From positions 186,001 to 250,000 of the forward strand of contig NZ_JAIUIE010000002.1 of the NCBI RefSeq assembly GCF_020165495.1: a stretch of 64,000 nucleotides of DNA. Reading direction: 5' to 3'. How positions within the stretch are numbered: the stretch's first letter is position 1; the number at the start of each line of letters is the position of its first letter. This document shows positions 1-64,000 of this stretch, one piece after another. The notes beneath the pieces were generated by a model that saw nothing but the letters and a program-made list of their open reading frames with translations, was not told the DNA's origin and made no database searches. A program made the translations under genes and the position numbers. The DNA comes from Mesorhizobium sp. BR1-1-16 (GTDB taxonomy: Bacteria > Pseudomonadota > Alphaproteobacteria > Rhizobiales > Kaistiaceae).

Positions 1-1
1 C

Positions 2-433
2 GACCTCGTCCTGGTTCCGCGCGGCCTGCGCCCGCGCAAGGGCGCACCCGAGACATTCGACGTCGCAGGCTTTGCCCATATGCTCCTTCGTCTCCGGTCC
101 GACGACGAGGACGAAATCGCCGTTCCCGTCTTCGATCGCGACATCGAGATCGCCCGGGCCGGAGCGCGGATCGTCCCGAAGAGCGCCAGGATCATCATCA
201 CCGAGGGCAATTACCTGCTGCTCGACAGAGAGCCGTGGCGAAGCCTCTCCTTCGACGCCACGGTCATGATCGCTCCCGATCGCGACATTCTGCGCCAACG
301 CCTCGTCGACCGCTGGACCCACTACAAGCTGACGCCCGAGGAGATGGTCGCCAAGATCGACGGCAACGACATGCCGAATGTCGATCTGGTGCTGTCACAG
401 AGCCGGCCCGCGGACTATACGATCCGGACCTGA
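2..433 (+). CDS. Nucleoside/nucleotide kinase family protein, 3' part
   Basis: The reading frame is open from base 2, so the gene starts outside the window; about 143 codons remain before the TGA. The visible part contains a V-P-x-F-D-R-D segment, then I-I-I-T-E-G-N-Y-L-L-L, the usual Walker-B-like strand of uridine kinase/pantothenate kinase-type P-loop enzymes, and an R-Q-R-L-V-D-R-W-T-H-Y segment typical of the lid region. The Walker A loop must lie upstream. In rhizobia such proteins often sit beside sugar ABC transporters (FrcK type), which would fit the polyol genes to the right, but the substrate cannot be told from this fragment. Family assignment is fairly sure, the role is not. Confidence 0.75.
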   Translation, partial: DLVLVPRGLRPRKGAPETFDVAGFAHMLLRLRSDDEDEIAVPVFDRDIEIARAGARIVPKSARIIITEGNYLLLDREPWRSLSFDATVMIAPDRDILRQRLVDRWTHYKLTPEEMVAKIDGNDMPNVDLVLSQSRPADYTIRT

Positions 434-468
434 CGAACAGGCGCGGGCTTCCGCTGGACAGGCGTCGT

Positions 469-1194
469 TCAGGCGGCGCTGGCGATCGATGCCGCCTGAT
501 CGCCTTCGGCGAAGGCCAGCGCGGCCTCGACATGGATCGCGGTTGAATCGAAGACCGGGCAGCCGAGGCTCTGTTCATCGATCAGCAGGCAGAGTTCTGT
601 GCAGCCAAGGATGACGCAGTCAGCGCCGGCGGCGACGCCTTCGGCGACAATCCGGCGCATTTCCTCCCGCGATGTGTCGCTGACGATGCCCAGGCAGAGC
701 TCGGAAAAGATGATGTCGTGGACACGGCCGCGCGCCGCCGATGTCGCAGGCGTCAAGACCTCGATCCCGGTCGTCGCCCGCATCCGCTCGGCATAGAAGC
801 CGTGTTCGGCGGTGTAGCGCGTCGAGAGAAGGAGAGGGCGCTCAAAGCCGGCGGCACGCACCGCGGCGCCGGTCGCTGCGATGATATCTATCAGCGGCAC
901 GGCCACCGCCCCAGACACGGCTGGCGCGACGAGATGCATCGTGTTGCTGCAGATCAGCACGCAACCGGCGCCGCCGGCCTCGAGGCCCGCCGCTTCCTTT
1001 GCCAGCACGGCCCCGGCCTCGTCCCAGCGATCGGCCTTCTGCAGGGCCACGATGCTCTCGAAGTCGAGCGAGCGCATCAGGATGTCGGCCGAGTGCTGCC
1101 CACCATGACGCGTCCGCACGCCCTCGTTGAGCAGCCGGTAATAGATGAGCGAGCTTTCCCAGCTCAGGCCGCCGATAAGGCCGATAACCGTCAT
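469..1194 (-). CDS. Aspartate/glutamate racemase family protein
   Basis: A 241-aa protein of the normal length for the Asp/Glu/hydantoin racemase superfamily. It has the family N-terminus (M-T-V-I-G-L-I-G-G-L-S-W-E-S) and both catalytic cysteines: Cys82 in I-C-S-N-T-M-H and Cys198 in L-G-C-T-E-L. With both cysteines present a cofactor-independent racemase acting on aspartate, glutamate or a related amino acid is expected. It is transcribed away from an Lrp/AsnC regulator, a common arrangement for amino-acid genes, so that regulator probably controls it. The exact amino acid cannot be read from the sequence. Confidence 0.88.
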   Translation of the reverse strand: MTVIGLIGGLSWESSLIYYRLLNEGVRTRHGGQHSADILMRSLDFESIVALQKADRWDEAGAVLAKEAAGLEAGGAGCVLICSNTMHLVAPAVSGAVAVPLIDIIAATGAAVRAAGFERPLLLSTRYTAEHGFYAERMRATTGIEVLTPATSAARGRVHDIIFSELCLGIVSDTSREEMRRIVAEGVAAGADCVILGCTELCLLIDEQSLGCPVFDSTAIHVEAALAFAEGDQAASIASAA

Positions 1195-1363
1195 GTCAAA
1201 TCTCCCTGTCCACGGCTACACTAGAGCGCCGCGCGCGCAACTGGCGCCTGTTTTGACGAACAGACGAATCCAATCACGCACGCCACAAGCGCCCATCGAC
1301 GCGTTGACGCATTCTCATTGCGCTATGACCGTGCTGCGTATCTGAATTCCGTGGGAGATGATG

Positions 1364-1825
1364 ATGCTCGATGATCGCGATCGCAAGCTGCTGTCCCTGC
1401 TGCAGCAGGATGCCGAAACGCCCGTCGCCAAACTGGCCGACTCGGTCAACCTCTCCGCCTCGGCCTGCTCGCGTCGGATCATGCGCCTCCGCGATGAGGG
1501 GTATATCGTCCGTACCACCGCCAAGGTCGATCGGCGCCGCATGGGGCTCCCAACGACGATGTTCGTGCTCCTGCGCACCAGCGAGCACACAGCAGACTGG
1601 CTGGAAAGGCTCCGCGCGGTCGCCGCCGACATTCCCGAAATCGTCGAGGTTCACCGGCTCACCGGCAATTTCGACTACATATTGAAGATCGTGCTGCCGA
1701 ACGTCGAATATTACGACGTCATCTACAAGCAGCTCGTCCACCGCATCCGCCTGCACGACGTCTCGGCCTATATTTCGATGGAGACGCTGAAGAGCGACAC
1801 GGCGCTGCCGACCCACCACGCCTGA
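1364..1825 (+). CDS. Lrp/AsnC family transcriptional regulator
   Basis: About 153 aa, typical of the family. Residues 1-60 hold the AsnC-type helix-turn-helix ([17 protein letters not shown], then [13 protein letters not shown]), followed by the RAM ligand-binding domain with V[11 protein letters not shown]. Three consecutive in-frame ATGs occur at 1358, 1361 and 1364; the GGGAG at 1353-1357 is correctly spaced only for the third, so 1364 is chosen. It diverges from the racemase gene across a 169-bp gap, and the likely target is that neighbour, perhaps with an amino acid as effector (inference). Confidence 0.9.
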
Positions 1826-2063
1826 AGGGCGAGGCCAGCCTGCAAACCGGGTGCAAGAAGGAAAATTGACGGAGGCGGGCGGGATAAGGGCTCGACTGCC
1901 TATGCGTTGGCCAGGGCAAGAAACCGGAAAAATCACCCTGTTCCCCCTGCCGCCACGTCCGGTTGACGCGCCTCCGTCTGGAGGAGGAACGGTCAAGCCC
2001 GGCAGCGGTTCCAACCGTCCGTTGGCGCGTCGAGGATCGATGGCCGACGAAAACCTCGGCTGA

Positions 2064-2789
2064 CTACGTCACCATGAAGCCGCCGTCGACCGGCATGGCC
2101 ACGCCGTTCATCATCGAGGCGCGGTCGGTCAGAAGGAAGAGTATGACCTCGGCGACTTCGTCCGGATCGGCGAAATGGCCGACCGGGATGCGGGCGAGCA
2201 TGCCGCCGGCCTTGGCCGGATCGCTCCAGGCTTTGACGGCCATCGGGGTCAGCGTCACGGTCGGGTTGACGGCGTTGACGCGGATGCCGTGGCGGCCGAG
2301 TTCGTTGGCCATCACGCGGGTCAGGGCATCGAGCCCGCCCTTCGAAGCACAATAGGCGGCGTGGTCGGGAATGCCGAAGAACGACGCCATCGAGGAGACG
2401 TTGACGATGGCGCCCGGCAGGCCTTTGGCGACCCGGTCGCGGGCATATTCCTGCGCCACGATCATCGGTGCGCGAGTGTTGACCGCATAGATCATGTCGA
2501 AGGTTTCGGCGGTGACGTCGAGGAACGGGTCGAGAGCCGTGGTGCCGGCGCAGTTGACCAGAAGATCGGCCGGCAGCGCTTCGAGCGCGGCCCGACGCGT
2601 CGCCGCGGCATCGGCGAGGTCGACCGCGACCGTGCGGCAGCCGATCTCGCCGGCGAGACTCTCGAGATCCGACGCAGAGCGCGACAGCGCAATGACGTCG
2701 GCGCCGCGCGCCGCCAACATCTTCGCCGTTGCGTAGCCAATGCCCTTGCCGGCGCCTGTCACGATGACGCTCTTGCCGTTGAATTCCAT
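2064..2789 (-). CDS. SDR family oxidoreductase, L-xylulose reductase-like
   Basis: A classical short-chain dehydrogenase of 241 aa. The cofactor loop T-G-A-G-K-G-I-G is at residues 11-18; the catalytic Ser (132/133), Tyr146 and Lys150 (Y-C-A-S-K) are present. The stretch R-V-N-A-V-N-P-T-V and A-W-S-D-P-x-K-A closely follows mammalian dicarbonyl/L-xylulose reductase, so it probably interconverts a ketopentose and a pentitol. An ATG at 2831 is in frame, but the GGGAGA upstream of 2789 and the family N-terminus (M-E-F-N-G-K) favour 2789. It is the last gene of the minus-strand polyol cluster, 19 bp after the preceding SDR gene. Confidence 0.88.
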   Translation of the reverse strand: MEFNGKSVIVTGAGKGIGYATAKMLAARGADVIALSRSASDLESLAGEIGCRTVAVDLADAAATRRAALEALPADLLVNCAGTTALDPFLDVTAETFDMIYAVNTRAPMIVAQEYARDRVAKGLPGAIVNVSSMASFFGIPDHAAYCASKGGLDALTRVMANELGRHGIRVNAVNPTVTLTPMAVKAWSDPAKAGGMLARIPVGHFADPDEVAEVILFLLTDRASMMNGVAMPVDGGFMVT

Positions 2790-2808
2790 CTTCGAAATCT
2801 CCCTGGAG

Positions 2809-3582
2809 CTACCAGCAGGTGAAGCCGGCATCGGCTTGAACGATCGACCCGGTCATGAGGCTGGCCGCGTCCGAGGCGAGGAAATGCACGACCGACGCGA
2901 TCTCGTCCGGCTGCCCGAGCCGGCCCATCGGCGTGTCCTTGAGCCACCCCTCGACCATGCCGGGTACCTCCCAGGCGAAGGTCATCAGCGGCGTCTCGAT
3001 ATAGGTCGGCGCGACAGCGTTGACGCGGACACCGCGCGAGGCCCATTCGGTCGCGAGTGACTTGGTCAGGTGATGCACCGCCGCCTTCGACGCATTGTAA
3101 TAGGATTGCTGCTGCGGCCGGTTGACGATGAAGCCCGACATCGAGCCGATATTGACGATCGACCCGCGCCCGGCGGCCAGCATGTGGCGGCCGAAGGCGC
3201 GGTTGCACCAGAAGACGCCGTTGAGATTGACGTCGATGACGTTGAGCCAGTGCTCGTCGCTCGTATCCTCGGCGGCGACACCCGAGCGAGCGATGCCGGC
3301 ATTGGCGACGAGAATGTCGATGCGGCCGTGCCGGGCGAAGATCGCGTCGGCGGCAGCGGTGACATCGGCCGGCCTGGTGACGTCGAGTTCGACGACTTCG
3401 GCCGAGAAGCCCTTTTCGTGGAGGCTGGCCTGTCCGGCGGCGGCGACGTCAGCATCCTTGTCGGCGATGATCACTCTGGCGCCGGCTTCCGCCAGCGCCT
3501 CGCTGATTGCAAGGCCGATGCCGCGGCCGCCGCCTGTGACGACGGCGACGCGGCCATCGAGCCGCAGCTTCTCGAGATACAT
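2809..3582 (-). CDS. SDR family polyol dehydrogenase, galactitol/arabinitol type
   Basis: A 257-aa classical SDR with cofactor motif T-G-G-G-R-G-I-G (16-23), Ser147 and the Y-x-x-x-K pair Tyr162/Lys166. The segments N-G-V-F-W-C-N-R-A-F-G, G-S-M-S-G-F-I-V-N-R-P and the C-terminus ending in G-F-T-C-W recall Rhodobacter galactitol dehydrogenase, whose C-terminal tryptophan is characteristic. It most likely oxidises a secondary hydroxyl of a sugar alcohol to the ketose. It lies between an ADH and another SDR in the same polyol operon, suggesting that one transporter feeds several polyol oxidation routes. Substrate is inferred, family is certain. Confidence 0.9.
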   Translation of the reverse strand: MYLEKLRLDGRVAVVTGGGRGIGLAISEALAEAGARVIIADKDADVAAAGQASLHEKGFSAEVVELDVTRPADVTAAADAIFARHGRIDILVANAGIARSGVAAEDTSDEHWLNVIDVNLNGVFWCNRAFGRHMLAAGRGSIVNIGSMSGFIVNRPQQQSYYNASKAAVHHLTKSLATEWASRGVRVNAVAPTYIETPLMTFAWEVPGMVEGWLKDTPMGRLGQPDEIASVVHFLASDAASLMTGSIVQADAGFTCW

Positions 3583-3611
3583 GAACGCCTCCTCCCTGCG
3601 ATCCGTGCCGT

Positions 3612-4649
3612 TCAGTCCGGCATCTCGATCTGGATCTTGACCTCGCCAGCAGGCGAAGTCGCGGCATATTCGAATGCCGCGACGCTCGCCGAGAAGGGGA
3701 ATGTGCGCGTGATCAGCGGTGAGACGTCGATCGCGCCGGAGGCGAGCATGGCAACGCAGCGCGGATAGACATGCGCATAGCGGAACACATGCTCGACGCG
3801 GACTTCCTTGATCTGCCCGCCGGAGACATCGTAGCGGATCGGCTCAAGCGGGATGCCGATGAACACCACCTTGCCGCCGGGGCAGAGCGGCTCGAACACG
3901 GCTGCCGCGGCGCGCTCGTTGCCGGAGCACTCGAACACGATGTCGGCGCCCCAGCCGGCGGTCTCCGCCTTGGTCGCCTCGACCAGCGAGGTTCGCGACA
4001 CATTGACGGGCGTGACGGCGCCGAGCTTCGCGGCGATGCCGAGCTTGGTGTCGTCGACATCGCTGACGATGACCCGGGCGCAGCCGGCGGCGAGCGCTGC
4101 CAGAACGGTGACGAGGCCGATCGGGCCGGCGCCGATGACGATGGCGATATCGCCCGGCTTCACCTGCGCCTTGGTTGCGCCGTGCACCCCAACGGCGAGC
4201 GGCTCGACCATCGCGCCAGCGGCGAAGGAGACATTGTCAGGTAGCTTGAAGGTGAAGTCGGCCGGATGAACCACCGAGGGACGGAGAACCCCATGGATCG
4301 GCGGCGTCGCCCAGAAACGAACCGCCGGATCGAGATTGTAGAGGCCGAGCCGGGTGGAGCGCGACGCCGGGTCCGGAATGCCGGGCTCCATGCAGACGCG
4401 GTCGCCGACGGCGAGTTCGGTCACGTCGGCGCCGACCTCCTCGATGATGCCGGACGCCTCATGGCCGAGAATCATCGGCTCGCGCACCACGAAGGGGCCG
4501 ATGGCGCCATGCGTGTAGTAGTGCACGTCGCTGCCGCAGATGCCGACCGTCTTCAGCTTGATGCGGACATCGCGCGGACCCAGCGTTTCATCGACCGGGA
4601 AGTCGCGCAGCGACAAGCGGTTCTTTTCCTCGAGAACGAGCGCCTGCAA
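3612..4649 (-). CDS. Zinc-type NAD(P)-dependent polyol dehydrogenase, xylitol dehydrogenase-like
   Basis: A medium-chain dehydrogenase of 345 aa. Catalytic zinc ligands are visible as Cys38 (G-I-C-G-S-D-V-H), His63 and Glu64 (L-G-H-E-A); a Rossmann G-A-G-P-I-G follows mid-protein. The four structural-zinc cysteines are absent: the lobe reads [17 protein letters not shown], a pattern seen in alphaproteobacterial xylitol dehydrogenases. The start is set at a TTG at 4649 because GGAG lies 8 nt upstream and the N-terminus then matches the family; an in-frame GTG at 4658 overlaps that Shine-Dalgarno. It is downstream of the transporter genes in the minus-strand polyol operon. Confidence 0.88.
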
Positions 4650-4738
4650 GGTCGTCACTCCAATTGGCGCGGCGCGGGAGCGCCCGCGAGCCGCTTCGGT
4701 TGATTCTGTCGCGCCGCGCCTGCCGCCGGGGGAGCCGG

Positions 4739-4950
4739 TCAGCCGCGGGCGATGATGATGGCTCCGACGATCACGGACAGCACCGTCGCCACATAAAGCG
4801 AAATGTCCTGTTCGAGAAAGCGCATCCAGAAGAGATGGATGGCGACGAAGCACACGACCGAGATGAAGACCCGGTCGAAGGCATTGGTGTGGATCGGCAG
4901 AAAACCGTGTGGTGCTGCGCGGCGGAGGGGAACGTCGTCACTCATTGCGG

Positions 4951-4954
<4 letters not shown>
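4739..4954 (-). CDS. Small two-helix membrane protein of the polyol transporter operon
   Basis: A 71-aa protein beginning at the ATG that overlaps the stop codon of the upstream permease (ATGA), so translation is probably coupled. Residues about 27-45 and 52-69 are hydrophobic and look like two membrane-spanning helices. I do not recognise a named family. Small proteins in this position occur in some rhizobial sugar-alcohol transporter operons and might be accessory membrane subunits, but nothing in the sequence proves this. The adjacent dehydrogenase starts about 90 bp further on. Confidence 0.7.
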
Positions 4955-5783
<829 letters not shown>

Positions 5784-5787
<4 letters not shown>

Positions 5788-6665
5788 TCGGGTTTCCTCA
5801 GATCGCGGCGGGCGACAAGACCGGCATAGAGCAGCCAGCACAGCACGATGGTGAGATAGAGGGTGATCAGCGACATCGCCGACCCGTAGCCATAATCGGT
5901 CTTCGGGAAGACGACGCGCCAGATATAGAGGCCGACATAGCGGGTCGCCGCGGCAGGTCCGCCGCCGGTGAGCATCCAGACTTCGTCGACGGTCCGCATC
6001 GCGTCCATCAGGCGGATGAAGACCGCGGAAAGGATGGCGGGCTTCAGCAGCGGCAGCGTCACATACCAGAAAGTCTGCAGCTTGTTGGCGCCGTCGATCT
6101 GCGCCTGCTCGAACGGCTCCTTCGGCATCGAGGAGAGCGCGGCGAGCAGCGTCAGCGTGACGAGCGGCGTCCAGTGCCAGACATCCATCACCACCGTGGT
6201 GAGGAACGCTTGCCCGGCATAGCGGCTGATCAGGTAGTCGTAGCCGAACCAGCGGTCGAGATAATAGGGGATCGGGCCGAGCCCGGGCACCGTCATCAGC
6301 CGCCAGGTGGCGCCGACCGCGACGGGCGCGATCATCAGCGGCAGCGTATGAATGGTGCGGAAGAAGCCCTTCAGCGGGAAATTGCGCATGAACAGCTGGG
6401 CCAGGAAATAGCCGAGCACGATCTCGCTCGCCACGGCGAAGACGCCGAATTTCAGCGTGTTCCAGAGCGACATCAGAAAGCCGGTGTCGAACACCAGGTC
6501 GCGATAGTTCTGCACGCCGCTGAAGCGCATCGTCGGATCGGCTGCGAACGAATTCCAGTCGAAGAACGAGACGACCAGCACATAGATGAACGGCAGCACG
6601 CCGAACACGGCGAGGATCAACAGGGTCGGTGCCAGGAACAGCCAACCGACGGATTGAGGGCGCAT
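5784..6665 (-). CDS. Sugar ABC transporter permease (MalF/SmoF-type)
   Basis: A 293-aa permease with a hydrophobic first helix ([12 protein letters not shown]), about six membrane spans and the EAA-loop [11 protein letters not shown]. Such proteins pair with a MalG-type partner to form the channel of a CUT1 sugar importer; the partner follows with an ATGA overlap. It lies about 110 bp downstream of the binding-protein gene, separated by a strong hairpin. The surrounding polyol dehydrogenases suggest sugar alcohols as substrate. Confidence 0.93.
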
Positions 6666-6735
6666 GGAGCACGGTCTCCTGAGACGGCCGGTCGGAAAAG
6701 GGCGCGAGCCGACAGGGAGACGGCCCGCGCGAGGG

Positions 6736-6767
6736 GTCCGGCGCGATCCCTGGGGATCACGCCGGAC
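6736..6767 (-). promoter_or_regulatory. Hairpin between binding-protein and permease genes
   Basis: Bases 6736-6750 and 6753-6767 form an almost perfect 15-base inverted repeat with one mismatch that becomes a G-U pair in one strand. It starts 9 bp beyond the stop codon of the solute-binding protein gene and lacks a T tract. Hairpins in this place commonly protect the binding-protein mRNA or reduce read-through into the permeases, giving more binding protein than permease. Confidence 0.65.
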
Positions 6768-6775
6768 AGTCCGGC

Positions 6776-8209
<1,434 letters not shown>

Positions 8210-8315
8210 TCCCTTGTCCTCCCTCGAATGTCGAGCGCGACTGGCAAAGGTTCAGCGACAACGGACGCGGCGATCAACACGCCGTCCGAAGCAAAGCCTG
8301 CCCTTGTTGTCCCTA

Positions 8316-8333
8316 TTCCCTGAGATCAGGGAA
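8316..8333. promoter_or_regulatory. Inverted repeat upstream of the binding-protein gene
   Basis: Within the 8210-8505 gap, an 8-2-8 perfect inverted repeat (TTCCCTGA, GA, TCAGGGAA) sits about 107 bp upstream of the binding-protein start. It has no T tract on the coding strand side, so a protein-binding site is more likely than a terminator. AraC proteins usually bind direct repeats, so a different regulator is possible. The rest of the gap shows no other feature I can support except the hairpin at 8472-8492. Confidence 0.4.
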
Positions 8334-8471
8334 AAACGCCCCAATAACCTTGCATTCGAGCAGCCCGACTTCCTCCAAGCCCCGGACATGTTCCGATGAG
8401 GCTGCTCGACCTGGACTCTAGGAGAGCGACTGTGTCCTTGCTACGCACATTCGAAACCGCACCAATACAAT

Positions 8472-8492
8472 TTTGCTGCGAGACGCAGCAAA
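8472..8492 (-). terminator. Hairpin downstream of the AraC-family gene
   Basis: A perfect 9-bp stem (TTTGCTGCG / CGCAGCAAA) with a 3-base loop begins 13 bp after the AraC stop codon. A run of four A/T bases but no long T tract follows, so it is a probable but weak terminator, which would separate the regulator transcript from the binding-protein transcript. Confidence 0.5.
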
Positions 8493-8505
8493 GAGAGCCA
8501 AGAAA

Positions 8506-9429
8506 CTAGACTCGGACCTCGGCAAGGGTCTCCGGCCGTGGCGCCTGTCCGATGCGGCGCGCATCGCGCCGATAGGCCGAGGGCGACCTTCCGCAGATCT
8601 TGACGAACTGTCGGTTGAAATTGGCGATGTTGTTGAAGCCGACCTCGAAGCAGATGTCGGTGACCGGCATGTCTGAACTCGCAAGCAGATTGCAGGCGGC
8701 GTGCACGCGCATGCAATTGACGTAGCGGGCAAAGGTATGGCCGGTCTGCTTCTTGAAGAAGCGGGAAAAGGCAGTCGCCTCCATGCCGCATAGCGCCGAG
8801 AGCTGTGTCAGGCGGATCGGCTGCGCCGAATGCTCCAGGATGAAGTTGATGGCGGTTTCGATCTTCTCGGACGAGCGCACCTGCTGGCCAGGGGCCGGCG
8901 CTGCGCGTGACAGGATGCGCCGCTCGTGCGGATTGCGGGCAAGGATCGTCATCAGTTCAAGGAACAGCAGCAGCCGCTCGGCACCATGCGCGCTGCCGAT
9001 CGATCGCAGCAGCCGTCGTCCGGTGTCCGCCGTCGCGCCCGAAAACTCGATGCCGCGGGCCGCGTCCTCGAAGAGATCGCCCACCGCATCGAATTCGGGA
9101 CAAAGTCCCGCGACCTTGTCTGCGAATTTCTGGCTGAACTGGATCAGCATGTCGCGATTGACGACGCGCTCGCCGGGCTGGATGCGGCTGACCCAGTTGT
9201 GCGGCACGCCCGGACCCGTCAACACCAGGCTGCCGGCCTCGAATCCGCCGACATAATCGCCGATCATCATCTCGCCGGCGCTATGCTGGATGAGGTGCAA
9301 TTCATATTCGGGGTGGTAGTGCCACTTGGCAAGATGGTGCGGATACTCGTGCACGTTCCACCGGAAAGACTCTTCCGGTGCGCACACGATCACCTCGAAA
9401 TCAGGCACGATTCGACGCTCGAAGCCCAT
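8506..9429 (-). CDS. AraC family transcriptional regulator
   Basis: A 307-aa regulator: N-terminal cupin-like effector domain (H-Y-H-P-E-Y-E-L-H-L-I near residue 35, G-P-G-V-P-H-N-W later) and a C-terminal double helix-turn-helix (about 205-300) ending in the AraC signature V-G-F-N-N-I-A-N-F-N-R-Q-F with G-R-S-P-S-A-Y-R-R. Two ATGs are possible (9435 and 9429); GGGAG is only 2 nt from the first and 8 nt from the second, so 9429 is used. It lies between the oxidoreductase pair and the transporter genes on the same strand and probably activates the polyol genes in response to their substrate (inference). Confidence 0.92.
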   Translation of the reverse strand: MGFERRIVPDFEVIVCAPEESFRWNVHEYPHHLAKWHYHPEYELHLIQHSAGEMMIGDYVGGFEAGSLVLTGPGVPHNWVSRIQPGERVVNRDMLIQFSQKFADKVAGLCPEFDAVGDLFEDAARGIEFSGATADTGRRLLRSIGSAHGAERLLLFLELMTILARNPHERRILSRAAPAPGQQVRSSEKIETAINFILEHSAQPIRLTQLSALCGMEATAFSRFFKKQTGHTFARYVNCMRVHAACNLLASSDMPVTDICFEVGFNNIANFNRQFVKICGRSPSAYRRDARRIGQAPRPETLAEVRV

Positions 9430-9564
9430 GATCATCTCTCCCTGGCGAGCCGCGGCCGCAGCGCTTGTCTTTGCGCCTTGTCAAGCTGCGTGCTCCAATC
9501 CTCGCCCGTTGCTCTGGCAGGCCATTGCAGCGGACAGACACTTTAGCGGTATTTGCGCATTACT

Positions 9565-9587
9565 GGACCCGAAAAAAATCCGGGCCC
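9565..9587. terminator. Possible terminator after the GMC oxidoreductase gene
   Basis: GGACCCG and CGGGCCC flank a run of seven A (T on the minus strand) about 10-30 bp beyond the oxidoreductase stop. The stem has one mismatch and the T run lies in the loop, so termination is only a possibility. Confidence 0.3.
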
Positions 9588-9596
9588 CTCAGCTTG

Positions 9597-11240
9597 TCAT
9601 GCGATGGCGGCAGCCGGTCCGGATGCGGCGGCGTCTGCCGCTATGAAATCGACAGCACGGCTCGCCAGCGCCATGACCGGCGCATTGGTGTTGCCGGAGG
9701 GAATCGCCGGCATCGCGGCGCAGTCGATCACCCGAAGGCCCTCGACGCCGCGCACGCGCAGCCGCGTGTCGAGCACTGCGTCCGGATCGCGGTCTTGGCC
9801 CATTCGGGCCGTGCCCACGGGGTGGTAGTTGGTCTTGACCGTCTGGCCGCAATAGGCGGCGAGCGCCGCGTCGTCGACGGTCGTCGCGCCCGGCAGCAAT
9901 TCGGTGCCGATCTTCTCGCCCAGCGGCGCGGTCGCGAGCAGCTTTCGCGCGAACCGCAGCGAAGCGATCGTCAGGCGGAGGTCGTCCGCATCGCCGAAAA
10001 AGTTCGCATCCACCAGCGGCATCGCATCTGGATCGGTGGAGCGCAGCTTGACGCTGCCGCGCGCCTTCGGCCGCAGCAGGCATGATGTGAGCGTGACGCC
10101 ATGGGTCGGCTCGGCCGAGGACACGTCGCGATCGAGATAGACGATCGGCGCGCAATAGAGCTGGATCGTCGGCCGCTCGCCGCCGTCGGGATCGTAGAAC
10201 AGGCAGGACTCGATGCCGGTCGTGGTAACGGGCCCGGTGTTGAAGAGAAGATATTGCAGGCCGTTGCGGATCATGCTCCAGCCCTTGTCCTGGCCGAAAT
10301 AGCCGCTCGCCGCCTTGGTGGTGGCAATGACGGGAACCTCGTGATGGTCCTGCAGCATGGCGCCGACCGGAAGATCGGCGACGACGTCAAGGCCGTGCTC
10401 CTTGAGATGCGCCGCGGGGCCGATGCCGGAGAGCATCAGCAGCTTGGCGGTGTTGTACGTGCCGGCCGCGACTAGCACTTCGCGCGTTGCCGTGGCCGAA
10501 CCGGAGCCGCTCGCCCCAGTCCAGGCGATGCCCGTGGCCCGTTTCCCTGTGAAGAGAATCTTGTCGACGCGGGCGCCGGTGATGACAGTGAGGCGCGGAT
10601 CGCCCTTGACGGCGGAAAGAAACGCCGTGACGGCGTCGCAGCGCTCCATGCGGCCGTTCAGAAGGCCCATGGTGTGCTGCATCACGCCGACGCCGGCCTG
10701 CCGGGCGCCGTTGAAATCGGGATTATAGGGAATGCCGGCGCCCTGGGCTGTCAGGATATAGTCCTGGGTCGTGTCGCAGAGGCTCCCCGGATCGGAGACG
10801 AGCAGACCACCATCGATGCCGTGATAGGCGTCGTTGAATTTCGAATTGCGCTCAAGGGCTCGGAAATGCGGCAGGAGATCGTCATAGGACCACCCGGTGC
10901 CCCCGCCGAGCATGGCGTCCCAGCCGTCATAGTCCTGGCGCTGGCCACGCATATAGACCATGGCGTTGACAGCGCTGCCGCCGCCGAGTGCCCGCGCTTG
11001 CGGCACGATCGGCGCGCGCCCGCCCAATCTGGGCTGCGCCACGGTTTTGTGCATCTCGAGGTAATCGTCGCGGCCGAGATATTTCATGTAGCCGGCCGGC
11101 ATGCGCATCACGCGGGCCGTCTTCGCCGGCCCGCGCTCGACCAGAAGCACGCGAAAGCCATGATCGCGCACCAGCCGCATCGCCGCCACGCAGGCGGCCG
11201 TACCGCCGCCAGCGATGATGTAGTCGTAGCTGTCGCTCAT
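9597..11240 (-). CDS. GMC family FAD-dependent oxidoreductase (choline/polyol dehydrogenase-like)
   Basis: A 547-aa glucose-methanol-choline family flavoprotein. The N-terminal FAD-binding motif Y-I-I-A-G-G-G-T-A-A-C-V-A-A is at about 7-20, the GMC signature with R-A-L-G-G-G-S-A-V-N-A-M follows, and the C-terminus has N-Y-H-P-V-G-T-A-R-M-G with the catalytic His and the A-I-P-S-G-N-T-N-A-P segment. No signal peptide is seen. Its ATG overlaps the stop of the upstream zinc dehydrogenase (ATGA), so the two are co-translated and probably act in the same alcohol/polyol oxidation. Substrate unknown; family certain. Confidence 0.92.
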   Translation of the reverse strand: MSDSYDYIIAGGGTAACVAAMRLVRDHGFRVLLVERGPAKTARVMRMPAGYMKYLGRDDYLEMHKTVAQPRLGGRAPIVPQARALGGGSAVNAMVYMRGQRQDYDGWDAMLGGGTGWSYDDLLPHFRALERNSKFNDAYHGIDGGLLVSDPGSLCDTTQDYILTAQGAGIPYNPDFNGARQAGVGVMQHTMGLLNGRMERCDAVTAFLSAVKGDPRLTVITGARVDKILFTGKRATGIAWTGASGSGSATATREVLVAAGTYNTAKLLMLSGIGPAAHLKEHGLDVVADLPVGAMLQDHHEVPVIATTKAASGYFGQDKGWSMIRNGLQYLLFNTGPVTTTGIESCLFYDPDGGERPTIQLYCAPIVYLDRDVSSAEPTHGVTLTSCLLRPKARGSVKLRSTDPDAMPLVDANFFGDADDLRLTIASLRFARKLLATAPLGEKIGTELLPGATTVDDAALAAYCGQTVKTNYHPVGTARMGQDRDPDAVLDTRLRVRGVEGLRVIDCAAMPAIPSGNTNAPVMALASRAVDFIAADAAASGPAAAIA

Positions 11241-12331
11241 GTATTGGGCCGGTAGCCGGGGCGCATCAGCACTTTGATCGAATCGAGGGAAACCGCCATC
11301 TTCAGCGCCTCGTCCCAGTCCTCGAGCGCATAGGAATGCGTGACGATGCCCTGCGAGGTGACGAGCCCGCGCGACAGCAGGTCGATGGCAATCGGATAGC
11401 AGTAGGGACCAAGATGCGCGCCGCGGATGTCGAGTTCCTTGCGGTCGCCGATGATCGACCAGTCGGCAGTCGTCTCGGAGCCGAACACCGAGAACTCGAC
11501 GAACCGGCCGAGCTTGCGGATCACCTTCAAGCCTTGTGTGACGCCGCTCGGATGGCCAGTGTTTTCGATATAGACGTCGCAGCCGTAACCGCCTGTCAGC
11601 CCGCGGACGATCGCGTCGGCATCCTCGCGGCCTGGATTGATGACGAGATCGGCGCCATAGCGCCGCGCCAGCGCCAGGCGTTCGTCGACCATGTCGATGA
11701 CGATGAGTTTCTTCGGCGTCTTCAGCCGCGCGACCTGCGTCATGAGCAGGCCAAGCGGCCCGGCGCCCGCGATCACCACGACATCGTCGAGCTGGATATC
11801 GCCACGATTGACCGTGTGGATGGCACAGGAAAGCGGCTCGATGATCGCAGCATCCTCGAGCGGCATGTCGGCCGGAATCTTGTGCACGATCGATGTCGCC
11901 GGATAAAGCATGTATTCGGCGATGCCGCCATCGGCGACCTGCCGCTGGAAGCCGAAGATGTTGTGCACTTCGCACATCCAGTATTGTCCTGAACGGCAGA
12001 AACGGCAGCGATCGCATGGCACGATCTGCTCGGCGATCGCCATGTCGCCGATCTTGATGCCGTGATACTCGCCAGCGCCCTCGCCGAGCGCTTCGACCGT
12101 GCCGAAGAACTCATGGCCGGGGATGACCGGCGGCTTCACATAAGGGCTGTCACCGCCCCAGAACATCGGCGCGCCGGCCCAGCATTTGCAGTCGCCGGCG
12201 CAGATGCCGCAGGCGGCAATGCGCACGACGATCTCGCGCGGTCCCGGTTCCGGTTTGCCGACCCGCTCGACGCGATAGTCTCGGGGGCCGTGGCAAACCA
12301 CGGCGGTCATCGTTCTGTCCAGTCTCGTCAT
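11237..12331 (-). CDS. Zinc-dependent alcohol dehydrogenase, erythritol/L-threitol dehydrogenase-like
   Basis: A 364-aa medium-chain dehydrogenase. It carries the catalytic zinc site (G-I-C-A-G-D, P-G-H-E-F) and a full structural zinc cluster P-C-D-R-C-R-F-C-R-S-G-Q-Y-W-M-C. The stretch D-R-K-E-L-D-I-R-G-A-H-L-G-P-Y-C-Y-P and the N-terminus A-V-V-C-H-G-P-R-D-Y-R match mycobacterial EltD (erythritol/L-threitol dehydrogenase) as I remember it, so a tetritol is the best substrate guess. The ATG at 12331 has GGTGGAG upstream; a second ATG at 12310 lacks one. It heads the minus-strand run and is preceded by a long leader with a palindrome. Confidence 0.88.
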   Translation of the reverse strand: MTRLDRTMTAVVCHGPRDYRVERVGKPEPGPREIVVRIAACGICAGDCKCWAGAPMFWGGDSPYVKPPVIPGHEFFGTVEALGEGAGEYHGIKIGDMAIAEQIVPCDRCRFCRSGQYWMCEVHNIFGFQRQVADGGIAEYMLYPATSIVHKIPADMPLEDAAIIEPLSCAIHTVNRGDIQLDDVVVIAGAGPLGLLMTQVARLKTPKKLIVIDMVDERLALARRYGADLVINPGREDADAIVRGLTGGYGCDVYIENTGHPSGVTQGLKVIRKLGRFVEFSVFGSETTADWSIIGDRKELDIRGAHLGPYCYPIAIDLLSRGLVTSQGIVTHSYALEDWDEALKMAVSLDSIKVLMRPGYRPNT

Positions 12332-12567
12332 GGCTCCACCCCTTCCCGGACCGCTCTCCCTGCGGCAAACCGGGATATCACCAGACTCTAGGAAAGGCCT
12401 CCAGCGGAAGCCACGATCAATCTTCCCTCGACCTGTACTTTCTTGCGCCGACCGGTACCGATTTGGCCCTTTTTGAAGCGAAAGCCGCCAATACGACCGC
12501 CGGTGGCGAAGGCAGACGTCCCGTCGACACGGACGATGTGCGCATCGATCGAATGAAAGCCCTTGAA

Positions 12568-12592
12568 GTGGGAAATTTTCCCACATACTATA
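12568..12592 (-). promoter_or_regulatory. Candidate promoter with overlapping palindromic operator
   Basis: Bases 12568-12584 are a perfect 8-1-8 palindrome (GTGGGAAA-T-TTTCCCAC). On the minus strand a -10-like TATAGT lies at 12592-12587, so a transcript start would fall inside the palindrome, the classic place for a repressor. The first gene on that strand (the zinc dehydrogenase) begins about 240 bp downstream. I see no convincing -35 element. The remaining 12332-12655 stretch has no gene I can support. Confidence 0.45.
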
Positions 12593-12655
12593 GGGGTGTC
12601 GATTGAATGTGGTGCCACGCTCTCAGGCCGATCACCGCGAGCGCAGGAGATGGTT

Positions 12656-12961
12656 GTGCTGGCAGCAGGGAAGTTTGCGGTGTCGATGATCCCGGCCCGT
12701 TCCTGGAGCGAGCCGAAAGCGATCGATGCAGGTCCAGCGCTCTTGCCGCTCTTTTGCGCGGCGGATGCCGGGCAGGCTCAGCGCATTGTGGCCCGCCGCT
12801 TCCAGCCTCGCCTCGCCGCCGGGTTCGATGAAACGGCTGGCGACGGACTGCGGGACTTCGATCGCATCGCTTCCCCTTTCTCCAGCCCCGCATTTGCCAT
12901 TGCGCTTGTTCTGTCGGCGGCGATGTCCCTCCTCATCCTTTCGGTGCTTCTGCTGCGCTAA
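12656..12961 (+). CDS. Hypothetical protein with C-terminal membrane helix
   Basis: A possible 101-aa protein read from a GTG that has AGGAG six bases upstream (an in-frame ATG at 12650 abuts that Shine-Dalgarno, and another is at 12563). The last 25 residues are strongly hydrophobic (A-I-A-L-V-L-S-A-A-M-S-L-L-I-L-S-V-L-L-L-R), suggesting a tail-anchored membrane protein. The rest resembles nothing I know. No strong gene competes on the other strand. Reality of this gene is uncertain. Confidence 0.35.
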   Translation: MLAAGKFAVSMIPARSWSEPKAIDAGPALLPLFCAADAGQAQRIVARRFQPRLAAGFDETAGDGLRDFDRIASPFSSPAFAIALVLSAAMSLLILSVLLLR

Positions 12962-13137
12962 AGCGGTAGCCCTGCGGCGTCTGCCGTGTCGGGAAAGGGC
13001 AAACCCAATTCTTCCGCGACTGCTAGACCTCCTCGAATGCAGCGCCTTTGGCTCGGCCGCCTTTGACTCTCGTCAAGGCGGGGGCCGGCCGGGCGGCGCA
13101 ACACTGCAGACTGCGTCTCGAGATTCGGGGGAATGTC

Positions 13138-15690
13138 ATGAGCGCTTTGAAACTGCGGATGATGGCGGGCGCCTTGGCCCTGCTGGCCTTCGAGCCGATA
13201 TCCCTGGCGTGGGGGCAGCAGGCGACCCTGCCGGCTGGGCGGCCTGAGGCCCTGCAGACGACCGGCACGCCGGGCGCCCCGAATGCGACCACGACGGTGG
13301 ATGGCCGCGTGCTGCCCAATCCGCCGGCGCCATTTGCCGGGCGCATCGATCTCAATGCCCTGCAGTCGGCCGCCGCCTGGGCGCCGCGCATCGTGCCGCC
13401 GAAGGGTGCGCCCAACATCCTCCTGATCATGACGGATGATGTCGGCTTTGCCGCGCCGTCGACCTTTGGCGGCGTGATCCCGACGCCGTCGCTCGATCGC
13501 ATCGCCAATGCCGGCCTGCGCTACACCAATTTCCACTCGACCGCGCTCTGCTCGCCGACAAGAGCCGCGCTGATCACCGGCAAGAACCATCATTCGGTCG
13601 GCTTCGGCGTCGTTGCCGAGCAGTCGACCGGCTTTCCGGGCTACAACGCGACGATCGGGCCTGAGAACGCCACGATCGGGCGCATCCTCATCGAGAACGG
13701 CTACCGCACCGCCTGGATTGGCAAGAACCACAATACGCCGGATTATGCCCAGACACAGGCCGGCCCCTTCGACCAGTGGCCGAACGGCATGGGTTTCGAG
13801 CATTATTACGGCTTCAATGGCGGCGACACGAGCCAGTGGCAGCCGAACCTCTTCCTGAACACGACGCAGATCTATCCCTTCCAGGGCAATCCGAAGTGGA
13901 ACCTGATCACGGCGATGGCTGACGATGCCATCGACTGGATGGATCAGCTGAATTCCATCGATCCCAGCCTGCCGTTCTTCCTCTATTACGTCCCCGGCGG
14001 CACGCATGCGCCGCATCATCCGACGCCCGAATGGATCGACAAGATCCACGCCATGCATCTCTTCGACGGTGGCTGGAACAAGCTGCGCGACACGATCTTC
14101 GCCAATCAGAAGAAGCTCGGCGTCATCCCGCAGTCGGCGCAGCTGACGGCCTGGCCGGACGGCCTGCTGAAGTCCTGGGACCAGCTGAACGACGCTGACC
14201 GGAAGCTCTTCATCCGCCAGGCCGAGGTCTACGCCGCCTATCTCGCTTATACCGATCATGAGATCGGTCGCGTGATCCAGGCGGTCCAGGATATGGGCAA
14301 GCTCGACAACACGCTGATCATCTATATCAGCGGCGATAACGGCGCCTCGGCCGAGGGAACGCTCAACGGCACGCCGAATGAGGGGCTTTCGTTCAACGGC
14401 GTCGATCTGCCGGTCGATGTCCAGATGAAGTGGTACGATGCCTGGGGCAGCGACCAGACCTATCCGCATATGGCAGTTCCGTGGGCCTGGGCCTTCGATA
14501 CGCCGTTCAAATGGACCAAGCAGATCGCGTCCTATTTTGGCGGCACCCGCCAGGGCATGGCGATCTCGTGGCCGGCCGTGATCACCGACAAGGGCGGCAT
14601 CCGCAACCAGTTCAGCCATGTGATCGACATCGTCCCGACGTTGCTCGAGGCGACCGGCATTCCGGCGCCAGCCGTCGTCGACGGCGTGGCGCAAAAGCCG
14701 ATCGAAGGCACCAGCCTCGCCTATACCTTCGACAAGGCCAGTGCCGGCGTCCCGACCCGTCATCACACGCAGTATTTCGAGATGTTCGGCATGCGCGCGC
14801 TCTGGCACGACGGCTGGATGCTGTCGACGCCGCCGCTCAACATGCCCTGGGACCTTTCGGGCCCTGGCATTCCTGACCCGGCCGGCGCCTTCAAATGGGA
14901 ACTCTACGACACCAGCAAGGACTGGACGCAGGCGAACGATGTCGCCGCAGCCAACCCGGCCAAGCTGCGCGAGATGCAGGACAGGCTCTGGACCGAGCTT
15001 GCCTCGCATCAGGTGCTGCCGCTTGATTCGTCGCTCGCAACCCGCGTCGTCAGCCCGCGGCCAAGCGTGACGGCAGGCCGGTCCGAATTCGATTATTCGG
15101 GCCGTCGCTTGACCGGCATTCCCCGCTCGGCGGCTCCGAACCCTCTCAATACGTCCTATACAATCAAGGCCGACATTACCGTTCCGGAGGGCGGTGCCGA
15201 AGGCATGATCAACACGCTCGGCGGCCGCTTCGGCGGCTATGGCCTCTATCTGCTCAAGGGCAAGCCGGTCTTCGTCTGGAACCTGCTCGGTCTCAAGGAG
15301 GTGCGCTGGGAGGGGCCGGCTACCCTCACTGCGGGCAAGCACAGCCTCGAATTCGACTTCGCCTATGACGGGCTCGGCTTCGTCACGCTCGCCTTCAACG
15401 ACACCTCGGGCATCGGTCATGGCGGCACGGGAACCTTCAAGGTCGATGGTGCCGTCGTTGCCGAGCAGAAGATGGATCGCACGGTGCCGCTGCTGCTGCC
15501 CCTCGACGAGAGCTTCGACATCGGCGCCGACACGTTGACAGGCGTTACTGCCGATTATCAGGTGCCGTTCGATTTCACAGGCACGATCGACAGTCTCAGG
15601 ATCACGCTCGACCCGCCGAAGCTCACGCCCGAGCAGGAAGCGGGGCTGAAGGCGAAGCTCGACGCCAGTCTCATGAAGGCCAACGACTGA
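13138..15690 (+). CDS. Arylsulfatase family protein, exported
   Basis: An 850-aa sulfatase with a cleavable N-terminal signal (M-S-A-L-K-L-R followed by a hydrophobic core ending near A-W-G-Q). The sulfatase domain begins around residue 90 with P-N-I-L-L-I-M-T-D-D (metal ligands Asp100/Asp101), and the formylglycine motif C-S-P-T-R places the modifiable Cys at 138; a later S-G-D-N-G-A carries further metal ligands. The last 170 residues form a beta-rich extension common in large arylsulfatases. It would release sulfate from sulfate esters in the periplasm. A GGGGGAA Shine-Dalgarno supports the start. An anaerobic or aerobic formylglycine-generating enzyme is not in this window. Confidence 0.93.
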   Translation: MSALKLRMMAGALALLAFEPISLAWGQQATLPAGRPEALQTTGTPGAPNATTTVDGRVLPNPPAPFAGRIDLNALQSAAAWAPRIVPPKGAPNILLIMTDDVGFAAPSTFGGVIPTPSLDRIANAGLRYTNFHSTALCSPTRAALITGKNHHSVGFGVVAEQSTGFPGYNATIGPENATIGRILIENGYRTAWIGKNHNTPDYAQTQAGPFDQWPNGMGFEHYYGFNGGDTSQWQPNLFLNTTQIYPFQGNPKWNLITAMADDAIDWMDQLNSIDPSLPFFLYYVPGGTHAPHHPTPEWIDKIHAMHLFDGGWNKLRDTIFANQKKLGVIPQSAQLTAWPDGLLKSWDQLNDADRKLFIRQAEVYAAYLAYTDHEIGRVIQAVQDMGKLDNTLIIYISGDNGASAEGTLNGTPNEGLSFNGVDLPVDVQMKWYDAWGSDQTYPHMAVPWAWAFDTPFKWTKQIASYFGGTRQGMAISWPAVITDKGGIRNQFSHVIDIVPTLLEATGIPAPAVVDGVAQKPIEGTSLAYTFDKASAGVPTRHHTQYFEMFGMRALWHDGWMLSTPPLNMPWDLSGPGIPDPAGAFKWELYDTSKDWTQANDVAAANPAKLREMQDRLWTELASHQVLPLDSSLATRVVSPRPSVTAGRSEFDYSGRRLTGIPRSAAPNPLNTSYTIKADITVPEGGAEGMINTLGGRFGGYGLYLLKGKPVFVWNLLGLKEVRWEGPATLTAGKHSLEFDFAYDGLGFVTLAFNDTSGIGHGGTGTFKVDGAVVAEQKMDRTVPLLLPLDESFDIGADTLTGVTADYQVPFDFTGTIDSLRITLDPPKLTPEQEAGLKAKLDASLMKAND

Positions 15691-15695
15691 TGGCA

Positions 15696-15723
15696 GGACC
15701 CCGGCCGAGTGCGGCCGGGGTCC
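15696..15723 (+). terminator. GC-rich hairpin after the sulfatase gene
   Basis: A perfect 11-bp stem (GGACCCCGGCC / GGCCGGGGTCC) with a 6-base loop starts 5 bp beyond the sulfatase stop. Only CTTCC follows, so it is a terminator with a poor T tract. Confidence 0.65.
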
Positions 15724-15939
15724 CTTCCAGGATCAAACCACCCGGCGTCCGCTGACAGGGTTCGGCGGCGCCCGAAAACGTGCCATACTGTTTTTTATCA
15801 GGTCCACGCCACCAGCGGCAACGCTTTGGCTTGGGCCGCGTTGAACGACACGAACGGCTTCAAGCCGACGATACCAATCGAGAGCCCGGCAGCAGCGCCG
15901 CACCCATCGATGCGCGTTCTGCTGCATAAGGGTATCAGC

Positions 15940-16188
15940 ATGTTTTCGCTTTTTCAGAATCTCGCCAGCCTTGCCTTCGAATCGCAACAGGTCATCTTCC
16001 TGCGCACCATGAAGATGGCGGCCGGCGGACCAGGCGCCGAGGCGGAGGCGCGGCTGATGGTGGCTGAAAAGCTGGCCGCGGCCGAGGACGCCACGATGGC
16101 CCTGATGTCGGGCAAGGCGGTCGATCACGTTGTCGCATCCTATCGCCGCCGCGTCCGCGCCAATTCCCGCCGCCTGATGAAGGGCTGA
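15940..16188 (+). CDS. Small conserved-type hypothetical protein
   Basis: An 82-aa protein, mostly helical, opening with M-F-S-L-F-Q-N-L-A-S-L-A-F-E-S-Q-Q-V and ending in the basic R-R-R-V-R-A-N-S-R-R-L-M-K-G. AAGGG lies 8 nt before the ATG; an in-frame ATG at 15910 is a poorer choice. The amphipathic alanine-rich middle resembles phasin-like small proteins of alphaproteobacteria, but that is only a resemblance. It stands between a sulfatase and a MurJ paralogue, with hairpins on both sides, so it is likely a single-gene transcript. Confidence 0.6.
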   Translation: MFSLFQNLASLAFESQQVIFLRTMKMAAGGPGAEAEARLMVAEKLAAAEDATMALMSGKAVDHVVASYRRRVRANSRRLMKG

Positions 16189-16198
16189 ATCCGGTCAT

Positions 16199-16227
16199 CG
16201 GCGAGCGGGGCTTTATGACGCTCGCCG
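16199..16227 (+). terminator. Hairpin after the 82-aa gene
   Basis: A 9-bp perfect stem (CGGCGAGCG / CGCTCGCCG) with an 11-base loop begins 10 bp after the stop codon; a TTTT follows 10 bp later. Probable terminator. Confidence 0.5.
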
Positions 16228-16291
16228 CCCGCGGCTGTTTTCACCTAATGTCCCGGCAGATGGCGCCGAATCGCGCGCCGGGAACATTCGA

Positions 16292-17935
16292 GTGGCCAAG
16301 ATCCAGCCCGAACAATCCGCGCCCAGCCGGGCTCGCACCATCGGCATCGCCTCGGCGATCTGGGCGAGTTCGATCTTCCTGTCGCGCATCATCGGCCTCG
16401 TGCGCGAGCAGATCGTCGGGCGCACGCTCGGCGCCAGCCGCCAGGCCGATCTCTATTTCGCTTCTTTCACGCTGCCGGATTTCCTGAATTACCTGCTCGC
16501 GGCCGGGGCGCTTTCGATCGTCTTCATCCCGATCTTCCTCGCCCATGTGCAGCGCGGCGAGGAGGAGGGCGGCTGGAAGGCGTTCAGCGTCATCGCGAAT
16601 TTCATGCTTCTCGCGGGCACGGTCGGTATCGTGCTGCTGATGGTGTTCGCGCGCCCGCTGGCCGGCGTCGTCGCCCCGGGGTTCAACGATCCGGCCGAGG
16701 TCGATACGCTGGTTCGCCTGATGCGGATCATCCTGCCGGCGCAGTTCTTCCATGTCATTGGCGGGCTGCTGTCGGCGACGCTGCAGGCGCAGGATCGCCA
16801 TGTCCTGCCCGCCATGGCGCCGCTCGTCTATTCGGTGGGGATCATCGCCGGCGGTCTCGTCGGCGCTTATCTCGGCTGGGGTGCCGACGGCTTTGCATGG
16901 GGCGTTCTGGCCGGCTCGATCATCGGACCGTTCGGCTTGCCGCTCTATGGCTGCCTCAAGGGCCATATGCGCTGGTATCCGATGCTGTCCTTCCGCAATC
17001 CGGATCTGCGCCGTTATCTCATCCTGTCGCTGCCGATCATGATCGGCTTTTCGATCGTGCTGGTCGACCAGTGGATCATCAAGAACCAGGCCTCCTATCT
17101 GGCGGCGGGTGAGCTTTCCTATCTGCAATATGCGCGCACGCTGATGAATGTGCCGATCGGCGTCTTCGGCATGGCCGTCGGCGTCGCGGCCTATCCCTCG
17201 CTGAGCCGCATGGTCGCCGCCGGCAGTATTCCCGAGGCTTATGGCGTTCTCGTCCATGCCGTCCGGCTGATGCTGGTCGCGACCTTCGCGGCCGAGGTGT
17301 GCATGACACTTGCCGGCGTCGAGGCCGTCTATCTCGTCTGGGGCGCCTTCGCGAGCCGCTTCAGCGCGGCAGATGCGGTCGCGACCGGCACGGTGCTGGC
17401 TTATATGAGCCTCGGCCTCTGCGGCTGGGCGGCCCAGACGCTAATCAGCCGCGGCTTCTACGCTCTCGGGAGCACCTGGGTGCCGACCATTGTCGGCACG
17501 GCGGTCACCGTCCTCCTGATCCCGCTCTATGTCGTGCTGCGCCAGCAGGGGGGTGCGATCGGCCTCGCCATCGCCAGCTCGGTCGCCATCATCGTCTATG
17601 TGCTCGTGCTCGGCTGGCTGCAGCGGCGGCGCTTCGAGCGCGAGGCGCGTGAGCGCGGGCTCACGCTTAGCACGGCTCCCGGCATGATCGACGGTGCATG
17701 GCGCTCGGGGTTGGCCGCGGCGATCGCCATCGCCATCGGCCTGCTGCTCCGCCATTTTCTGCTGCAATGGCTGCCGGGCCTGCATGTCGGCGTCGCCATA
17801 CTGCGGGCGGTCGTCCTCTGCGGTGTCGGCGTCGGTATCTATGCCGTCCTCGCGCGCCGGCTCGGCATGCATGAATTCGGCGAGCTGACGGCGACGGTGA
17901 TGGCCCGGCTGCGGCGGCGTCGCAGGTCGGCCTGA
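16292..17935 (+). CDS. MurJ/MviN-family lipid flippase paralogue
   Basis: A 547-aa integral membrane protein with about fourteen hydrophobic segments. The N-terminus has the MurJ signature (F-L-S-R-I-I-G-L-V-R-E-Q-I-V, then R-Q-A-D-L-Y-F-A-S-F-T-L-P-D-F-L-N), and the family R-x-L-x-P-x-F segment is represented by I-L-P-A-Q-F-F-H. The start is a GTG at 16292. Classical MurJ flips lipid II for peptidoglycan synthesis and usually neighbours glnD or mutS; here it sits alone, so a second copy acting on another undecaprenyl-linked sugar is quite possible. Function by family, not by context. Confidence 0.85.
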   Translation: MAKIQPEQSAPSRARTIGIASAIWASSIFLSRIIGLVREQIVGRTLGASRQADLYFASFTLPDFLNYLLAAGALSIVFIPIFLAHVQRGEEEGGWKAFSVIANFMLLAGTVGIVLLMVFARPLAGVVAPGFNDPAEVDTLVRLMRIILPAQFFHVIGGLLSATLQAQDRHVLPAMAPLVYSVGIIAGGLVGAYLGWGADGFAWGVLAGSIIGPFGLPLYGCLKGHMRWYPMLSFRNPDLRRYLILSLPIMIGFSIVLVDQWIIKNQASYLAAGELSYLQYARTLMNVPIGVFGMAVGVAAYPSLSRMVAAGSIPEAYGVLVHAVRLMLVATFAAEVCMTLAGVEAVYLVWGAFASRFSAADAVATGTVLAYMSLGLCGWAAQTLISRGFYALGSTWVPTIVGTAVTVLLIPLYVVLRQQGGAIGLAIASSVAIIVYVLVLGWLQRRRFEREARERGLTLSTAPGMIDGAWRSGLAAAIAIAIGLLLRHFLLQWLPGLHVGVAILRAVVLCGVGVGIYAVLARRLGMHEFGELTATVMARLRRRRRSA

Positions 17936-17944
17936 CGTAGCGGG

Positions 17945-18403
17945 CTAGACCGCGTATCCCCGCGCGCGCCGTTCTTGTTTCGCACGGTCCAGCACAACAC
18001 TGGTGCGGCGCGCCATATCCTCGCAGCGCAGATGCAGCCGCTCGAGCTCCTCATCCGTGAGCTTCTCGATCCCCATGAACTCATCCTCGGCATTGGAGGA
18101 GCGGATCAGCTCGTCGAGTTTGGTCTGCACGGCAGCGCCGTCGCGGTTCTGCGTATTCTGGATCAGGAAAACCATCAGGAAGGTGATGATGGTGGTGCTG
18201 GTGTTGATGACGAGCTGCCACGTCTCGGAGAAACCGAAGACCGGTCCGGAGACCGCCCAGATCACGACGCCCGCGACGCAGAGGAGGAAGGCGAAAGGAC
18301 TGCCAGTCGCCCGGGCGGTCCGGTTGGCGAACGTCGCGAAGAGCTTGTCGAGCTTCATGGTTTGGGGCACCGGGTCGGCGGTGGAAAGCCCTGGTGCCGT
18401 CAT
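17945..18403 (-). CDS. Low-affinity iron permease family protein
   Basis: A 152-aa protein with two hydrophobic segments (A-F-L-L-C-V-A-G-V-V-I-W-A-V-S-G and L-V-I-N-T-S-T-T-I-I-T-F-L-M-V-F-L) followed by the family hallmark I-Q-N-T-Q-N-R-D and a helical tail. This is the PF04120 family, named after yeast Fet4 although transport by the short bacterial members is unproven. The start at 18403 has GGGGAG upstream at a rather long distance; an internal Met at 18358 is an alternative and lines up better with family N-termini. The gene converges on the MurJ paralogue with a 9-bp gap. Confidence 0.85.
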   Translation of the reverse strand: MTAPGLSTADPVPQTMKLDKLFATFANRTARATGSPFAFLLCVAGVVIWAVSGPVFGFSETWQLVINTSTTIITFLMVFLIQNTQNRDGAAVQTKLDELIRSSNAEDEFMGIEKLTDEELERLHLRCEDMARRTSVVLDRAKQERRARGYAV

Positions 18404-18478
18404 GGCGGCAGGCGCTCCCCAGCGTCACCTTGACAACGGCCTGGCCGGGAGCCCGGTTCCCCCGACGGACAGCCGACC

Positions 18479-19336
18479 CTAGAGGATTGGCTTCCCGCCT
18501 GTGACAGCGATGGTCGCGCCCGAAACATAGCTCGAGAGCGGGTCGGCCAGCATCACATAAGCTGTTGCGAGCTCGGCCGGCTGGCCCGGCCGCTGCATGG
18601 GAACCTGCTTGCCGAAATTGGTGACCTTGTCCTCAGGCATGGTCGAGGGAATGAGCGGCGTCCAGATCGGGCCCGGCGCGACGCTGTTGGCGCGAATCCC
18701 CTTCTCGGCGAGGAGCTGCGCCAGTCCGGCCGTGAAGTTCTGGATCGCCCCCTTGGTCGTGGCATAGGCGAGGAGGTGCGGGCTCGGACTGTCCGAATTG
18801 ATCGACGCCGTGTTGATGATCGACGACCCGGGCTTCATGTGGGGGACGGCTGCCTTGGTCAGGTAGAACATCGCATGGATGTTCACCCGGAAGGTCAGGT
18901 CCCATTCCTCGTCGCTGATATCCTCGATCGCACTGAAGCTCGCCTGATGCGCGGCATTGTTGACGAGGATGTCGATGCCGCCGAGTTGCTCCACGGCCTT
19001 GGCGATGATGGCCCGGCAATGCGCCGGATCCTGGATGTCTCCTGCCACCAGCACGGCCTTGCGGCCTTCCGCTTCGATCAGCTTGCGGGTCGCCTCGGCA
19101 TCGGCGTCCTCGTTGAGATAGGCGATGAGCACGTCGGCGCCCTCGCGGGCATAGGCGATCGCAACCGCACGGCCGATGCCGCTGTCGCCGCCGGTGATGA
19201 CGGCCTTCATGCCCTTGAGGCGGCCGGAGCCCTTATAGCTCGTTTCGCCATGATCAGGCACGGGATCCATGCTCGCGGTCGCGCCCGGCATCGGCTGTGG
19301 CTGCTTCGGGAAAGGCGGTCTCGGATAGGCGTTCAT
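18479..19336 (-). CDS. SDR family oxidoreductase, general-stress type
   Basis: A 285-aa SDR with the long N-terminal extension (P-F-P-K-Q-P-Q-P-M-P-G, then D-H-G-E-T-S-Y-K-G-S-G-R-L-K-G) characteristic of the YhxD/YdaD/GsiB-associated stress dehydrogenases. The cofactor motif T-G-G-D-S-G-I-G and catalytic Y-A-T-T-K are intact. GAGGAG lies upstream of the ATG at 19336; an in-frame Met at 19375 is less likely. It diverges from the YciF-like ferritin gene, another stress marker, so a shared stress-response promoter region (19337-19569) is plausible. Substrate unknown. Confidence 0.9.
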   Translation of the reverse strand: MNAYPRPPFPKQPQPMPGATASMDPVPDHGETSYKGSGRLKGMKAVITGGDSGIGRAVAIAYAREGADVLIAYLNEDADAEATRKLIEAEGRKAVLVAGDIQDPAHCRAIIAKAVEQLGGIDILVNNAAHQASFSAIEDISDEEWDLTFRVNIHAMFYLTKAAVPHMKPGSSIINTASINSDSPSPHLLAYATTKGAIQNFTAGLAQLLAEKGIRANSVAPGPIWTPLIPSTMPEDKVTNFGKQVPMQRPGQPAELATAYVMLADPLSSYVSGATIAVTGGKPIL

Positions 19337-19569
19337 GGTTCTCGTCTCCTCGTCTGATCGATGATGGATCGGCATGAAGCGGGCGTCGCGCAGCTGCCGT
19401 TATCCGTCCAATCCGACCGGCCGCCGAATGTTCCGAAACCCGTCGATGCGCTCATCATGACGATGCGATGGAACGTCTGGCGGCTTCGGCGACTTGTAGA
19501 CTCGACGGCCGTCGACCGCATCTTGCGAAGACTGTGCCGGCATCATCCCATACTGACGGAGAGTCACCC

Positions 19570-20067
19570 ATGGCCAAGCAGCCCAAGGACTTGAACGACC
19601 TTTTCCTTGAAACGCTCAAGGATATCTATTTCGCCGAGAAGCAGATCCTCCGCGCCCTGCCGAAGATGGCCAAGGCCGCGCAGTCGACCGAGCTGACCGC
19701 CGCTTTCGAGAAGCACCGCGACGAGACCGAGACCCATGTCGAGCGCCTCGAGCAGGTTTTCGAGCTGGTTGGCAAGCCGGCGCGTGGCAAGACCTGCGAG
19801 GCCATCCTCGGCATCGTCGAGGAAGGCAAGGAGATCATGGAGGATTTCGCCGGCACGGCGGCGCTTGATCCCGGCCTCGTCGCCGCCGCGCAGGCCGTCG
19901 AGCATTACGAGATGGCCCGCTATGGCACGTTGCGCGCCTGGGCCCAGCAGCTCGGCATGAAGGATGCGGTTGCGCTCCTGGATGCGACGCTGGGCGAGGA
20001 AAAGGCGACCGATGCCGCCCTTTCGAAGCTCGGCACGGCCGCGCTCAACCAGAAGGCCGCTGCCTGA
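19570..20067 (+). CDS. YciE/YciF ferritin-like family protein (DUF892)
   Basis: A 165-aa all-helical protein. It has the DUF892 pattern: D-L-F-L-E-T-L-K-D-I-Y-F-A-E-K-Q-I-L-R-A-L-P-K-M at the N-terminus, E-x-H-x-x-E-T-x-x-H-V-E-R-L in helix two, and the later A-A-A-Q-A-V-E-H-Y-E-M-A-R-Y-G metal-ligand helix, giving the Glu/His set of a ferritin-like di-iron site. E. coli YciF is induced by osmotic stress; the role here is probably stress-related iron or peroxide handling. GGAG precedes the ATG. Confidence 0.92.
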   Translation: MAKQPKDLNDLFLETLKDIYFAEKQILRALPKMAKAAQSTELTAAFEKHRDETETHVERLEQVFELVGKPARGKTCEAILGIVEEGKEIMEDFAGTAALDPGLVAAAQAVEHYEMARYGTLRAWAQQLGMKDAVALLDATLGEEKATDAALSKLGTAALNQKAAA

Positions 20068-20080
20068 TCGAGCTAGGCGC

Positions 20081-20120
20081 CGGCGACGGGCGGGAGGGGC
20101 CTGGCCCCCGCCCGTCGCCG
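20081..20120 (+). terminator. Strong GC-rich hairpin after the YciF-like gene
   Basis: A perfect 14-bp inverted repeat (CGGCGACGGGCGGG / CCCGCCCGTCGCCG) with a 12-base loop starts 13 bp after the stop codon. There is no T tract, so it may terminate inefficiently or stabilise the mRNA 3' end. Confidence 0.55.
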
Positions 20121-20204
20121 ATGTCGCGGCGCGCATCATGCGCGTCGAACCTCAATCGGCGACTTTCACAGACCGCGCGGCCATCGGCGGCTCAGGAGCA
20201 CCCC

Positions 20205-20981
20205 ATGGAACTTCACGGCAAGGTTTCGCTCGTCACGGGCGCGGGCAGCGGCATCGGCCGGGCCGCGGCGCTGAAGCTCGCCGATGCGGGCTCGGACGTC
20301 GCCGTCATCAGCCGCTCGCCGGACGAGATCGCCGAGGTTGCCGCCGAGATCGAGCGACGCGGCCGCCGCGCGATCGCGATTCCGGCCGACATCGCCGACG
20401 CCGAAGCGATGGAGGCGGCCGTCGAACGTATCGTTGCCGAACTCGGCGGCCTCGATGTCGTCTTCGCGAATGCCGGCATCAATGGCGTCTGGGCGCCGCT
20501 GCATGAGCTTTCGCCAGAGGATTGGGACGCGACCAGCCGCATCAACCTGCGCGGCACGTTCCTGACGCTGCGCTACACGGTTCCGGTGATGCTCGAGACC
20601 GGCGGCTCGATCATCATCACCTCCTCGATCAACGGGACACGCACCTTCACCACGCCAGGCGCATCGGCCTATGCCACGACCAAGGCTGGACAACTGGCGC
20701 TCGGCCAGATGGCGGCGCTGGAGTTGGCGCGCTACCGCATCCGCGTCAACGTGATCTGCCCCGGCGCGATCGAGACCGAGATCGACGACAACACCGAAAA
20801 ACAGGGGGCCGAGCCGCCTGTCCCGGCGGAGTTCCCTGAAGGGACCGTACCGCTGACGCACGGCGCGCCCGGCAGCAGCGACGAAGTGGCCGACCTCGTA
20901 CTCTTTCTCGCGTCCGAACGCTCGCGCCACATCACAGGCACCCCGATCTGGATCGATGGCGGCCAGTCGCTGCTGGTTTGA
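20205..20981 (+). CDS. SDR family oxidoreductase
   Basis: A 258-aa classical SDR starting M-E-L-H-G-K-V-S-L-V-T-G-A-G-S-G-I-G, with N-A-G in the fourth strand, Ser in I-I-T-S-S-I-N-G and Y-A-T-T-K as catalytic Tyr/Lys. AGGAG lies 7 nt upstream of the ATG at 20205. It follows the ferritin-like gene on the same strand after a strong hairpin, and ends 6 bp from the convergent aminotransferase gene. Substrate cannot be told. Confidence 0.9.
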   Translation: MELHGKVSLVTGAGSGIGRAAALKLADAGSDVAVISRSPDEIAEVAAEIERRGRRAIAIPADIADAEAMEAAVERIVAELGGLDVVFANAGINGVWAPLHELSPEDWDATSRINLRGTFLTLRYTVPVMLETGGSIIITSSINGTRTFTTPGASAYATTKAGQLALGQMAALELARYRIRVNVICPGAIETEIDDNTEKQGAEPPVPAEFPEGTVPLTHGAPGSSDEVADLVLFLASERSRHITGTPIWIDGGQSLLV

Positions 20982-20987
20982 TCGATC

Positions 20988-22175
20988 TCAGCGCAGGAAG
21001 CTGCGCAACCGGTCGAGCCCATCCTCGATCTTTTCGGGAGCGGCCGCGAAGCACCAGCGCAGCCAGCCTTCGCCTTCCGGCCCGAAGGCGCTGCCGGGCG
21101 CGAGCCCAAGGCCAACCTCCTCGACGAGGTCGCGGGCCAGGGCCATGCAGTCGGGGCGGCCCTCGATGCGGAAGAAGGCATACATCGCGCCGTCCGCTTC
21201 CGGAATCTCGACCCCGCCAAGCGATTTCAGCCCATCGACGAGCAGCGAGCGCGAATGCGCGAGATCGGCGCGGAACCGGCTGACCTCGCCTTCGCTCCGC
21301 GCATCCGAAACGGCGGCGAGTGCGCCATGCTGGGTGAAGTCCGGCAGGCAGGACGTGTTGAACTCGATGACCTTGGCGAGATCGTTCATCATGGCACGCG
21401 GCGCCGTGATCCAGCCGGCGCGCCATCCGGTCATGCGCCACGCCTTGGAGAAGCTGTTGACGACGATCAGCCGATCCTCGGCATCGGCGATGGCGAGCAT
21501 CGACGGCGCCGTTTCGACGCCAGGCCGGAAGACGAGGCGCTCATAGACATCGTCGGAAAGAATCCAGATGCCATGGTGCCGGCAATGCGCGAGGAGCGCC
21601 GCCTGGTCCTCAGCCTCGATCGTCCATCCCGTCGGGTTATTGGGCGAGTTGACGATGAGGAGGCGCGTCTCCGGCGTCAGCGCGTCGATCAGCCGCTCGA
21701 CATCGAGACGCCAGCGGCCGTTCTCGATGACCAGTGCATGGCGGACGACGTCAGCGCCCATGATCCGCGGCATTTCCGCAATGTTCGGCCAGATCGGCGT
21801 CACGACCACGACCCGGTCTCCCGGTGAGACGAGCATCTGCGACGTCAGCATCAATCCGGAATCGCCCGAACCGACGACGGCAATACGCTCTTCGTCGAGC
21901 GCGATGCCATGCAGGGCGTTGCTGTAGCGGGCGATGGCGCTGCGCAGCGCCGGACGGCCGAGATTTTGCGAATAGAAGGTTTCCTGCCGCTTCAGCGAGG
22001 CGATCGCGGCATCGGAAATGAAATCCGGCGTCGGCTGGTCGCTCTCGCCGAACCAGAACGTCGCCATGTCGCGTCGTCCCATGGCGGCATTGGCGATGAC
22101 GCGGATCCGCGAGGCGGCGAGCGCCCGGATCTCGGGACGAGCATGCGGCGGAAAGGCAGAAGTTTCAGGCGTCAT
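20988..22175 (-). CDS. Class I/II pyridoxal-phosphate aminotransferase
   Basis: A 395-aa fold-type I PLP enzyme. The substrate-binding N-x-P-T-G is in V-N-S-P-N-N-P-T-G-W (about 176-184), the PLP-contacting S-D-D-V-Y-E at 207-212, and the Schiff-base Lys244 in S-F-S-K-A-W-R; the C-terminal Arg of the carboxylate site is in L-R-W-C-F. The ATG at 22175 has GGAG upstream; an upstream in-frame Met at 22235 lacks family similarity. Likely a transaminase of amino acids with 2-oxoacids; the exact pair is unknown. Confidence 0.92.
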   Translation of the reverse strand: MTPETSAFPPHARPEIRALAASRIRVIANAAMGRRDMATFWFGESDQPTPDFISDAAIASLKRQETFYSQNLGRPALRSAIARYSNALHGIALDEERIAVVGSGDSGLMLTSQMLVSPGDRVVVVTPIWPNIAEMPRIMGADVVRHALVIENGRWRLDVERLIDALTPETRLLIVNSPNNPTGWTIEAEDQAALLAHCRHHGIWILSDDVYERLVFRPGVETAPSMLAIADAEDRLIVVNSFSKAWRMTGWRAGWITAPRAMMNDLAKVIEFNTSCLPDFTQHGALAAVSDARSEGEVSRFRADLAHSRSLLVDGLKSLGGVEIPEADGAMYAFFRIEGRPDCMALARDLVEEVGLGLAPGSAFGPEGEGWLRWCFAAAPEKIEDGLDRLRSFLR

Positions 22176-22517
22176 CCAAGGCTCCGTCCGGCATGGCAGG
22201 GCTGACCACGCATCATGCCGCCGCCACCGCGTCACGGCGGTTGGTTACGAGGGATCAGCCAAGGGCGCAAGCCTCAAGGGCATGCACGGGTCGAACAGGA
22301 GAGGCCGCACGGAGAGAAGGCAAATGGTGCTGCGGGCGTCGTCGCAGAGTTGCGTTATCAAACTGTAGATGCTCAGCAATCCCCAGTTTGGTTCGGGAGA
22401 AGGCCAACGGAAAGGCGGAACATATCGTTCGTTGTGAACGTCCCGTTCGGCGACCGGCCTCAACTGAACGCGCTTAAATCGTTGAAAGTCACATGGCCGG
22501 AGATAGGTCCTGGCCTC
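22176..22517. other. Intergenic region between GreA-like and aminotransferase genes
   Basis: 342 bp without a supportable gene. It must hold the promoter of the aminotransferase. The only structure noticed is a short CGTTC-N5-GAACG inverted repeat at 22426-22440, too small to interpret. Confidence 0.5.
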
Positions 22518-23000
22518 TTAACCAACGGAGAGGATCTCGAGTTCGCTGTTCCCGAATTGGACAACGTCGCCAACGCTTTTCCCAAGCAAGGCCGTCGCCA
22601 CCGGAGAACCATGCGATATCGAACCCCGGGAAGGGTCGGCCTCGTCCTCGCCGACGATCCGGAACGTCTGCTGCCGACCATCGTCACGCTCGAAGGTGAC
22701 GGTATGGCCGAAGGCAATCGCGTCATTCGAGGTTGGCGCCGGCACCACCTGGGCCGTGCGAACGCGTTCGGCGTAGTAACGCATATCCCGGACGGGAAGC
22801 GCCGACTGCCGCCGCCTTTCGTTGACATCCTCCAGCGCGTCAGCGGCCTCAAAAGCCTCTCGCGCCTTGGCCAGTTCATCTTGCAGCATATGGAGGCCAA
22901 CCTCCGTGACGAGGTTGATGCGGTCGGAGATCGGACGAGCGGGCAGAATGGTCTCGGACGCGGCCTCGGCACTTTCTTCTTTGACAAAAGCCACGCTCAA
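22518..23000 (-). CDS. GreA/GreB-family transcription elongation factor-like protein
   Basis: A 160-aa protein with the two GreA parts: an N-terminal helical region (residues 35-70, L-Q-D-E-L-A-K-A-R-E-A-F) and the FKBP-like C-terminal domain with V-T-F-E-R-D-D-G-x-x-x-T-F-R-I-V-G-E-D-E-A-D-P and G-x-I-S-H-G-S-P-V-A-x-A-L-L-G-K. The start is a TTG at 23000 with AGGAG 9 nt upstream. The N-terminal coiled coil is shorter than in housekeeping GreA, so it is probably an accessory paralogue of the kind found in many rhizobia, affecting RNA polymerase backtracking or competing at its secondary channel. Confidence 0.85.
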   Translation of the reverse strand: MSVAFVKEESAEAASETILPARPISDRINLVTEVGLHMLQDELAKAREAFEAADALEDVNERRRQSALPVRDMRYYAERVRTAQVVPAPTSNDAIAFGHTVTFERDDGRQQTFRIVGEDEADPSRGSISHGSPVATALLGKSVGDVVQFGNSELEILSVG

Positions 23001-23259
23001 TGGACCGGTCTCCTGTCTGGGACTATCCGAACCCGACTAACGGACAGTGTGAGATAAGGCTGCAAAGCATTCGGCACAACGGCGTCCGCTCCTCGAGGCG
23101 ACTGGCACGAACGATGTGAAGGCAACCGGCCTTGCCGAGCCGGCGTCGCAGCGTCAATGCCCGTCTCAACAAGGCGTTCAGCCTAGCAAGTGCTCCGGCT
23201 CTGCGCCAACTTCAGACATTCGACACGCGCCGGAACCCCGACATTCGTAACCCCATGGT

Positions 23260-24171
23260 TCACGCCGCCCCTGTGTCCGTTGCGATCTCCCGCACGAAGT
23301 CCAGAAAGGCCCGAACCTTTGCCGGCGGCAGGTGACGCGAGGGATAATAGGCGTAGAGCGGATACAGTTCCTCGGACCACTCCGGCAGGATCTGGACGAG
23401 GTCGCCCGCTGACAGAAGGGGCGCAAGACCCACGGCGAGGCTCTGGAAGATCCCCTGGCCTGCTATGCAGGCGGAGAGCGCAACGGAAGGATCGTCCAGC
23501 ATCAGGCGGCTCGAGACCTTGACTCCGATCGACTCGCCGTTGCGTCGAAATTCCCAGGGAAACGGCAATCCGGTCTGCGGATCGCGGAACAGCAGCGCCT
23601 CATGATGGACGAGGTCGTGAGGCGAGTGCGGTTGCCCATGACGATCCAGATAGCCGGGCGAGGCCACCGTCACCACGCGCGTGTCCAGCAGTTTCCGGGC
23701 GATGAGGGACGACGTATCCGGCGGACCGAACCGCACCGCGACGTCGACGCCGGACATCATCTCCTCGCGGTAATTGCTGGTGAAGACGTCCACTGAGAGC
23801 AACGGGTGGCGCTGCAGGAACCGCTGCAGATTTGAAGCGAGCACCATGCGCGCAAACCACGGGTCCACCGACACGCGCAGCCGGCCTCGCACCACCGCCG
23901 CCGCTCCGGCAGCCTCCGACGCGGCCTCGTCGAGGCCGGCGAGCAGCGGCATCACCTGCGCGTGGAAGCGGCGTCCCTCTTCAGTGAGGCTGACCTCGCG
24001 TGGGCCGCGGTCGAACAGTCGAACGCCGACCCGCGCTTCCAGCCGTGCGACGGCTCGGCTCACGCCCGAAGGCGTCAGACCAAGCATCTCGGCAGCGCGC
24101 GCAAAATTGCCCGCTTCGGTGACGGCAGCCATGACGCCGACTCCGGTCAGCAATCGCGTGTCGAACACCAT
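23260..24171 (-). CDS. LysR family transcriptional regulator
   Basis: A 303-aa LysR regulator: winged helix at residues 8-65 (F-A-R-A-A-E-M-L-G-L-T-P-S-G-V-S-R-A-V-A-R-L-E, split over the recognition helix) and a periplasmic-binding-like effector domain. GGAGCG stands 8 nt before the ATG at 24171; an in-frame TTG at 24195 is less likely. It diverges from an NmrA-like oxidoreductase gene, the standard layout in which LysR controls its neighbour. Confidence 0.93.
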   Translation of the reverse strand: MVFDTRLLTGVGVMAAVTEAGNFARAAEMLGLTPSGVSRAVARLEARVGVRLFDRGPREVSLTEEGRRFHAQVMPLLAGLDEAASEAAGAAAVVRGRLRVSVDPWFARMVLASNLQRFLQRHPLLSVDVFTSNYREEMMSGVDVAVRFGPPDTSSLIARKLLDTRVVTVASPGYLDRHGQPHSPHDLVHHEALLFRDPQTGLPFPWEFRRNGESIGVKVSSRLMLDDPSVALSACIAGQGIFQSLAVGLAPLLSAGDLVQILPEWSEELYPLYAYYPSRHLPPAKVRAFLDFVREIATDTGAA

Positions 24172-24204
24172 GCTTCGCGCTCCGGCTCTGACCAAGAGTG
24201 AATC

Positions 24205-24223
24205 TCAGTCAACATAGCACTGA
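24205..24223. promoter_or_regulatory. Possible LysR-type binding site
   Basis: TCAGT-N9-ACTGA, an interrupted dyad in the 286-bp divergent gap between the LysR gene and the oxidoreductase, 34 bp from the LysR start. Position and symmetry fit an autoregulatory LysR box; the match to the T-N11-A rule is only approximate. Confidence 0.35.
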
Positions 24224-24457
24224 TACGAATGCGCGTGAATCACACCCCGGCGCGCCGTACAACATCTCCATCACGGAACCGCGGTGAAGCGTGCTGACCC
24301 AATCGAAATTTCTTCGATGCGGAAGGGGGTCGGCCACGAACGTCCAGGGCGTGCCCTTCCATGCCGAACGCGTGGTCGCGCTCTACGGCGCCGTCGAGCG
24401 CGAACTCTGTGCCGGTCTGACCTGACCGCGCACTCCCACATCCATAGGAGAACCACC

Positions 24458-25339
24458 ATGTATGCCATCACCGGAATCACCGGCAAGGTCGGCGGCGCCC
24501 TGGCGCGTAGCCTGCTGGCCGAGAAACTGCCCGTGCGGGCCGTGCTGCGCGACGAGACCAAGGCGGCCGAGTGGCGCGCCAGGGGTTGCCAGATTGCCAT
24601 CGCCGAGATGGATGATGCGGTCAGCCTCGGCGCCGCCTTCAAGGATGCGGACGGGGTCTTCATTCTACCGCCATCGCAGTTCGACCCGGAGCCAGGCTTT
24701 CCGGAAGTTCGCCGCGTCATCCACGCCGTGACCGAAGCGCTCGGCGAAACGCGTCTGGCAAAGGTCGTCTCCCTCTCGACCATCGGTGCCGACGCGCTAC
24801 AAGAGAACCTGCTGTATCAGCACACGCTGATGGAGGAAGCGTTGGGCGGGCTCGGCCTTGCGGTCACATTCCTCCGGCCCGCCTGGTTCATGGAGAATGC
24901 GCAGTGGGACATTCCTGCCGCGCGCGATGAAGGCGTGCTGCGCAGTTTCCTCCAGCCGGCCGACAAGCCGTTCCCGATGATCGCGACTGAGGATGTCGGC
25001 CACACCGCCGCCCGCCTGCTGCGCGAGGACTGGGACGGAACGCGGTTTGTAGAGCTGGAAGGACCCACGCGCGTCTCCCCGAACGACATGGCCCGCGCCT
25101 TCGCCGCCGCGCTGGGGCATCCGGTGTCGGTCGAGATCGTGCCGCGCGAGGCATGGGAGGGCATCTTCCGCGCGCAGGGTACGCAAAACCCCACGCCCCG
25201 GATCCGCATGATCGACGGCTTCAACGAAGGCTGGATCGACTTTGCCGATCACGGCCGTGGGGCGCGGAAGGGGACCATCACCATTGAGACCGTCATCGCC
25301 GAGCTGGTGAAGGCCAGTCGCGGCAAAGCTCTCGCCTGA
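24458..25339 (+). CDS. NmrA/NAD(P)H-binding atypical SDR protein
   Basis: A 293-aa atypical SDR. The N-terminal dinucleotide motif is Y-A-I-T-G-I-T-G-K-V-G (residues 2-12), and residues 135-160 have F-L-R-P-A-W-F-M-E-N, a phrase typical of the NmrA-like/QorB-like group (E. coli YtfG type). The catalytic Tyr of classical SDRs is not evident. AGGAG precedes the ATG at 24458. Probably a quinone or small-molecule reductase or a redox sensor; controlled by the divergent LysR gene. Confidence 0.88.
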   Translation: MYAITGITGKVGGALARSLLAEKLPVRAVLRDETKAAEWRARGCQIAIAEMDDAVSLGAAFKDADGVFILPPSQFDPEPGFPEVRRVIHAVTEALGETRLAKVVSLSTIGADALQENLLYQHTLMEEALGGLGLAVTFLRPAWFMENAQWDIPAARDEGVLRSFLQPADKPFPMIATEDVGHTAARLLREDWDGTRFVELEGPTRVSPNDMARAFAAALGHPVSVEIVPREAWEGIFRAQGTQNPTPRIRMIDGFNEGWIDFADHGRGARKGTITIETVIAELVKASRGKALA

Positions 25340-25588
25340 GCTGCAGCTCAGCAGGCATCGGGGAGACAGTGGCAACCGTCAGCTCTCGCCCGTCGCCATG
25401 GCGAGCTTAACGTGCGACTTTTGAAACAGACGTTTCGCTGGTTTCTTTCGCAAGAGCGATCTGTTGGCGGAATTAAGAACACCTGAACCTGTGTGCCGAC
25501 AACGAGATCACGGCCAGCCTCGAAACGTGTTTGATCTGACGGTCGTAGTGGATCAAGACGGTGGCCGAATGTCTGCGGGGCCCGAAAG

Positions 25589-26587
25589 GTGACCGACCCA
25601 TCCACATCGTTCATCGCCGAGCCGGCGACCCATCCGGCGCTGCTAAGAACGCTGACGGCCGCCGGTTTGCCTGCGACCGGACGCTTTCTTCAAACATCCG
25701 GTTGGGTCAGCCGTGTCTGGGTGGGTGATGAATATGTTGTTCGATTGAACAAGGACCCGCGGTTCAGTGGCGCATATCGCCACGAAGCCGCGGTCGTCAG
25801 TCTGCTCATCGGCAGCGAGGTCCCGCACGCCCGGCACGTCGCCCACGGCGACGGCCCAGACGGGCCGTGGTATGTCTCAGAACGCCTGCCGGGCCGCAGC
25901 CTCAGTGACGCATGGCCGGCAGCGGATTCTTCCACGCGCCAAGCGATCATCGAAAGCCTTGGCGCTGCGTTGCGGGCTCTGCATCGCGTTCCTGTTCCGA
26001 CTGGTCTGCTGCCGCCCTGGCTGGCCGACGCGCTCGACGGTGCGCCATGGCCGGCATACCACCCACCGATCGTGAGTGCGGCGCTTCAGCAGGCTGGCGC
26101 CGCCCGGCTGCGTCCCGGTCACGACCCCGGCTTACTCGCGGAGGCCGCCGAGTGGATCGAGGAGCGGCTGTCGTTGTTCGCCAACGACGAACACGTCCTC
26201 GTCCATGGCGATCTTCATGGCTCCAATGTGATCGTCGACCAGGGACACGTCACCGGTCTTGTCGACTTCGCCGAGGCGGTCGCTCAGCCAGCGGATGTGG
26301 AGCTCGATACCATCCTGCGCTGGTGCGCGAGAGCGAGCGAGTTCCCGCCCCGACCCGATGAAAAAGGCCTCGACGAGACCACGCTCGCAGAAATCCCCGC
26401 ATGGCTGCGCGGCGCGTATCCGGAGCTGTTCGCGCGCGAGCATCTGCGGGAGCGCTTGAACTTCTACGACATGTACGGTGAACTCGCTCTTCACGCACAC
26501 CACCCCCAGCCAGAGATGCGCGAAGCGGCGCGCGCCCGCATCGCTCGCCTGCTTTCTGGCTATAACCATCTCGATGGACTCGCCTGA
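25589..26587 (+). CDS. Aminoglycoside phosphotransferase (APH) family kinase
   Basis: A 332-aa APH/choline-kinase-fold protein. The N-lobe has V-V-R-L-N-K; the catalytic loop is H-G-D-L-H-G-S-N at 206-213 (Asp208 as base, Asn213 binding Mg), and G-L-V-D-F-A-E supplies the second metal-binding Asp. Start is a GTG at 25589 with only a weak ribosome site. Family members phosphorylate aminoglycosides, macrolides or ordinary metabolites, and resistance cannot be inferred from the family alone. Just left (25340-25588) is a gap with no recognisable gene. The kinase lies next to a decayed integrase and may have come with that island. Confidence 0.85.
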   Translation: MTDPSTSFIAEPATHPALLRTLTAAGLPATGRFLQTSGWVSRVWVGDEYVVRLNKDPRFSGAYRHEAAVVSLLIGSEVPHARHVAHGDGPDGPWYVSERLPGRSLSDAWPAADSSTRQAIIESLGAALRALHRVPVPTGLLPPWLADALDGAPWPAYHPPIVSAALQQAGAARLRPGHDPGLLAEAAEWIEERLSLFANDEHVLVHGDLHGSNVIVDQGHVTGLVDFAEAVAQPADVELDTILRWCARASEFPPRPDEKGLDETTLAEIPAWLRGAYPELFAREHLRERLNFYDMYGELALHAHHPQPEMREAARARIARLLSGYNHLDGLA

Positions 26588-26698
26588 TAGGTCGTCGTCT
26601 TCGCGCCAGAAGCGCAAATTCGATGCGGTTATCACGTACGGCCGGCTTGGGGCCGTCAGCCGCCAGACTGCTAGTGGCGCTGTGCGCTGATTGCGTGG

Positions 26699-27295
26699 GT
26701 GTCGTACTTCGGCAGCATCGCAGCGCCCTCTAGTGCGGGACAGGCGGCCGGGGACGTCTCGTTCGTGAACTCGACAATTATCGAAGGGGCCTCCACGACG
26801 GCGGTCGAAGTGGGCTCGCGCGGGGGCAATGGCCAGCGTGGTGAGCCCGGCGGCGTGGGCAAGGCCGGAGGCAACGCCGGCACGGTATCCTTCCAGCAGC
26901 TTGCGCCCGCTTCAGGATCGGGCGTACAGGCGAGGTCGACATCGCTCGTCTCCGTCTATTCGATCGGCGGATGGGGCGGGGTTGGGCAGGCAGGGTTGGG
27001 CCGTGGCGGCTCCGCCGGAGGGATATCGGCAGTCCTGGACGCAAGCATTGCGACGCAGGGCGATAATTTTACCGGCCTCTGGGTGCGTTCGGAGGGAGGT
27101 CAGACCGGCAACAACGTGCCGGACGTCGTCGTCACCTCGGCTGGACCACTCCCCTTCGGCTTCAGCACGGCGAGCCTGGCGCAACCTTGGAAGAGCGCCA
27201 ATGGCGGCCAGGTGAATCTCAACACGGCGAGCAAGTACGTCGTGTCGACGCAAGGGGACCGCGCATTCGGTATCGTGCTCGAATCCGTGGGTGGT
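26699..27295 (+). pseudogene. Fragment of an autotransporter-type adhesin passenger domain
   Basis: About 199 codons of glycine/serine/asparagine-rich sequence: G-G-N-G-Q-R-G-E-P-G-G-V-G-K-A-G-G-N-A-G and later V-S-T-Q-G-D-R-A-F-G-I-V-L-E-S-V-G-G. The last phrase is the repeat signature of large autotransporters in rhizobia and related bacteria (T-x-G-D-x-A-x-G-I-x-A-Q-S-I-G-G-G). No signal peptide, no beta-barrel and no real start (only a GTG) are present; the frame runs into unrelated sequence near 27300, beside the integrase remnant. It is therefore a leftover of a much larger gene. Confidence 0.65.
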
Positions 27296-27319
27296 GCCTC
27301 TGCCGCTCCACATGGCGCG

Positions 27320-27576
27320 TCTCGGCGAGCACACCGAGCACACCGAGCGCCTGACGCGGCATAGGCACTTCATGCACCCGGCGGATCTTCGGTCGCGATC
27401 CAAGTGTCGGGCCGGCGAGATCGACGAGCATCCAACGACGTTTCGTCACGGTCGAAGCGGCCGCCACCGTCAGAGAACTTGTAGTCACGGCCCTTGCCTC
27501 TAGCAGTGCGGCAGGCGGTGTCTGAAAGTGCCCGTTTCAGAGCCCGATTGTCGGCCTCGCAAAGCCAAAACGGCAC
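27320..27576 (-). pseudogene. Decayed P4-type tyrosine integrase
   Basis: Two fragments in different frames on the minus strand. The first (27576 to about 27460) gives A-L-S-D-T-A-C-R-T-A-R-G-K-G-R-D-Y-K-F-S, followed by D-G-G-G, the hallmark N-terminus (DUF4102) of P4-like integrases. The second (about 27440 to 27320) gives R-P-K-I-R-R-V-H-E-V-P-M-P-R-Q-A-L, matching the K-x-R-R-x-H-x-V-P-L-S-x-Q-A-L stretch that precedes the catalytic domain. The whole middle and the catalytic C-terminus are gone. Its N-terminus faces the 3' end of tRNA-Phe about 160 bp away, exactly where P4-type islands place their integrase. Confidence 0.65.
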
Positions 27577-27734
27577 GCTGAAGCCAACAGCAAGGCCAAG
27601 ATTTTCGTGCGATGTCTAAAAGGGAGCCGACAGCTTCTGACAGAACGTGAGAGGCCAGAACTGCAGAAAGCCGCGTCAGCCCAAGCCTGTTTGATACAAC
27701 AGGAACGGAGCTGACAGGATCTGACAGGGGGCAA
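27577..27734. other. Gap between integrase remnant and tRNA-Phe
   Basis: 158 bp without a gene. If an island integrated here, the attachment core would be the 3' end of the tRNA (27735-27760). I could not find a second copy of that core further left by eye. Confidence 0.4.
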
Positions 27735-27810
27735 ATGGTGCCTGGGGGCGGAATCGAACCACCGACACGCGGATTTTCAATCCGCTGCTCTACCAACTGA
27801 GCTACCCAGG
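27735..27810 (-). tRNA. tRNA-Phe (anticodon GAA)
   Basis: Folds as a complete 76-nt cloverleaf: acceptor GCCTGGG/CCCAGGC, D-arm GCTC-AGTTGGTA-GAGC, anticodon stem GCGGA/TCCGC with loop TTGAAAA (anticodon GAA), variable loop GTGTC, T-arm GGTGG-TTCGATT-CCGCC, and an encoded ACCA end. Its 3' end points to the integrase remnant. Confidence 0.97.
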
Positions 27811-27913
27811 CCCACGCGCGGCGCGCTTGGCGCTGCGAAGACTGCGGCCTTATAGGGGAGCGCGCGGAACCTGTCCAGAGCCTCGAAAAGCAGGCTGTGG
27901 ATGGTTCGTCCGC

Positions 27914-28144
27914 TCACCGATCCTCGCCGTCGTCGTCGACAACAGGGTCGCTCTCCTCGCTTTCGACGGCGGGAATGGCGTAGCGGCCGGATAGCCATGA
28001 ATTGAGGTCGATGTCCTTGCAGCGCTTCGAACAGAAGGGGTAGGCCTCGCGTTGCGAATCCTTGCCGCAGATCGGGCAGGGTCGGCGCGGGCGCAGCGGC
28101 AGGATATCGGCCGCCCGGGCTGGTATCGTCTTGTCGTCGGTCAT
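27914..28144 (-). CDS. yacG: DNA gyrase inhibitor YacG
   Basis: A 76-aa zinc-binding protein with the four YacG cysteines Cys23, Cys26, Cys38 and Cys42 (R-P-C-P-I-C-G-K ... [13 protein letters not shown]), followed by [11 protein letters not shown] and an acidic tail. E. coli YacG binds GyrB and inhibits gyrase. It is the last gene of the minus-strand maf-yacG pair, 13 bp after maf, as in many alphaproteobacteria. Confidence 0.93.
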
Positions 28145-28156
28145 GTCTCTGGTCCG

Positions 28157-28780
28157 TCAGGCCGGCTCAAGCCAGCCTTTCTTGGCTGGATAGCCTTCGC
28201 CCTCCAGCATGGTGATGGTCTCATAGAGCGGCAGGCCGACGACAGAGGGGTAGGAGCCGACGAGCTTCACGACGAAGCTGCCGGCGAGGCCCTGGATCGC
28301 ATAGCCGCCAGCCTTGCCGCGCCACTCTCCCGACGCAAGATAGGTTTCCATCTCCAGCCGCGAAAGACGCTTGAAGCGAACTTTCGTCTCCACGAGCCTC
28401 TGGCGGATCGTGCCTTTGGGCGTCGCGAGCGCGATGGCCGTGTAGACATGGTGCGACCGGCCCGAAAGCAGCAGCAGGCATTCCGACGCTTCTTCCTGGA
28501 AGTCGGCTTTCGGCAGGATGCGTCGTCCGACGGCGACCACGGTGTCGGCGGCGAGGATATAGGCTCCGGCCTGCTCGGGATTGCGCGCCGAAAGCGCCAG
28601 CGCCGCCTCCGCCTTGGCTCGCGCGAGGCGCTTCGCGAGGCTGCGCGGCAGCTCGTTCTTCAGCGGGGTCTCGTCGAGCGAGGTCGGCATCAGCCCATCC
28701 GGCTCGATCCCCGCCTGGGCAAGGAGCTGCAGGCGCCGCGGACTGGCGGAGGCGAGCAGGAGCTTCGGCGTATCGGTCAT
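28157..28780 (-). CDS. Maf-like nucleoside triphosphate pyrophosphatase
   Basis: About 207 aa with the Maf signature L-L-A-S-A-S-P-R-R near the N-terminus, the catalytic D-T-V-V and a late [10 protein letters not shown]. Maf proteins hydrolyse modified or canonical NTPs (dTTP, UTP or methylated bases) and limit misincorporation or cell division. The ATG at 28780 starts right before the conserved region; an upstream GTG at 28807 is possible but without a ribosome site. Confidence 0.92.
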
Positions 28781-28860
28781 CGGCAATCCGGAATGAGGAG
28801 CAATCACGCGGCGGACACTAGTTCATTTCGCTCAGGAAGGCATAGCGCCTGCGGCACGTA

Positions 28861-29349
28861 TCAACTGCCCGTCGGCATCCAGCCGAAGCGCGCCTTGATC
28901 CGCTCGGCGAGCTGGTCGCGCACCGCGCGATAGGCGTCGAGGATCTGTTCGCGCGTGCCGTTCGTCAGCGTCGGATCGGCGATCGGCCAATATTCGACCG
29001 AGACTGCCATGGTGCGCGTCAGTTCGAGCGCGCGATGATGCGCTTCCGGCGCCAGCGTGATGACGACGTCGAAATTAGTGTCCTCGAGGTCTTCGATCGT
29101 TTGCGGGCGGTGACGCCCGAGATCGATGCCCTGCTCCTCCATGACCGCGGTGGTGAAGGGGTCCGGCTCGCCCTTGCGCACGCCGGCCGAGGCGACATAG
29201 AGCCCGCGCGGAAACAGCCGCCGCGCGATGGCGGCGCCGATCGGTGAGCGCACGCTGTTCATGCCGCAGACGAAGAGAACGGAACGCGGCGGGCGGGCCG
29301 GCGCCGGTTGATCCGGCGGAGCCACGGCGCCATCGATCCCCGCGCCCAA
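28861..29349 (-). CDS. Low molecular weight protein-tyrosine phosphatase/arsenate reductase family protein
   Basis: A 162-aa protein with the C-x5-R phosphate loop V-C-G-M-N-S-V-R-S-P (Cys28, Arg34) and a later D-P used as general acid in A-D-P-T. Start is a TTG at 29349, preceded by GGAAAGG inside the end of the upstream gene, 4 bp away. The family dephosphorylates protein tyrosines or reduces arsenate; with this chromosomal position next to UPF0262 and hisD a housekeeping phosphatase is more likely than arsenic resistance. Confidence 0.88.
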   Translation of the reverse strand: MGAGIDGAVAPPDQPAPARPPRSVLFVCGMNSVRSPIGAAIARRLFPRGLYVASAGVRKGEPDPFTTAVMEEQGIDLGRHRPQTIEDLEDTNFDVVITLAPEAHHRALELTRTMAVSVEYWPIADPTLTNGTREQILDAYRAVRDQLAERIKARFGWMPTGS

Positions 29350-29353
29350 GCGC

Positions 29354-29842
29354 TCAGCCTTTCCAGTGCAGCGCGCAGACGAGGGTGAACAGCCGCCGCG
29401 CCGTCTCGAAATCGACGATAATCTTGCCGGCGAGGCGCTGCATCAGCAATTGCGATCCCTCGTCATGCACACCGCGCCGTCCCATGTCGATGGTCTCGAT
29501 CTGGCTCGGCGTCGCGGTGCGGATCGCCGCGTAATAGCTGTCGCAGATGGTGAAATAATCGCGCACGATTTTCCTGAGCGGTGTCAGCGACAGGATATGC
29601 AGCACCAGCGGCGCGTCATCGGCATCGCGGACATCGAAGATGAGGCGGCTGTCGCGCACGGCCAGATGCAGCCGGTAGGCGCCGGTCGGATGGCCGGGCA
29701 GCACGAAGCGGTTGTCTTCGATCAGGTCGTAGATCGCGATCCGCCGCTCATGCTCGACATCCGGCGTCGAGCGCCCGATCGAGGCGCCGTCCAGCTCGAC
29801 CGCGACCAGCCGTCCTGCCTCGTCCTCGCTCCCGTCCGTCAT
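29354..29842 (-). CDS. UPF0262 family protein
   Basis: A 162-aa protein of a family found in alphaproteobacteria, always near hisD. Visible features are [17 protein letters not shown] near residue 30 and the conserved core [12 protein letters not shown]-x-I-C-D-S-Y-Y-x-A-I-R. Function unknown. It sits between hisD (43 bp upstream) and the phosphatase gene (4 bp downstream), so the three are probably one transcript. Confidence 0.92.
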
Positions 29843-29885
29843 TGTTCTCCGGTCCGGCTTTGGCGCGTTTCCGCCGGTGATCCTG

Positions 29886-31178
29886 CTACAGATTGAGCCG
29901 GATGGCCACCGAGCGGGCATGGGCGCCGAGCCCCTCCGCCTCAGCCAGCGTGATCGCCGCCGGACCGAGCGCCCGCAGCTGCTCGGGGCCTGTCTTCAAC
30001 AGCGAGGTTCGCTTCATGAAATCGAGCACCGACAGGCCCGAGGAGAAGCGGGCCGAGCGCGCGGTCGGCAGGACGTGGTTCGAGCCGCCGACATAATCGC
30101 CGATCACCTCAGGCGTCGAACGGCCGATGAAGATCGCGCCGGCATTGCGCACGCCATCGAGATAAGGCTCGGCATCGGCGACCGCGATCTCGAGATGCTC
30201 CGGCGCGATGCGGTTGGCGAGCGGCACCGCGTCGGCGAGCGCGGCAACGAGGATCACCGCGCCATAATCGCGCCAGCTCGCGGCGGCCGTCTCGCCGCGC
30301 GGCAGGGTTCGGAGCTGCCGTTCGACGGCGGCCTCGACCGCTGCGGCAAAGGCCGCGTCGTCGGTGATAAGGATCGACTGTGCCGCCGTGTCATGCTCGG
30401 CCTGTGCCAGAAGGTCGGCGGCGATCCAGTCGGGATCATTATCGCCATCGGCAATGACCAGCACTTCGGATGGGCCCGCGATCATGTCGATGCCGACCGT
30501 TCCGAAAACCTGCCGCTTGGCGGCGGCCACGAAGGCGTTGCCAGGTCCCACAATCTTGTAGACCGGCGGGATCGACTGCGTGCCATAGGCGAGCGCACCG
30601 ATCGCCTGTGCGCCGCCAATCCGGTAGAGTTCGTCGACGCCGGCCAGCTTGGCGGCCACCAGGACCAGCGGATTGATGATCCCATCCGGCGAGGGGACGA
30701 CCATGACGACGCGATCGACGCCCGCCACCTTGGCCGGAACGGCGTTCATCAGCACGGAGCTTGGATAGGAAGCGGTGCCGCCCGGCACATAGAGCCCGAC
30801 CGCCTCGATGGCCGTCCAGCGCGAGCCGAGTTCTACGCCGAGCGCATCGACATAGCGATCGTCCACCGGCTTCTGCCGCGCGTGGTGGGCGCGAATGCGG
30901 TCGCGAGCGAATGTCAGCGCGGCGAGCGTCTTGTCCTCGACGGCAAGCGCTGCATCCTCGAATTCGGCCTCGCTGACCCGCAGCCGCTCGGCCGTCAGCG
31001 GCAGGCGGTCGAAGCGCGCCGTGTAATCCAGCACCGCCGCGTCGCCGCGCGCCCGCACATCGGCGAGGATCGCGCGCACGGTCGCGTCGACATCCTCGGA
31101 AACCTCGCGCTTGGCGGAGAGCAGCGCGACGAAGCGCTGCTCGAAATCGGGTTCGGACTGTGAAAGGCGAATGGCCAA
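29886..31178 (-). CDS. hisD: Histidinol dehydrogenase
   Basis: A 430-aa enzyme of standard length catalysing the last two steps of histidine synthesis (L-histidinol to L-histidine with NAD). The family signatures are present: [12 protein letters not shown], the zinc/catalytic segment [12 protein letters not shown], and I-A-P-E-H-L-E-I with the catalytic Glu-His pair, then G-x-S-N-H-V-L-P-T near the C-terminus. It is separated from the other his genes, as usual in this order. Confidence 0.97.
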
Positions 31179-31258
31179 GACACGGCTCCTTCTTATGGCG
31201 CGACGTGTCTAGCGCGGTTGGACCGCGGGCGGAAGGCTATTGGCTAGGCAGTTTCCGC

Positions 31259-31738
31259 TCAGGCCTTCATCGTGGCCGGCGCCTTGGCCTCGGCTGCATC
31301 GACATCATGCTGCGGGCAGCAGGCCGTCGCCCAGGCGGGGCCGAAATCCGAGATCGAGGCTTCAATACATTCGACATCGAGCGCTATGGCGCCGCCACCG
31401 GCGAAGATCAACGTCACGGTGCCTGCAGGTTGCTCGGCGACGTCGAAGGCGATGGCGAGCAGATCGAGCACGGCGTCGGGGTTGCTTCGGTCGATGCCGA
31501 TCGAGCGGACGGCCGAGACGCGGTCGAAATGGAAACCGGCGCGGCGGCGCTCCCAGCTCTTGCGAACCGTACCTTCGGCCGGCTTTTCCCAGACGAAGCG
31601 GTTGATGACGGCGGCGAAGCGGCCTTCCTTGGGCAGGAAGGTCATGTCCTTGACCTTCAACACCGCATCCTGGACATGCGCCGAAACGACGGCGAGATCG
31701 TCCTGATCGAAAGCAACGAGCTTCAGTCTATCCATCAT
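31259..31738 (-). CDS. DUF2948 family protein
   Basis: A 159-aa protein (M-M-D-R-L-K-L-V-A-F-D-Q-D-D-L-A-V-V-S-A) of the alphaproteobacterial DUF2948 family, recognised by its start, D-M-T-F-L-P-K-E-G-R-F, and the F-A-G-G-G-x-I-x-L-D-V-E-C-I-E stretch. Function unknown. Two adjacent ATGs (31738, 31735) follow GGGG. Placed between murA and hisD, the standard position. Confidence 0.9.
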   Translation of the reverse strand: MMDRLKLVAFDQDDLAVVSAHVQDAVLKVKDMTFLPKEGRFAAVINRFVWEKPAEGTVRKSWERRRAGFHFDRVSAVRSIGIDRSNPDAVLDLLAIAFDVAEQPAGTVTLIFAGGGAIALDVECIEASISDFGPAWATACCPQHDVDAAEAKAPATMKA

Positions 31739-31820
31739 CACGCACCCCTTGGCACAGCCAATGTTCTGGCCAGAAGGTGGGAACGGCCTGCGAAAAGCGC
31801 AAGCTTTTCCGTGAAAGGGG

Positions 31821-33110
31821 CTAACCGCTGATGCGCTCGATCGTGGCGCCGCAGCGCGAAAGCTTGTCCTCGAGCCGCTCGAAGCCGCGATCGAGATGAT
31901 AGACGCGATTGACCATCGTCTCGCCCTCGGCGACGAGCCCGGCAATGACGAGCGAGACCGAGGCGCGCAGATCGGTCGCCATCACAGGCGCGCCCTTCAG
32001 CACAGGCACGCCGACAATGGTCGCGTTCTGACCGTCGAGATGAATCTCCGCGCCGAGGCGGGCGAGCTCCTGCACATGCATGAAGCGGTTTTCGAAGATC
32101 GTCTCGCGGATATGCGAGGTGCCCTTGGCGCGGCAGACCAGCGCCATCAGCTGCGCCTGCAGATCGGTCGGGAAGCCGGGGAAGGGCTCCGTCACGACAT
32201 CGACCGGCTGCAGATCGGCGCCGTTGCGATAGATGCGGATGCCGGTATTGGTGACCGTGACCTCGGCGCCGACCTCCGACAAAACCTCGAGCGGCTTCAC
32301 CAACGTGTCGTGACGGGCGCCTTCGAGCAGCACGTCGCCGCCGGCCATCGCCACGGCCATGGCATAGGTGCCGGCCTCGATGCGGTCCGGCATCACGGCA
32401 TGGCGGGCGCCATGCAGGCGATCGACGCCCTCGATGCGGATCGTCGCGGTTCCCGCGCCGGTGATCTTCGCGCCCATCTTGATCAGGCAATCGGCGAGAT
32501 CGACGATCTCCGGCTCGCGGGCGGCGTTCTCGATGATCGTCTCGCCCTCAGCGAGCGTCGCCGCCATCATCGTCACATGCGTCGCGCCGACGGTGACTTT
32601 CGGGAACACGACCCGTCCGCCCTTCAGCCCGTCCGGCGCGCGCGCGATGACATAGCCCGCCTCGATCTCGATCGAGGCGCCAAGACTCGTCAGCGCCTCG
32701 AGGAAGAGATCGACCGGCCGCGTGCCGATGGCGCAGCCGCCGGGCAGCGAGACCTTGGCGAAGCGCTCGCGGGCCAGCAGCGGTCCGATGACCCAGAAGC
32801 TGGCGCGCATCTTCGAGACCAGCTCATAGGGCGCCGTGGTGTCGACGATGGTGCGCGCCGTGAAATGCGCGGTCTCGCCGGAAAGCTCGGCCTCGCCAAT
32901 GCGCTTGCCGGAGATCGTCATGTCGACGCCGTGATTGCCGAGAATGCGCTTCAACAGCGCGACATCGGCAAGGCGCGGCAGATTGGCCAGCGTCAGCGTC
33001 TCATCCGTCAAGAGGCTCGCGATCATCAGCGGCAGTGCGGCGTTCTTGGCGCCGGAGATCGGGATCGTGCCATTGAGGCGCGCGCCGCCGACGATGCGAA
33101 TCTTGTCCAT
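31821..33110 (-). CDS. murA: UDP-N-acetylglucosamine 1-carboxyvinyltransferase
   Basis: A 429-aa EPSP-synthase-fold enzyme that performs the first committed step of peptidoglycan synthesis, adding phosphoenolpyruvate to UDP-GlcNAc. The N-terminus [17 protein letters not shown], and the loop [13 protein letters not shown] with the catalytic (fosfomycin-target) Cys126 are intact. The ATG at 33110 is the family start. The active-site cysteine is not replaced by Asp. Confidence 0.97.
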
Positions 33111-33260
33111 GAAGGGGCCCCGTGTTCGAATCACCGGCAAGGCGGAAAGCCGCCGAAGCTTGAAGCGGGCCTGATTACAGGAGGATTGGGGCCGACTCAA
33201 GATTGGCCGGCCGTTCGGCGCGGCGATCCTGCGCCAGCGCGCGCCCAAGACGCGGCGGCG

Positions 33261-33452
33261 TCAGGAGGCGTCCGCGTCCGGCTCTATCTTCGCCGGCGCT
33301 GCGGCGGTGGCGGCGCGTGCGGCAGCCTTGCGCTTGCCGAGATTGGCGCGCAATGCCGCCGCAAGCCGCGCGGCGCGGGCATCCTTCTCGCGCTGGCCCT
33401 GTGTGTTGTCGCCAGGTCGCGCCTTCTCGGGCGGGTCGATCTTCTCGGTCAT
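33261..33452 (-). CDS. Small conserved hypothetical protein upstream of murA
   Basis: A 63-aa, highly charged protein (M-T-E-K-I-D-P-P-E-K-A-R-P-G-D ... R-L-A-A-A-L-R-A-N-L-G-K-R-K). Similar short proteins with an R-L-A-A-A-L-R-A-N-L-x-x-R-K helix stand upstream of murA in many Hyphomicrobiales. Function unknown. The in-frame Met at 33500 would add residues without family likeness. Confidence 0.7.
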   Translation of the reverse strand: MTEKIDPPEKARPGDNTQGQREKDARAARLAAALRANLGKRKAAARAATAAAPAKIEPDADAS

Positions 33453-33600
33453 GGTCGATGAGCCTAGCCCGGAATCGCCGGCCGGAAAACCACCGGCCAT
33501 CCACAGGCGCGAGGAAAGCGCACGCCTCGGCCTGACGCCGCTTGATCCGCCCGCCCCACTGTGGCAGTAAGGCCGCCGTCCGCGCCACCAGCGCCGCGAC

Positions 33601-33675
<75 letters not shown>

Positions 33676-33826
33676 TTCTTCAGAATAATCATAGATTGTG
33701 CGTCGTGGCGGCCTGTATCGGCGTCGGGCTGGGTTGGTCAGTCCGGGCTCGGCCGGGTCTGTGTTGATGCTGCTTCACAGGACGTCGATGCTCTGACATC
33801 GTAAGGCTGACCTACATCAATCCCGG

Positions 33827-34837
33827 ATGAGAAGTTTGGCCTGGACACCCCCACCGCCGCCGGAGACTGAAGCGCTTCGTCTTGCCGATCTCTCTCGTTA
33901 TCAGATGCTCGATACGTCACGGGACGAGCGGTTCGATCGCATCACGCGCATTGCGGCGCGGGTCTATGGTGCCGATGTCGCCTTCCTGAGCTTCATGGAT
34001 GCCGACCAGCAATGGATGAAGTCCAAGACATCAGACGCTCTCCATGACCATATCGATCGCGACCGCAGCATCTGCACGATGGTCGTCTCATCTGGTTCCG
34101 AACTCGTTATCGAGGATATGCGCCACGCCCCGGAACTGGAGGGCCACCCCACGGCGCGCGACATCCCCTGGCGCTTTTACGCCGGTGTGCCCCTGCGCGG
34201 CGAAGAAGGCAGCGTCATCGGAACGCTTTGCATCCTGCGCGAGGCGCCGGGCATGCCGCCGGCGTTCGACATCGATGTCCTGCGCGATCTTGCCGAAATA
34301 TCCAGTCACGAACTCAGCTTGGCGCGCCGGAACAACGAACTGCACCAGCTGTCGAATACCGATGCGCTGACCGGCCTTCCCAATCGGCGGATGTTCGATC
34401 AGGAGTTTCATCGGAGCTGGCGTCGCTCGCGCCGGACCGGCGTGTCGACATCGCTGCTGTTGCTGGACCTCGACCATTTCAAGGAAGTCAACGATACGGC
34501 GGGGCATCAGGCCGGTGACCAGGTTCTTGCTACCTTCGGGCGATTTCTGTCGTCCTTCGCCGGACGGCCCGACGATCTTGCGGCGCGCGTCGGCGGCGAG
34601 GAATTCGCATTGATTCTGGCAGGGTCCGATGAGCCTGGTGCTGCCAAGGTCGCGGATGCGATCATCCGCTCGCTGGATGCCATCGCGCTCCCGCATCCCG
34701 TGCGCAAGGTGGTCACGACCAGCATCGGTTTTGCGACATTGCGCAGCGACGAAGATCACGTCTCCTGGTTGACTCGCGCGGATCGCGGCCTCTATGCGGC
34801 CAAAGCGGATGGCCGCGCGCAAGCGCAAGCTTCCTAG
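33827..34837 (+). CDS. GAF-GGDEF diguanylate cyclase
   Basis: A 336-aa cytosolic signalling protein: GAF sensor domain at about 25-165 and GGDEF domain at about 175-330. The active-site motif is G-G-E-E-F at 256-260, and R-P-D-D at 247-250 is exactly five residues ahead, the product-inhibition I-site. So it should be a functional cyclase making c-di-GMP with feedback control. The GAF type (D-R-S-I-C-T-M-V-V) resembles those in many free-standing cyclases. Directly upstream of the type I secretion locus, where c-di-GMP control of a surface protein would make sense (inference). Confidence 0.93.
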   Translation: MRSLAWTPPPPPETEALRLADLSRYQMLDTSRDERFDRITRIAARVYGADVAFLSFMDADQQWMKSKTSDALHDHIDRDRSICTMVVSSGSELVIEDMRHAPELEGHPTARDIPWRFYAGVPLRGEEGSVIGTLCILREAPGMPPAFDIDVLRDLAEISSHELSLARRNNELHQLSNTDALTGLPNRRMFDQEFHRSWRRSRRTGVSTSLLLLDLDHFKEVNDTAGHQAGDQVLATFGRFLSSFAGRPDDLAARVGGEEFALILAGSDEPGAAKVADAIIRSLDAIALPHPVRKVVTTSIGFATLRSDEDHVSWLTRADRGLYAAKADGRAQAQAS

Positions 34838-35073
34838 CCGCCTGACACCATAATCGCCGTGGCCGCGTGCCTTTGATTGCGGGTGGCGCGCCCGTCCGGC
34901 GTTCTGTCTGCGCCGGCCTCATCTGAATGGAGGAGCCGGGCGGCGATCGACCCGCCGTTTAGGGGATGCCCGCATCCGGTTTGGCAGCGTTCAACCGATC
35001 GCGAAGGCTGGCAAAGTCTGTGGCGAGCCAGGCCTGATCCAATCCTCGGATCGGCGATTTCGGAACGCACCAG

Positions 35074-38000
35074 ATGATCCGCTTCAATCCCGCGAAACAT
35101 GACTTTGTGAGCCTGTCGAGTTCGCCGGCGCAGATCTTTCCATGCGGGCCGGGTTCCATCGCCGCGGCGCCCGCCATCAGCTTCCGGCCGGAGCGGCCGG
35201 TCGGGGACGCCGCTGATCACGCGAGCACTGGTGACGGATGGAGCAATCTCGTCGCGAGCTACCGCGCAGGCGCCCGTTCACCCGGAATGGGTTCCGTCCC
35301 GGCTGAGGACGGCGAGTCCGGGCACCACGAGCACGCGTTCCCTTGGGTTGCCGGGGATGACGCGGGTGGCTCGGCGCAGTCCTCCCACCCGTCCGCCCGC
35401 CCGGGTGCATCGTTCGATCCGCCTTTCGGGCCGATGAGGCATGTCCCGGCCGAACAGGAAGCGGCCGCCGACACCGCCTCTGACCATCATGGCGCCGAGC
35501 ACGCGCCAGGATTCAGGCATCGGCTGCGGGGGCCCGATGGGCATGCGCTGTTCGCAAAGGACTGGTCGCGCGGCGAGGGGCAGCCGTCGCGGCCTGCATG
35601 GCTGAGCGAACTGACCCCATCGCCAGGCGGCCTTTTCCCGGCGGCGCCAACTGCCGTTGCCGCGGCAAGCCCGGCGGTGTCCACGGATCCCGCCGACTGC
35701 GCGCCATCGGCCAGCCTGATTGCGCCTGCAGCGTCGACAACGTTCTCGCTCGACGCCACTGCCGAGTCGTCATCGACAGCGGATCCGACCGCGCCGACGG
35801 TCGATCCCGTCTCGCAGAAGCTGGCCCTTGCCACCCCGGTGACGGCGGCCGCGGCCGAGCCACTGGCGGCGCCCGCCGTCGCTGCCGATACATCAATGGT
35901 CCCCACCGCGCTCATGGCTGAGCCCGTCGCCAATACGCTCGTCGCCGCTGATGCCGTCGTGACCGCGCTCGTCGACGGACCGCCGCCGGTGGTGCATGTC
36001 GATTCGATCTCGAGCGAGATACCCTCGGGACCCGTGGTGCCGCTGACGCCCGGCGTCGACAACGAGGTCATTCAGTCCGATCCGGTCGCGACGGTCCAGA
36101 CCGGCGCGCCGAACAAGATCACGATCGAGAATGCCAAGCAGGGCAATCCGCGCAGTGAATGGGGCATCGACGGCGACGGCGACGCCAATATCCAGGGCTT
36201 CGCCACCCAGATCAGCACCAATATCGGCGGCACCGTCGACTTCAAGATCGCGACGGACTCGACGCATTACCGGCTCGATATCTATCGCATGGGCTATTAC
36301 AATGGCGACGGCGCGCGCAAGGTCGCGACGATCGACCAGTCGCTGACCACGGCGCAGATCCAGCCGCATCCGATCGTCGACATGAGCCTCGGCCTGATCG
36401 ACGCGGGCAACTGGTCGGTATCGGCAAGCTGGGATATCCCGGACGACGCTGTTTCCGGCGTCTATTTCGCCAAGCTCGTGCGCGAGGATGGCACCGAGGG
36501 CGCCAGTATCGTGCCCTTCATCGTCCGCGACGACGCCTCCACCAGCGACATCGTGTTCCAGACTTCGGACACGACCTGGCAGGCCTATAATGCCTGGGGT
36601 GGCGCCAGCCTTTATTTCGGCGAAGTGCCGGTCGATCCGGCGGACATGATCGGTTATCTGCCGCCGAACTGTTCCTGCGGCATCACCGCGATCGGACGCG
36701 CTTCGGCGGTCAGCTACAACCGCCCGATCGTCACGAACACCAGCCCGGTCGGCGGCACGCATGACTACGTCTTCGGGGTCGAGCAGTCCGCCATCGAGTG
36801 GCTGGAGCAGAACGGCTACGACGTCTCCTATATCTCCGGCGTTGATACAGCGCGCTCGGGCGCATCGCTGCTCAATCACGAAGCGTTTCTGTCCGTCGGC
36901 CACGACGAATACTGGTCTGCAGACCAGCGGGACAATGTCGAGGCGGCGCGTGACGCCGGTGTCGATCTCGCCTTCTGGGGCGGCAACGACATGTATTGGA
37001 AGGTCCGGTGGGAGACCAGCATCGACGGCAATGGAACGCCGTATCGCACGATGGTCAGCTACAAGGACACGTGGGGAACAAGCACTGATCCAAGCGGCAC
37101 GGCAACGGGCACCTGGCGCGACCCGAACAATGCGGCGCCGGGACAGGAGCCGGAGAATGCGTTGATCGGGACGATGTTCCAGGTCGACGCCTACCGCCAG
37201 GACGCGATCACAGTCGGCTCCGATTACTCGAATCTTCGCTTCTGGCGCAACACGGATGTCGCTGACCTCCAGCCGGGCGAGTCGCTCGAACTTTCGAAGA
37301 ATATCCTCGGCTATGAATGGAATTCCGATGTCGAGAACGGCTTTCGGCCCGCCGGCCTCATCAACCTGTCGCTGACCACGGTTTCAGTCGACACCTATCT
37401 GCGCGACTACGGAACATCCATCGGTCCGGCCGATGCGACACACAGCCTGACGATGTACCGCGATGCCGAAAGCGGCGCGCTCGTGTTCAGCGCCGGCACC
37501 GTGTTCTGGTCATGGGGCCTCAACGCCGACCATGAAGGTCCGACGACTGAGACCGATCCAAATGTCCAGCAGGCCATGGTCAACATGTTCGCCGACATGG
37601 GCATCCAGCCGTCGACGCTCGATGCGAGCCTGATCCTCGCTTCGGCCTCGACCGACTTCACAAAACCGACATCGGCGATCACCTCACCCAATCTCGGCAG
37701 CGTGTTCCTCGAAGGCCAGCACGTCACCATCACCGGCACGGCGCAGGACAATGGTGGCGGCGTCATCGCCGGCGTCGAGATCTCGACCGATGGCGGCGCA
37801 CACTGGTTCAAGGCGACAGGCCGCGAGACCTGGAGCTTCGACTGGGTCGTCCAGGCGAGCGGCAATTATACGATCCTCTCGCGCGCGGTCGACGACAGCC
37901 TCAATCTCGAAATTCCTTCCGCGGGTCGACAGGTTTCCGTCACCCTGCCAGCAACGTCCGGCCTCTGGACGGCGGCATCGACGCCTACGGTTGAGACCGC

Positions 38001-40803
38001 GCGTGATCGCGACGGCGTGGAACTCGGCGTCCGATTCCAGACGACGAATGGCGGGCTTGTCGAGGGGATCCGCTTCTACAAGGGCTTCTACAATATCGGC
38101 GCCCATCAGGTGAGCCTGTGGACGGCGGACGGCACGCTGCTGGCGACCGGCGTCGCGACCGGTGAATCGCTGTCCGGCTGGCAGACCGTCACTTTCTCGA
38201 GCCCCGTCGCGATCCAGGCCGGGACGACCTATGTCGCGTCCTATCACAGCGACGGCTTCTATTCCGTCGACGATGGCTATTTCAATACGACCTACTCGAA
38301 TGGCCAGGTGACGGTGCAGCCGGGTGGCGGCGTGTTCGCCTATGGCGCAGCCGGCACCTTCCCGACCAATGTTCCGACCGGCACTGCCAGCGGCGCCAAC
38401 TACTGGGTCGATGTGATCCTCAATTCAGGCCCGAACACGGCCCCCACGGCGACGGACGACAGCGGCCTCGTCGTCGAAAAGGACATCGCGCGAACGTTCG
38501 CGATTGCGTCGCTTCTCGCCAACGACAACGACCCGAACAACGACGCGCTGAAGATCACGTCGGTCGGGCAGGCTCTGAACGGTATCGTCAGCCTGAACCA
38601 GGCCGCCGGCACAATCACCTTCACGCCGACGGCCGGCTATACCGGCGCCGGCGGATTCAGCTACACGATCTCGGATGGGCGTGGCGGTACCGACCAGGCC
38701 AGTGTCAATCTTTCGATCGACAGTGCTGCCGTCAGCGTCTCGGTGTTTCAGCAGGGCGAGGGTCCGAGCGGCGGCGGCGTTGCCGGCGGCCAGTCGGTCG
38801 AGCTCGGCATGAAGTTTGTCTCCTCGGCAGACGGCACCATCAGCGGCCTCCGGTTCTACAAGGCCGCGGGCGATACCGGCAGCCATACCGGCTCGCTGTG
38901 GAGCGCTACGGGCACGCTCCTCGCCACTGTGACATTCGTCAACGAGACCGCCAGTGGCTGGCAGACGGCTGTGTTGTCGAACCCGGTGCAGATCACCGCG
39001 GGCACGACCTATGTCGCCTCGTATCATACGACCGGCACCTATGTGGCGACAGGCAACTACTTCTCCACCAGCCATGGCGGCAGCGGTCTGACGGCACCGT
39101 CTTCGGCATCGTCTGGCGGCAACGGGCTTTATGCCTATTCCTCGTCCAACGTCTTCCCGACCAACAGCTTTAATTCCAGCAATTACTGGGTCGATGTCGT
39201 CTTCAACCATGCAGGGGCCAATATTGCGCCCGTCGCGGTCAACGATAACGGCCTCAGCGCCGTGCAGAACACGCCCCGTGTCTTCGCATTCTCGGAATTG
39301 CTCGCCAACGACACCGACGCCAACGGCGACCCGCTCACGATCACGGCGGTGAGCAGCCCGAGCAACGGGACGGTCTCGATCGATCAGCAGGCCGCGACGA
39401 TCACCTTCACCCCGACCACGGGCTATGCCGGGGCGGCAAGCTTCACCTACACGGTCTCGGACGGCCAGGGCGGCAGCGCCTCGGCCAGTGCGTCGATGAC
39501 GGTCACCGCGCCGAGCACCACGTCGAGCCTCTATGGCGCCGGTGATACGCCGGCGGTGACGTCCGTCAATGACGGCAGCCCGGTCGAGCTCGGTGTCAAA
39601 TTCGTTGCCTCCGCCGCCGGCGTGATCACCGGCCTGCGCTACTACAAGAGCGCGCAGGATACCGGCACGCATACCGGGTCGCTCTGGTCCAGCACCGGCA
39701 CGCTGCTCGCCACCGTCACCTTCCAGAACGAGACCGCGAGTGGCTGGCAGACAGCGACGCTTTCGCAGCCGGTCACGATTGCGGCCGGAACGACCTACGT
39801 CGCCAGTTATCAGTCGAATGGCAGCTATGCTGTGACGGCAAACTACTTCTCCGGCAGCCATACCAGCGGCCCACTGACGGCGCCGTCCAGTGCGTCGAGC
39901 GGCGGCAACGGTGTCTACGCCTATGGCTCCGGCAACGAGTTCCCGAACCAGAGCTACAATTCGACAAACTACTGGGTCGACGTGATCTATCAGCCGTCCG
40001 TCGGCAATCTGGCGCCGGTCGCGGTCAATGACAGCGGCCTCACGACGCCGAGCGATACGGCGCTGACGATCCAGGCCTCGGCGCTGCTTGCCAATGACAG
40101 CGATGCCAATGGCGACGCGCTGACGATCACAGGCGTCAGCAATTCCAGCCATGGCAATGCGGTTTTCAACGCTCAGTCGAACACCATCACCTTCACGCCC
40201 ACGGCCGGCTATACCGGCGCCGCCAGCTTCTCCTATGCGATCTCCGATGGGCATAGCGGAACAGCGTCGGCAGACGTCTCCCTGTCCGTCCTGCCGCAGG
40301 GGCAGGGCAGCCCGCAAAGCGTCTTCGCCGCGAACAGCACGCCGACCATCATTTCGGCTGCCGATACCAATTCGGTCAATCTCGGCATGAAGTTCCAGGC
40401 CGATGTTTCCGGCTCGATCACGGATATCCGCTTCTACAAGGCCGCCGACAATACCGGCCCCCATACCGGCTATCTCTGGACCTCGACCGGCACGCTGCTC
40501 GCATCGGTGACGTTCTCGGGCGAGACCGCCAGCGGCTGGCAGCAGGCAACGCTCAACACACCCGTCGCGATCAATGCCGGCACGACCTATGTCGTTTCCT
40601 ACAGCTCCAACGGGCATTACTCCGCGACCCCGGGCGGCCTCGGTTCGGAAGTCACCAGCGGCAACCTCCATGCGCTCTCATCGGCGCTCAGCGGCGGCAA
40701 CGGAGTCTACGCCTATGGCGCAGCCGGTGCCTTCCCATCGAGCAGTTTCAACGACACGAACTATCACGTCGACGTGGTGTTCCGACCACAGCTCGCGGCA
40801 TAG
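35074..40803 (+). CDS. Giant multidomain protein: dimethylformamidase-beta-like domain with DUF4082 and Big_9 repeats
   Basis: A 1909-aa protein. Residues 1-340 are an Ala/Pro/Ser-rich low-complexity region. Residues about 346-868 form a domain like the large subunit of N,N-dimethylformamidase ([31 protein letters not shown]). Residues 870-960 are an Ig-like domain; from 962 four DUF4082-like modules alternate with three Big_9/cadherin-like modules (L-L-A-N-D-x-D-x-N-x-D). No Sec signal and no RTX nonapeptides are present; export by the HlyB/HlyD pair downstream is inferred. The start is uncertain: no ribosome site is seen at 35074, and GTG 35107 or ATG 35434 remain possible. It probably acts as a matrix or surface protein with an amidase-fold head. 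Confidence 0.85.
37957..40800 (+). repeat. Alternating DUF4082-like and Big_9-like module array
   Basis: Inside the giant gene. DUF4082-like modules at about 37957-38430, 38736-39216, 39514-39990 and 40300-40800 share G-x-R-F/Y-Y-K, H-T-G-x-L-W, T-G-T-L-L-A-x-V-T-F, G-W-Q and A-G-T-T-Y-V-x-S-Y. Big_9 modules at about 38433-38730, 39217-39513 and 39991-40305 share A-P-x-A-x-x-D, L-L-A-N-D and I-T-F-T-P-T-x-G-Y. Modules are similar but not identical, so the array is old rather than freshly duplicated. Confidence 0.88.
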
Positions 40804-40811
40804 GCAACGGC

Positions 40812-42035
40812 ATGGCGCTTCCTTCCGCTCAGGATCACCGGCTCCCCGTCACGGTTCTCACCGGCTTCCTGGGATCGGGCAAGACGACGATCCTCAACCA
40901 TATTCTGTCTAATCGCGAAGGACGGCGCGTCGCGGTCATCGTCAACGACATGAGCGAGGTCAATATCGACGCCGACCTCGTCCGCGACGGCGGCAACCTC
41001 TCGCGAACCGAGGAAACGCTGGTCGAGCTGTCGAATGGCTGCATCTGCTGCACATTGCGGGACGACCTCCTCGGCGAGGTTCGTCGCCTGGCCGGCGAGG
41101 GTCGCTTTGACTATCTGCTGATCGAGGGGACGGGAATCGCCGAGCCGCTGCCGATTGCGGCCACGTTTTCGTTTCGCGACCAGACCGGCGCCGCGCTCGC
41201 GGACATCGCGCGGCTCGACACCATGGTTACGGTCGTGGATGCCGCGAACTTCCTCGCACTCTATGGCAGCCCCGACCGCCTCGCCGACCATGGGGAAAGC
41301 CGGGACGTCGACGATCTCCGCAGCCTGACCGACCTCCTGGTCGAGCAGGTCGAGTTCGCCGATATCGTGGTGGTCAACAAGATCTCTTCGGCGAGCACCG
41401 CGGACCGCCTGGCCGTCCGCCGCATCATCGCGGCGCTGAATGCCGATGCCCGCGTGATCGAAACCGACTACGGCGATCTGCCGGCGAGTGCCGTCCTCGA
41501 TACCGGGCTGTTTGATGCCGCCAAGGCGGCGCGCCACCCTCTGTGGCACAAGGAACTATTCGGATCTTCGGACCATGTGCCCGAGACCGAGGAATACGGC
41601 ATCCGCAGCTTCGTCTATCGCGCGCGGCGCCCGTTCGATCCGGCCCGATTTCATGCCGCGCTCGAGATGGATTGGCCAGGGCTTCTGCGCGCGAAGGGCC
41701 ATTTCTGGCTGGCGACGCGGCCGGATCAGGTCGGGCTGCTTTCGATCGCCGGGGCTCAGCGCCGCGTCGATCAAAAGGGTTTCTGGTGGGCCACGGTGCC
41801 ACGGGCCGCATGGCCGGCGAACCCGGCCTTTCGCGCTTTGATCGATCGCCATTGGAGCGCCGGCTGGGGCGACCGCCGCCAGGAGCTTGTCTTCATCGGC
41901 ACGAGGCTCGACGAAGCGGCGCTGCGCGGGGTGCTCGACGCTGCCCTTGTCGGACCCGAGACCGGCTTCGATCCGGCATCCGCCGCCCATCTCGTCGATC
42001 CGTTCCCGCCCTGGCAGGCGGCGCTGCATCCCTGA
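40812..42035 (+). CDS. COG0523/CobW-family GTP-dependent metal chaperone-like protein
   Basis: A 407-aa G3E GTPase. Walker A is G-F-L-G-S-G-K-T (18-25); the metal-binding C-x-C-C motif is N-G-C-I-C-C with Cys77, Cys79 and Cys80; E-G-T-G-I-A-E-P is the family switch; the C-terminal CobW_C domain holds W-P-G-L-L-R-A-K-G. It resembles the ZigA/YciC zinc-homeostasis group. Only 8 bp separate it from the end of the giant gene, and the following genes run in the same direction, so it seems to belong to the secretion operon. Perhaps it loads metal into the giant protein, otherwise it is a hitchhiker. No Zur site was recognised. Confidence 0.88.
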
Positions 42036-42088
42036 TCGGCCGGCTGCCAGCCGTCCCTGTTCCCTGAAGTCCACTTATGGAGAGTGCC

Positions 42089-42394
42089 ATGTCTGACGAA
42101 CTCTATGCCGACGGTGTTGGCGAGATCACGATCACCGGCTCGATCGTACGGATCGATTTCGTGAGCCTTTCGCCCGAGGAGCGCGACGGGAACAACAATC
42201 CGAAGGCCGTCTTCCGTCAGCGCGTGATCATGCCGGTCGATGCCTTCGCCAATTCGATGGATCTGCTGCAGAAGGCCCTGAACGGCCTGGTCGAGGCCGG
42301 CGCTATCCGCAGGATTGCGGATCTGCAGAAGGCCCCGGTTCCGGAGATCCACCGGGAGGCGGCAACCGCCAATGCCTCGCCGAACTTCAACTGA
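42089..42394 (+). CDS. Uncharacterised 101-aa protein in type I secretion operon
   Basis: A 101-aa soluble protein: beta-rich first half (E-I-T-I-T-G-S-I-V-R-I-D-F-V-S-L-S-P-E-E-R), then R-V-I-M-P-V-D-A-F-A-N-S-M-D-L-L-Q-K-A-L-N (an amphipathic helix) and a loose tail. GGAGAG lies 5 nt before the ATG at 42089; the ATG at 42077 is part of that site. I do not recognise a family. It stands 28 bp before the transporter gene, so an accessory or chaperone role in secretion is possible but unproven. Confidence 0.75.
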   Translation: MSDELYADGVGEITITGSIVRIDFVSLSPEERDGNNNPKAVFRQRVIMPVDAFANSMDLLQKALNGLVEAGAIRRIADLQKAPVPEIHREAATANASPNFN

Positions 42395-42422
42395 CCCGTA
42401 GCACCCCTGTTGAGGGCAGATC

Positions 42423-44567
42423 ATGGCCGGCAACCCTCATACCGGGCTTCAATGCCTGGCCCTTGTCGCCCGTCACCACGGGGTCGACCTCTCGCCCGAG
42501 AGGTTGATGCATGATCATGCCCTTGACGGGTCTCCGGTCGCCGCGCGGCAGTTGCTGCGCATGGCGAAGGAGGCAGGTCTCCGCGCGAAGCACACGCCCC
42601 TGAGCTGGAAGTCCCTGACAAAGCTCGGCGGAGCCTATCCGATCCTGGCGCGGCTCGAGAACGGCAACTGGGTGGTGATCGCCGGGGTCGTGGAGAGCAA
42701 TGGCGAGACGCAGGTCCGCGTTCTCGATCCACTCGCCGTCCGGCCCGAAATGCTGCTGCTTGACGAGGCCCGTCTCGCGCGGGTCTGGGACGGCACGGCG
42801 ATCCTCATGAAGCGCTCGCATGGGCTGCTCGACGAGAACCAGCCCTTCGGGTTCCGCTGGTTCATTCCCGAGATCGTCCGCCAGCGCAGGCTGTTTCGCG
42901 ATGTGGCGCTTGCAGCGCTCGTGCTCTACGCGCTCGGACTGGCGACGCCGATCTTCTTCCAGATCGTCATCGACAAGGTTCTGGTCCATCAGAGTTATGC
43001 CACGCTGACCGTGCTGACGATCGGCGTCGGCGCGGCGCTGTTCTTCGATGCCGCTTTCACGTTCCTGCGCCGCTATCTGCTGCTGTACGCGACCAACAAG
43101 ATCGACATCCGCGTCGCAACGCGGACGTTCGGCCATCTGCTCGACCTGCCGATCGCCCTGTTCGAGCAGACCTCGGCCGGCGTGCTCGTCAAGCACATGC
43201 AGCAGGTGGGGCGCATTCGCGAGTTCCTGACCGGGCGCCTGTTCTTGACGCTTCTCGATGGCCTGTCGCTGTTCGTCTTCCTGCCGATCCTGTTTCTCTA
43301 CAGCGTCAAGCTGACCCTGGTCGTGCTCGGCTTCACGGCGCTGGTCGGTCTGGTCGTGATGCTGCTGGTCGGTCCGTTCCGCCGGCGCCTCAAGGCGCTC
43401 TACGAGGCGGAGGGCGAGCGCCAGGCCCAGCTCGTTGAAACCGTGCATGGCATGCGTACCGTCAAGTCGCTGGCGCTCGAGCCGCGCCAGCGCCGCATCT
43501 GGGACGATGGATCGGCGCAATCAGTCTCGGTCCGCTTCCGGGTCGAGAAGATCTCGACGGTGGCACAGGCGGTCACCGGTCTGCTCGAAAAGCTGATGAG
43601 TGTCGCGATCATCGGGCTCGGCGCGCTCGACGTCTTCAACGGCAGCATGACCATCGGTGCATTGGTCGCGTTCAACATGCTGACTGGCCGTGTCTCGGGG
43701 CCGCTGGTCCAGATCGTGACCATGGTTCACGAATACCAGGACGTCGCGCTGTCGGTGCGCATGCTCGGCGAGATCATGAACCAGCGCCGGGAGAATTTCG
43801 GCCGGGGCCGCGGCCTGCAGCCACGTCTTGCCGGCCGGGTCGAGTTCGCCAATGTCTCCTTCCGTTACGGCACCGATGGCGCGCCCGCGCTCGACGATGT
43901 CTCCTTCACAGTTCCGGCAGGATCGGTCTTCGGCATCGTCGGCAAGAGCGGATCTGGCAAGACGACCGTCACGCGGCTCATCCAGGGCCTCTACAGCATC
44001 CAGCAAGGGCTCGTGCGCATCGACGGCTATGACAGCCGCGAACTCGATCTGGTGCACCTGCGCAAGAGCATCGGCGTCGTCCTTCAGGACAGCTTCCTGT
44101 TTCGAGGCTCGGTGCGCGACAATATCGCGGCGGCCAAGCCCGACGCGAGCATCGAGGAGATCGCCGAGGCCGCCCGGGTTGCCGGCGCCGACGAATTTAT
44201 CGAGCGCCTGCCGCGCGGTCTCGAGACCATGCTGGAAGAAAATGCCTCGAACCTCTCCGGCGGCCAGAAGCAGCGCCTCGCGATCGCCCGCGCGCTGATC
44301 ACCAATCCGCGCCTACTGATCCTCGACGAGGCGACGAGCGCGCTCGATCCCGACAGCGAGGCGATCATCCGCCAGAATCTCAGGCGCATCGCCGAGGGGC
44401 GCACGGTGATCATCGTCTCGCACCGCCTTTCGACGCTGACCGATGCCGACGCGATTCTCGTCATCGAGCGCGGCCGCATCGCCGATCTCGGACGGCATGA
44501 CGCGCTCGTCGCGCGCTGTTCGACCTACCGCCATCTCTGGTCGCAGCAGACGAGGCAGGTCGCATGA
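42423..44567 (+). CDS. Type I secretion ABC transporter (HlyB-like) with C39-like domain
   Basis: A 714-aa permease-ATPase. Residues 1-130 are a C39-peptidase-like domain (G-L-Q-C-L-A-L-V-A-R-H-H-G) without the peptidase Cys-His pair: the usual H-F-V-V is N-W-V-V here, so it is a non-cleaving docking domain as in HlyB. Residues 150-430 hold six membrane helices. The ATPase has Walker A G-K-S-G-S-G-K-T-T at 507-515, signature L-S-G-G-Q-K-Q-R near 610 and Walker B L-L-I-L-D-E-A-T-S-A near 630. It would export an unprocessed substrate, most likely the giant protein. Its stop overlaps the start of the HlyD gene. Confidence 0.93.
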   Translation: MAGNPHTGLQCLALVARHHGVDLSPERLMHDHALDGSPVAARQLLRMAKEAGLRAKHTPLSWKSLTKLGGAYPILARLENGNWVVIAGVVESNGETQVRVLDPLAVRPEMLLLDEARLARVWDGTAILMKRSHGLLDENQPFGFRWFIPEIVRQRRLFRDVALAALVLYALGLATPIFFQIVIDKVLVHQSYATLTVLTIGVGAALFFDAAFTFLRRYLLLYATNKIDIRVATRTFGHLLDLPIALFEQTSAGVLVKHMQQVGRIREFLTGRLFLTLLDGLSLFVFLPILFLYSVKLTLVVLGFTALVGLVVMLLVGPFRRRLKALYEAEGERQAQLVETVHGMRTVKSLALEPRQRRIWDDGSAQSVSVRFRVEKISTVAQAVTGLLEKLMSVAIIGLGALDVFNGSMTIGALVAFNMLTGRVSGPLVQIVTMVHEYQDVALSVRMLGEIMNQRRENFGRGRGLQPRLAGRVEFANVSFRYGTDGAPALDDVSFTVPAGSVFGIVGKSGSGKTTVTRLIQGLYSIQQGLVRIDGYDSRELDLVHLRKSIGVVLQDSFLFRGSVRDNIAAAKPDASIEEIAEAARVAGADEFIERLPRGLETMLEENASNLSGGQKQRLAIARALITNPRLLILDEATSALDPDSEAIIRQNLRRIAEGRTVIIVSHRLSTLTDADAILVIERGRIADLGRHDALVARCSTYRHLWSQQTRQVA

Positions 44568-45970
44568 ACGCCAATGTCCGATCGACGGAAGGGAGCGAGC
44601 CGGTTCCGCACGGCCGGCGCCCTTCGCTCGTGCCGGTGCCGGTGCATCGCGCCGTCATTGCAGAGTTTCAATCCGACGCGCTCGAGCTTGAAGAGCGCGA
44701 CCCGCCACGCGTGGCGCGGATCACCCTCTACGGCATCATGGCGCTGCTGGGCTCGACCGCTGTATGGGCCTCGCTCGCGTCAGTCGACGAGGTCGTGGTC
44801 GCGCCGGGCAAGCTCGTCACCACCAAGCCGACCATCATCGTCCAGCCCCTGGAGACCTCGATCATCCGTTCGATCGACGTCGCCGTTGGCGAGACCGTCC
44901 GCGCGGGCCAGACCCTGGCTCGGCTCGACGCGACTTTCAGCCAATCCGACGTCGACCAACTCCAGGCGAAATTCCGGGCGTTCGACGCGCAGGTGAAGCG
45001 GATGGAGGCGGAGATCCGCGACGAGGATTACGGGCTGGAGGCAGGTAGTACGCCCGATGAGCTGTTGCAGGTCGAGCTGTTCGGCCAAAGGCGCGCCTTC
45101 CGGCTCTCGCAGCTGCAGAATTTCGAGCAGCAGATCGCCGGGCAGGCGGCAGATCTTAAGTCGGGCACGGAGCAGGAGGCGATTCTCGTCGTACGGCGCG
45201 ATAACCTGCAGCTCATCGAGACGGCGCGGGACACGCTCTACAAAAAGGAATTCGGCTCGCTGCTCAACCTCCTGAGCTCGCGCGATGCCCGCCTCGATGT
45301 CGACGCGAGCATCGTGGCGCTGCACGGCAAGCGCGAGCAGGGCACCCATCTTCTCGCCAAGCTCAAGGCAGACCGGCAGGCCTTCCTCGACGACTTTCGT
45401 CGCACCACGATGGAGAAGCTGGTCGAGGTCCGCAATCAGCGCGACACGGTCGACGAAGAGCTCAAGAAGATGAAGCTTCGTCGCAACCTCATCGCCTTGA
45501 CCGCGCCGGCCGATGCCGTCGTCCTCGACCTCGCGCAGCGCTCGATCGGTTCGGTGGTGCGCGAGGCGGAGCCGATCGTCACGCTCGTGCCGCTCAATGT
45601 GCCGCTCGAAGCCGAGGTCTCGATCAATGCGCGCGACATTGGCCGCATCGAGACCGGCGATACGGTGCGGGTCAAGTTCGACGCTTATCCTTTCCAGAAA
45701 TATGGGACGGCGGAAGGGACGATTCGCACCATCAGCCGCGACGCCTTTACCCCCAGCCAGCAGGAGGCCGCCATTGGCCAGTCTCCGCTGCCCTATTTCC
45801 GTGCCCGCGTCGCGCTCGCGGACAGCCGGCTTCAGGCGGATGGCGCGCCCGTCTCGCTGCTGCCCGGCATGTCGGTCTCATCCGAGATCAAGGTCGGACG
45901 CCGAACGGTCATGTCCTACTTCCTTTACCCGATCACGCGCGGGCTCGACAGCGCCATTCGCGAGCCCTGA
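44564..45970 (+). CDS. HlyD-family type I secretion membrane fusion protein
   Basis: A 468-aa periplasmic adaptor: one N-terminal membrane helix (I-M-A-L-L-G-S-T-A-V-W-A-S-L near residue 55), a biotinyl-lipoyl-like half (V-V-A-P-G-K-L-V-T-T-K-P), a long coiled coil (130-300), then the beta-barrel with V-E-A-E-V-S-I-N-A-R-D-I-G-like text and the signature R-V-A-L-A-D-S. It bridges the ABC transporter and a TolC-type channel, which is not in the window. The ATGA overlap with the transporter indicates coupled translation. Confidence 0.93.
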   Translation: MNANVRSTEGSEPVPHGRRPSLVPVPVHRAVIAEFQSDALELEERDPPRVARITLYGIMALLGSTAVWASLASVDEVVVAPGKLVTTKPTIIVQPLETSIIRSIDVAVGETVRAGQTLARLDATFSQSDVDQLQAKFRAFDAQVKRMEAEIRDEDYGLEAGSTPDELLQVELFGQRRAFRLSQLQNFEQQIAGQAADLKSGTEQEAILVVRRDNLQLIETARDTLYKKEFGSLLNLLSSRDARLDVDASIVALHGKREQGTHLLAKLKADRQAFLDDFRRTTMEKLVEVRNQRDTVDEELKKMKLRRNLIALTAPADAVVLDLAQRSIGSVVREAEPIVTLVPLNVPLEAEVSINARDIGRIETGDTVRVKFDAYPFQKYGTAEGTIRTISRDAFTPSQQEAAIGQSPLPYFRARVALADSRLQADGAPVSLLPGMSVSSEIKVGRRTVMSYFLYPITRGLDSAIREP

Positions 45971-46297
45971 CCGAGACTTCAGCCAAAAGGGCTAGGTCGA
46001 GAACAACGCGGCTGATGCACAGCATCGCCGCAAGGTCAATTTGGCTGACCAAGGTCAACAGCCGCGCAACGCTTTCCATACAGCGATGCTCTCACGCCGA
46101 AGTCTCGTCCGGCTGCCAAATCCTCCTGCGTCGACGGAAACCGCGTCAGGTGCGGCTTTTCTGAACGGCTGTTGCTTCTCGGCCTGCACCCGTGGCCTGG
46201 GCGCTATGCGCCTTCTGGCCGATCGCGGCTGAACCTCCTGGAACGGCGAGGTTGGGCCGGTTGCAGCATACACCCGCCGATTGCTGCGCCGCGAGGC

Positions 46298-46322
46298 GAC
46301 TGTACAGTCATCCAGTATAAAT
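46298..46322 (+). promoter_or_regulatory. Palindrome with downstream -10-like element
   Basis: GACTGTACAGTC at 46298-46309 is a perfect 12-bp palindrome; TATAAAT follows at 46316-46322. There is no clear -35, so an activator bound to the palindrome would be needed. It would drive the small frame at 46374 or an RNA. Confidence 0.35.
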
Positions 46323-46373
46323 AGGCTGTGATCTCAGCCATATGCCGTTGACTAGAGAATCGGTTGGACTTCG

Positions 46374-46532
46374 ATGGATAAGAATATTATGCTGCACCGC
46401 ACTATCGATGTCGCAGGGCATCATTTTATGCGTCGAAGGCCAGAGATGCGCGATTTAACCATGATGGTGGGCGCGATAAGGCCTTCGGATGTGGCTGATA
46501 TGAGTAGTTCATTTGGTGGAAGAGGGGAATAA
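46374..46532 (+). CDS. Possible 52-aa small protein
   Basis: An ATG-to-TAA frame of 52 codons, methionine- and arginine-rich (M-D-K-N-I-M-L-H-R-T-I-D, later R-R-R-P-E-M-R-D-L-T-M-M). It begins about 45 bp downstream of a -10-like TATAAAT. There is no convincing Shine-Dalgarno, and I recognise no family, so it may be chance. Confidence 0.2.
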   Translation: MDKNIMLHRTIDVAGHHFMRRRPEMRDLTMMVGAIRPSDVADMSSSFGGRGE

Positions 46533-46566
46533 GCCTCATGTCGGTGCATCTCTACCGCGATCGAGG

Positions 46567-46598
46567 TTGATAGATTTGTGGAACTGCTATAAGTTCCA
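46567..46598 (+). promoter_or_regulatory. Promoter with overlapping palindrome for the LuxR-type gene
   Basis: TTGATA (46567-46572), a 15-bp spacer and TATAAG (46588-46593) preceded by TG, i.e. an extended -10. The -10 lies within a perfect TGGAACT-N6-AGTTCCA palindrome (46579-46598), so a bound protein would block RNA polymerase. The gene starts about 110 bp downstream. Autoregulation is a fair guess. Confidence 0.5.
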
Positions 46599-46706
46599 TT
46601 TTGTTAAGCTTTCGAACTCGTCCCCTACCGACGGCATTTTTCGGACGAGGAGCAGAGGCCACTGGGCAGGGAATTATTCGACACACTAACAATCGGGTAT
46701 GTCAAA

Positions 46707-47486
46707 ATGTTGATGAACAGGGATAAGTCCGTTCCACATAAAATGAACCTGATTGAAGCACTGCCGGTAGACGCTATCGATAGTGGTAGAAATGAGGATG
46801 ATCTGTCAGAAAATTCTTATACAAAGGACAGTATCTCCATTATCGATGAGAATGCGTTTGCGCGGGATTGTCTGGCGCGGTGCCTTTGCGATATCGAACG
46901 CGACTGCGCCATCCTGACATTCGCCGATGTGGATGAATGGCAGCGGTTTGATCGAGGCGTAGGGGGATCCATCGTACTACTTTGTGCGGTGGGAGCGACG
47001 GCAACTGAGAATGTGCTTCATCGCGATCTGGCAAGGATGAAGATGATCGATCCGCTGGCTCGGTTCATCATCATGTCGGACAGCGAAAATCCGGATCAGA
47101 TGCTGGATGCGATCGAGCATGGTGCCAGCGGATATATTCCGAGCAGCATCAATCTCGATGTGGCCGTCAAGGCTATCAGGCTGGTTCGTGCCGGCGGGGT
47201 GTTCATTCCGGCCAGTGCGCTGCTGAAGAGCCGTTCGGCCGCTGATCAGGTGGCCTCGCGCAAGGAAGGCGAGCGCTCGCTCTTCACGGCGCGGCAGGCG
47301 GAGGTCGTCAAGGCGCTGCGTCGCGGCCAGCCGAACAAGCTGATCGCCTATGAGCTCAATATGGGGGAATGCACCGTCAAGGTTCACATCCGCAACATCA
47401 TGAAGAAGCTCAACGCCCGAAACCGGACCGAAGTGGCCTTCATGACCAACGGCATGTTCCTTCCGGAAGGGGACTCACCGCGCTAG
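46707..47486 (+). CDS. LuxR-family regulator with degenerate receiver domain
   Basis: A 259-aa protein: about 40 variable residues, a receiver-like domain (42-165) and a C-terminal LuxR helix-turn-helix (195-250: T-A-R-Q-A-E-V-V-K-A-L-R-R-G-Q-P-N-K-L-I, then C-T-V-K-V-H-I-R-N-I-M-K-K-L). The acidic pair is kept (Asp48, Glu49), but the phospho-acceptor position is Cys93 (I-V-L-L-C-A-V-G) and the conserved Lys after G-Y is missing, so it should not be switched by phosphorylation. It stands between the secretion and polysaccharide loci and could control either. Confidence 0.9.
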   Translation: MLMNRDKSVPHKMNLIEALPVDAIDSGRNEDDLSENSYTKDSISIIDENAFARDCLARCLCDIERDCAILTFADVDEWQRFDRGVGGSIVLLCAVGATATENVLHRDLARMKMIDPLARFIIMSDSENPDQMLDAIEHGASGYIPSSINLDVAVKAIRLVRAGGVFIPASALLKSRSAADQVASRKEGERSLFTARQAEVVKALRRGQPNKLIAYELNMGECTVKVHIRNIMKKLNARNRTEVAFMTNGMFLPEGDSPR

Positions 47487-47767
47487 GCTGACAAAGGGTC
47501 GCGACGGGGATGCGGGCCCCTGCCGCGGCCGCTGGATCATCTTGCTGAGGCTTTCGGGGAAGCCTCGATGGTCCATAGGCGATCACGCATCGACAGATTC
47601 AGCCTGTGCCGGGTCGTAACCGGATTTCGCCAGGCAATGGCGGCACGACGCTGGCTGCCTGGCAGTCTGGCGCGCGGGCGGCCCACCTCATCCGGGCAAA
47701 GGCCGCGCTGATCGCTGCCACCGGCATGCCGCCGGCGCGATTCTATGCTGGGTTTTGCGTTCGTTCG

Positions 47768-48769
47768 CTATAGAAGCGAAGCGATGCCGTCTGCGGGCTG
47801 CGGCGCGCCGCGATAGACGATCTCGGCGGCCTTGAGGCTGCCAGCCTGCAGGCGAATGATCGGCTCCGGACCGAGGCGGTTGAGCAGGATGCCCATATGC
47901 CCTCGGCCGGGTTCAGTCAGGGGCCAGAGGCGGAGGCCGGCTGATCGTGCGGCGGAGCGGTCGATATCGCCCCAGAACTGGGCCAGCAGAGCGCCAGGCG
48001 CGCGGCGGGCAATCATATCGAGGGATGCCCGCCCAAGGGGCCGCTCGCGCGGCGTCAGGGACAGGAGCACGGCATCCCAGGCGCCCTCCCGCATCGGCGT
48101 GATATCATCGAACAGCTCGGCCGTGGCGCCGGCCTCCTGAAGTCCCTCGATCAGAAAGTCGGCGAAGGGATTGTCGCAGAGCACGGCAACGCGCTTGTCG
48201 GCGACGTTCAGGTCGCCATCGCGCAGCAGGCGCACGCAAAGCGGCCCCAAGAACGGGAACACGGCGACGTCGGGGTGACGCTCGTTGACTGCGGCGATGC
48301 GGATCCCGCGGTCGCGGCAGGCCTGCAGATCGAAATCGGTCCCACGAAACTCCCACGCCTCGAACATCAGGGCGATCACCGCCTCATGCGGCAGAAACCT
48401 GATGATGTCGCGAGTGATCGGGCGAAGGCGGCCCGAATTGGTGAGAATGCTGCAGCTGTTCAAAGCTGCCGTCGAAATCCCGATGGAGAAGGATATCCGC
48501 GCTTCGACGCCGGCGATCCGGGCCAGCCTGCGCGTTGCCTCGATCGCGTCGCGGGCGCTGCCGTGATGAACGGTATCGCGCGCGCAGGCATGCACCTCCG
48601 CGCCGGCGATCGCTGCGATCACGGCGGTGGAGGCATAGGCGCCCGTCGCCGCCTCGGTGACGACTTGAAGCTTCGAGAGGTCGAGCTGCAGGATGTCGAT
48701 GCGGCGCCTCATGCTGTGCAGCATCTCGTCCTCGAGGCCGGGATTGGTTTCCGCGGGTTCCAGCGTCAT
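47768..48769 (-). CDS. Unknown 333-aa protein of the nucleotide-sugar operon, Rossmann-like
   Basis: I do not recognise this family. Two alternating beta-alpha halves are visible: the first around [18 protein letters not shown], the second beginning [15 protein letters not shown] near residue 195, which reads like a nucleotide-binding beta-alpha start though without G-x-G-x-x-G. A conserved-looking [12 protein letters not shown] stands between them. It overlaps the upstream aminotransferase by an ATGA and ends the operon, so a role in making or transferring the amino-sugar is likely. No signal or membrane helix is seen. Confidence 0.75.
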
Positions 48770-49941
48770 GAGGATTGGGTCGCCAGGACACGGGAGCGGG
48801 CGGATTTCTGAACCGCATCGGCGAGCGTCTCGATGACCTTCAACTGCTCCTCATTCGTGAGCTGAGGATAGAGCGGCAGGATGATCGACTGGTCGCGGGC
48901 GATTTCCGACCGGCGCAGCGAATGCGGTGTCGGCAGATCGGCATAGGCGTCTTCCATGTGCACGCACATGATGCCGCGGCGCGTGGAAATGCCTTCGTCG
49001 AGCATCGCCTGCATGATCGCGCGTTGATCCAGCCATGGCGCCAGCATCACGCAGTAACTCTGCCAGTTGGACATAGCCCAGTCCGGCTCGTGCGGCGCGA
49101 TGAGGCCATCGATACGCGCGATCGCCGCGGTGTAGATTTCGGCTTTCCGCCGCCGTGCGGCGATGATCTGTGGCAGTCGTTTCAGCTGTTCGCGCCCGAC
49201 GGCTGCCTGGATATCCGTCATCCGGTAGTTGAAGCCGCGAACCGGATAGCTCTCGAAGACGACCTTGCGGCTGTCATGGCGCACCGTGTCGGAAACCGAC
49301 ATGCCATGCTGGCGCCAAAGGCGGAAAAGCGCGTCCCATTTCGGATTGCGGGTCGTCAGCATGCCGCCATCGCCGACGGTTAGCACCTTGCGGGGATGAA
49401 AGGAGAAGCAGACGATATCGCCTTGCGGCGCGCCGATCGGCTGCCAGTCGGCTCCGACGCGGATCTGCGATCCGATCGCGCAGGCGGCATCCTCGATGAC
49501 GGGGAGCCCGTGCGCGCGGGCGACGCGCATGATGGAGCGCATGTCGCATGGCATGCCCATCTGATGCACGCAGAGGATTGCCTTGGTGCGCGCGGTGATC
49601 GCTCGCGCGATCAGCTTCGGATCCATGTTGAAGCCGTCGGGTCCGATATCGACGAAGACGGGCGTCGCGCCGCATTGCCGGATGGCGTTGGCGGTCGCGA
49701 TGAAGGTGTGGCTGACGGTGACGACCTCGTCGCCTTCGCCGATTTCGAGCGCCAGCAGCGCGAGATGGAGGGCGACGGTGCAGTTGGACACGGCGCAGGC
49801 ATGCTCGACGCCGACAAGCGCCGCGAATTCCGCCTCGAAGGCGGCCACCTGCGGCCCTTGCGTCAGCCAGCCGGAAAGGATGGTCCGGCTGGCCGCGTCG
49901 GCTTCCTCCTGGCCGAGCAGGGGTTTTGCGATCGGGATCAC
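48766..49941 (-). CDS. DegT/DnrJ/EryC1/StrS aminotransferase (sugar aminotransferase)
   Basis: A 391-aa PLP enzyme of the sugar aminotransferase family. The PLP-binding Lys185 is in [14 protein letters not shown] at 151-154 supplies the pyridine-contacting Asp. The start is a GTG at 49941, 8 nt after GGAG, overlapping the stop of the epimerase gene (GTGA). It transfers an amino group to a keto-sugar nucleotide. Its sequence differs clearly from the WbpE-like enzyme two genes upstream, so the operon may place two amino groups or act on two sugars. Confidence 0.92.
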
Positions 49942-50930
49942 GATGCCATCTCCTCGAGCTTCTGGGCCTGCATCTCGCTGCGCCACCAGGCGACGAGATC
50001 GGCGATCCCTTCCTGCTTGTCGACGAGCGTGCGGAAACCGAGCGCCGCTTCCGCCGCGGTGGTCGAGGCGAGCCGGCGCGGCACGGGATTGATCGCGCGC
50101 GCTTCCTGGTGGACCGGCTGCAGGGCCGGCCGCCCCATGGCGACGGCGAAGATCCGGGCGAGCTCAAGAAGCGAGGTTTCGGTGCCCGATCCGACATTGA
50201 ACACCGCGTCGGTGGCAGGCGCACAGGCAGCCAGGATGTTGGCGCGCGCCACGTCGGTGACGTGGATCATGTCCATCGTCTGCAGGCCATCGCCGAAGAT
50301 CAGCGGCGGCTCGCCGGCTTCGATGCGCTCCATCCAGCGGACCATGACTTCGGTATAGCGTCCGTGAATATCCATGCGTGGGCCGTAGACGTTGAAATAG
50401 CGGAGCGCGACATAGTCGAGCCCGTACATATCGTTGAACGAGCGCAGCAGGCCCTCTCCGAAAGACTTGGCAGCGCCATAGAGCGTCCTGTTCGCGTAAG
50501 GATGATCGCTCTCCGTGGTCGGGAAATGCTCCGCCATGCCATAGATCGATGCCGACGAGGCCATGACGACCTTGCGAACCTTCAGATCGGTGCAGAGGCG
50601 CAGCAGCTGGTAGGTGGCATCGACCATGACCTGCATCGCCTGGTCCGGTTCGGCAGCGCAATGCGTGATCCTGAGCGCCGCCTGATGAAACACCGTATCG
50701 GTGTTGGCGACGAGCTCGCGCATCAGCCCGGTATCGCGGATATCACCTTCGATGACCGCGACCCGGCCGGATTCGAGGGCGCCGGCGAGATTGGCCATCC
50801 GCCCGCGCACCATATTGTCGACGACGACGATCTCGCGGCAGCCTGCGGCCACCAGTTGATCGACGATGTGAGACCCGACGAAGCCGGCACCGCCGGTCAC
50901 CAGGACACGCGCCCCGTTCAGCATGTTCAC
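49938..50930 (-). CDS. NAD-dependent sugar epimerase/dehydratase
   Basis: A 330-aa extended [17 protein letters not shown] binds [11 protein letters not shown] and Y-G-A-A-K give the catalytic Ser, Tyr and Lys, and R-Y-F-N-V-Y-G-P-R is the substrate-side signature. Start is a GTG at 50930 with GGAG six bases before it. UDP-sugar 4-epimerase or 4,6-dehydratase activity is possible; the text after the Tyr motif looks more like a GalE/WbpP-type epimerase. Confidence 0.92.
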
Positions 50931-50948
50931 GAGTGTCTCCTCAAGCGT

Positions 50949-52064
50949 TCAGGCGGTTCGGACGAGGTCCTGCATCGTCGCCTCGTTGACGACATCGATG
51001 ATGAAGGCGACCTGGTCGTCCGTGAGTTCGGGAAAGAGAGGCAGCGACAGCGATTGAAGGGCCAGCGCTTCCGAGACCGGGAAGTCGCCGGCGTGATAGC
51101 CAAGCTGCGCATAGGCCGGCTGGAGATGAACCGGCACCGGATAGTGGATGCCCGTCGCTATGCCGGCATCGCCGAGCGCAGCCTTGAGATCGGCGCGATC
51201 CGCGGTCCGGACGGCATAGACGTGGCAGGCGTGGTCGAGGCCGATTGGCCCGGCGGGAAGGCCGAGCGGGCCGCGAAGTCCGTCGTGATAGAGGTTGGCG
51301 ACGCGCCGGCGCTGGCTGTTCCAACGGTCGAGATGGGGCAGCTTCACATCGAGCACTGCGCCCTGGATCGAGTCCATCCGGAAGTTGAAGCCGTGGCGGA
51401 CATGGTTGTACTTGCCCTCCTGGCCCCAATCGCGCAGCGAGCGGATGACGGCCGCGAAGTCGTCGCGACTGGTGGTCACGATGCCGCCCTCACCACACGC
51501 GCCGAGATTCTTGCCGGGATAGAAGCTGAAGCAGCCGATATCGCCGAAGGCGCCGGCGCGCGTGCCATCGCGTTCGGCGCCATGGGCTTGCGCGGCATCC
51601 TCGATCACCAGCAGGCCGAGAAGGCGGGCGATGGCGCAGATCGACGCCATGTCGGCCAGCCGTCCATGCAGATGGACGGGCATGATCGCCTTGGTCCGGC
51701 TGGTCACCTTGTCGGCGATGAGTTCGGGCGCCATCGTCCAGGTGACCGGATCGATATCGACATAGACAGGTGTCGCACCCGTATAGACGATGGCAGCCGT
51801 CGTCGCGACGAAGGTGGCCGGCACCGTGATCACTTCGTCGCCCGGCCCGATGCCGGCGGCGAGAAGGGCCAGATGCAGCGCCGATGTGCCGGAATTGACC
51901 GCGACGGCATGGTCCGTACCGCAATAGGCGGCGAAGTTGTCCTCGAAGCGCTCGACGCGCTCCCCGAGGACGAAGTTGCCGTCGCGCATGGCCGCGATCA
52001 CGGCGGCCTCGAGCTCCGGACCGATCGAGGCATATTGCGCGCGAAGGTCGAGAAAGGGGATCAT
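50949..52064 (-). CDS. DegT-family sugar aminotransferase, WbpE-like
   Basis: A 371-aa sugar aminotransferase. The N-terminus M-I-P-F-L-D-L-R-A-Q, Lys185 in F-S-F-Y-P-G-K-N-L-G and the C-terminal I-A-T-G-I-H-Y-P-V-P match WbpE/WlbC, which makes the 3-amino group of UDP-GlcNAc3NA-type sugars from the keto product of WbpB. The upstream oxidoreductase (WbpB-like) and acetyltransferase (WbpD-like) complete that chemistry. ATG at 52064 overlaps the upstream stop. Confidence 0.92.
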   Translation of the reverse strand: MIPFLDLRAQYASIGPELEAAVIAAMRDGNFVLGERVERFEDNFAAYCGTDHAVAVNSGTSALHLALLAAGIGPGDEVITVPATFVATTAAIVYTGATPVYVDIDPVTWTMAPELIADKVTSRTKAIMPVHLHGRLADMASICAIARLLGLLVIEDAAQAHGAERDGTRAGAFGDIGCFSFYPGKNLGACGEGGIVTTSRDDFAAVIRSLRDWGQEGKYNHVRHGFNFRMDSIQGAVLDVKLPHLDRWNSQRRRVANLYHDGLRGPLGLPAGPIGLDHACHVYAVRTADRADLKAALGDAGIATGIHYPVPVHLQPAYAQLGYHAGDFPVSEALALQSLSLPLFPELTDDQVAFIIDVVNEATMQDLVRTA

Positions 52065-53089
52065 GATGCACGCCTCAGGTCGACAAGTTCCATCGGTTGG
52101 CCGCGCAGTGCGGCCGAGCGGGTGGCCGCAGCCAGCATCTCGACGACGCGCAATCCGCTTTCGCCGTCGGAGGGCGGCCGGCCCTTGCCTTCGATGCTGT
52201 GAACGAATTGCTCGATCTCGGTGACGAGCGCTTCCTTGGTCGAGATCGCCGGGGCCCACATCTCGCCCATGCGATAGGAGACGCGTCTTTCGTGGACGTT
52301 CTCGAGGTTCTCGGCGAGGTCCACGCCGCGATCATAGACTTTGATCTTCTCGCTATTCTGCATGTCGTCATAGATGATCATGCGCTGCCGGCCGCTGATC
52401 AGCGTCTGGCGGATTTTCACCGGCGACATCCAGTTGACGTTGAGATGCGCCATGGCGCCGTCGTCGAAATAGATGGAGAGGTGGGCCATCGTTTCGGGGC
52501 TGTCGGGCAGGAAGGCCGCGGCGCTGGCCGAAATCGCGACGGGGCGAGCATCGATGAGAAAATCGAGGATCGCGAAGTCGTGAACCGCAAGATCCCAGAT
52601 GACGCTGACGTCTTTCTGGAGCAGGCCAAGGTTGACCCGCGTCGCGTCATAGCAATAGACATCACCGATCGAACCATCCGTGATCAGATCTTTGATCTTC
52701 CGCACGGCACCGGTGTAGATGAACGTGTGATCGACCATCAGGGTGAGCGAGCGGCGTGCCGCCTCCTCGACCAGCAGCGCCGCCTTGAAGACATTGTCGG
52801 TGATCGGCTTTTCGACGAGGACATGCTTTCCGGCGCGGAGCGCGGCGAGGGCCATGTCGAAATGCGTGCTCACCGGCGTCGAGATGACGACGGCGTCGAT
52901 CGACGGATCCGCGACGAGATCGCGCCAATCGGTCACAAGCCGTGCCGAAGGATGGCGGCGGCCGGCGCGCTCGAGCGCAGCCGGTGAGAAGTCGGCGATC
53001 GCGCAAAGGGCGGCAGCGTCGACTTCGGCGATCGCCCGGGCGAGGTTCGGCCCCCAATAGCCGTATCCGATCAGACCTATGCCTGGCAT
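52061..53089 (-). CDS. Gfo/Idh/MocA family oxidoreductase, WbpB-like
   Basis: A 342-aa NAD-dependent oxidoreductase: G-I-G-L-I-G-Y-G-Y-W-G-P-N binds the dinucleotide, G-K-H-V-L-V-E-K-P near residue 95 is the family signature, and D-L-A-V-H-D-F near 165 supplies the catalytic region. In the WbpB/WbpD/WbpE pathway this step oxidises the 3-hydroxyl of a UDP-sugar to a ketone. The ATG at 53089 has AGGTG upstream and overlaps the end of the acetyltransferase gene by 13 bp. Confidence 0.92.
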   Translation of the reverse strand: MPGIGLIGYGYWGPNLARAIAEVDAAALCAIADFSPAALERAGRRHPSARLVTDWRDLVADPSIDAVVISTPVSTHFDMALAALRAGKHVLVEKPITDNVFKAALLVEEAARRSLTLMVDHTFIYTGAVRKIKDLITDGSIGDVYCYDATRVNLGLLQKDVSVIWDLAVHDFAILDFLIDARPVAISASAAAFLPDSPETMAHLSIYFDDGAMAHLNVNWMSPVKIRQTLISGRQRMIIYDDMQNSEKIKVYDRGVDLAENLENVHERRVSYRMGEMWAPAISTKEALVTEIEQFVHSIEGKGRPPSDGESGLRVVEMLAAATRSAALRGQPMELVDLRRAS

Positions 53090-53634
53090 GGTTCGTTCAC
53101 CTCGGCTCCAGAATGTCCGCCATTCGTGTTTCGCAAACTGTTGGGATGCGGCGCTTCCGGTCGTCCGAACCGCACGTCGCCGATGACGCGCGCAGGCACG
53201 CCGGCGACGATCGCGAAGTCCGGAACATCCCGCGTGACCACCGCCCCCGCGCCGACCAGGGCCTGGGCGCCGATGGTGACGCCGCAGACGATGGTCGAAT
53301 TCGAGCCGAGCGAGGCGCCGCATTTCACCAGGGTCGGTGTGCACTCCCAGTCGCCATCGCGCTGCAGCGAGCCGTCCTCGTTGGTCGAGCGCGGATAGAG
53401 GCCATTGGTGAACATGACGCCATGCGCCACCATCACCTCGTCCTCGATCGTGACACCCTCACAGATGAAGGAATGCGACGAGATCTTGCAGCGCCGACCG
53501 ATGGTGCTGCCCTTCTGGATTTCGACGAAAGGTCCGACCCGTGATCCAGCGCCGATCTGGCAGCCATAGATATTGACGAGATCCGGATAAGAAATAACGA
53601 CGTCGTCTGCGATGATGCTTGAATTGATCGGCAT
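53077..53634 (-). CDS. Hexapeptide-repeat acyltransferase, WbpD-like
   Basis: A 185-aa left-handed beta-helix protein built of I-G-x-x-x-x-like hexapeptides (C-Q-I-G-A-G-S-R-V-G-P-F-V-E-I-Q-K-G). It shares M-F-T-N-x-x-Y-P-R-S and G-A-S-L-G-S-N-S-T-I-V-C-G-V-T-I-G with WbpD/WlbB N-acetyltransferases, which acetylate the 3-amino group formed by WbpE. It is first in the operon. Two ATGs are possible: 53634, which aligns with the family, and 53685. Confidence 0.9.
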   Translation of the reverse strand: MPINSSIIADDVVISYPDLVNIYGCQIGAGSRVGPFVEIQKGSTIGRRCKISSHSFICEGVTIEDEVMVAHGVMFTNGLYPRSTNEDGSLQRDGDWECTPTLVKCGASLGSNSTIVCGVTIGAQALVGAGAVVTRDVPDFAIVAGVPARVIGDVRFGRPEAPHPNSLRNTNGGHSGAEVNEPCQA

Positions 53635-53959
53635 CGTTGAGCGGCCCTCGGATCGTGAGATGTTGTTGCCGTTGCTATCGAACATCTTTCAAATAGCCGG
53701 TTTCCGGAGCCCTGAAACCCGACCAAAACGGGCATTGCCCGATGGGGCGCCGTCTACTTCCTATGGTGGATCGAGGGCTTCCCGGCGCCATCCATCCGGC
53801 GAAGGGAGTATGGTCCGGGAACAAGGCAACGCCAACGAGCCGCCCCAGCAATGGGCTGACGGGGCCCCGACGGCCGAATGACGGATGCATGGGACTTCGA
53901 TGTTGTGTGCTGTGCGTCCGATGGGTAGTCCGCCGGGCCACGGCGGAGCCCTGACGCGA
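53635..53959. other. Gap between beta-helix protein gene and amino-sugar operon
   Basis: 325 bp with no supportable gene. It holds the 3' end of the beta-helix gene transcript with a terminator at 53725-53741 and, beyond it, only about 90 bp in which the promoter of the amino-sugar operon must lie. Confidence 0.55.
53725..53741 (-). terminator. Rho-independent terminator-like hairpin with T tract
   Basis: On the minus strand: CGGGC-AAT-GCCCG followed directly by TTTT. Stem 5 bp, short but with the proper T run. It would separate the polymerase/beta-helix transcript from the amino-sugar operon. Confidence 0.5.
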
Positions 53960-56128
53960 CTATGGCGTCGGTGCCGGCGAGGCAGCGGCTGCAGGCGCCG
54001 GCAGGATGATGCTGTCTTCGTCGATGCCGGCGCGCTGCAGGTCGGCGAGGCTGCCGAATTGGCCTGACGACATGACATCCGGCTGATACTGGAAGCTGCG
54101 GTCGTTCAGATTGCCGCTGTAGCGATTGCGCGCAAAATGGACATAGCCGGCGCCGTGGCCAGGCGCATAGGCCGAGGCGGCGAGGCCGTTCTCGGCGGTG
54201 ACGGCGACGCTGTTATCTTCGATGCGGTTCGGCTCGGCCCAGTCCGGATGCCAGTCGCGGCCCGTTCCGTCGTCAATCCGGAAGGCCGAACCGGCGCCGC
54301 CGAGGATATTGTTGCCACGGACCACGTTGCTCCAGCCGCCATTGATGCCGATGGCCGATACATTCTGGGCAAGGGTATTGTCCTCGATCAGGACGCCGCT
54401 GGCCTTGCCATCGAGATAGATCGCCCAACTGATGGGGGTCGGCCATTCGCTGGTATTCTCGTAATGCGCCGGCCAAAATGTTCCGTCCGCCCGGTTCATC
54501 AGCTGGTCGGTTCCGGTGATCCGGTTGCGGCGGATGATGCTGTCGAGCGAGTCGGCCTGCATGCCCATCAGTTTGATGGCGCCGCCATCCGCCGTCTGCT
54601 GATTGGCCCGGCGCAGTTCGTTGTCTTCGATGACGGCGTCGTGGACACTGTCGTCGGCCCCCCAGATCGAGCCGCCGGCTATGCCGAACTGCGCCATATC
54701 CTCGATCAGGTTATGCGCGATCCTGATCGTGTCAGCCGCCTGGAAGAACACGCCGGCGCTCTCGAAATACACCGTCCCGATGTTGTGGATGCGGTTGGCA
54801 AGAACCCGCGCGCCGATCGATTTGCCGAACTTGCCGTATTCGGTGCCGATATAGATGCCGTTGCCCGCGACATCGCCAATCTCGTTCCCCGCGATCAGAA
54901 CGTCGGCGCTCTCGGAGACATGGATGCCGACGCCAACATCGGCGATCACATTGTTGACCAGCGCGACGCCGTCGGCCTGTTCCAGCCTGATCGCGCCGAA
55001 GCCGCGCGTATCGGTGCCGAACTTGCCGCTGCCGAGCGGCGCGCCGTCGCGAAGCGTCAGGCCGGCGATCAGCATTCCATCGGCCTCCTGCAGCCGGAAG
55101 AAGGTCGGCAGCGTGCCGGCAACGACGCTGGCGTTCGCAAATGACGGATCATCGTCAAGATAGTCGAGCCTCCCAGCGGCGGCATCGAACCACCATTCGC
55201 CGGAGGCATCGAGAAAGGCCTCGGCCCCGGCGAGAAAATAGCGGCTCCCTTCGGCGGTGAAGAAATAGCTCGTCCCTTCCGTATGCACGGTATCGGTCGC
55301 GGCATCGATGGAGGTGACTGGCAGCGTGTCGCTGCCCCACTGGCTGCCCGGGCTGAACCCGCCGACGATATGGGCGACGACCCCGCTCGGATCTGCGATT
55401 TTTGGCAGGTCGCCGGGGTGAAATCGAAACGAGGTGTTTCCCTGCCAGGCATCGGCGGTCGGCTTGGCCGCGAACAGCCAGCCCTTGCGCGGATCTCCAT
55501 CGACCGGTGCGTTGGGATAGCGCGCGAGCGGACGGGCCACGCCGTTGACGAACAGCGACAGGATGCGGCTGTCCCGCTTGGCGGGCGGCAGCGTGGCCGT
55601 CCAGCGGCCGGGGGCCGTCTCCGTCCATCCCGCGACGAGCGGCCCGCCATGCAGAACCGGTGTCTCGCCGCAGGCCGCGACGAGCGCGAGACCCTTGTCC
55701 TTGGCGTCGAAAAGGATGGGCGCCGTCAGATAATAGTCGCCGCCGCCAACCACGATCCTTCCTGGAACGACCGCCGCGCGCACAGCATCGCGTGCAGCCT
55801 CGATGCTGGCAAAGGGCCCGTCGCTTCGCGTGTCGTTCGGCTTCGCGAGACGGCCGCTCCAATCATCCTGGCCTGCCGGCGAGACATGAAACACGACGTC
55901 TTGTGGTGGCGATGCGGATCCCTCGGTTCTGGACGGCAGCCGGCCGGCCTCGGGACCGCATGGCCAGGCCTTGCCGAATTCGGACGCGAGCTCGGGCGGA
56001 AACGACCGGCCGGGTGCCACCATCTGCGACGGCGCGGCGTCGTCGCCCGCCGTCTCGGCCGAAGCACCCGGAAGCCAGGCGCACAGCAGAACGCCGGCAA
56101 GTGCCGCGGCGGCGGGAACGCGGCTCAT
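53960..56128 (-). CDS. Exported right-handed parallel beta-helix protein
   Basis: A 722-aa protein with a signal peptide cleaved after A-S-A near residue 24. Residues 78-110 (F-H-V-S-P-A-G-Q-D-D-W-S-G, then F-A-S-I-E-A-A-R-D-A-V-R) are the usual entry of DUF1565/GH141-like proteins; residues 360-620 are pectate-lyase-type coils with many N-x-I and G-I-x-I repeats (G-N-E-I-G-D-V-A-G-N-G-I-Y-I-G). It probably cleaves or modifies a polysaccharide in the periplasm or outside, perhaps the polymer made by this locus. It overlaps the polymerase gene by ATGA, so the two are made together. Confidence 0.85.
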   Translation of the reverse strand: MSRVPAAAALAGVLLCAWLPGASAETAGDDAAPSQMVAPGRSFPPELASEFGKAWPCGPEAGRLPSRTEGSASPPQDVVFHVSPAGQDDWSGRLAKPNDTRSDGPFASIEAARDAVRAAVVPGRIVVGGGDYYLTAPILFDAKDKGLALVAACGETPVLHGGPLVAGWTETAPGRWTATLPPAKRDSRILSLFVNGVARPLARYPNAPVDGDPRKGWLFAAKPTADAWQGNTSFRFHPGDLPKIADPSGVVAHIVGGFSPGSQWGSDTLPVTSIDAATDTVHTEGTSYFFTAEGSRYFLAGAEAFLDASGEWWFDAAAGRLDYLDDDPSFANASVVAGTLPTFFRLQEADGMLIAGLTLRDGAPLGSGKFGTDTRGFGAIRLEQADGVALVNNVIADVGVGIHVSESADVLIAGNEIGDVAGNGIYIGTEYGKFGKSIGARVLANRIHNIGTVYFESAGVFFQAADTIRIAHNLIEDMAQFGIAGGSIWGADDSVHDAVIEDNELRRANQQTADGGAIKLMGMQADSLDSIIRRNRITGTDQLMNRADGTFWPAHYENTSEWPTPISWAIYLDGKASGVLIEDNTLAQNVSAIGINGGWSNVVRGNNILGGAGSAFRIDDGTGRDWHPDWAEPNRIEDNSVAVTAENGLAASAYAPGHGAGYVHFARNRYSGNLNDRSFQYQPDVMSSGQFGSLADLQRAGIDEDSIILPAPAAAASPAPTP

Positions 56129-57465
56129 GGGTTTTTCTCGTCGAGGTCGATGGCAGGGGGCGGCGTGGTCGAGGACACACGTTCTGGCGTTGGCCGGACG
56201 ACCTGGTCCGTGCGGACAGGGGCATAATAGGAGAACATGATGATCGCGACCGCGAACATCGTGGCGATGCAGTCATTCTGGTTGAGGAACAGGCTCTCCG
56301 TCAGGTTCATCACGAGAACCATGATCAGGAACACGTTGAGCCACAGCCAGCCCTCTTGAGGCGCCCGGCATTGCAGAACGGCGCCCTGGTGGATGGCGCG
56401 GATCACGACGCCGGCGAATAGCACGATGCCGCCGACGCCGAAGCTGAGCAGGATATCGCGATAGCCGTTATGCGCATGCGGAGGCGTCCAGCCCACCTTG
56501 GCCCAGATTGTCCAGGCGAGCGGATTGGCCTCTGTCCAAAACGACTGGAAGCCGAAGCCGAGCAACAGATGCCGGCTGATCTCGACATCGACCAGTTCCC
56601 AGAGCGGCACCCGGCCCGTCAAGGTCGCGTCCTTTCCCAGCGCCACGAGGAGGGGTACCAGGAATTCGTGCAGCACGACCAGGATCAGCGCCGCCACCTG
56701 GATCGTGACCAGTACGAAAACGACCCGCGTGACGCCGCGTACCTTCGGCAGCGCGGAATAGATCACATAGACGCACGCCGCCGACGTCGTCGCGATGATC
56801 GCTGTCATCGAAGTCGACCCGGCGAGGCAGGCAAGGCCCGCGAACAGCAGGAAAAGCGCCGTTCTTCGGAAACCCATCGACCCATCGATCGCGACCACGG
56901 CGGAAACCAGCACCAGGATGCTGGCATACCAGCCGAGCGTGTTCTTGTTGAGGAAGACCCCGCGGATCGAGCCGTCGAGGGGCATGCGTGCGTAGCGCGG
57001 GGAAACAACGACGATGCCGAGGCTCGCCACGATGCAGATGCCGAGCGAGATCATCATCAGCAGCAGAAGCTGGCGCGGCGTGAACCGGATTGCCAGCAGA
57101 TAAGCGAGGAGGATGCTGAACAGCAGCCCGATCGCGCGCCGCAGCGTCGTCGACGGGCTGACGGACCAGACCACGGAAACAAGCGGCAGCAGTGTCAACA
57201 GCTGGAGCGGCACGTTGCGCGCGAGCGCGATCAGGAATGGCCGCACATTCTGTGACAGGATCAGGAGCGTGAATGCATAGACCGGCAGCGACAACAGACG
57301 CAGCTTCGCCTTGCCGGCATCGCTGAGCTCGCCTTCCGGCCCCGCCATCAGCAACGGAAAGAACGCGCCCGTCTGCAGCAGCAGGCACACGCCCGCGCCC
57401 CATAGCTCTATGGTTCGCCAGCGTAGCGTCAGCCTGCCATCCGCCCGTTCGGTCATCGATGTCAT
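56125..57465 (-). CDS. O-antigen ligase/polymerase family membrane protein (Wzy/ExoQ-like)
   Basis: A 446-aa protein with about eleven hydrophobic segments and a large periplasmic loop near residues 290-345. The Wzy_C segment includes L-G-F-G-F-Q-S-F-W and P-P-H-A-H-N-G-Y-R-D-I-L-L-S-F-G, the conserved histidine-containing loop of this family. It would polymerise lipid-linked repeat units (ExoQ role). GAGG lies 8 nt before the ATG at 57465; another ATG is at 57456. Transcribed away from the ExoF-like gene. Confidence 0.9.
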   Translation of the reverse strand: MTSMTERADGRLTLRWRTIELWGAGVCLLLQTGAFFPLLMAGPEGELSDAGKAKLRLLSLPVYAFTLLILSQNVRPFLIALARNVPLQLLTLLPLVSVVWSVSPSTTLRRAIGLLFSILLAYLLAIRFTPRQLLLLMMISLGICIVASLGIVVVSPRYARMPLDGSIRGVFLNKNTLGWYASILVLVSAVVAIDGSMGFRRTALFLLFAGLACLAGSTSMTAIIATTSAACVYVIYSALPKVRGVTRVVFVLVTIQVAALILVVLHEFLVPLLVALGKDATLTGRVPLWELVDVEISRHLLLGFGFQSFWTEANPLAWTIWAKVGWTPPHAHNGYRDILLSFGVGGIVLFAGVVIRAIHQGAVLQCRAPQEGWLWLNVFLIMVLVMNLTESLFLNQNDCIATMFAVAIIMFSYYAPVRTDQVVRPTPERVSSTTPPPAIDLDEKNP

Positions 57466-57903
57466 CGAGAGGACCTCGGTCTGCAGCGTCGCGGCACTGC
57501 GTTCATCCTGCGGCACATGCGGAGATATCCTCGGTCATCCGTAGTCGGACCGCCTTTCTGGCGACGGCACACAGCATCGTCCGTGGTGGCGGCGAGCGAA
57601 ACGGAGCCAATCGAATCCGGGGCCGGCGCCAAAGGACGAGGGGCGGACGCCGAAAGCATTAGCCGCGAGCGACATTCGGCTGCGCCGTTTCACGAAGCTG
57701 ATGACGATGGACGATGGTCGGGTCGGCGGCATGCGCCATATGCCCAACTGCGGCCGGCCCCGCATCTCCGCTAGTCTTTTCCTGTGGCCGCCGAATGTCG
57801 GAGGCCGCCTCAAAGCGTCCTGACACCCGCCGCTGGCGTGCCGCGAGGCCTGGCCCGACCGGTGCCTTTGGCTGAAGGACGATCTCGAGGGCGAGAGAAC
57901 CCG
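57466..57903. other. Divergent promoter region of the polysaccharide locus
   Basis: 438 bp between the polymerase gene (leftward) and the export gene (rightward). No supportable gene and no clear promoter hexamers or palindrome; it must contain the promoters of both halves of the locus. Confidence 0.5.
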
Positions 57904-59115
57904 ATGATGCGCATTTGCCTTCCGATCCGGCGCCGGTTCGATTTTCGAGCTGTTCTTTTCGCCGCCCTCGCGCTTCTGGCGAGCATGTCGCCATGCTTCG
58001 CCGAGCTGCTGATCGAGCCGGGCGATACCGTTCACGTTTCCGTTGCCGACGCCTCGCGGTTCGATGGCGACCGCAGGGTGGATGTCGACGGCCGGATCAT
58101 GATGCCCCAGCTCGGCGGCATTGACCTCAAGGGGCTGCGGCTCGACGAGGCCGGCGCACGCATCGCTGGCGAACTCATCAGGCGCGACATTCTGAAGGCG
58201 CCGAATGTCCTGGTCGAAGTCGTGAAATATCGCCCTGTTTATGTCGGCGGCAAGGTTCGGCGGCCCGGTGCGATCGACTTCGAGCCCGGCATGACCGTGC
58301 GCCACGCTCTCATTCTGGCGGGTGGCGCCGGCAAGGAGCAGGAAGAGAATGCCACTTCGGTCGATATCCCCGAGCTCAGGGCGAAATGGCAGACGACATC
58401 CTATCAGCTCCTGCAGGTGAACAGCCGCATCGCCCGCCTCGACGCCGAACTGGTCAGACGCGATACGGCGGCGCCGACCGCGGCACCGGGCGCCGTGCTG
58501 CCGCAAGACCGGCAGGCGCTCGTCGCGCTGGACAGCGATATTCTGAAGGACCGCCTCGAGACATGGACGGCGAACCAAGTTCACTTGCGCGATGCGCTCG
58601 CGCTCTACGATCTAGAGATCGACGTTCTGAACCAGCAGTCCACCCTGCAGGAGGGTGAGCGCAATCTGACTGGCCAGCAGGTCGAGACGGCCAGGGCGCT
58701 GGTCGAAAAAGGCCTCATGCCGTTGCCGCGCCTGCAGGAGCTGGAGCATGTGCAGTCACAGGCTTCGCAGGATATCCTGGAGAACCAGGCCTTCACGGCT
58801 CGAGCGCGGCAGAGCCGGGCGACCATCGCGCATCAGTTGAAGACGGCCGATATCGACTGGCGGATGGAGATCAGCCAGCAGAAGCGCGAGGCGATGATCG
58901 ATCGCGCCCGGCTCAAGGCCGAACTGGAGGCGCTTTCGAGTCAGATCCTCAATGCCGGCGACGACCTCTCCGAGGCGACGGATCGCCAGTTTCAGACCGT
59001 CGTCGAGATCTATCGCTCCGTCGCGGGGCAAAAGAAGCCGGTCGCCGCGACGATGGATACAGAAATCATGCCCGGCGACATCCTCGACGTGTCCTTTGCG
59101 AAGGGCGCGGGCTGA
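57904..59115 (+). CDS. Polysaccharide biosynthesis/export protein, ExoF-like
   Basis: A 403-aa protein with a signal peptide (R-R-R-F-D-F-R-A-V-L-F then hydrophobic core, cleavage after C-F-A near 33; no lipobox). The Poly_export domain follows (L-L-I-E-P-G-D-T-V-H-V-S-V), then an SLBB part (V-Y-V-G-G-K-V-R-R-P-G-A) and about 180 residues of coiled coil, closing with D-T-E-I-M-P-G-D-I-L-D-V. Rhizobial ExoF has this same layout and is a Wza-related export protein. The two adjacent ATGs (57904, 57907) are equally plausible. Confidence 0.9.
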   Translation: MMRICLPIRRRFDFRAVLFAALALLASMSPCFAELLIEPGDTVHVSVADASRFDGDRRVDVDGRIMMPQLGGIDLKGLRLDEAGARIAGELIRRDILKAPNVLVEVVKYRPVYVGGKVRRPGAIDFEPGMTVRHALILAGGAGKEQEENATSVDIPELRAKWQTTSYQLLQVNSRIARLDAELVRRDTAAPTAAPGAVLPQDRQALVALDSDILKDRLETWTANQVHLRDALALYDLEIDVLNQQSTLQEGERNLTGQQVETARALVEKGLMPLPRLQELEHVQSQASQDILENQAFTARARQSRATIAHQLKTADIDWRMEISQQKREAMIDRARLKAELEALSSQILNAGDDLSEATDRQFQTVVEIYRSVAGQKKPVAATMDTEIMPGDILDVSFAKGAG

Positions 59116-59194
59116 TGGCGATCTTCCATCACGCCCCGGCGCTCCGGACGCACGCCGAAGATCGCGACTTCGCCATATCAGCGGAGGCGGGGCG

Positions 59195-60304
59195 ATGAAG
59201 GTGCTGATGCTGGTCTCGGAACTCGAGGACTACACGATCGCCTTCGTGAACGGCGTCGCGCAGCACCTGCCCGTGGTTCTCGGCGTTCCCAAGCGCCGCT
59301 ACGCTCATCTCGCGCCGTGGTTCGATCCGGCCGTCGATCTGAGGCTGCTCGACTGGCCACGGCATCGCTCGCCGGCCAATCCGCTCTTTCTCCTGAAATT
59401 ATCACAGCTTATCCGGCAAGAAGCGCCGACGCTGATTCATCTGCTCAGCAACTCGACGCTGTGGCTCAACCTTGCCGCGCCCTTCTGGCGGCCGATCCCG
59501 CTGGTGACGACGGTCCACGACGTTGACTTGCATCCGGGCGACGCGGACAGCCGCACCCTGCCGCGATGGGCGACCGAGCTGATGGTCCGCCAGTCAGGCC
59601 ACATCGTCGTGCATGGCGAAGGTCTCCGGAAGATGGTGCTGGAGCGCTACGCTAAGCCTGCCGATCACGTGCATGTGCTGTCGCATCCGAGCATCCAGCG
59701 CTATGCCGACTTTGCGCGCAGCAGCCAACTGGCCCGACCCTCGGGTGACGAGGCCTTTCGTGTCCTCCTGTTCGGACGCATCTTCGCTTATAAGGGCCTC
59801 GAGCATCTGATCCGCGCCGAAGCGGCGCTCGGCGATGCGGTGCCGAACCTCCGTGTGACGATTGCTGGCCGCGGCGACGATCCCTGGGCGTTTCGCGCCC
59901 TGATGGGCCGCCCGGATCGCTACGACATCCGCAACCATTTCATCGACGATGCCGAGGTGGCGCAGCTTTTCACCGACACGGACATCGTCGTGCTGCCCTA
60001 TACCGAGGCCTCGCAGAGCGGGGTCCTCAATCTCGCCGCTGCCTTCGGCAAGCCGGTCGTCGTGACCGATGTCGGCGAACTTCGCGCCAGCGTGACGCCG
60101 AACCGGCTCGGGCTCGTCGTACCCCCCGGTGATCCGCAGCAACTCGCCGATGCCATCGGACAGCTGGCAGGGAACTCGCAGCTTCGAGCCGAACTCGGGG
60201 CGAGCGCGCTCGCCTGGGCGTATGGCCCGAACGCGCCGAAGGCGGTTGGCGCCGCGGCGGTGTCGCTCTATCGCAAGGTGGTCGAAGAATGCGCGCCGAG
60301 CTGA
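59195..60304 (+). CDS. GT4-family glycosyltransferase
   Basis: A 369-aa GT-B glycosyltransferase. The C-terminal half has L-L-F-G-R-I-F-A-Y-K-G-L-E-H-L, I-A-G-R-G-D-D-P, D-T-D-I-V-V-L-P-Y-T-E-A-S-Q-S-G-V, the E-A-S-Q-S-G-V being the nucleotide-sugar-binding E-x7-E variant of GT4. GGAGG precedes the ATG at 59195. No membrane helix is seen. It adds one sugar to the lipid-linked repeat unit. The next glycosyltransferase overlaps by 16 bp. Confidence 0.92.
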   Translation: MKVLMLVSELEDYTIAFVNGVAQHLPVVLGVPKRRYAHLAPWFDPAVDLRLLDWPRHRSPANPLFLLKLSQLIRQEAPTLIHLLSNSTLWLNLAAPFWRPIPLVTTVHDVDLHPGDADSRTLPRWATELMVRQSGHIVVHGEGLRKMVLERYAKPADHVHVLSHPSIQRYADFARSSQLARPSGDEAFRVLLFGRIFAYKGLEHLIRAEAALGDAVPNLRVTIAGRGDDPWAFRALMGRPDRYDIRNHFIDDAEVAQLFTDTDIVVLPYTEASQSGVLNLAAAFGKPVVVTDVGELRASVTPNRLGLVVPPGDPQQLADAIGQLAGNSQLRAELGASALAWAYGPNAPKAVGAAAVSLYRKVVEECAPS

Positions 60305-61458
60305 ACAACGTCTCCGAGGCGGCAAGCCCGCACGGCGCCGCCATTCCCTCCGGCGTCGACGGCAAACTGGCTGGCGCGCACGCGCTCTCCGTTCGTCACT
60401 ATGTTGCCGGCGGCCGGGAGCATGGCGGTGGCATCGGACGCATGGCTGGCTATATCATCGACAGCGCCGGCGCTGACGGGATCACGCATGTCGTGACCGA
60501 TACGCGGGGGACCCGGTGGTTTCCGCCGACCTCGCTGCCGCGCCTGGCATTTGCGATTCTGCTGATGGCCCGCGACCGTGTCTTGTCGCCCAAGCGGGTG
60601 CATCACATCCATGTGGCGGGCCGTGGCAGCACGACGCGCAAGCGTATCCTCGCGACAGCCGCGCGTTCGCTGGGATGTATTCATCTCGTCCATCTGCACG
60701 ACTATGACTATGCCGCCGATTTCGAGGCCCGCCCGCCGGCGCGTCAGGCCTCGATCCGGCCGATGTTCACGGAGGCGGATCACGTCGTGGCACTCGGCCA
60801 GCGCGATCGCGAGACGCTGACGCGCTTGATCGGCGTCGATCAGCGCCTTGTCTCGGTTCTTCCCAATTGCGTGCCCGATCCTGGCGAACCGACGCTTCGC
60901 GATAGCGACGAGCCAAACATCGTGTTTCTCGGGCGGCTCAGCGAACGCAAGGGCGTGCCGGAACTGCTCCGGGCCTTGAGTCATCCCGCGATGATGCAGC
61001 TCCGATGGCACGCCGTTCTCGCCGGCGATGGACCCGTCGACGCATACAGGCGGGAGGCGGCGGCGCTCGGTCTCGCAGACCGGGTTCAGATGCCCGGCTG
61101 GCTCGGCCCGGACGAGACACGGACGCTTTGCGCGCGGGCCGATATTCTCACGCTGCCCTCACACGCCGAAGGCCTGGCCATGGCGGTCGTCGAGGGGTTG
61201 GCGCATGGCCTCGCGATCGTCACGACGCGGGTCGGTGCGCATGAGGAAGTCATCGTCGACGGCAGTTCAGGACTTTTCGTTCCGCCGGGCGATGTCGAGG
61301 CTCTGGCGAATGCTCTCGCCCGTCTCGTCCGTGAACCAGACACGCGGCGCGCGCTCCAGGCCCGCGCGCGCGCCACCTATCTCGCCCAATTCAGCATGAC
61401 GTCCTACCGCCGGTCTCTGGAGCGAATCTATGAAACTGTCATTAATGGATACAGGTAA
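60289..61458 (+). CDS. GT4-family glycosyltransferase
   Basis: A 389-aa GT-B enzyme: H-Y-V-A-G-G-R-E-H-G-G-G-I-G near the N-terminus (glycine-rich donor/acceptor loop), F-L-G-R-L-S-E-R-K-G-V-P-E-L-L, L-P-S-H-A-E-G-L-A-M-A-V-V-E-G-L-A-H-G with the E-x7-E catalytic pair, and G-L-F-V-P-P-G-D. It starts inside the previous gene and its end overlaps the following one by 29 bp, so the three are translationally linked. Sugar and linkage unknown. Confidence 0.93.
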   Translation: MRAELNNVSEAASPHGAAIPSGVDGKLAGAHALSVRHYVAGGREHGGGIGRMAGYIIDSAGADGITHVVTDTRGTRWFPPTSLPRLAFAILLMARDRVLSPKRVHHIHVAGRGSTTRKRILATAARSLGCIHLVHLHDYDYAADFEARPPARQASIRPMFTEADHVVALGQRDRETLTRLIGVDQRLVSVLPNCVPDPGEPTLRDSDEPNIVFLGRLSERKGVPELLRALSHPAMMQLRWHAVLAGDGPVDAYRREAAALGLADRVQMPGWLGPDETRTLCARADILTLPSHAEGLAMAVVEGLAHGLAIVTTRVGAHEEVIVDGSSGLFVPPGDVEALANALARLVREPDTRRALQARARATYLAQFSMTSYRRSLERIYETVINGYR

Positions 61459-63673
61459 TGGTACGCCCCCGATGACCGTCGCCATCTCGAAAAACGATAG
61501 TATATCCCGCAACCTGGTTCGCTACGCAGCGCCGGTAACCATGGAAGCACGACCGGAGGATTTTGATCTTACGTCGGGATTCCGTCTCATCCGGCGGCGC
61601 ATCGTCTTCATCGTCGTTCTGGCGTTGCTTATCACCGCCGCGCTGCTGCCGGCGATCCTCGGCATCAAGCCCGTCTATCATGCCGACGCCCGCCTGATCA
61701 TCCGCAATTCGCTGGCGAGTGCACTCGATGCTCAGGAGGCCGGGCGAACCGACACGCTGGAACTTTCGTCCGAGATCGAGCGGATGCTGGCGCGAAGCAC
61801 GTCCGAGCGCATGGTGCGGGACCTCTCGCTTTCCGACCGGGAAGAGTTCAATCCGGCGCTGCGCCAGCCGGGCGTCGTCGCCCAGCTGCGCGAAGCCGTT
61901 CGCAATCTGATCGGCTCTTCGGCGGGAGCGCCGTCGCTGAGTTCGGATTCCGAGCGCGTGATCGAGGAATATGAGCGGGCTCTGTCGGTCAATCGCGACC
62001 CGATTTCCAATGTCATCCAGATCGGCTTCACCTCGCAGGACCCGCAACTGGCCGCGGCTGTGCCGAACCAGCTTCTTCGCGTTTATCTCGACGAACGCGG
62101 CGCCAATGAGCGCCGGCGGCTGGAGGCGACACAGCACTGGGTCGAAAATCGCATCGCCGAACAGCAGGACCGGGTCGAGGCGGCGCGTGCTGCGGTGCAG
62201 TCCTATCGCGAAAGCCGCGGCGCGATGTCTCTCGACGGGCGGACGGAGCAGGTCAGCGCGGCCGCCGATCTCAACGCCAAGCTGGGCGATATCGCGCAGA
62301 GCACCAAGGAGACGTTGACCACGATCGCGGCGCTGCAGGGCGCCGGTCGCGAGCAGGCCTTGCAGGAGATCGTCGTGCCCGATTCGGTCGCCGAATTGCA
62401 GCGCCAGGTAGGCCGCGAGCAACTCGATCTCGATCGACTGCTCAAGACCTTCGGCAACGGTGCCGATGAAGTCGCCAGCCAGAAGCAGAAGGTCGAAGCG
62501 ACCAGATTGGCGCTGGATCTCGAGGTTTCGCGCTTTGTCCAATCGGAGCGCGCCAAACTCGCGAGCCTCAACCGCGAGAGCCGCGAGGTAAGCGAGGCGC
62601 TGCGACTTGCCGAAGATCAACTGGACCGCTCCGCCGTCGCGCAGGCCGATCTCGCGGAACTGGTCCGCACAGCGGCGACGGAACAAACCGCTCTCGACAA
62701 GCTGGAACAGAGGCGCCGGACGCTGTCCGACCAGGCGGCCATGCCCGAAACAGATGTCGAATTGCTGTCGCCCGCCACGGTTCCGCTGTTTCCGCAGGGG
62801 AGAGGGCGTCTCTTCTATCTGATCGGCGCAATGCTGGCCGCCGTTTCGATCGCCACCACCGTGGCCTTCATTCGCGAGATGCTCGACCAGAGGGTGCGAA
62901 GCGCCCAGCAGTTGAGCCGCCTGCCATCGCTGACACCGGCCGGCATGCTGCCGATCGCTCCCCGGCAGTCAGCGCAGCGCAAACGGGCCGGCGCGCGTCT
63001 CCGTTATGATGGCGCGTTCGGCGAGGCCATCCGATCCATCATCGTTTCGATGAAGCAGTCGAATGACGGTGTCCTGCCGGCCAGCCTCATCGTCAGTTCG
63101 GCCCTTGGCGGCGAAGGCAAGACGTTCGTCGCGCGCGTCCTGGCGGCCGAACTTGTCGCAGCCGGTCAGCCGGTCCTGCTGATCGATGGCGATCTCGTGC
63201 GCGGCAGCCTGAGCGCGGCGTTCGAACTCGAGCATGCGGAAGGGCTCAGCGACTATCTCTCCGGCGATGCCGACGCTGCTGCCATCATCCATCATGACGC
63301 CAGCAGCGGGATCGACATCATCCCCCGCGGCAGAGGGCGAATTCGCCGCGGCCTTTATCTTGCGGATCTATCGCGGCTGCTGAAGCTTGCCCAGTCCGAA
63401 GCGCGCCTCGTCATCATCGACAGCGCCCCGGTGCTTGCCTCGACCGATACTCTCTATCTGGCCGGGCAGGTCGAACGGACCCTGCTCGTCGTCCAATGGG
63501 CGCGGACGCGGATGCGGTCGGTGGAGTTTGCAGCCGACCGCCTCGAGGGGACGAGCAAGGGCGACGTCATGGTCGTCATGAACCGGGTCAACCCGAAGAA
63601 GCACAAGCTCTACGGGTTCAAGGACGCCGAGATGTTCGCACCGTCGATCCAGGCCTATCACAACTCTGTCTAG
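61430..63673 (+). CDS. Wzz/BY-kinase-type polysaccharide chain-length protein (ExoP-like)
   Basis: A 747-aa protein: Wzz domain with membrane helices at about 57-79 and 463-485, a long periplasmic coiled coil between them, and a cytoplasmic BY-kinase domain with Walker A S-A-L-G-G-E-G-K-T, A-prime V-L-L-I-D-G-D-L-V and Walker B R-L-V-I-I-D-S-A-P-V-L. The C-terminus ends Y-G-F-K-D-A-E-M-F-A-P-S-I-Q-A-Y-H-N-S-V and lacks the usual cluster of phosphorylated tyrosines. It would set chain length and assist export with the ExoF-like protein. GGAG is 7 nt before the ATG at 61430. Confidence 0.92.
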   Translation: MKLSLMDTGNGTPPMTVAISKNDSISRNLVRYAAPVTMEARPEDFDLTSGFRLIRRRIVFIVVLALLITAALLPAILGIKPVYHADARLIIRNSLASALDAQEAGRTDTLELSSEIERMLARSTSERMVRDLSLSDREEFNPALRQPGVVAQLREAVRNLIGSSAGAPSLSSDSERVIEEYERALSVNRDPISNVIQIGFTSQDPQLAAAVPNQLLRVYLDERGANERRRLEATQHWVENRIAEQQDRVEAARAAVQSYRESRGAMSLDGRTEQVSAAADLNAKLGDIAQSTKETLTTIAALQGAGREQALQEIVVPDSVAELQRQVGREQLDLDRLLKTFGNGADEVASQKQKVEATRLALDLEVSRFVQSERAKLASLNRESREVSEALRLAEDQLDRSAVAQADLAELVRTAATEQTALDKLEQRRRTLSDQAAMPETDVELLSPATVPLFPQGRGRLFYLIGAMLAAVSIATTVAFIREMLDQRVRSAQQLSRLPSLTPAGMLPIAPRQSAQRKRAGARLRYDGAFGEAIRSIIVSMKQSNDGVLPASLIVSSALGGEGKTFVARVLAAELVAAGQPVLLIDGDLVRGSLSAAFELEHAEGLSDYLSGDADAAAIIHHDASSGIDIIPRGRGRIRRGLYLADLSRLLKLAQSEARLVIIDSAPVLASTDTLYLAGQVERTLLVVQWARTRMRSVEFAADRLEGTSKGDVMVVMNRVNPKKHKLYGFKDAEMFAPSIQAYHNSV

Positions 63674-63711
63674 ATCCTTTCACCGTCTGACACAGAGCCG
63701 GTGAAAGGATC
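63673..63711 (+). terminator. Long hairpin at the end of the polysaccharide operon
   Basis: GATCCTTTCACCG at 63673-63685 and CGGTGAAAGGATC at 63699-63711 form a perfect 13-bp stem beginning at the last base of the stop codon; the loop has a small TCTG/CAGA stem. No T tract follows. Probable terminator or mRNA-end stabiliser. Confidence 0.6.
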
Positions 63712-63769
63712 CTCTCGTGCTTCATCGCTTCTGAGGCGCTCTAGGTGATCGGTGGCCGGAAGGTCACCG

Positions 63770-64000
63770 TCAGAGGTCGCGGAAGCTTCTGACATGAAGG
63801 AGCGAGATGAAGCGTGCGACCGCGAGCTGACGCTTCTTCGAAGCGATCTCGGCTGGCGTGAATGGCCATGTCGGACCATCGACAAACCGCCAATAGGCGA
63901 GGTGAGTCCGATTTGCCGGGAAGCCGCGGAGCGCATCGAAGATATAGTTGCGCTGCCACGGCTTCCTGAAATTGATGGCATGCGGGATGATCGTGTTGAT
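63770..64000 (-). CDS. C-terminal end of an unidentified protein, probably glycosyltransferase
   Basis: The minus-strand frame is open from the window edge for 76 codons to a TGA at 63772-63770, with no start inside. It reads N-F-R-K-P-W-Q-R-N-Y-I-F-D-A-L-R-G-F-P, Y-W-R-F-V-D-G-P-T-W-P-F and ends L-L-H-V-R-S-F-R-D-L. The aromatic, basic composition and the place beside glycosyltransferases suggest the C-terminus of a glycosyl- or sulfotransferase, but I cannot name the family. Confidence 0.55.
   Translation of the reverse strand: MNTIIPHAINFRKPWQRNYIFDALRGFPANRTHLAYWRFVDGPTWPFTPAEIASKKRQLAVARFISLLHVRSFRDL

What the first reader, a model, noticed from the sequence alone, without database searches (positions are those of the whole stretch)
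26699..27810. Scar of a genomic island at tRNA-Phe
A P4-type integrase, broken into two fragments of different frame with its N-terminus towards the tRNA 3' end, is followed directly by an autotransporter-passenger fragment. The fusion point near 27300-27320 suggests deletion of most of an island. The APH-family gene at 25589 may be the surviving cargo.
Basis: partly seen in the sequence, partly recalled or inferred. Interest (0 to 1): 0.6.

Follow-up and report, generated by a model that had tools for sequence, protein, structure and literature searches.

The report
Decayed genomic island at tRNA-Phe

Summary
Window 27336-27531 (minus strand) carries three abutting, collinear pieces of one P4-type tyrosine integrase (about aa 3-26, 118-135 and 266-287 of a ~405 aa protein). 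The chain scores 154, against 55.5 ± 8.3 for shuffles (max 94 of 300) and a maximum of 109 for other window tiles. It lies about 204 bp from the tRNA-Phe 3' end. Intact relatives occupy the same place and orientation, including eight at tRNA-Phe in sampled genomes of the same order. Pfam misses the pieces because they are so short.

It sits where the closest relative (G001) has the distal att site of a 52-kb prophage in the same tRNA-Phe. The slot is a used integration site; here it holds a 5.41-kb relic with integrase debris, a truncated autotransporter passenger, and APH, NmrA, LysR and GreA genes.

How large the lost island was, and whether APH was its cargo, is not shown: in G001 the homologous genes lie at unlinked loci. 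New member of a well-known kind; low interest.

The parts
27736..27811 (-). tRNA-Phe (GAA), intact, CCA encoded; its 3' end is the integration target
   Evidence: ARAGORN; tRNA found in all relatives searched, with the yacG/maf side conserved in the genus
27730..27750 (.). att core at the tRNA end: GGCAAATGGTGCCTGGGGGCG
22319..22338 (.). degenerate distal att repeat: GGCAAATGGTGC-TGCGGGCG (one indel, one mismatch)
   Evidence: sits at the position homologous to the prophage attR of G001
27460..27531 (-). integrase remnant piece 1, arm-binding N-terminus (aa 3-26 of L036 integrase)
27408..27461 (-). integrase remnant piece 2, core-binding domain (aa 118-135)
27336..27401 (-). integrase remnant piece 3, early catalytic domain (aa 266-287); rest of catalytic domain absent
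26699..27301 (+). autotransporter passenger fragment, truncated at both ends (no signal peptide, no barrel)
27302..27335 (.). fusion point between passenger fragment and integrase debris
   Evidence: limits of the two alignments
26647..26694 (.). 48-bp stretch 86% identical to G000:C10:31777-31825, at the junction between APH and the passenger fragment
25589..26587 (+). APH-family (PF01636) phosphotransferase; below every named resistance-gene cut-off
   Evidence: G001 homologue at C9:36327-37417
24284..25339 (+). NmrA-like NAD(P)-binding protein (start probably further in, at 24458)
   Evidence: G001:C4:710682-712867; rhizobial megaplasmids
23260..24195 (-). LysR-family regulator, divergent from NmrA
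22518..23000 (-). GreA-type elongation factor (NCBIfam PRK06342), found at other loci in relatives
22331..27735 (.). variable segment between the two att copies (5.4 kb)

Best explanation
An integrative element with a P4-type tyrosine integrase once inserted by site-specific recombination into the 3' end of tRNA-Phe. It rebuilt the tRNA end on its integrase side and left a second att copy at the far side. The integrase then decayed: two internal deletions removed about 92 and 130 residues, its start codon was lost, and its C-terminal catalytic part was replaced by a piece of an autotransporter gene, so the element could no longer excise by itself. Further deletion and rearrangement left a 5.4-kb relic with a few accessory genes. 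Shown: the integrase pieces, their geometry, the repeat, and use of the site by another element in the closest relative. Inferred: the order of events, the original size, and which genes were original cargo.
For: Three-piece collinear integrase chain far above controls. Spacing of about 204 bp from the tRNA end and same-strand orientation, as in intact relatives at tRNA-Leu/Thr/Arg/Ser/Met/Phe and tmRNA, eight of them at tRNA-Phe in sampled genomes of the order. Degenerate att pair 5411 bp apart; the exact 12-mer occurs only at these two places in the window, and the left copy is the best match in 9.7 kb. The left copy aligns with the attR of a 52-kb prophage in the same tRNA-Phe of G001. In genus members DNA similarity to the left of the tRNA stops at its 3' end.
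Against: Homologues of GreA, APH and LysR-NmrA lie at unlinked loci in G001, so the 5.4 kb may be an accretion rather than one island's leftover. GreA is found at varying loci across the genus, which is unusual cargo. G+C content is not anomalous. No fuller copy of this particular island was found.
Confidence: 0.85

Rival explanations
1. The tRNA-Phe slot is an insertion hotspot that collected unrelated debris. The integrase remnant is what is left of one old element, while GreA, LysR-NmrA and APH arrived later by independent rearrangement and were never its cargo. This rival concerns the cargo, and is compatible with the best explanation of the integrase scar itself.
For: In G001 these genes lie at C4:710 kb and C9:35-40 kb, away from tRNA-Phe. 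In G000 the flanks of the G001 LysR-NmrA site are on other contigs. The junctions are abrupt and different DNA occupies the slot in each species.
Against: All of these genes lie between the two att copies. In G001 an NmrA tail also lies upstream of APH, and GreA beside it, so the genes share some history.
Confidence: 0.4
2. The left att-like repeat is a chance match and the element's far end has been lost completely; only the integrase debris is real.
For: The repeat is short, with one indel and one mismatch; a second match in the same 9.7 kb scores 26 against 31. In E. coli pheV islands the distal repeat is often missing in small islands (PMC11537424).
Against: It sits at the homologous position of the attR of the G001 prophage, and the exact 12-mer occurs only at these two places in 64 kb.
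Confidence: 0.2
3. The integrase similarity is chance and this is ordinary intergenic DNA.
For: No Pfam match for the single ORFs; each piece alone is weak.
Against: Chain score 154 with 0 of 300 shuffles above 94, correct order, strand and distance from the tRNA.
Confidence: 0.02

Closest known systems
P4-integrase (intP4) genomic islands at pheV tRNA-Phe of Escherichia coli (PMC11537424)
   Same: P4-type integrase directly beside tRNA-Phe, imperfect distal repeat, remnant forms with only part of the island left
   Different: Here the integrase itself is broken into three short pieces and the relic is only 5.4 kb; the host is an alphaproteobacterium whose family includes Bauldia
Intact P4-type integrase at tRNA-Phe in Bauldia sp. 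(L036/L079, JANQRX010000010.1)
   Same: Same tRNA, same strand and orientation, similar spacing; among the best matches to the remnant (score 154)
   Different: Intact 437-aa open frame; its distal end was not mapped
52-kb prophage in tRNA-Phe of G001, the closest relative
   Same: Same target gene, same left chromosomal flank, att repeat TGGTGCCTGGGGGCG
   Different: Unrelated phage-type integrase in the opposite orientation, phage morphogenesis genes

Membership tests
tRNA-integrated genomic island with P4-type integrase | Integrase of the PF13356/PF22022/PF00589 type immediately downstream of a tRNA gene, same orientation | tested here: met
   Three pieces covering parts of all three domains, about 204 bp from the tRNA end; intact relatives in the same geometry
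tRNA-integrated genomic island with P4-type integrase | Direct repeat of the tRNA 3' end at the distal boundary | tested here: met
   Imperfect repeat at 22319-22338, homologous to the G001 attR position; degenerate, so met with reservation
tRNA-integrated genomic island with P4-type integrase | Functional integrase able to excise the island | tested here: not met
   Start codon and most of the catalytic domain missing, two internal deletions; it is a relic of such an island, not a working one
tRNA-integrated genomic island with P4-type integrase | Contents absent from this site in relatives | tested here: met
   Homology in relatives stops at the tRNA 3' end; G001 carries a prophage there
Prophage at tRNA-Phe | Phage structural genes | tested here: not met
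   No phage gene among the window segment's proteins by Pfam/NCBIfam
Aminoglycoside resistance gene (APH) | Score above a curated APH cut-off | tested here: not met
   Best NCBIfam score 45 against a cut-off of 205

The most novel reading that the evidence does not exclude
The GreA, LysR, NmrA and APH genes here and at the G001 C9 locus are circular permutations of one unit (convergent GreA/APH there, outward-facing ends here), which would mean the relic's contents moved through a circular form after the species split and carried a GreA gene that relatives keep at other loci.
Probability: 0.08. Interest if true: 0.35.

Novelty: new member of a known kind. Interest (0 to 1): 0.15.

Why it matters
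It is a clean worked case of island decay: integrase pieces, target tRNA and a fading att site can still be read together, and the same slot is in use in the sister species. It also shows that ORF-by-ORF profile searches miss such relics, while a frame-tolerant chain search finds them.

Tried and rejected
Pfam on the two minus-strand ORFs gave no integrase hit; replaced by a frame-tolerant chain alignment. A first version of that alignment with lenient penalties over-fitted and was replaced by the stricter one. A simple mismatch search for the tRNA tail found no second copy because the distal repeat has an indel. Scans for a donor of the autotransporter fragment in sampled genomes of the class and in genome contigs found nothing closer than the genome's own 33% paralogue. 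Anomalous G+C as evidence was rejected: the segment is about 60-68% like its surroundings. The idea that the 48-bp stretch at 26647 is a common IS end was not supported: only one other copy, in the same genome. Short exact repeats inside intact integrases that would explain the two internal deletions were looked for and not matched convincingly.

Full report
Observation. ARAGORN places an intact tRNA-Phe at 27736-27811 on the minus strand. Downstream of it, on the same strand, two minus-strand frames carry integrase-like sequence. Pfam does not recognise either ORF, but blastx against intact integrases of the genus, and a profile built from them, do. A frame-tolerant alignment that allows free deletion of protein sequence finds three abutting pieces in the right order: aa 3-26, 118-135 and 266-287 of the integrase that stands beside tRNA-Phe in G014. 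The score is 154 against a shuffle mean of 55.5 (sd 8.3, maximum 94 of 300), and the best of 292 tiles of the window reaches 109. Several other intact integrases give the same level. The missing parts are about 92 and 130 residues inside, the start codon, and everything after residue 287; by general knowledge of tyrosine recombinases this removes the catalytic arginines, histidine and tyrosine.

Geometry. In intact members of this integrase group the gene starts about 170-220 bp after the 3' end of a tRNA or tmRNA gene and runs the same way (distances read from the loci). Of 30 intact relatives fetched from sampled genomes of the same order, eight are at tRNA-Phe and most others at tRNA-Leu, -Thr or -Met. 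The remnant begins 204 bp from the tRNA end.

The other end. The closest relative G001 is collinear with the window from the left up to window 22273. There a 52-kb block begins that reaches to tRNA-Phe. It is a prophage: integrase, terminase, portal and capsid genes. Its distal att repeat, TGGTGCCTGGGGGCG, lies 47 bp beyond the collinear end. At the matching place the window has GGCAAATGGTGC-TGCGGGCG (22319-22338), against GGCAAATGGTGCCTGGGGGCG at the tRNA end (27730-27750). The 12-mer GGCAAATGGTGC occurs exactly at these two places and nowhere else in the window, and the left copy is the best match in the 9.7 kb searched. The slot is therefore 5.41 kb here and 52 kb in G001.

Contents. Between the att copies lie GreA, LysR, an NmrA-like gene, an APH-family gene, the passenger fragment and the integrase debris. 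The passenger fragment is weakly but credibly related to the start of the passenger of a 2081-aa ORF of the same genome that ends in an autotransporter beta-domain. It lacks signal peptide and barrel and ends within about 35 bp of the last integrase piece. APH scores far below named resistance enzymes. LysR-NmrA is an accessory pair found on many rhizobial plasmids. In G001 the homologues are at other places: LysR-NmrA at C4:710 kb, APH and GreA side by side at C9:35-37 kb with an NmrA tail nearby. So it cannot be said that they were cargo of the element whose integrase remains.

Comparison. E. coli pheV islands are the nearest described parallel: P4 integrase beside tRNA-Phe, imperfect distal repeats, and smaller islands that lack the distal repeat (PMC11537424). 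The present case differs in degree of decay, not in kind.

Identity of the host. The record of G014 is titled Bauldia sp., and G014 is in the same family as the window's genome.

Noticed in passing
22518-23000 and L068 5449-5940: A GreA-type gene (PRK06342) with one DNA-level copy in this genome lies inside the att-bounded segment; in relatives it is at different loci with different neighbours.
   Followed up: partly
22466-26619 vs L068 5385-10383: Gene order GreA-LysR-NmrA-APH here versus NmrA tail-APH-GreA in G001 looks like a circular permutation opened between GreA and APH.
   Followed up: partly
27620-27720: Repeated CTGTCAG/CTGTCGG motifs between tRNA-Phe and the integrase remnant, in the place where arm-type integrase sites would be expected.
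   Followed up: no
26647-26694: 48 bp, 86% identical to one other place in the genome (C10:31777-31825), at the APH/passenger junction; nature unknown.
   Followed up: partly
18005-20069: Parts of this block have 86-88% identical copies at G000:C24:191277-192581, about 4 kb from a second P4-type integrase (C24:187611).
   Followed up: no
L001 (G000:C12:798-1970): An intact P4-type integrase at tRNA-Leu(CAG) about 210 kb away on the same contig.
   Followed up: partly
L037 1694-2770 (G012:C35): Another species of the genus has a 359-aa integrase beside tRNA-Phe in the opposite orientation, so the site has probably been used at least three times by different elements in the genus.
   Followed up: partly

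Follow-up and report, generated by a model that had tools for sequence, protein, structure and literature searches.

Probable promoter and leader of a LuxR-type regulator gene with a predicted aspartate-less receiver, beside a Kaistia polysaccharide cluster

The window, a stretch of 64,000 nucleotides at positions 186001-250000 of contig C12 in a genome of 5.2 Mb (G000), carries a gene for a LuxR-family regulator, preceded by an AT-rich stretch of 417 bases (46290-46706) and bordering a set of polysaccharide genes. The features of the locus are, in order of position:

46298-46309, no strand: palindrome GACTGTACAGTC, judged to be due to chance; one exact copy in the genome, lost in the sister species
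46374-46532, plus strand: 52-codon frame, considered non-coding; 19/20/19 substitutions at the three codon positions, early stop in K. soli
46530-46540, plus strand: conserved upstream element TAAGCCTCATG (TAAKCCTMAWG), a possible activator or operator site; present in 4/4 ortholog loci
46567-46572, plus strand: -35 hexamer TTGATA of the proposed regulator promoter; TTGAT in 4/4 orthologs
46579-46598, no strand: inverted repeat TGGAACT-N6-AGTTCCA over the -10, judged to be due to chance or lineage-specific
46590-46595, plus strand: proposed -10 hexamer TAAGTT, spacer of 17 bases; identical in 4/4 orthologs
46602-46706, plus strand: predicted 5' leader of the regulator mRNA, ~105 nt, its start placed from the -10
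46707-47486, plus strand: NarL-type LuxR-family regulator with a predicted aspartate-less receiver; GerE PF00196 at 4.4e-17, NarL profile at 1.5e-23
47768-63673, no strand given: part of the polysaccharide cluster bordered by the regulator, recognized by family matches of the encoded proteins

On the 5' side, the segment 35074-45970 encodes a 1909-residue protein with cadherin-like, Ig-like and DUF4082 domains, lying 5' of a type I secretion ABC transporter and an HlyD adaptor, from which it is separated by a CobW-type gene and a small frame. It is likely to be a secreted surface protein. On the 3' side and convergent with the regulator, the gene of a protein without family assignment is followed by those of two DegT aminotransferases, an epimerase and a hexapeptide transferase; beyond these lie genes for export, polymer and glycosyltransferase functions, among them those of O-antigen ligase-like and Poly_export proteins. 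The first gene of the series (47768-48769, minus strand) encodes a 333-residue protein that lacks a match in Pfam at E 0.01 and in NCBIfam at E 0.001, and is kept in 3/3 ortholog loci with 64-89% identity. The protein at 61430-63673, which we call Wzc-like, has Pfam matches below the cut-off only; a relative with 48% identity has a Wzz domain.

Orthologs of the regulator were sought in 14 genomes of the genus Kaistia (E 1e-60 or better) and found in four: the window's own, Kaistia soli DSM 19436 (G001, NZ_FQUP01000001.1), which is the closest at 91% identity and is the sister referred to below, G006 (72%) and G013 (71%), the last two identities each covering about 220 residues. The four loci fall into two pairs of close relatives and therefore represent roughly two independent lineages. 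The first four genes 3' of the regulator adjoin its ortholog in all three relatives, at 64-91% identity. The 5' neighbour varies, being the secretion operon in two loci and a LacI-family gene in the other two; within the stretches fetched, the type I secretion pair occurs in 1/3 relatives, and the 1909-residue protein lies beside the ortholog in the sister only.

The stretch 46290-46706 was first singled out for its AT-richness, and this is borne out. Its GC content is 48.7%, versus 64.6% for the whole window, only 0.45% of all 417-base windows fall below it, and the most AT-rich part of the window includes it. The lowest 417-base window (45.6%) starts at 46442. All 417-base windows no more than 2 GC points from the stretch start between 46259 and 46723, so that the AT-rich part extends into the regulator gene. 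The 420 bases 5' of the regulator have a GC content of 47-49% in 4/4 ortholog loci. The stretch has the appearance of a normal regulatory region for a gene of the LuxR type. The two palindromes, the TATAAAT, the TTGATA and the small frame (52 codons) that the sequence-only reading had described are also present where it placed them.

Conservation is concentrated close to the regulator. Measured in 50-base blocks, identity to the sister is 34-54% over 46000-46349, 54-76% over 46350-46549 and 84-94% over 46550-46749. In the distant pair the upstream sequence has mostly diverged outside TTGAT-N18-TAAGTT, which spans 46567-46595. TTGAT lies at -140, -141, -142 and -140 from the chosen ATG across the four orthologs and TAAGTT at -117 to -119, distances that depend on start codons picked by us for G006 and G013 from homology and the preceding sequence; in G013 the frame is open further 5', with alternative possible starts. 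Identical block pairs comparable to this one turned up in 3/3000 shuffles of the G006 upstream region. Upstream of the hexamers, the element TAAGCCTCATG precedes the -35 by 37-38 bases in 4/4 orthologs (38 in G013, which also carries TAAGCCT overlapping it). Both patterns were defined after the alignment had been seen; in the 15 sequences scanned (490,024 bases, both strands), TTGAT-N18-TAAGTT occurs four times, always at this locus, and TAAKCCTMAWG likewise once per ortholog locus here and nowhere else. TTGAT-N18-TAAGTT is present in a single copy in its own genome and was accordingly rejected as a regulon motif.

The sequence-only reading had proposed a promoter near 46600 with an extended -10, TGCTATAAG. 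A promoter there is supported by conservation in all four ortholog loci; the hexamer that is conserved is TAAGTT and not the extended -10. The match to consensus is 5/6 for TTGATA and 3/6 for TAAGTT, and a consensus scan listed neither of the proposed -10 elements. The promoter is supported because it is conserved, not because of its consensus score. The leader predicted to follow it shares 84-94% identity with the K. soli locus, measured in 50-base blocks, and has diverged in the other two orthologs; its fold shows no excess stability over shuffles (z -0.80). A second promoter may lie upstream, at the TATAAAT of 46316-46322, as this heptamer is retained in the sister. A search up to 500 bases from the start did not find it in G006 or G013, and no -35 is visible for it.

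The alternative that fares best, although we regard it as unlikely, makes the repeat over the -10 a genuine operator, through which the bound regulator would repress the promoter of its own gene. Dimeric binding is common among LuxR-type proteins; the repeat is perfect, has 7-base arms, overlaps the -10 and retains its inner 14 bases, AACTGCTATAAGTT, unchanged in the sister. However, the outer arms no longer pair in the sister, although its GerE domain is identical to that of the window's regulator, and the repeat is absent in the G006 and G013 loci. Its only exact match in the genome is the site itself; with up to 2 mismatches there are 15 places, versus 27 for a reversed control pattern. The palindrome at 46298-46309 shows a similar lack of constraint: it too has a single exact match, and it is lost in the sister, though CAGTATAAAT just after it is retained. 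Repeats of this kind are common. Across the window there are 47 perfect palindromes of 12 bases, along with 123 inverted repeats whose arms have 7 bases and whose spacers have 0-10; both kinds occur together in 13.1% of 6359 windows of 417 bases. Among 500 shuffles of the stretch, a 12-base palindrome was present in 9.6% and a repeat with 7-base arms in 21.8%. The palindromes are therefore no more than chance would give, and both look like chance features of an AT-rich upstream region. A genome-wide search of the kind suggested by the sequence-only reading yields one exact copy of each, and conservation, one of the two points on which that reading had staked its proposal, fails in the sister. 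As regulon markers, both were discarded on these grounds.

Somewhat less likely still is a small RNA at 46324-46640, perhaps ending at a stem at 46578-46599 with a T-rich tail. The RNA folds better than shuffles (z -2.87, with 1/100 shuffles as stable), the stem is listed as a terminator-like site (one of five in 45500-47500, where shuffles average 1.6), and the TATAAAT ahead of it is retained in the sister. Yet the homologous RNA of the sister is no more stable than shuffled sequence (z -0.18), the stem at the -10 is broken there, and among 61 genomes searched 46290-46706 matched only its own genome and the sister. Rfam gave nothing above gathering on the stretch; a lax threshold returned one match, at E 4.8, far below gathering. 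The suggestion of a small RNA was dropped, as its fold is not common to the sister. Elsewhere in the window, at 1872-1978 on the minus strand, the Rhizobiales small RNA Atu_At1 (RF02496) is matched with 100.9 bits.

A small protein encoded by 46374-46532, also suggested by the sequence-only reading, is the least credible proposal and can practically be dismissed: the frame has an ATG and 52 codons and its opening codons look similar in the sister, but its substitutions are spread evenly over codon positions, the sister frame has a different C-terminal part and then an early stop, and there is no Pfam match. For comparison, the regulator gene gives 20/10/73 by codon position, and the HlyD gene on the 5' side 67/17/8, where the excess falls in the first column because the start used is out of frame. 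Of the 11 frames of at least 30 codons that overlap the stretch, none has a regulator-like excess at third positions when compared with the sister.

The gene that the promoter would serve encodes a protein with a GerE match, and a profile of 15 homologues compared with solved structures finds NarL over both domains. In an AlphaFold model (mean pLDDT 75.9, pTM 0.53, residues 1-38 unreliable), strands and helices alternate in a receiver-like manner, and a helical output domain comes after them. The model's best fold matches are response regulators of the LuxR type in full length; their overall rmsd is poor, since the arrangement of the domains is different or uncertain. Entries for receiver domains among the 50 matches listed align at 2.4-3.4 angstrom. 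The predicted architecture is thus a receiver fold and a GerE domain, as in the NarL/FixJ family. In our reading of the profile alignment, C93 occupies the position of the NarL phospho-accepting aspartate and S146 that of the conserved lysine; in the model, C93 sits at the end of strand 88-94. Neither the aspartate nor the lysine is present in any of the 15 aligned homologues. The aspartate position holds Cys in the four orthologs, Arg in four paralogues and Ser in the seven others, and the lysine position holds Ser or Thr in 15/15. With its predicted receiver fold and another residue at the phosphorylation position, the regulator has the make-up of an aspartate-less receiver protein and, lacking both residues, probably acts without a histidine kinase.

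The Arg paralogue lies at 260183-260809 of the same contig, and the Cys regulator at 232707-233483 (G000:C12). The two genes are 25.2-26.7 kb apart and point inward in 4/4 genomes, and polysaccharide genes adjoin both of them in 4/4; in the three relatives (G001, G006, G013) the interval was covered at its ends. The inner side of the paralogue carries genes for an epimerase and a bacterial sugar transferase in G000 and G001; in G013 and G006 it carries glycosyltransferases together with a chain-length gene. The other Kaistia homologue loci fetched repeat the association: 7/7 lie near a relative of the window's Wzc-like and/or Poly_export protein, each of the two being found in 6/7. A literature search on Kaistia with exopolysaccharide and LuxR found no reports.

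Upstream of homologous regulators, the loci L038-L044 carry 2-5 copies of GGTTGY or RCAACC within 180 bases 5' of the chosen starts (7/7 loci), with a pair near -105 and -74 in L038, L040 and L042. These copies may be binding sites.

Taken together, 46290-46706 probably provides promoter and leader for the gene of the LuxR/NarL-type regulator (46707-47486), and we consider the course of events proposed below to be probable along with it. RNA polymerase most likely initiates near 46602 from TTGATA-N17-TAAGTT, and the resulting regulator mRNA would carry a leader of ~105 nt. The element at 46530-46540 is probably bound by an activator or by the regulator itself; for binding of the regulator to its own promoter, it is the best candidate site on sequence grounds, better than the palindromes. 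The regulator would act without phosphorylation, as its missing residues suggest, and would control the adjoining polysaccharide cluster, as linkage suggests. Autoregulation and control of the cluster by the regulator are both plausible. A more ambitious scheme, in which the paralogous Cys and Arg aspartate-less regulators bracket the polysaccharide locus and control it jointly without histidine kinases, the Cys one possibly sensing redox and feeding back on its own promoter through 46530-46540, is unlikely.

Overall, this is probably an ordinary promoter, and its neighbourhood is of mild interest. The sequence-only reading had in all probability found a promoter, while its palindromes, extended -10 and small frame do not hold up: the eye-catching palindromes are most likely noise, and a better-defined element is indicated in their place. 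The locus also draws attention to a Kaistia regulator family, seemingly independent of histidine kinases, beside polysaccharide genes.

Several known systems offer a comparison. Housekeeping promoters of the sigma-70 type resemble the proposed one in its candidate -35 and -10 hexamers, 17-base spacer, AT-rich surroundings and predicted leader of ~105 nt; the proposed promoter differs in its weak -10, where TAAGTT has three of the six consensus bases. VpsT and CsgD are LuxR-type biofilm regulators, with which the Kaistia protein shares the LuxR-type output; its connection to surface polymers is by linkage only, and its similarity to the two lies below family cut-offs or at the level of fold only. 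The NarL/FixJ response regulators (NarL, StyR, FixJ, LiaR, VraR) likewise have a receiver fold followed by a GerE/LuxR DNA-binding domain, but their phospho-accepting aspartate and pocket lysine are both replaced throughout the homologues aligned here. Comparable in this respect are the aspartate-less receiver (ALR) domains of Maule et al. 2015 (PMC4395418), where Cys, Arg and Ser are among the substitutions named for the aspartate and HTH-luxR is among the domain labels of the Cys-ALR figure. The Kaistia proteins share Cys, Arg or Ser at this position with the ALR domains and differ at the pocket lysine, which according to a figure legend of that paper generally remains conserved in ALRs and is here replaced as well, by Ser or Thr.
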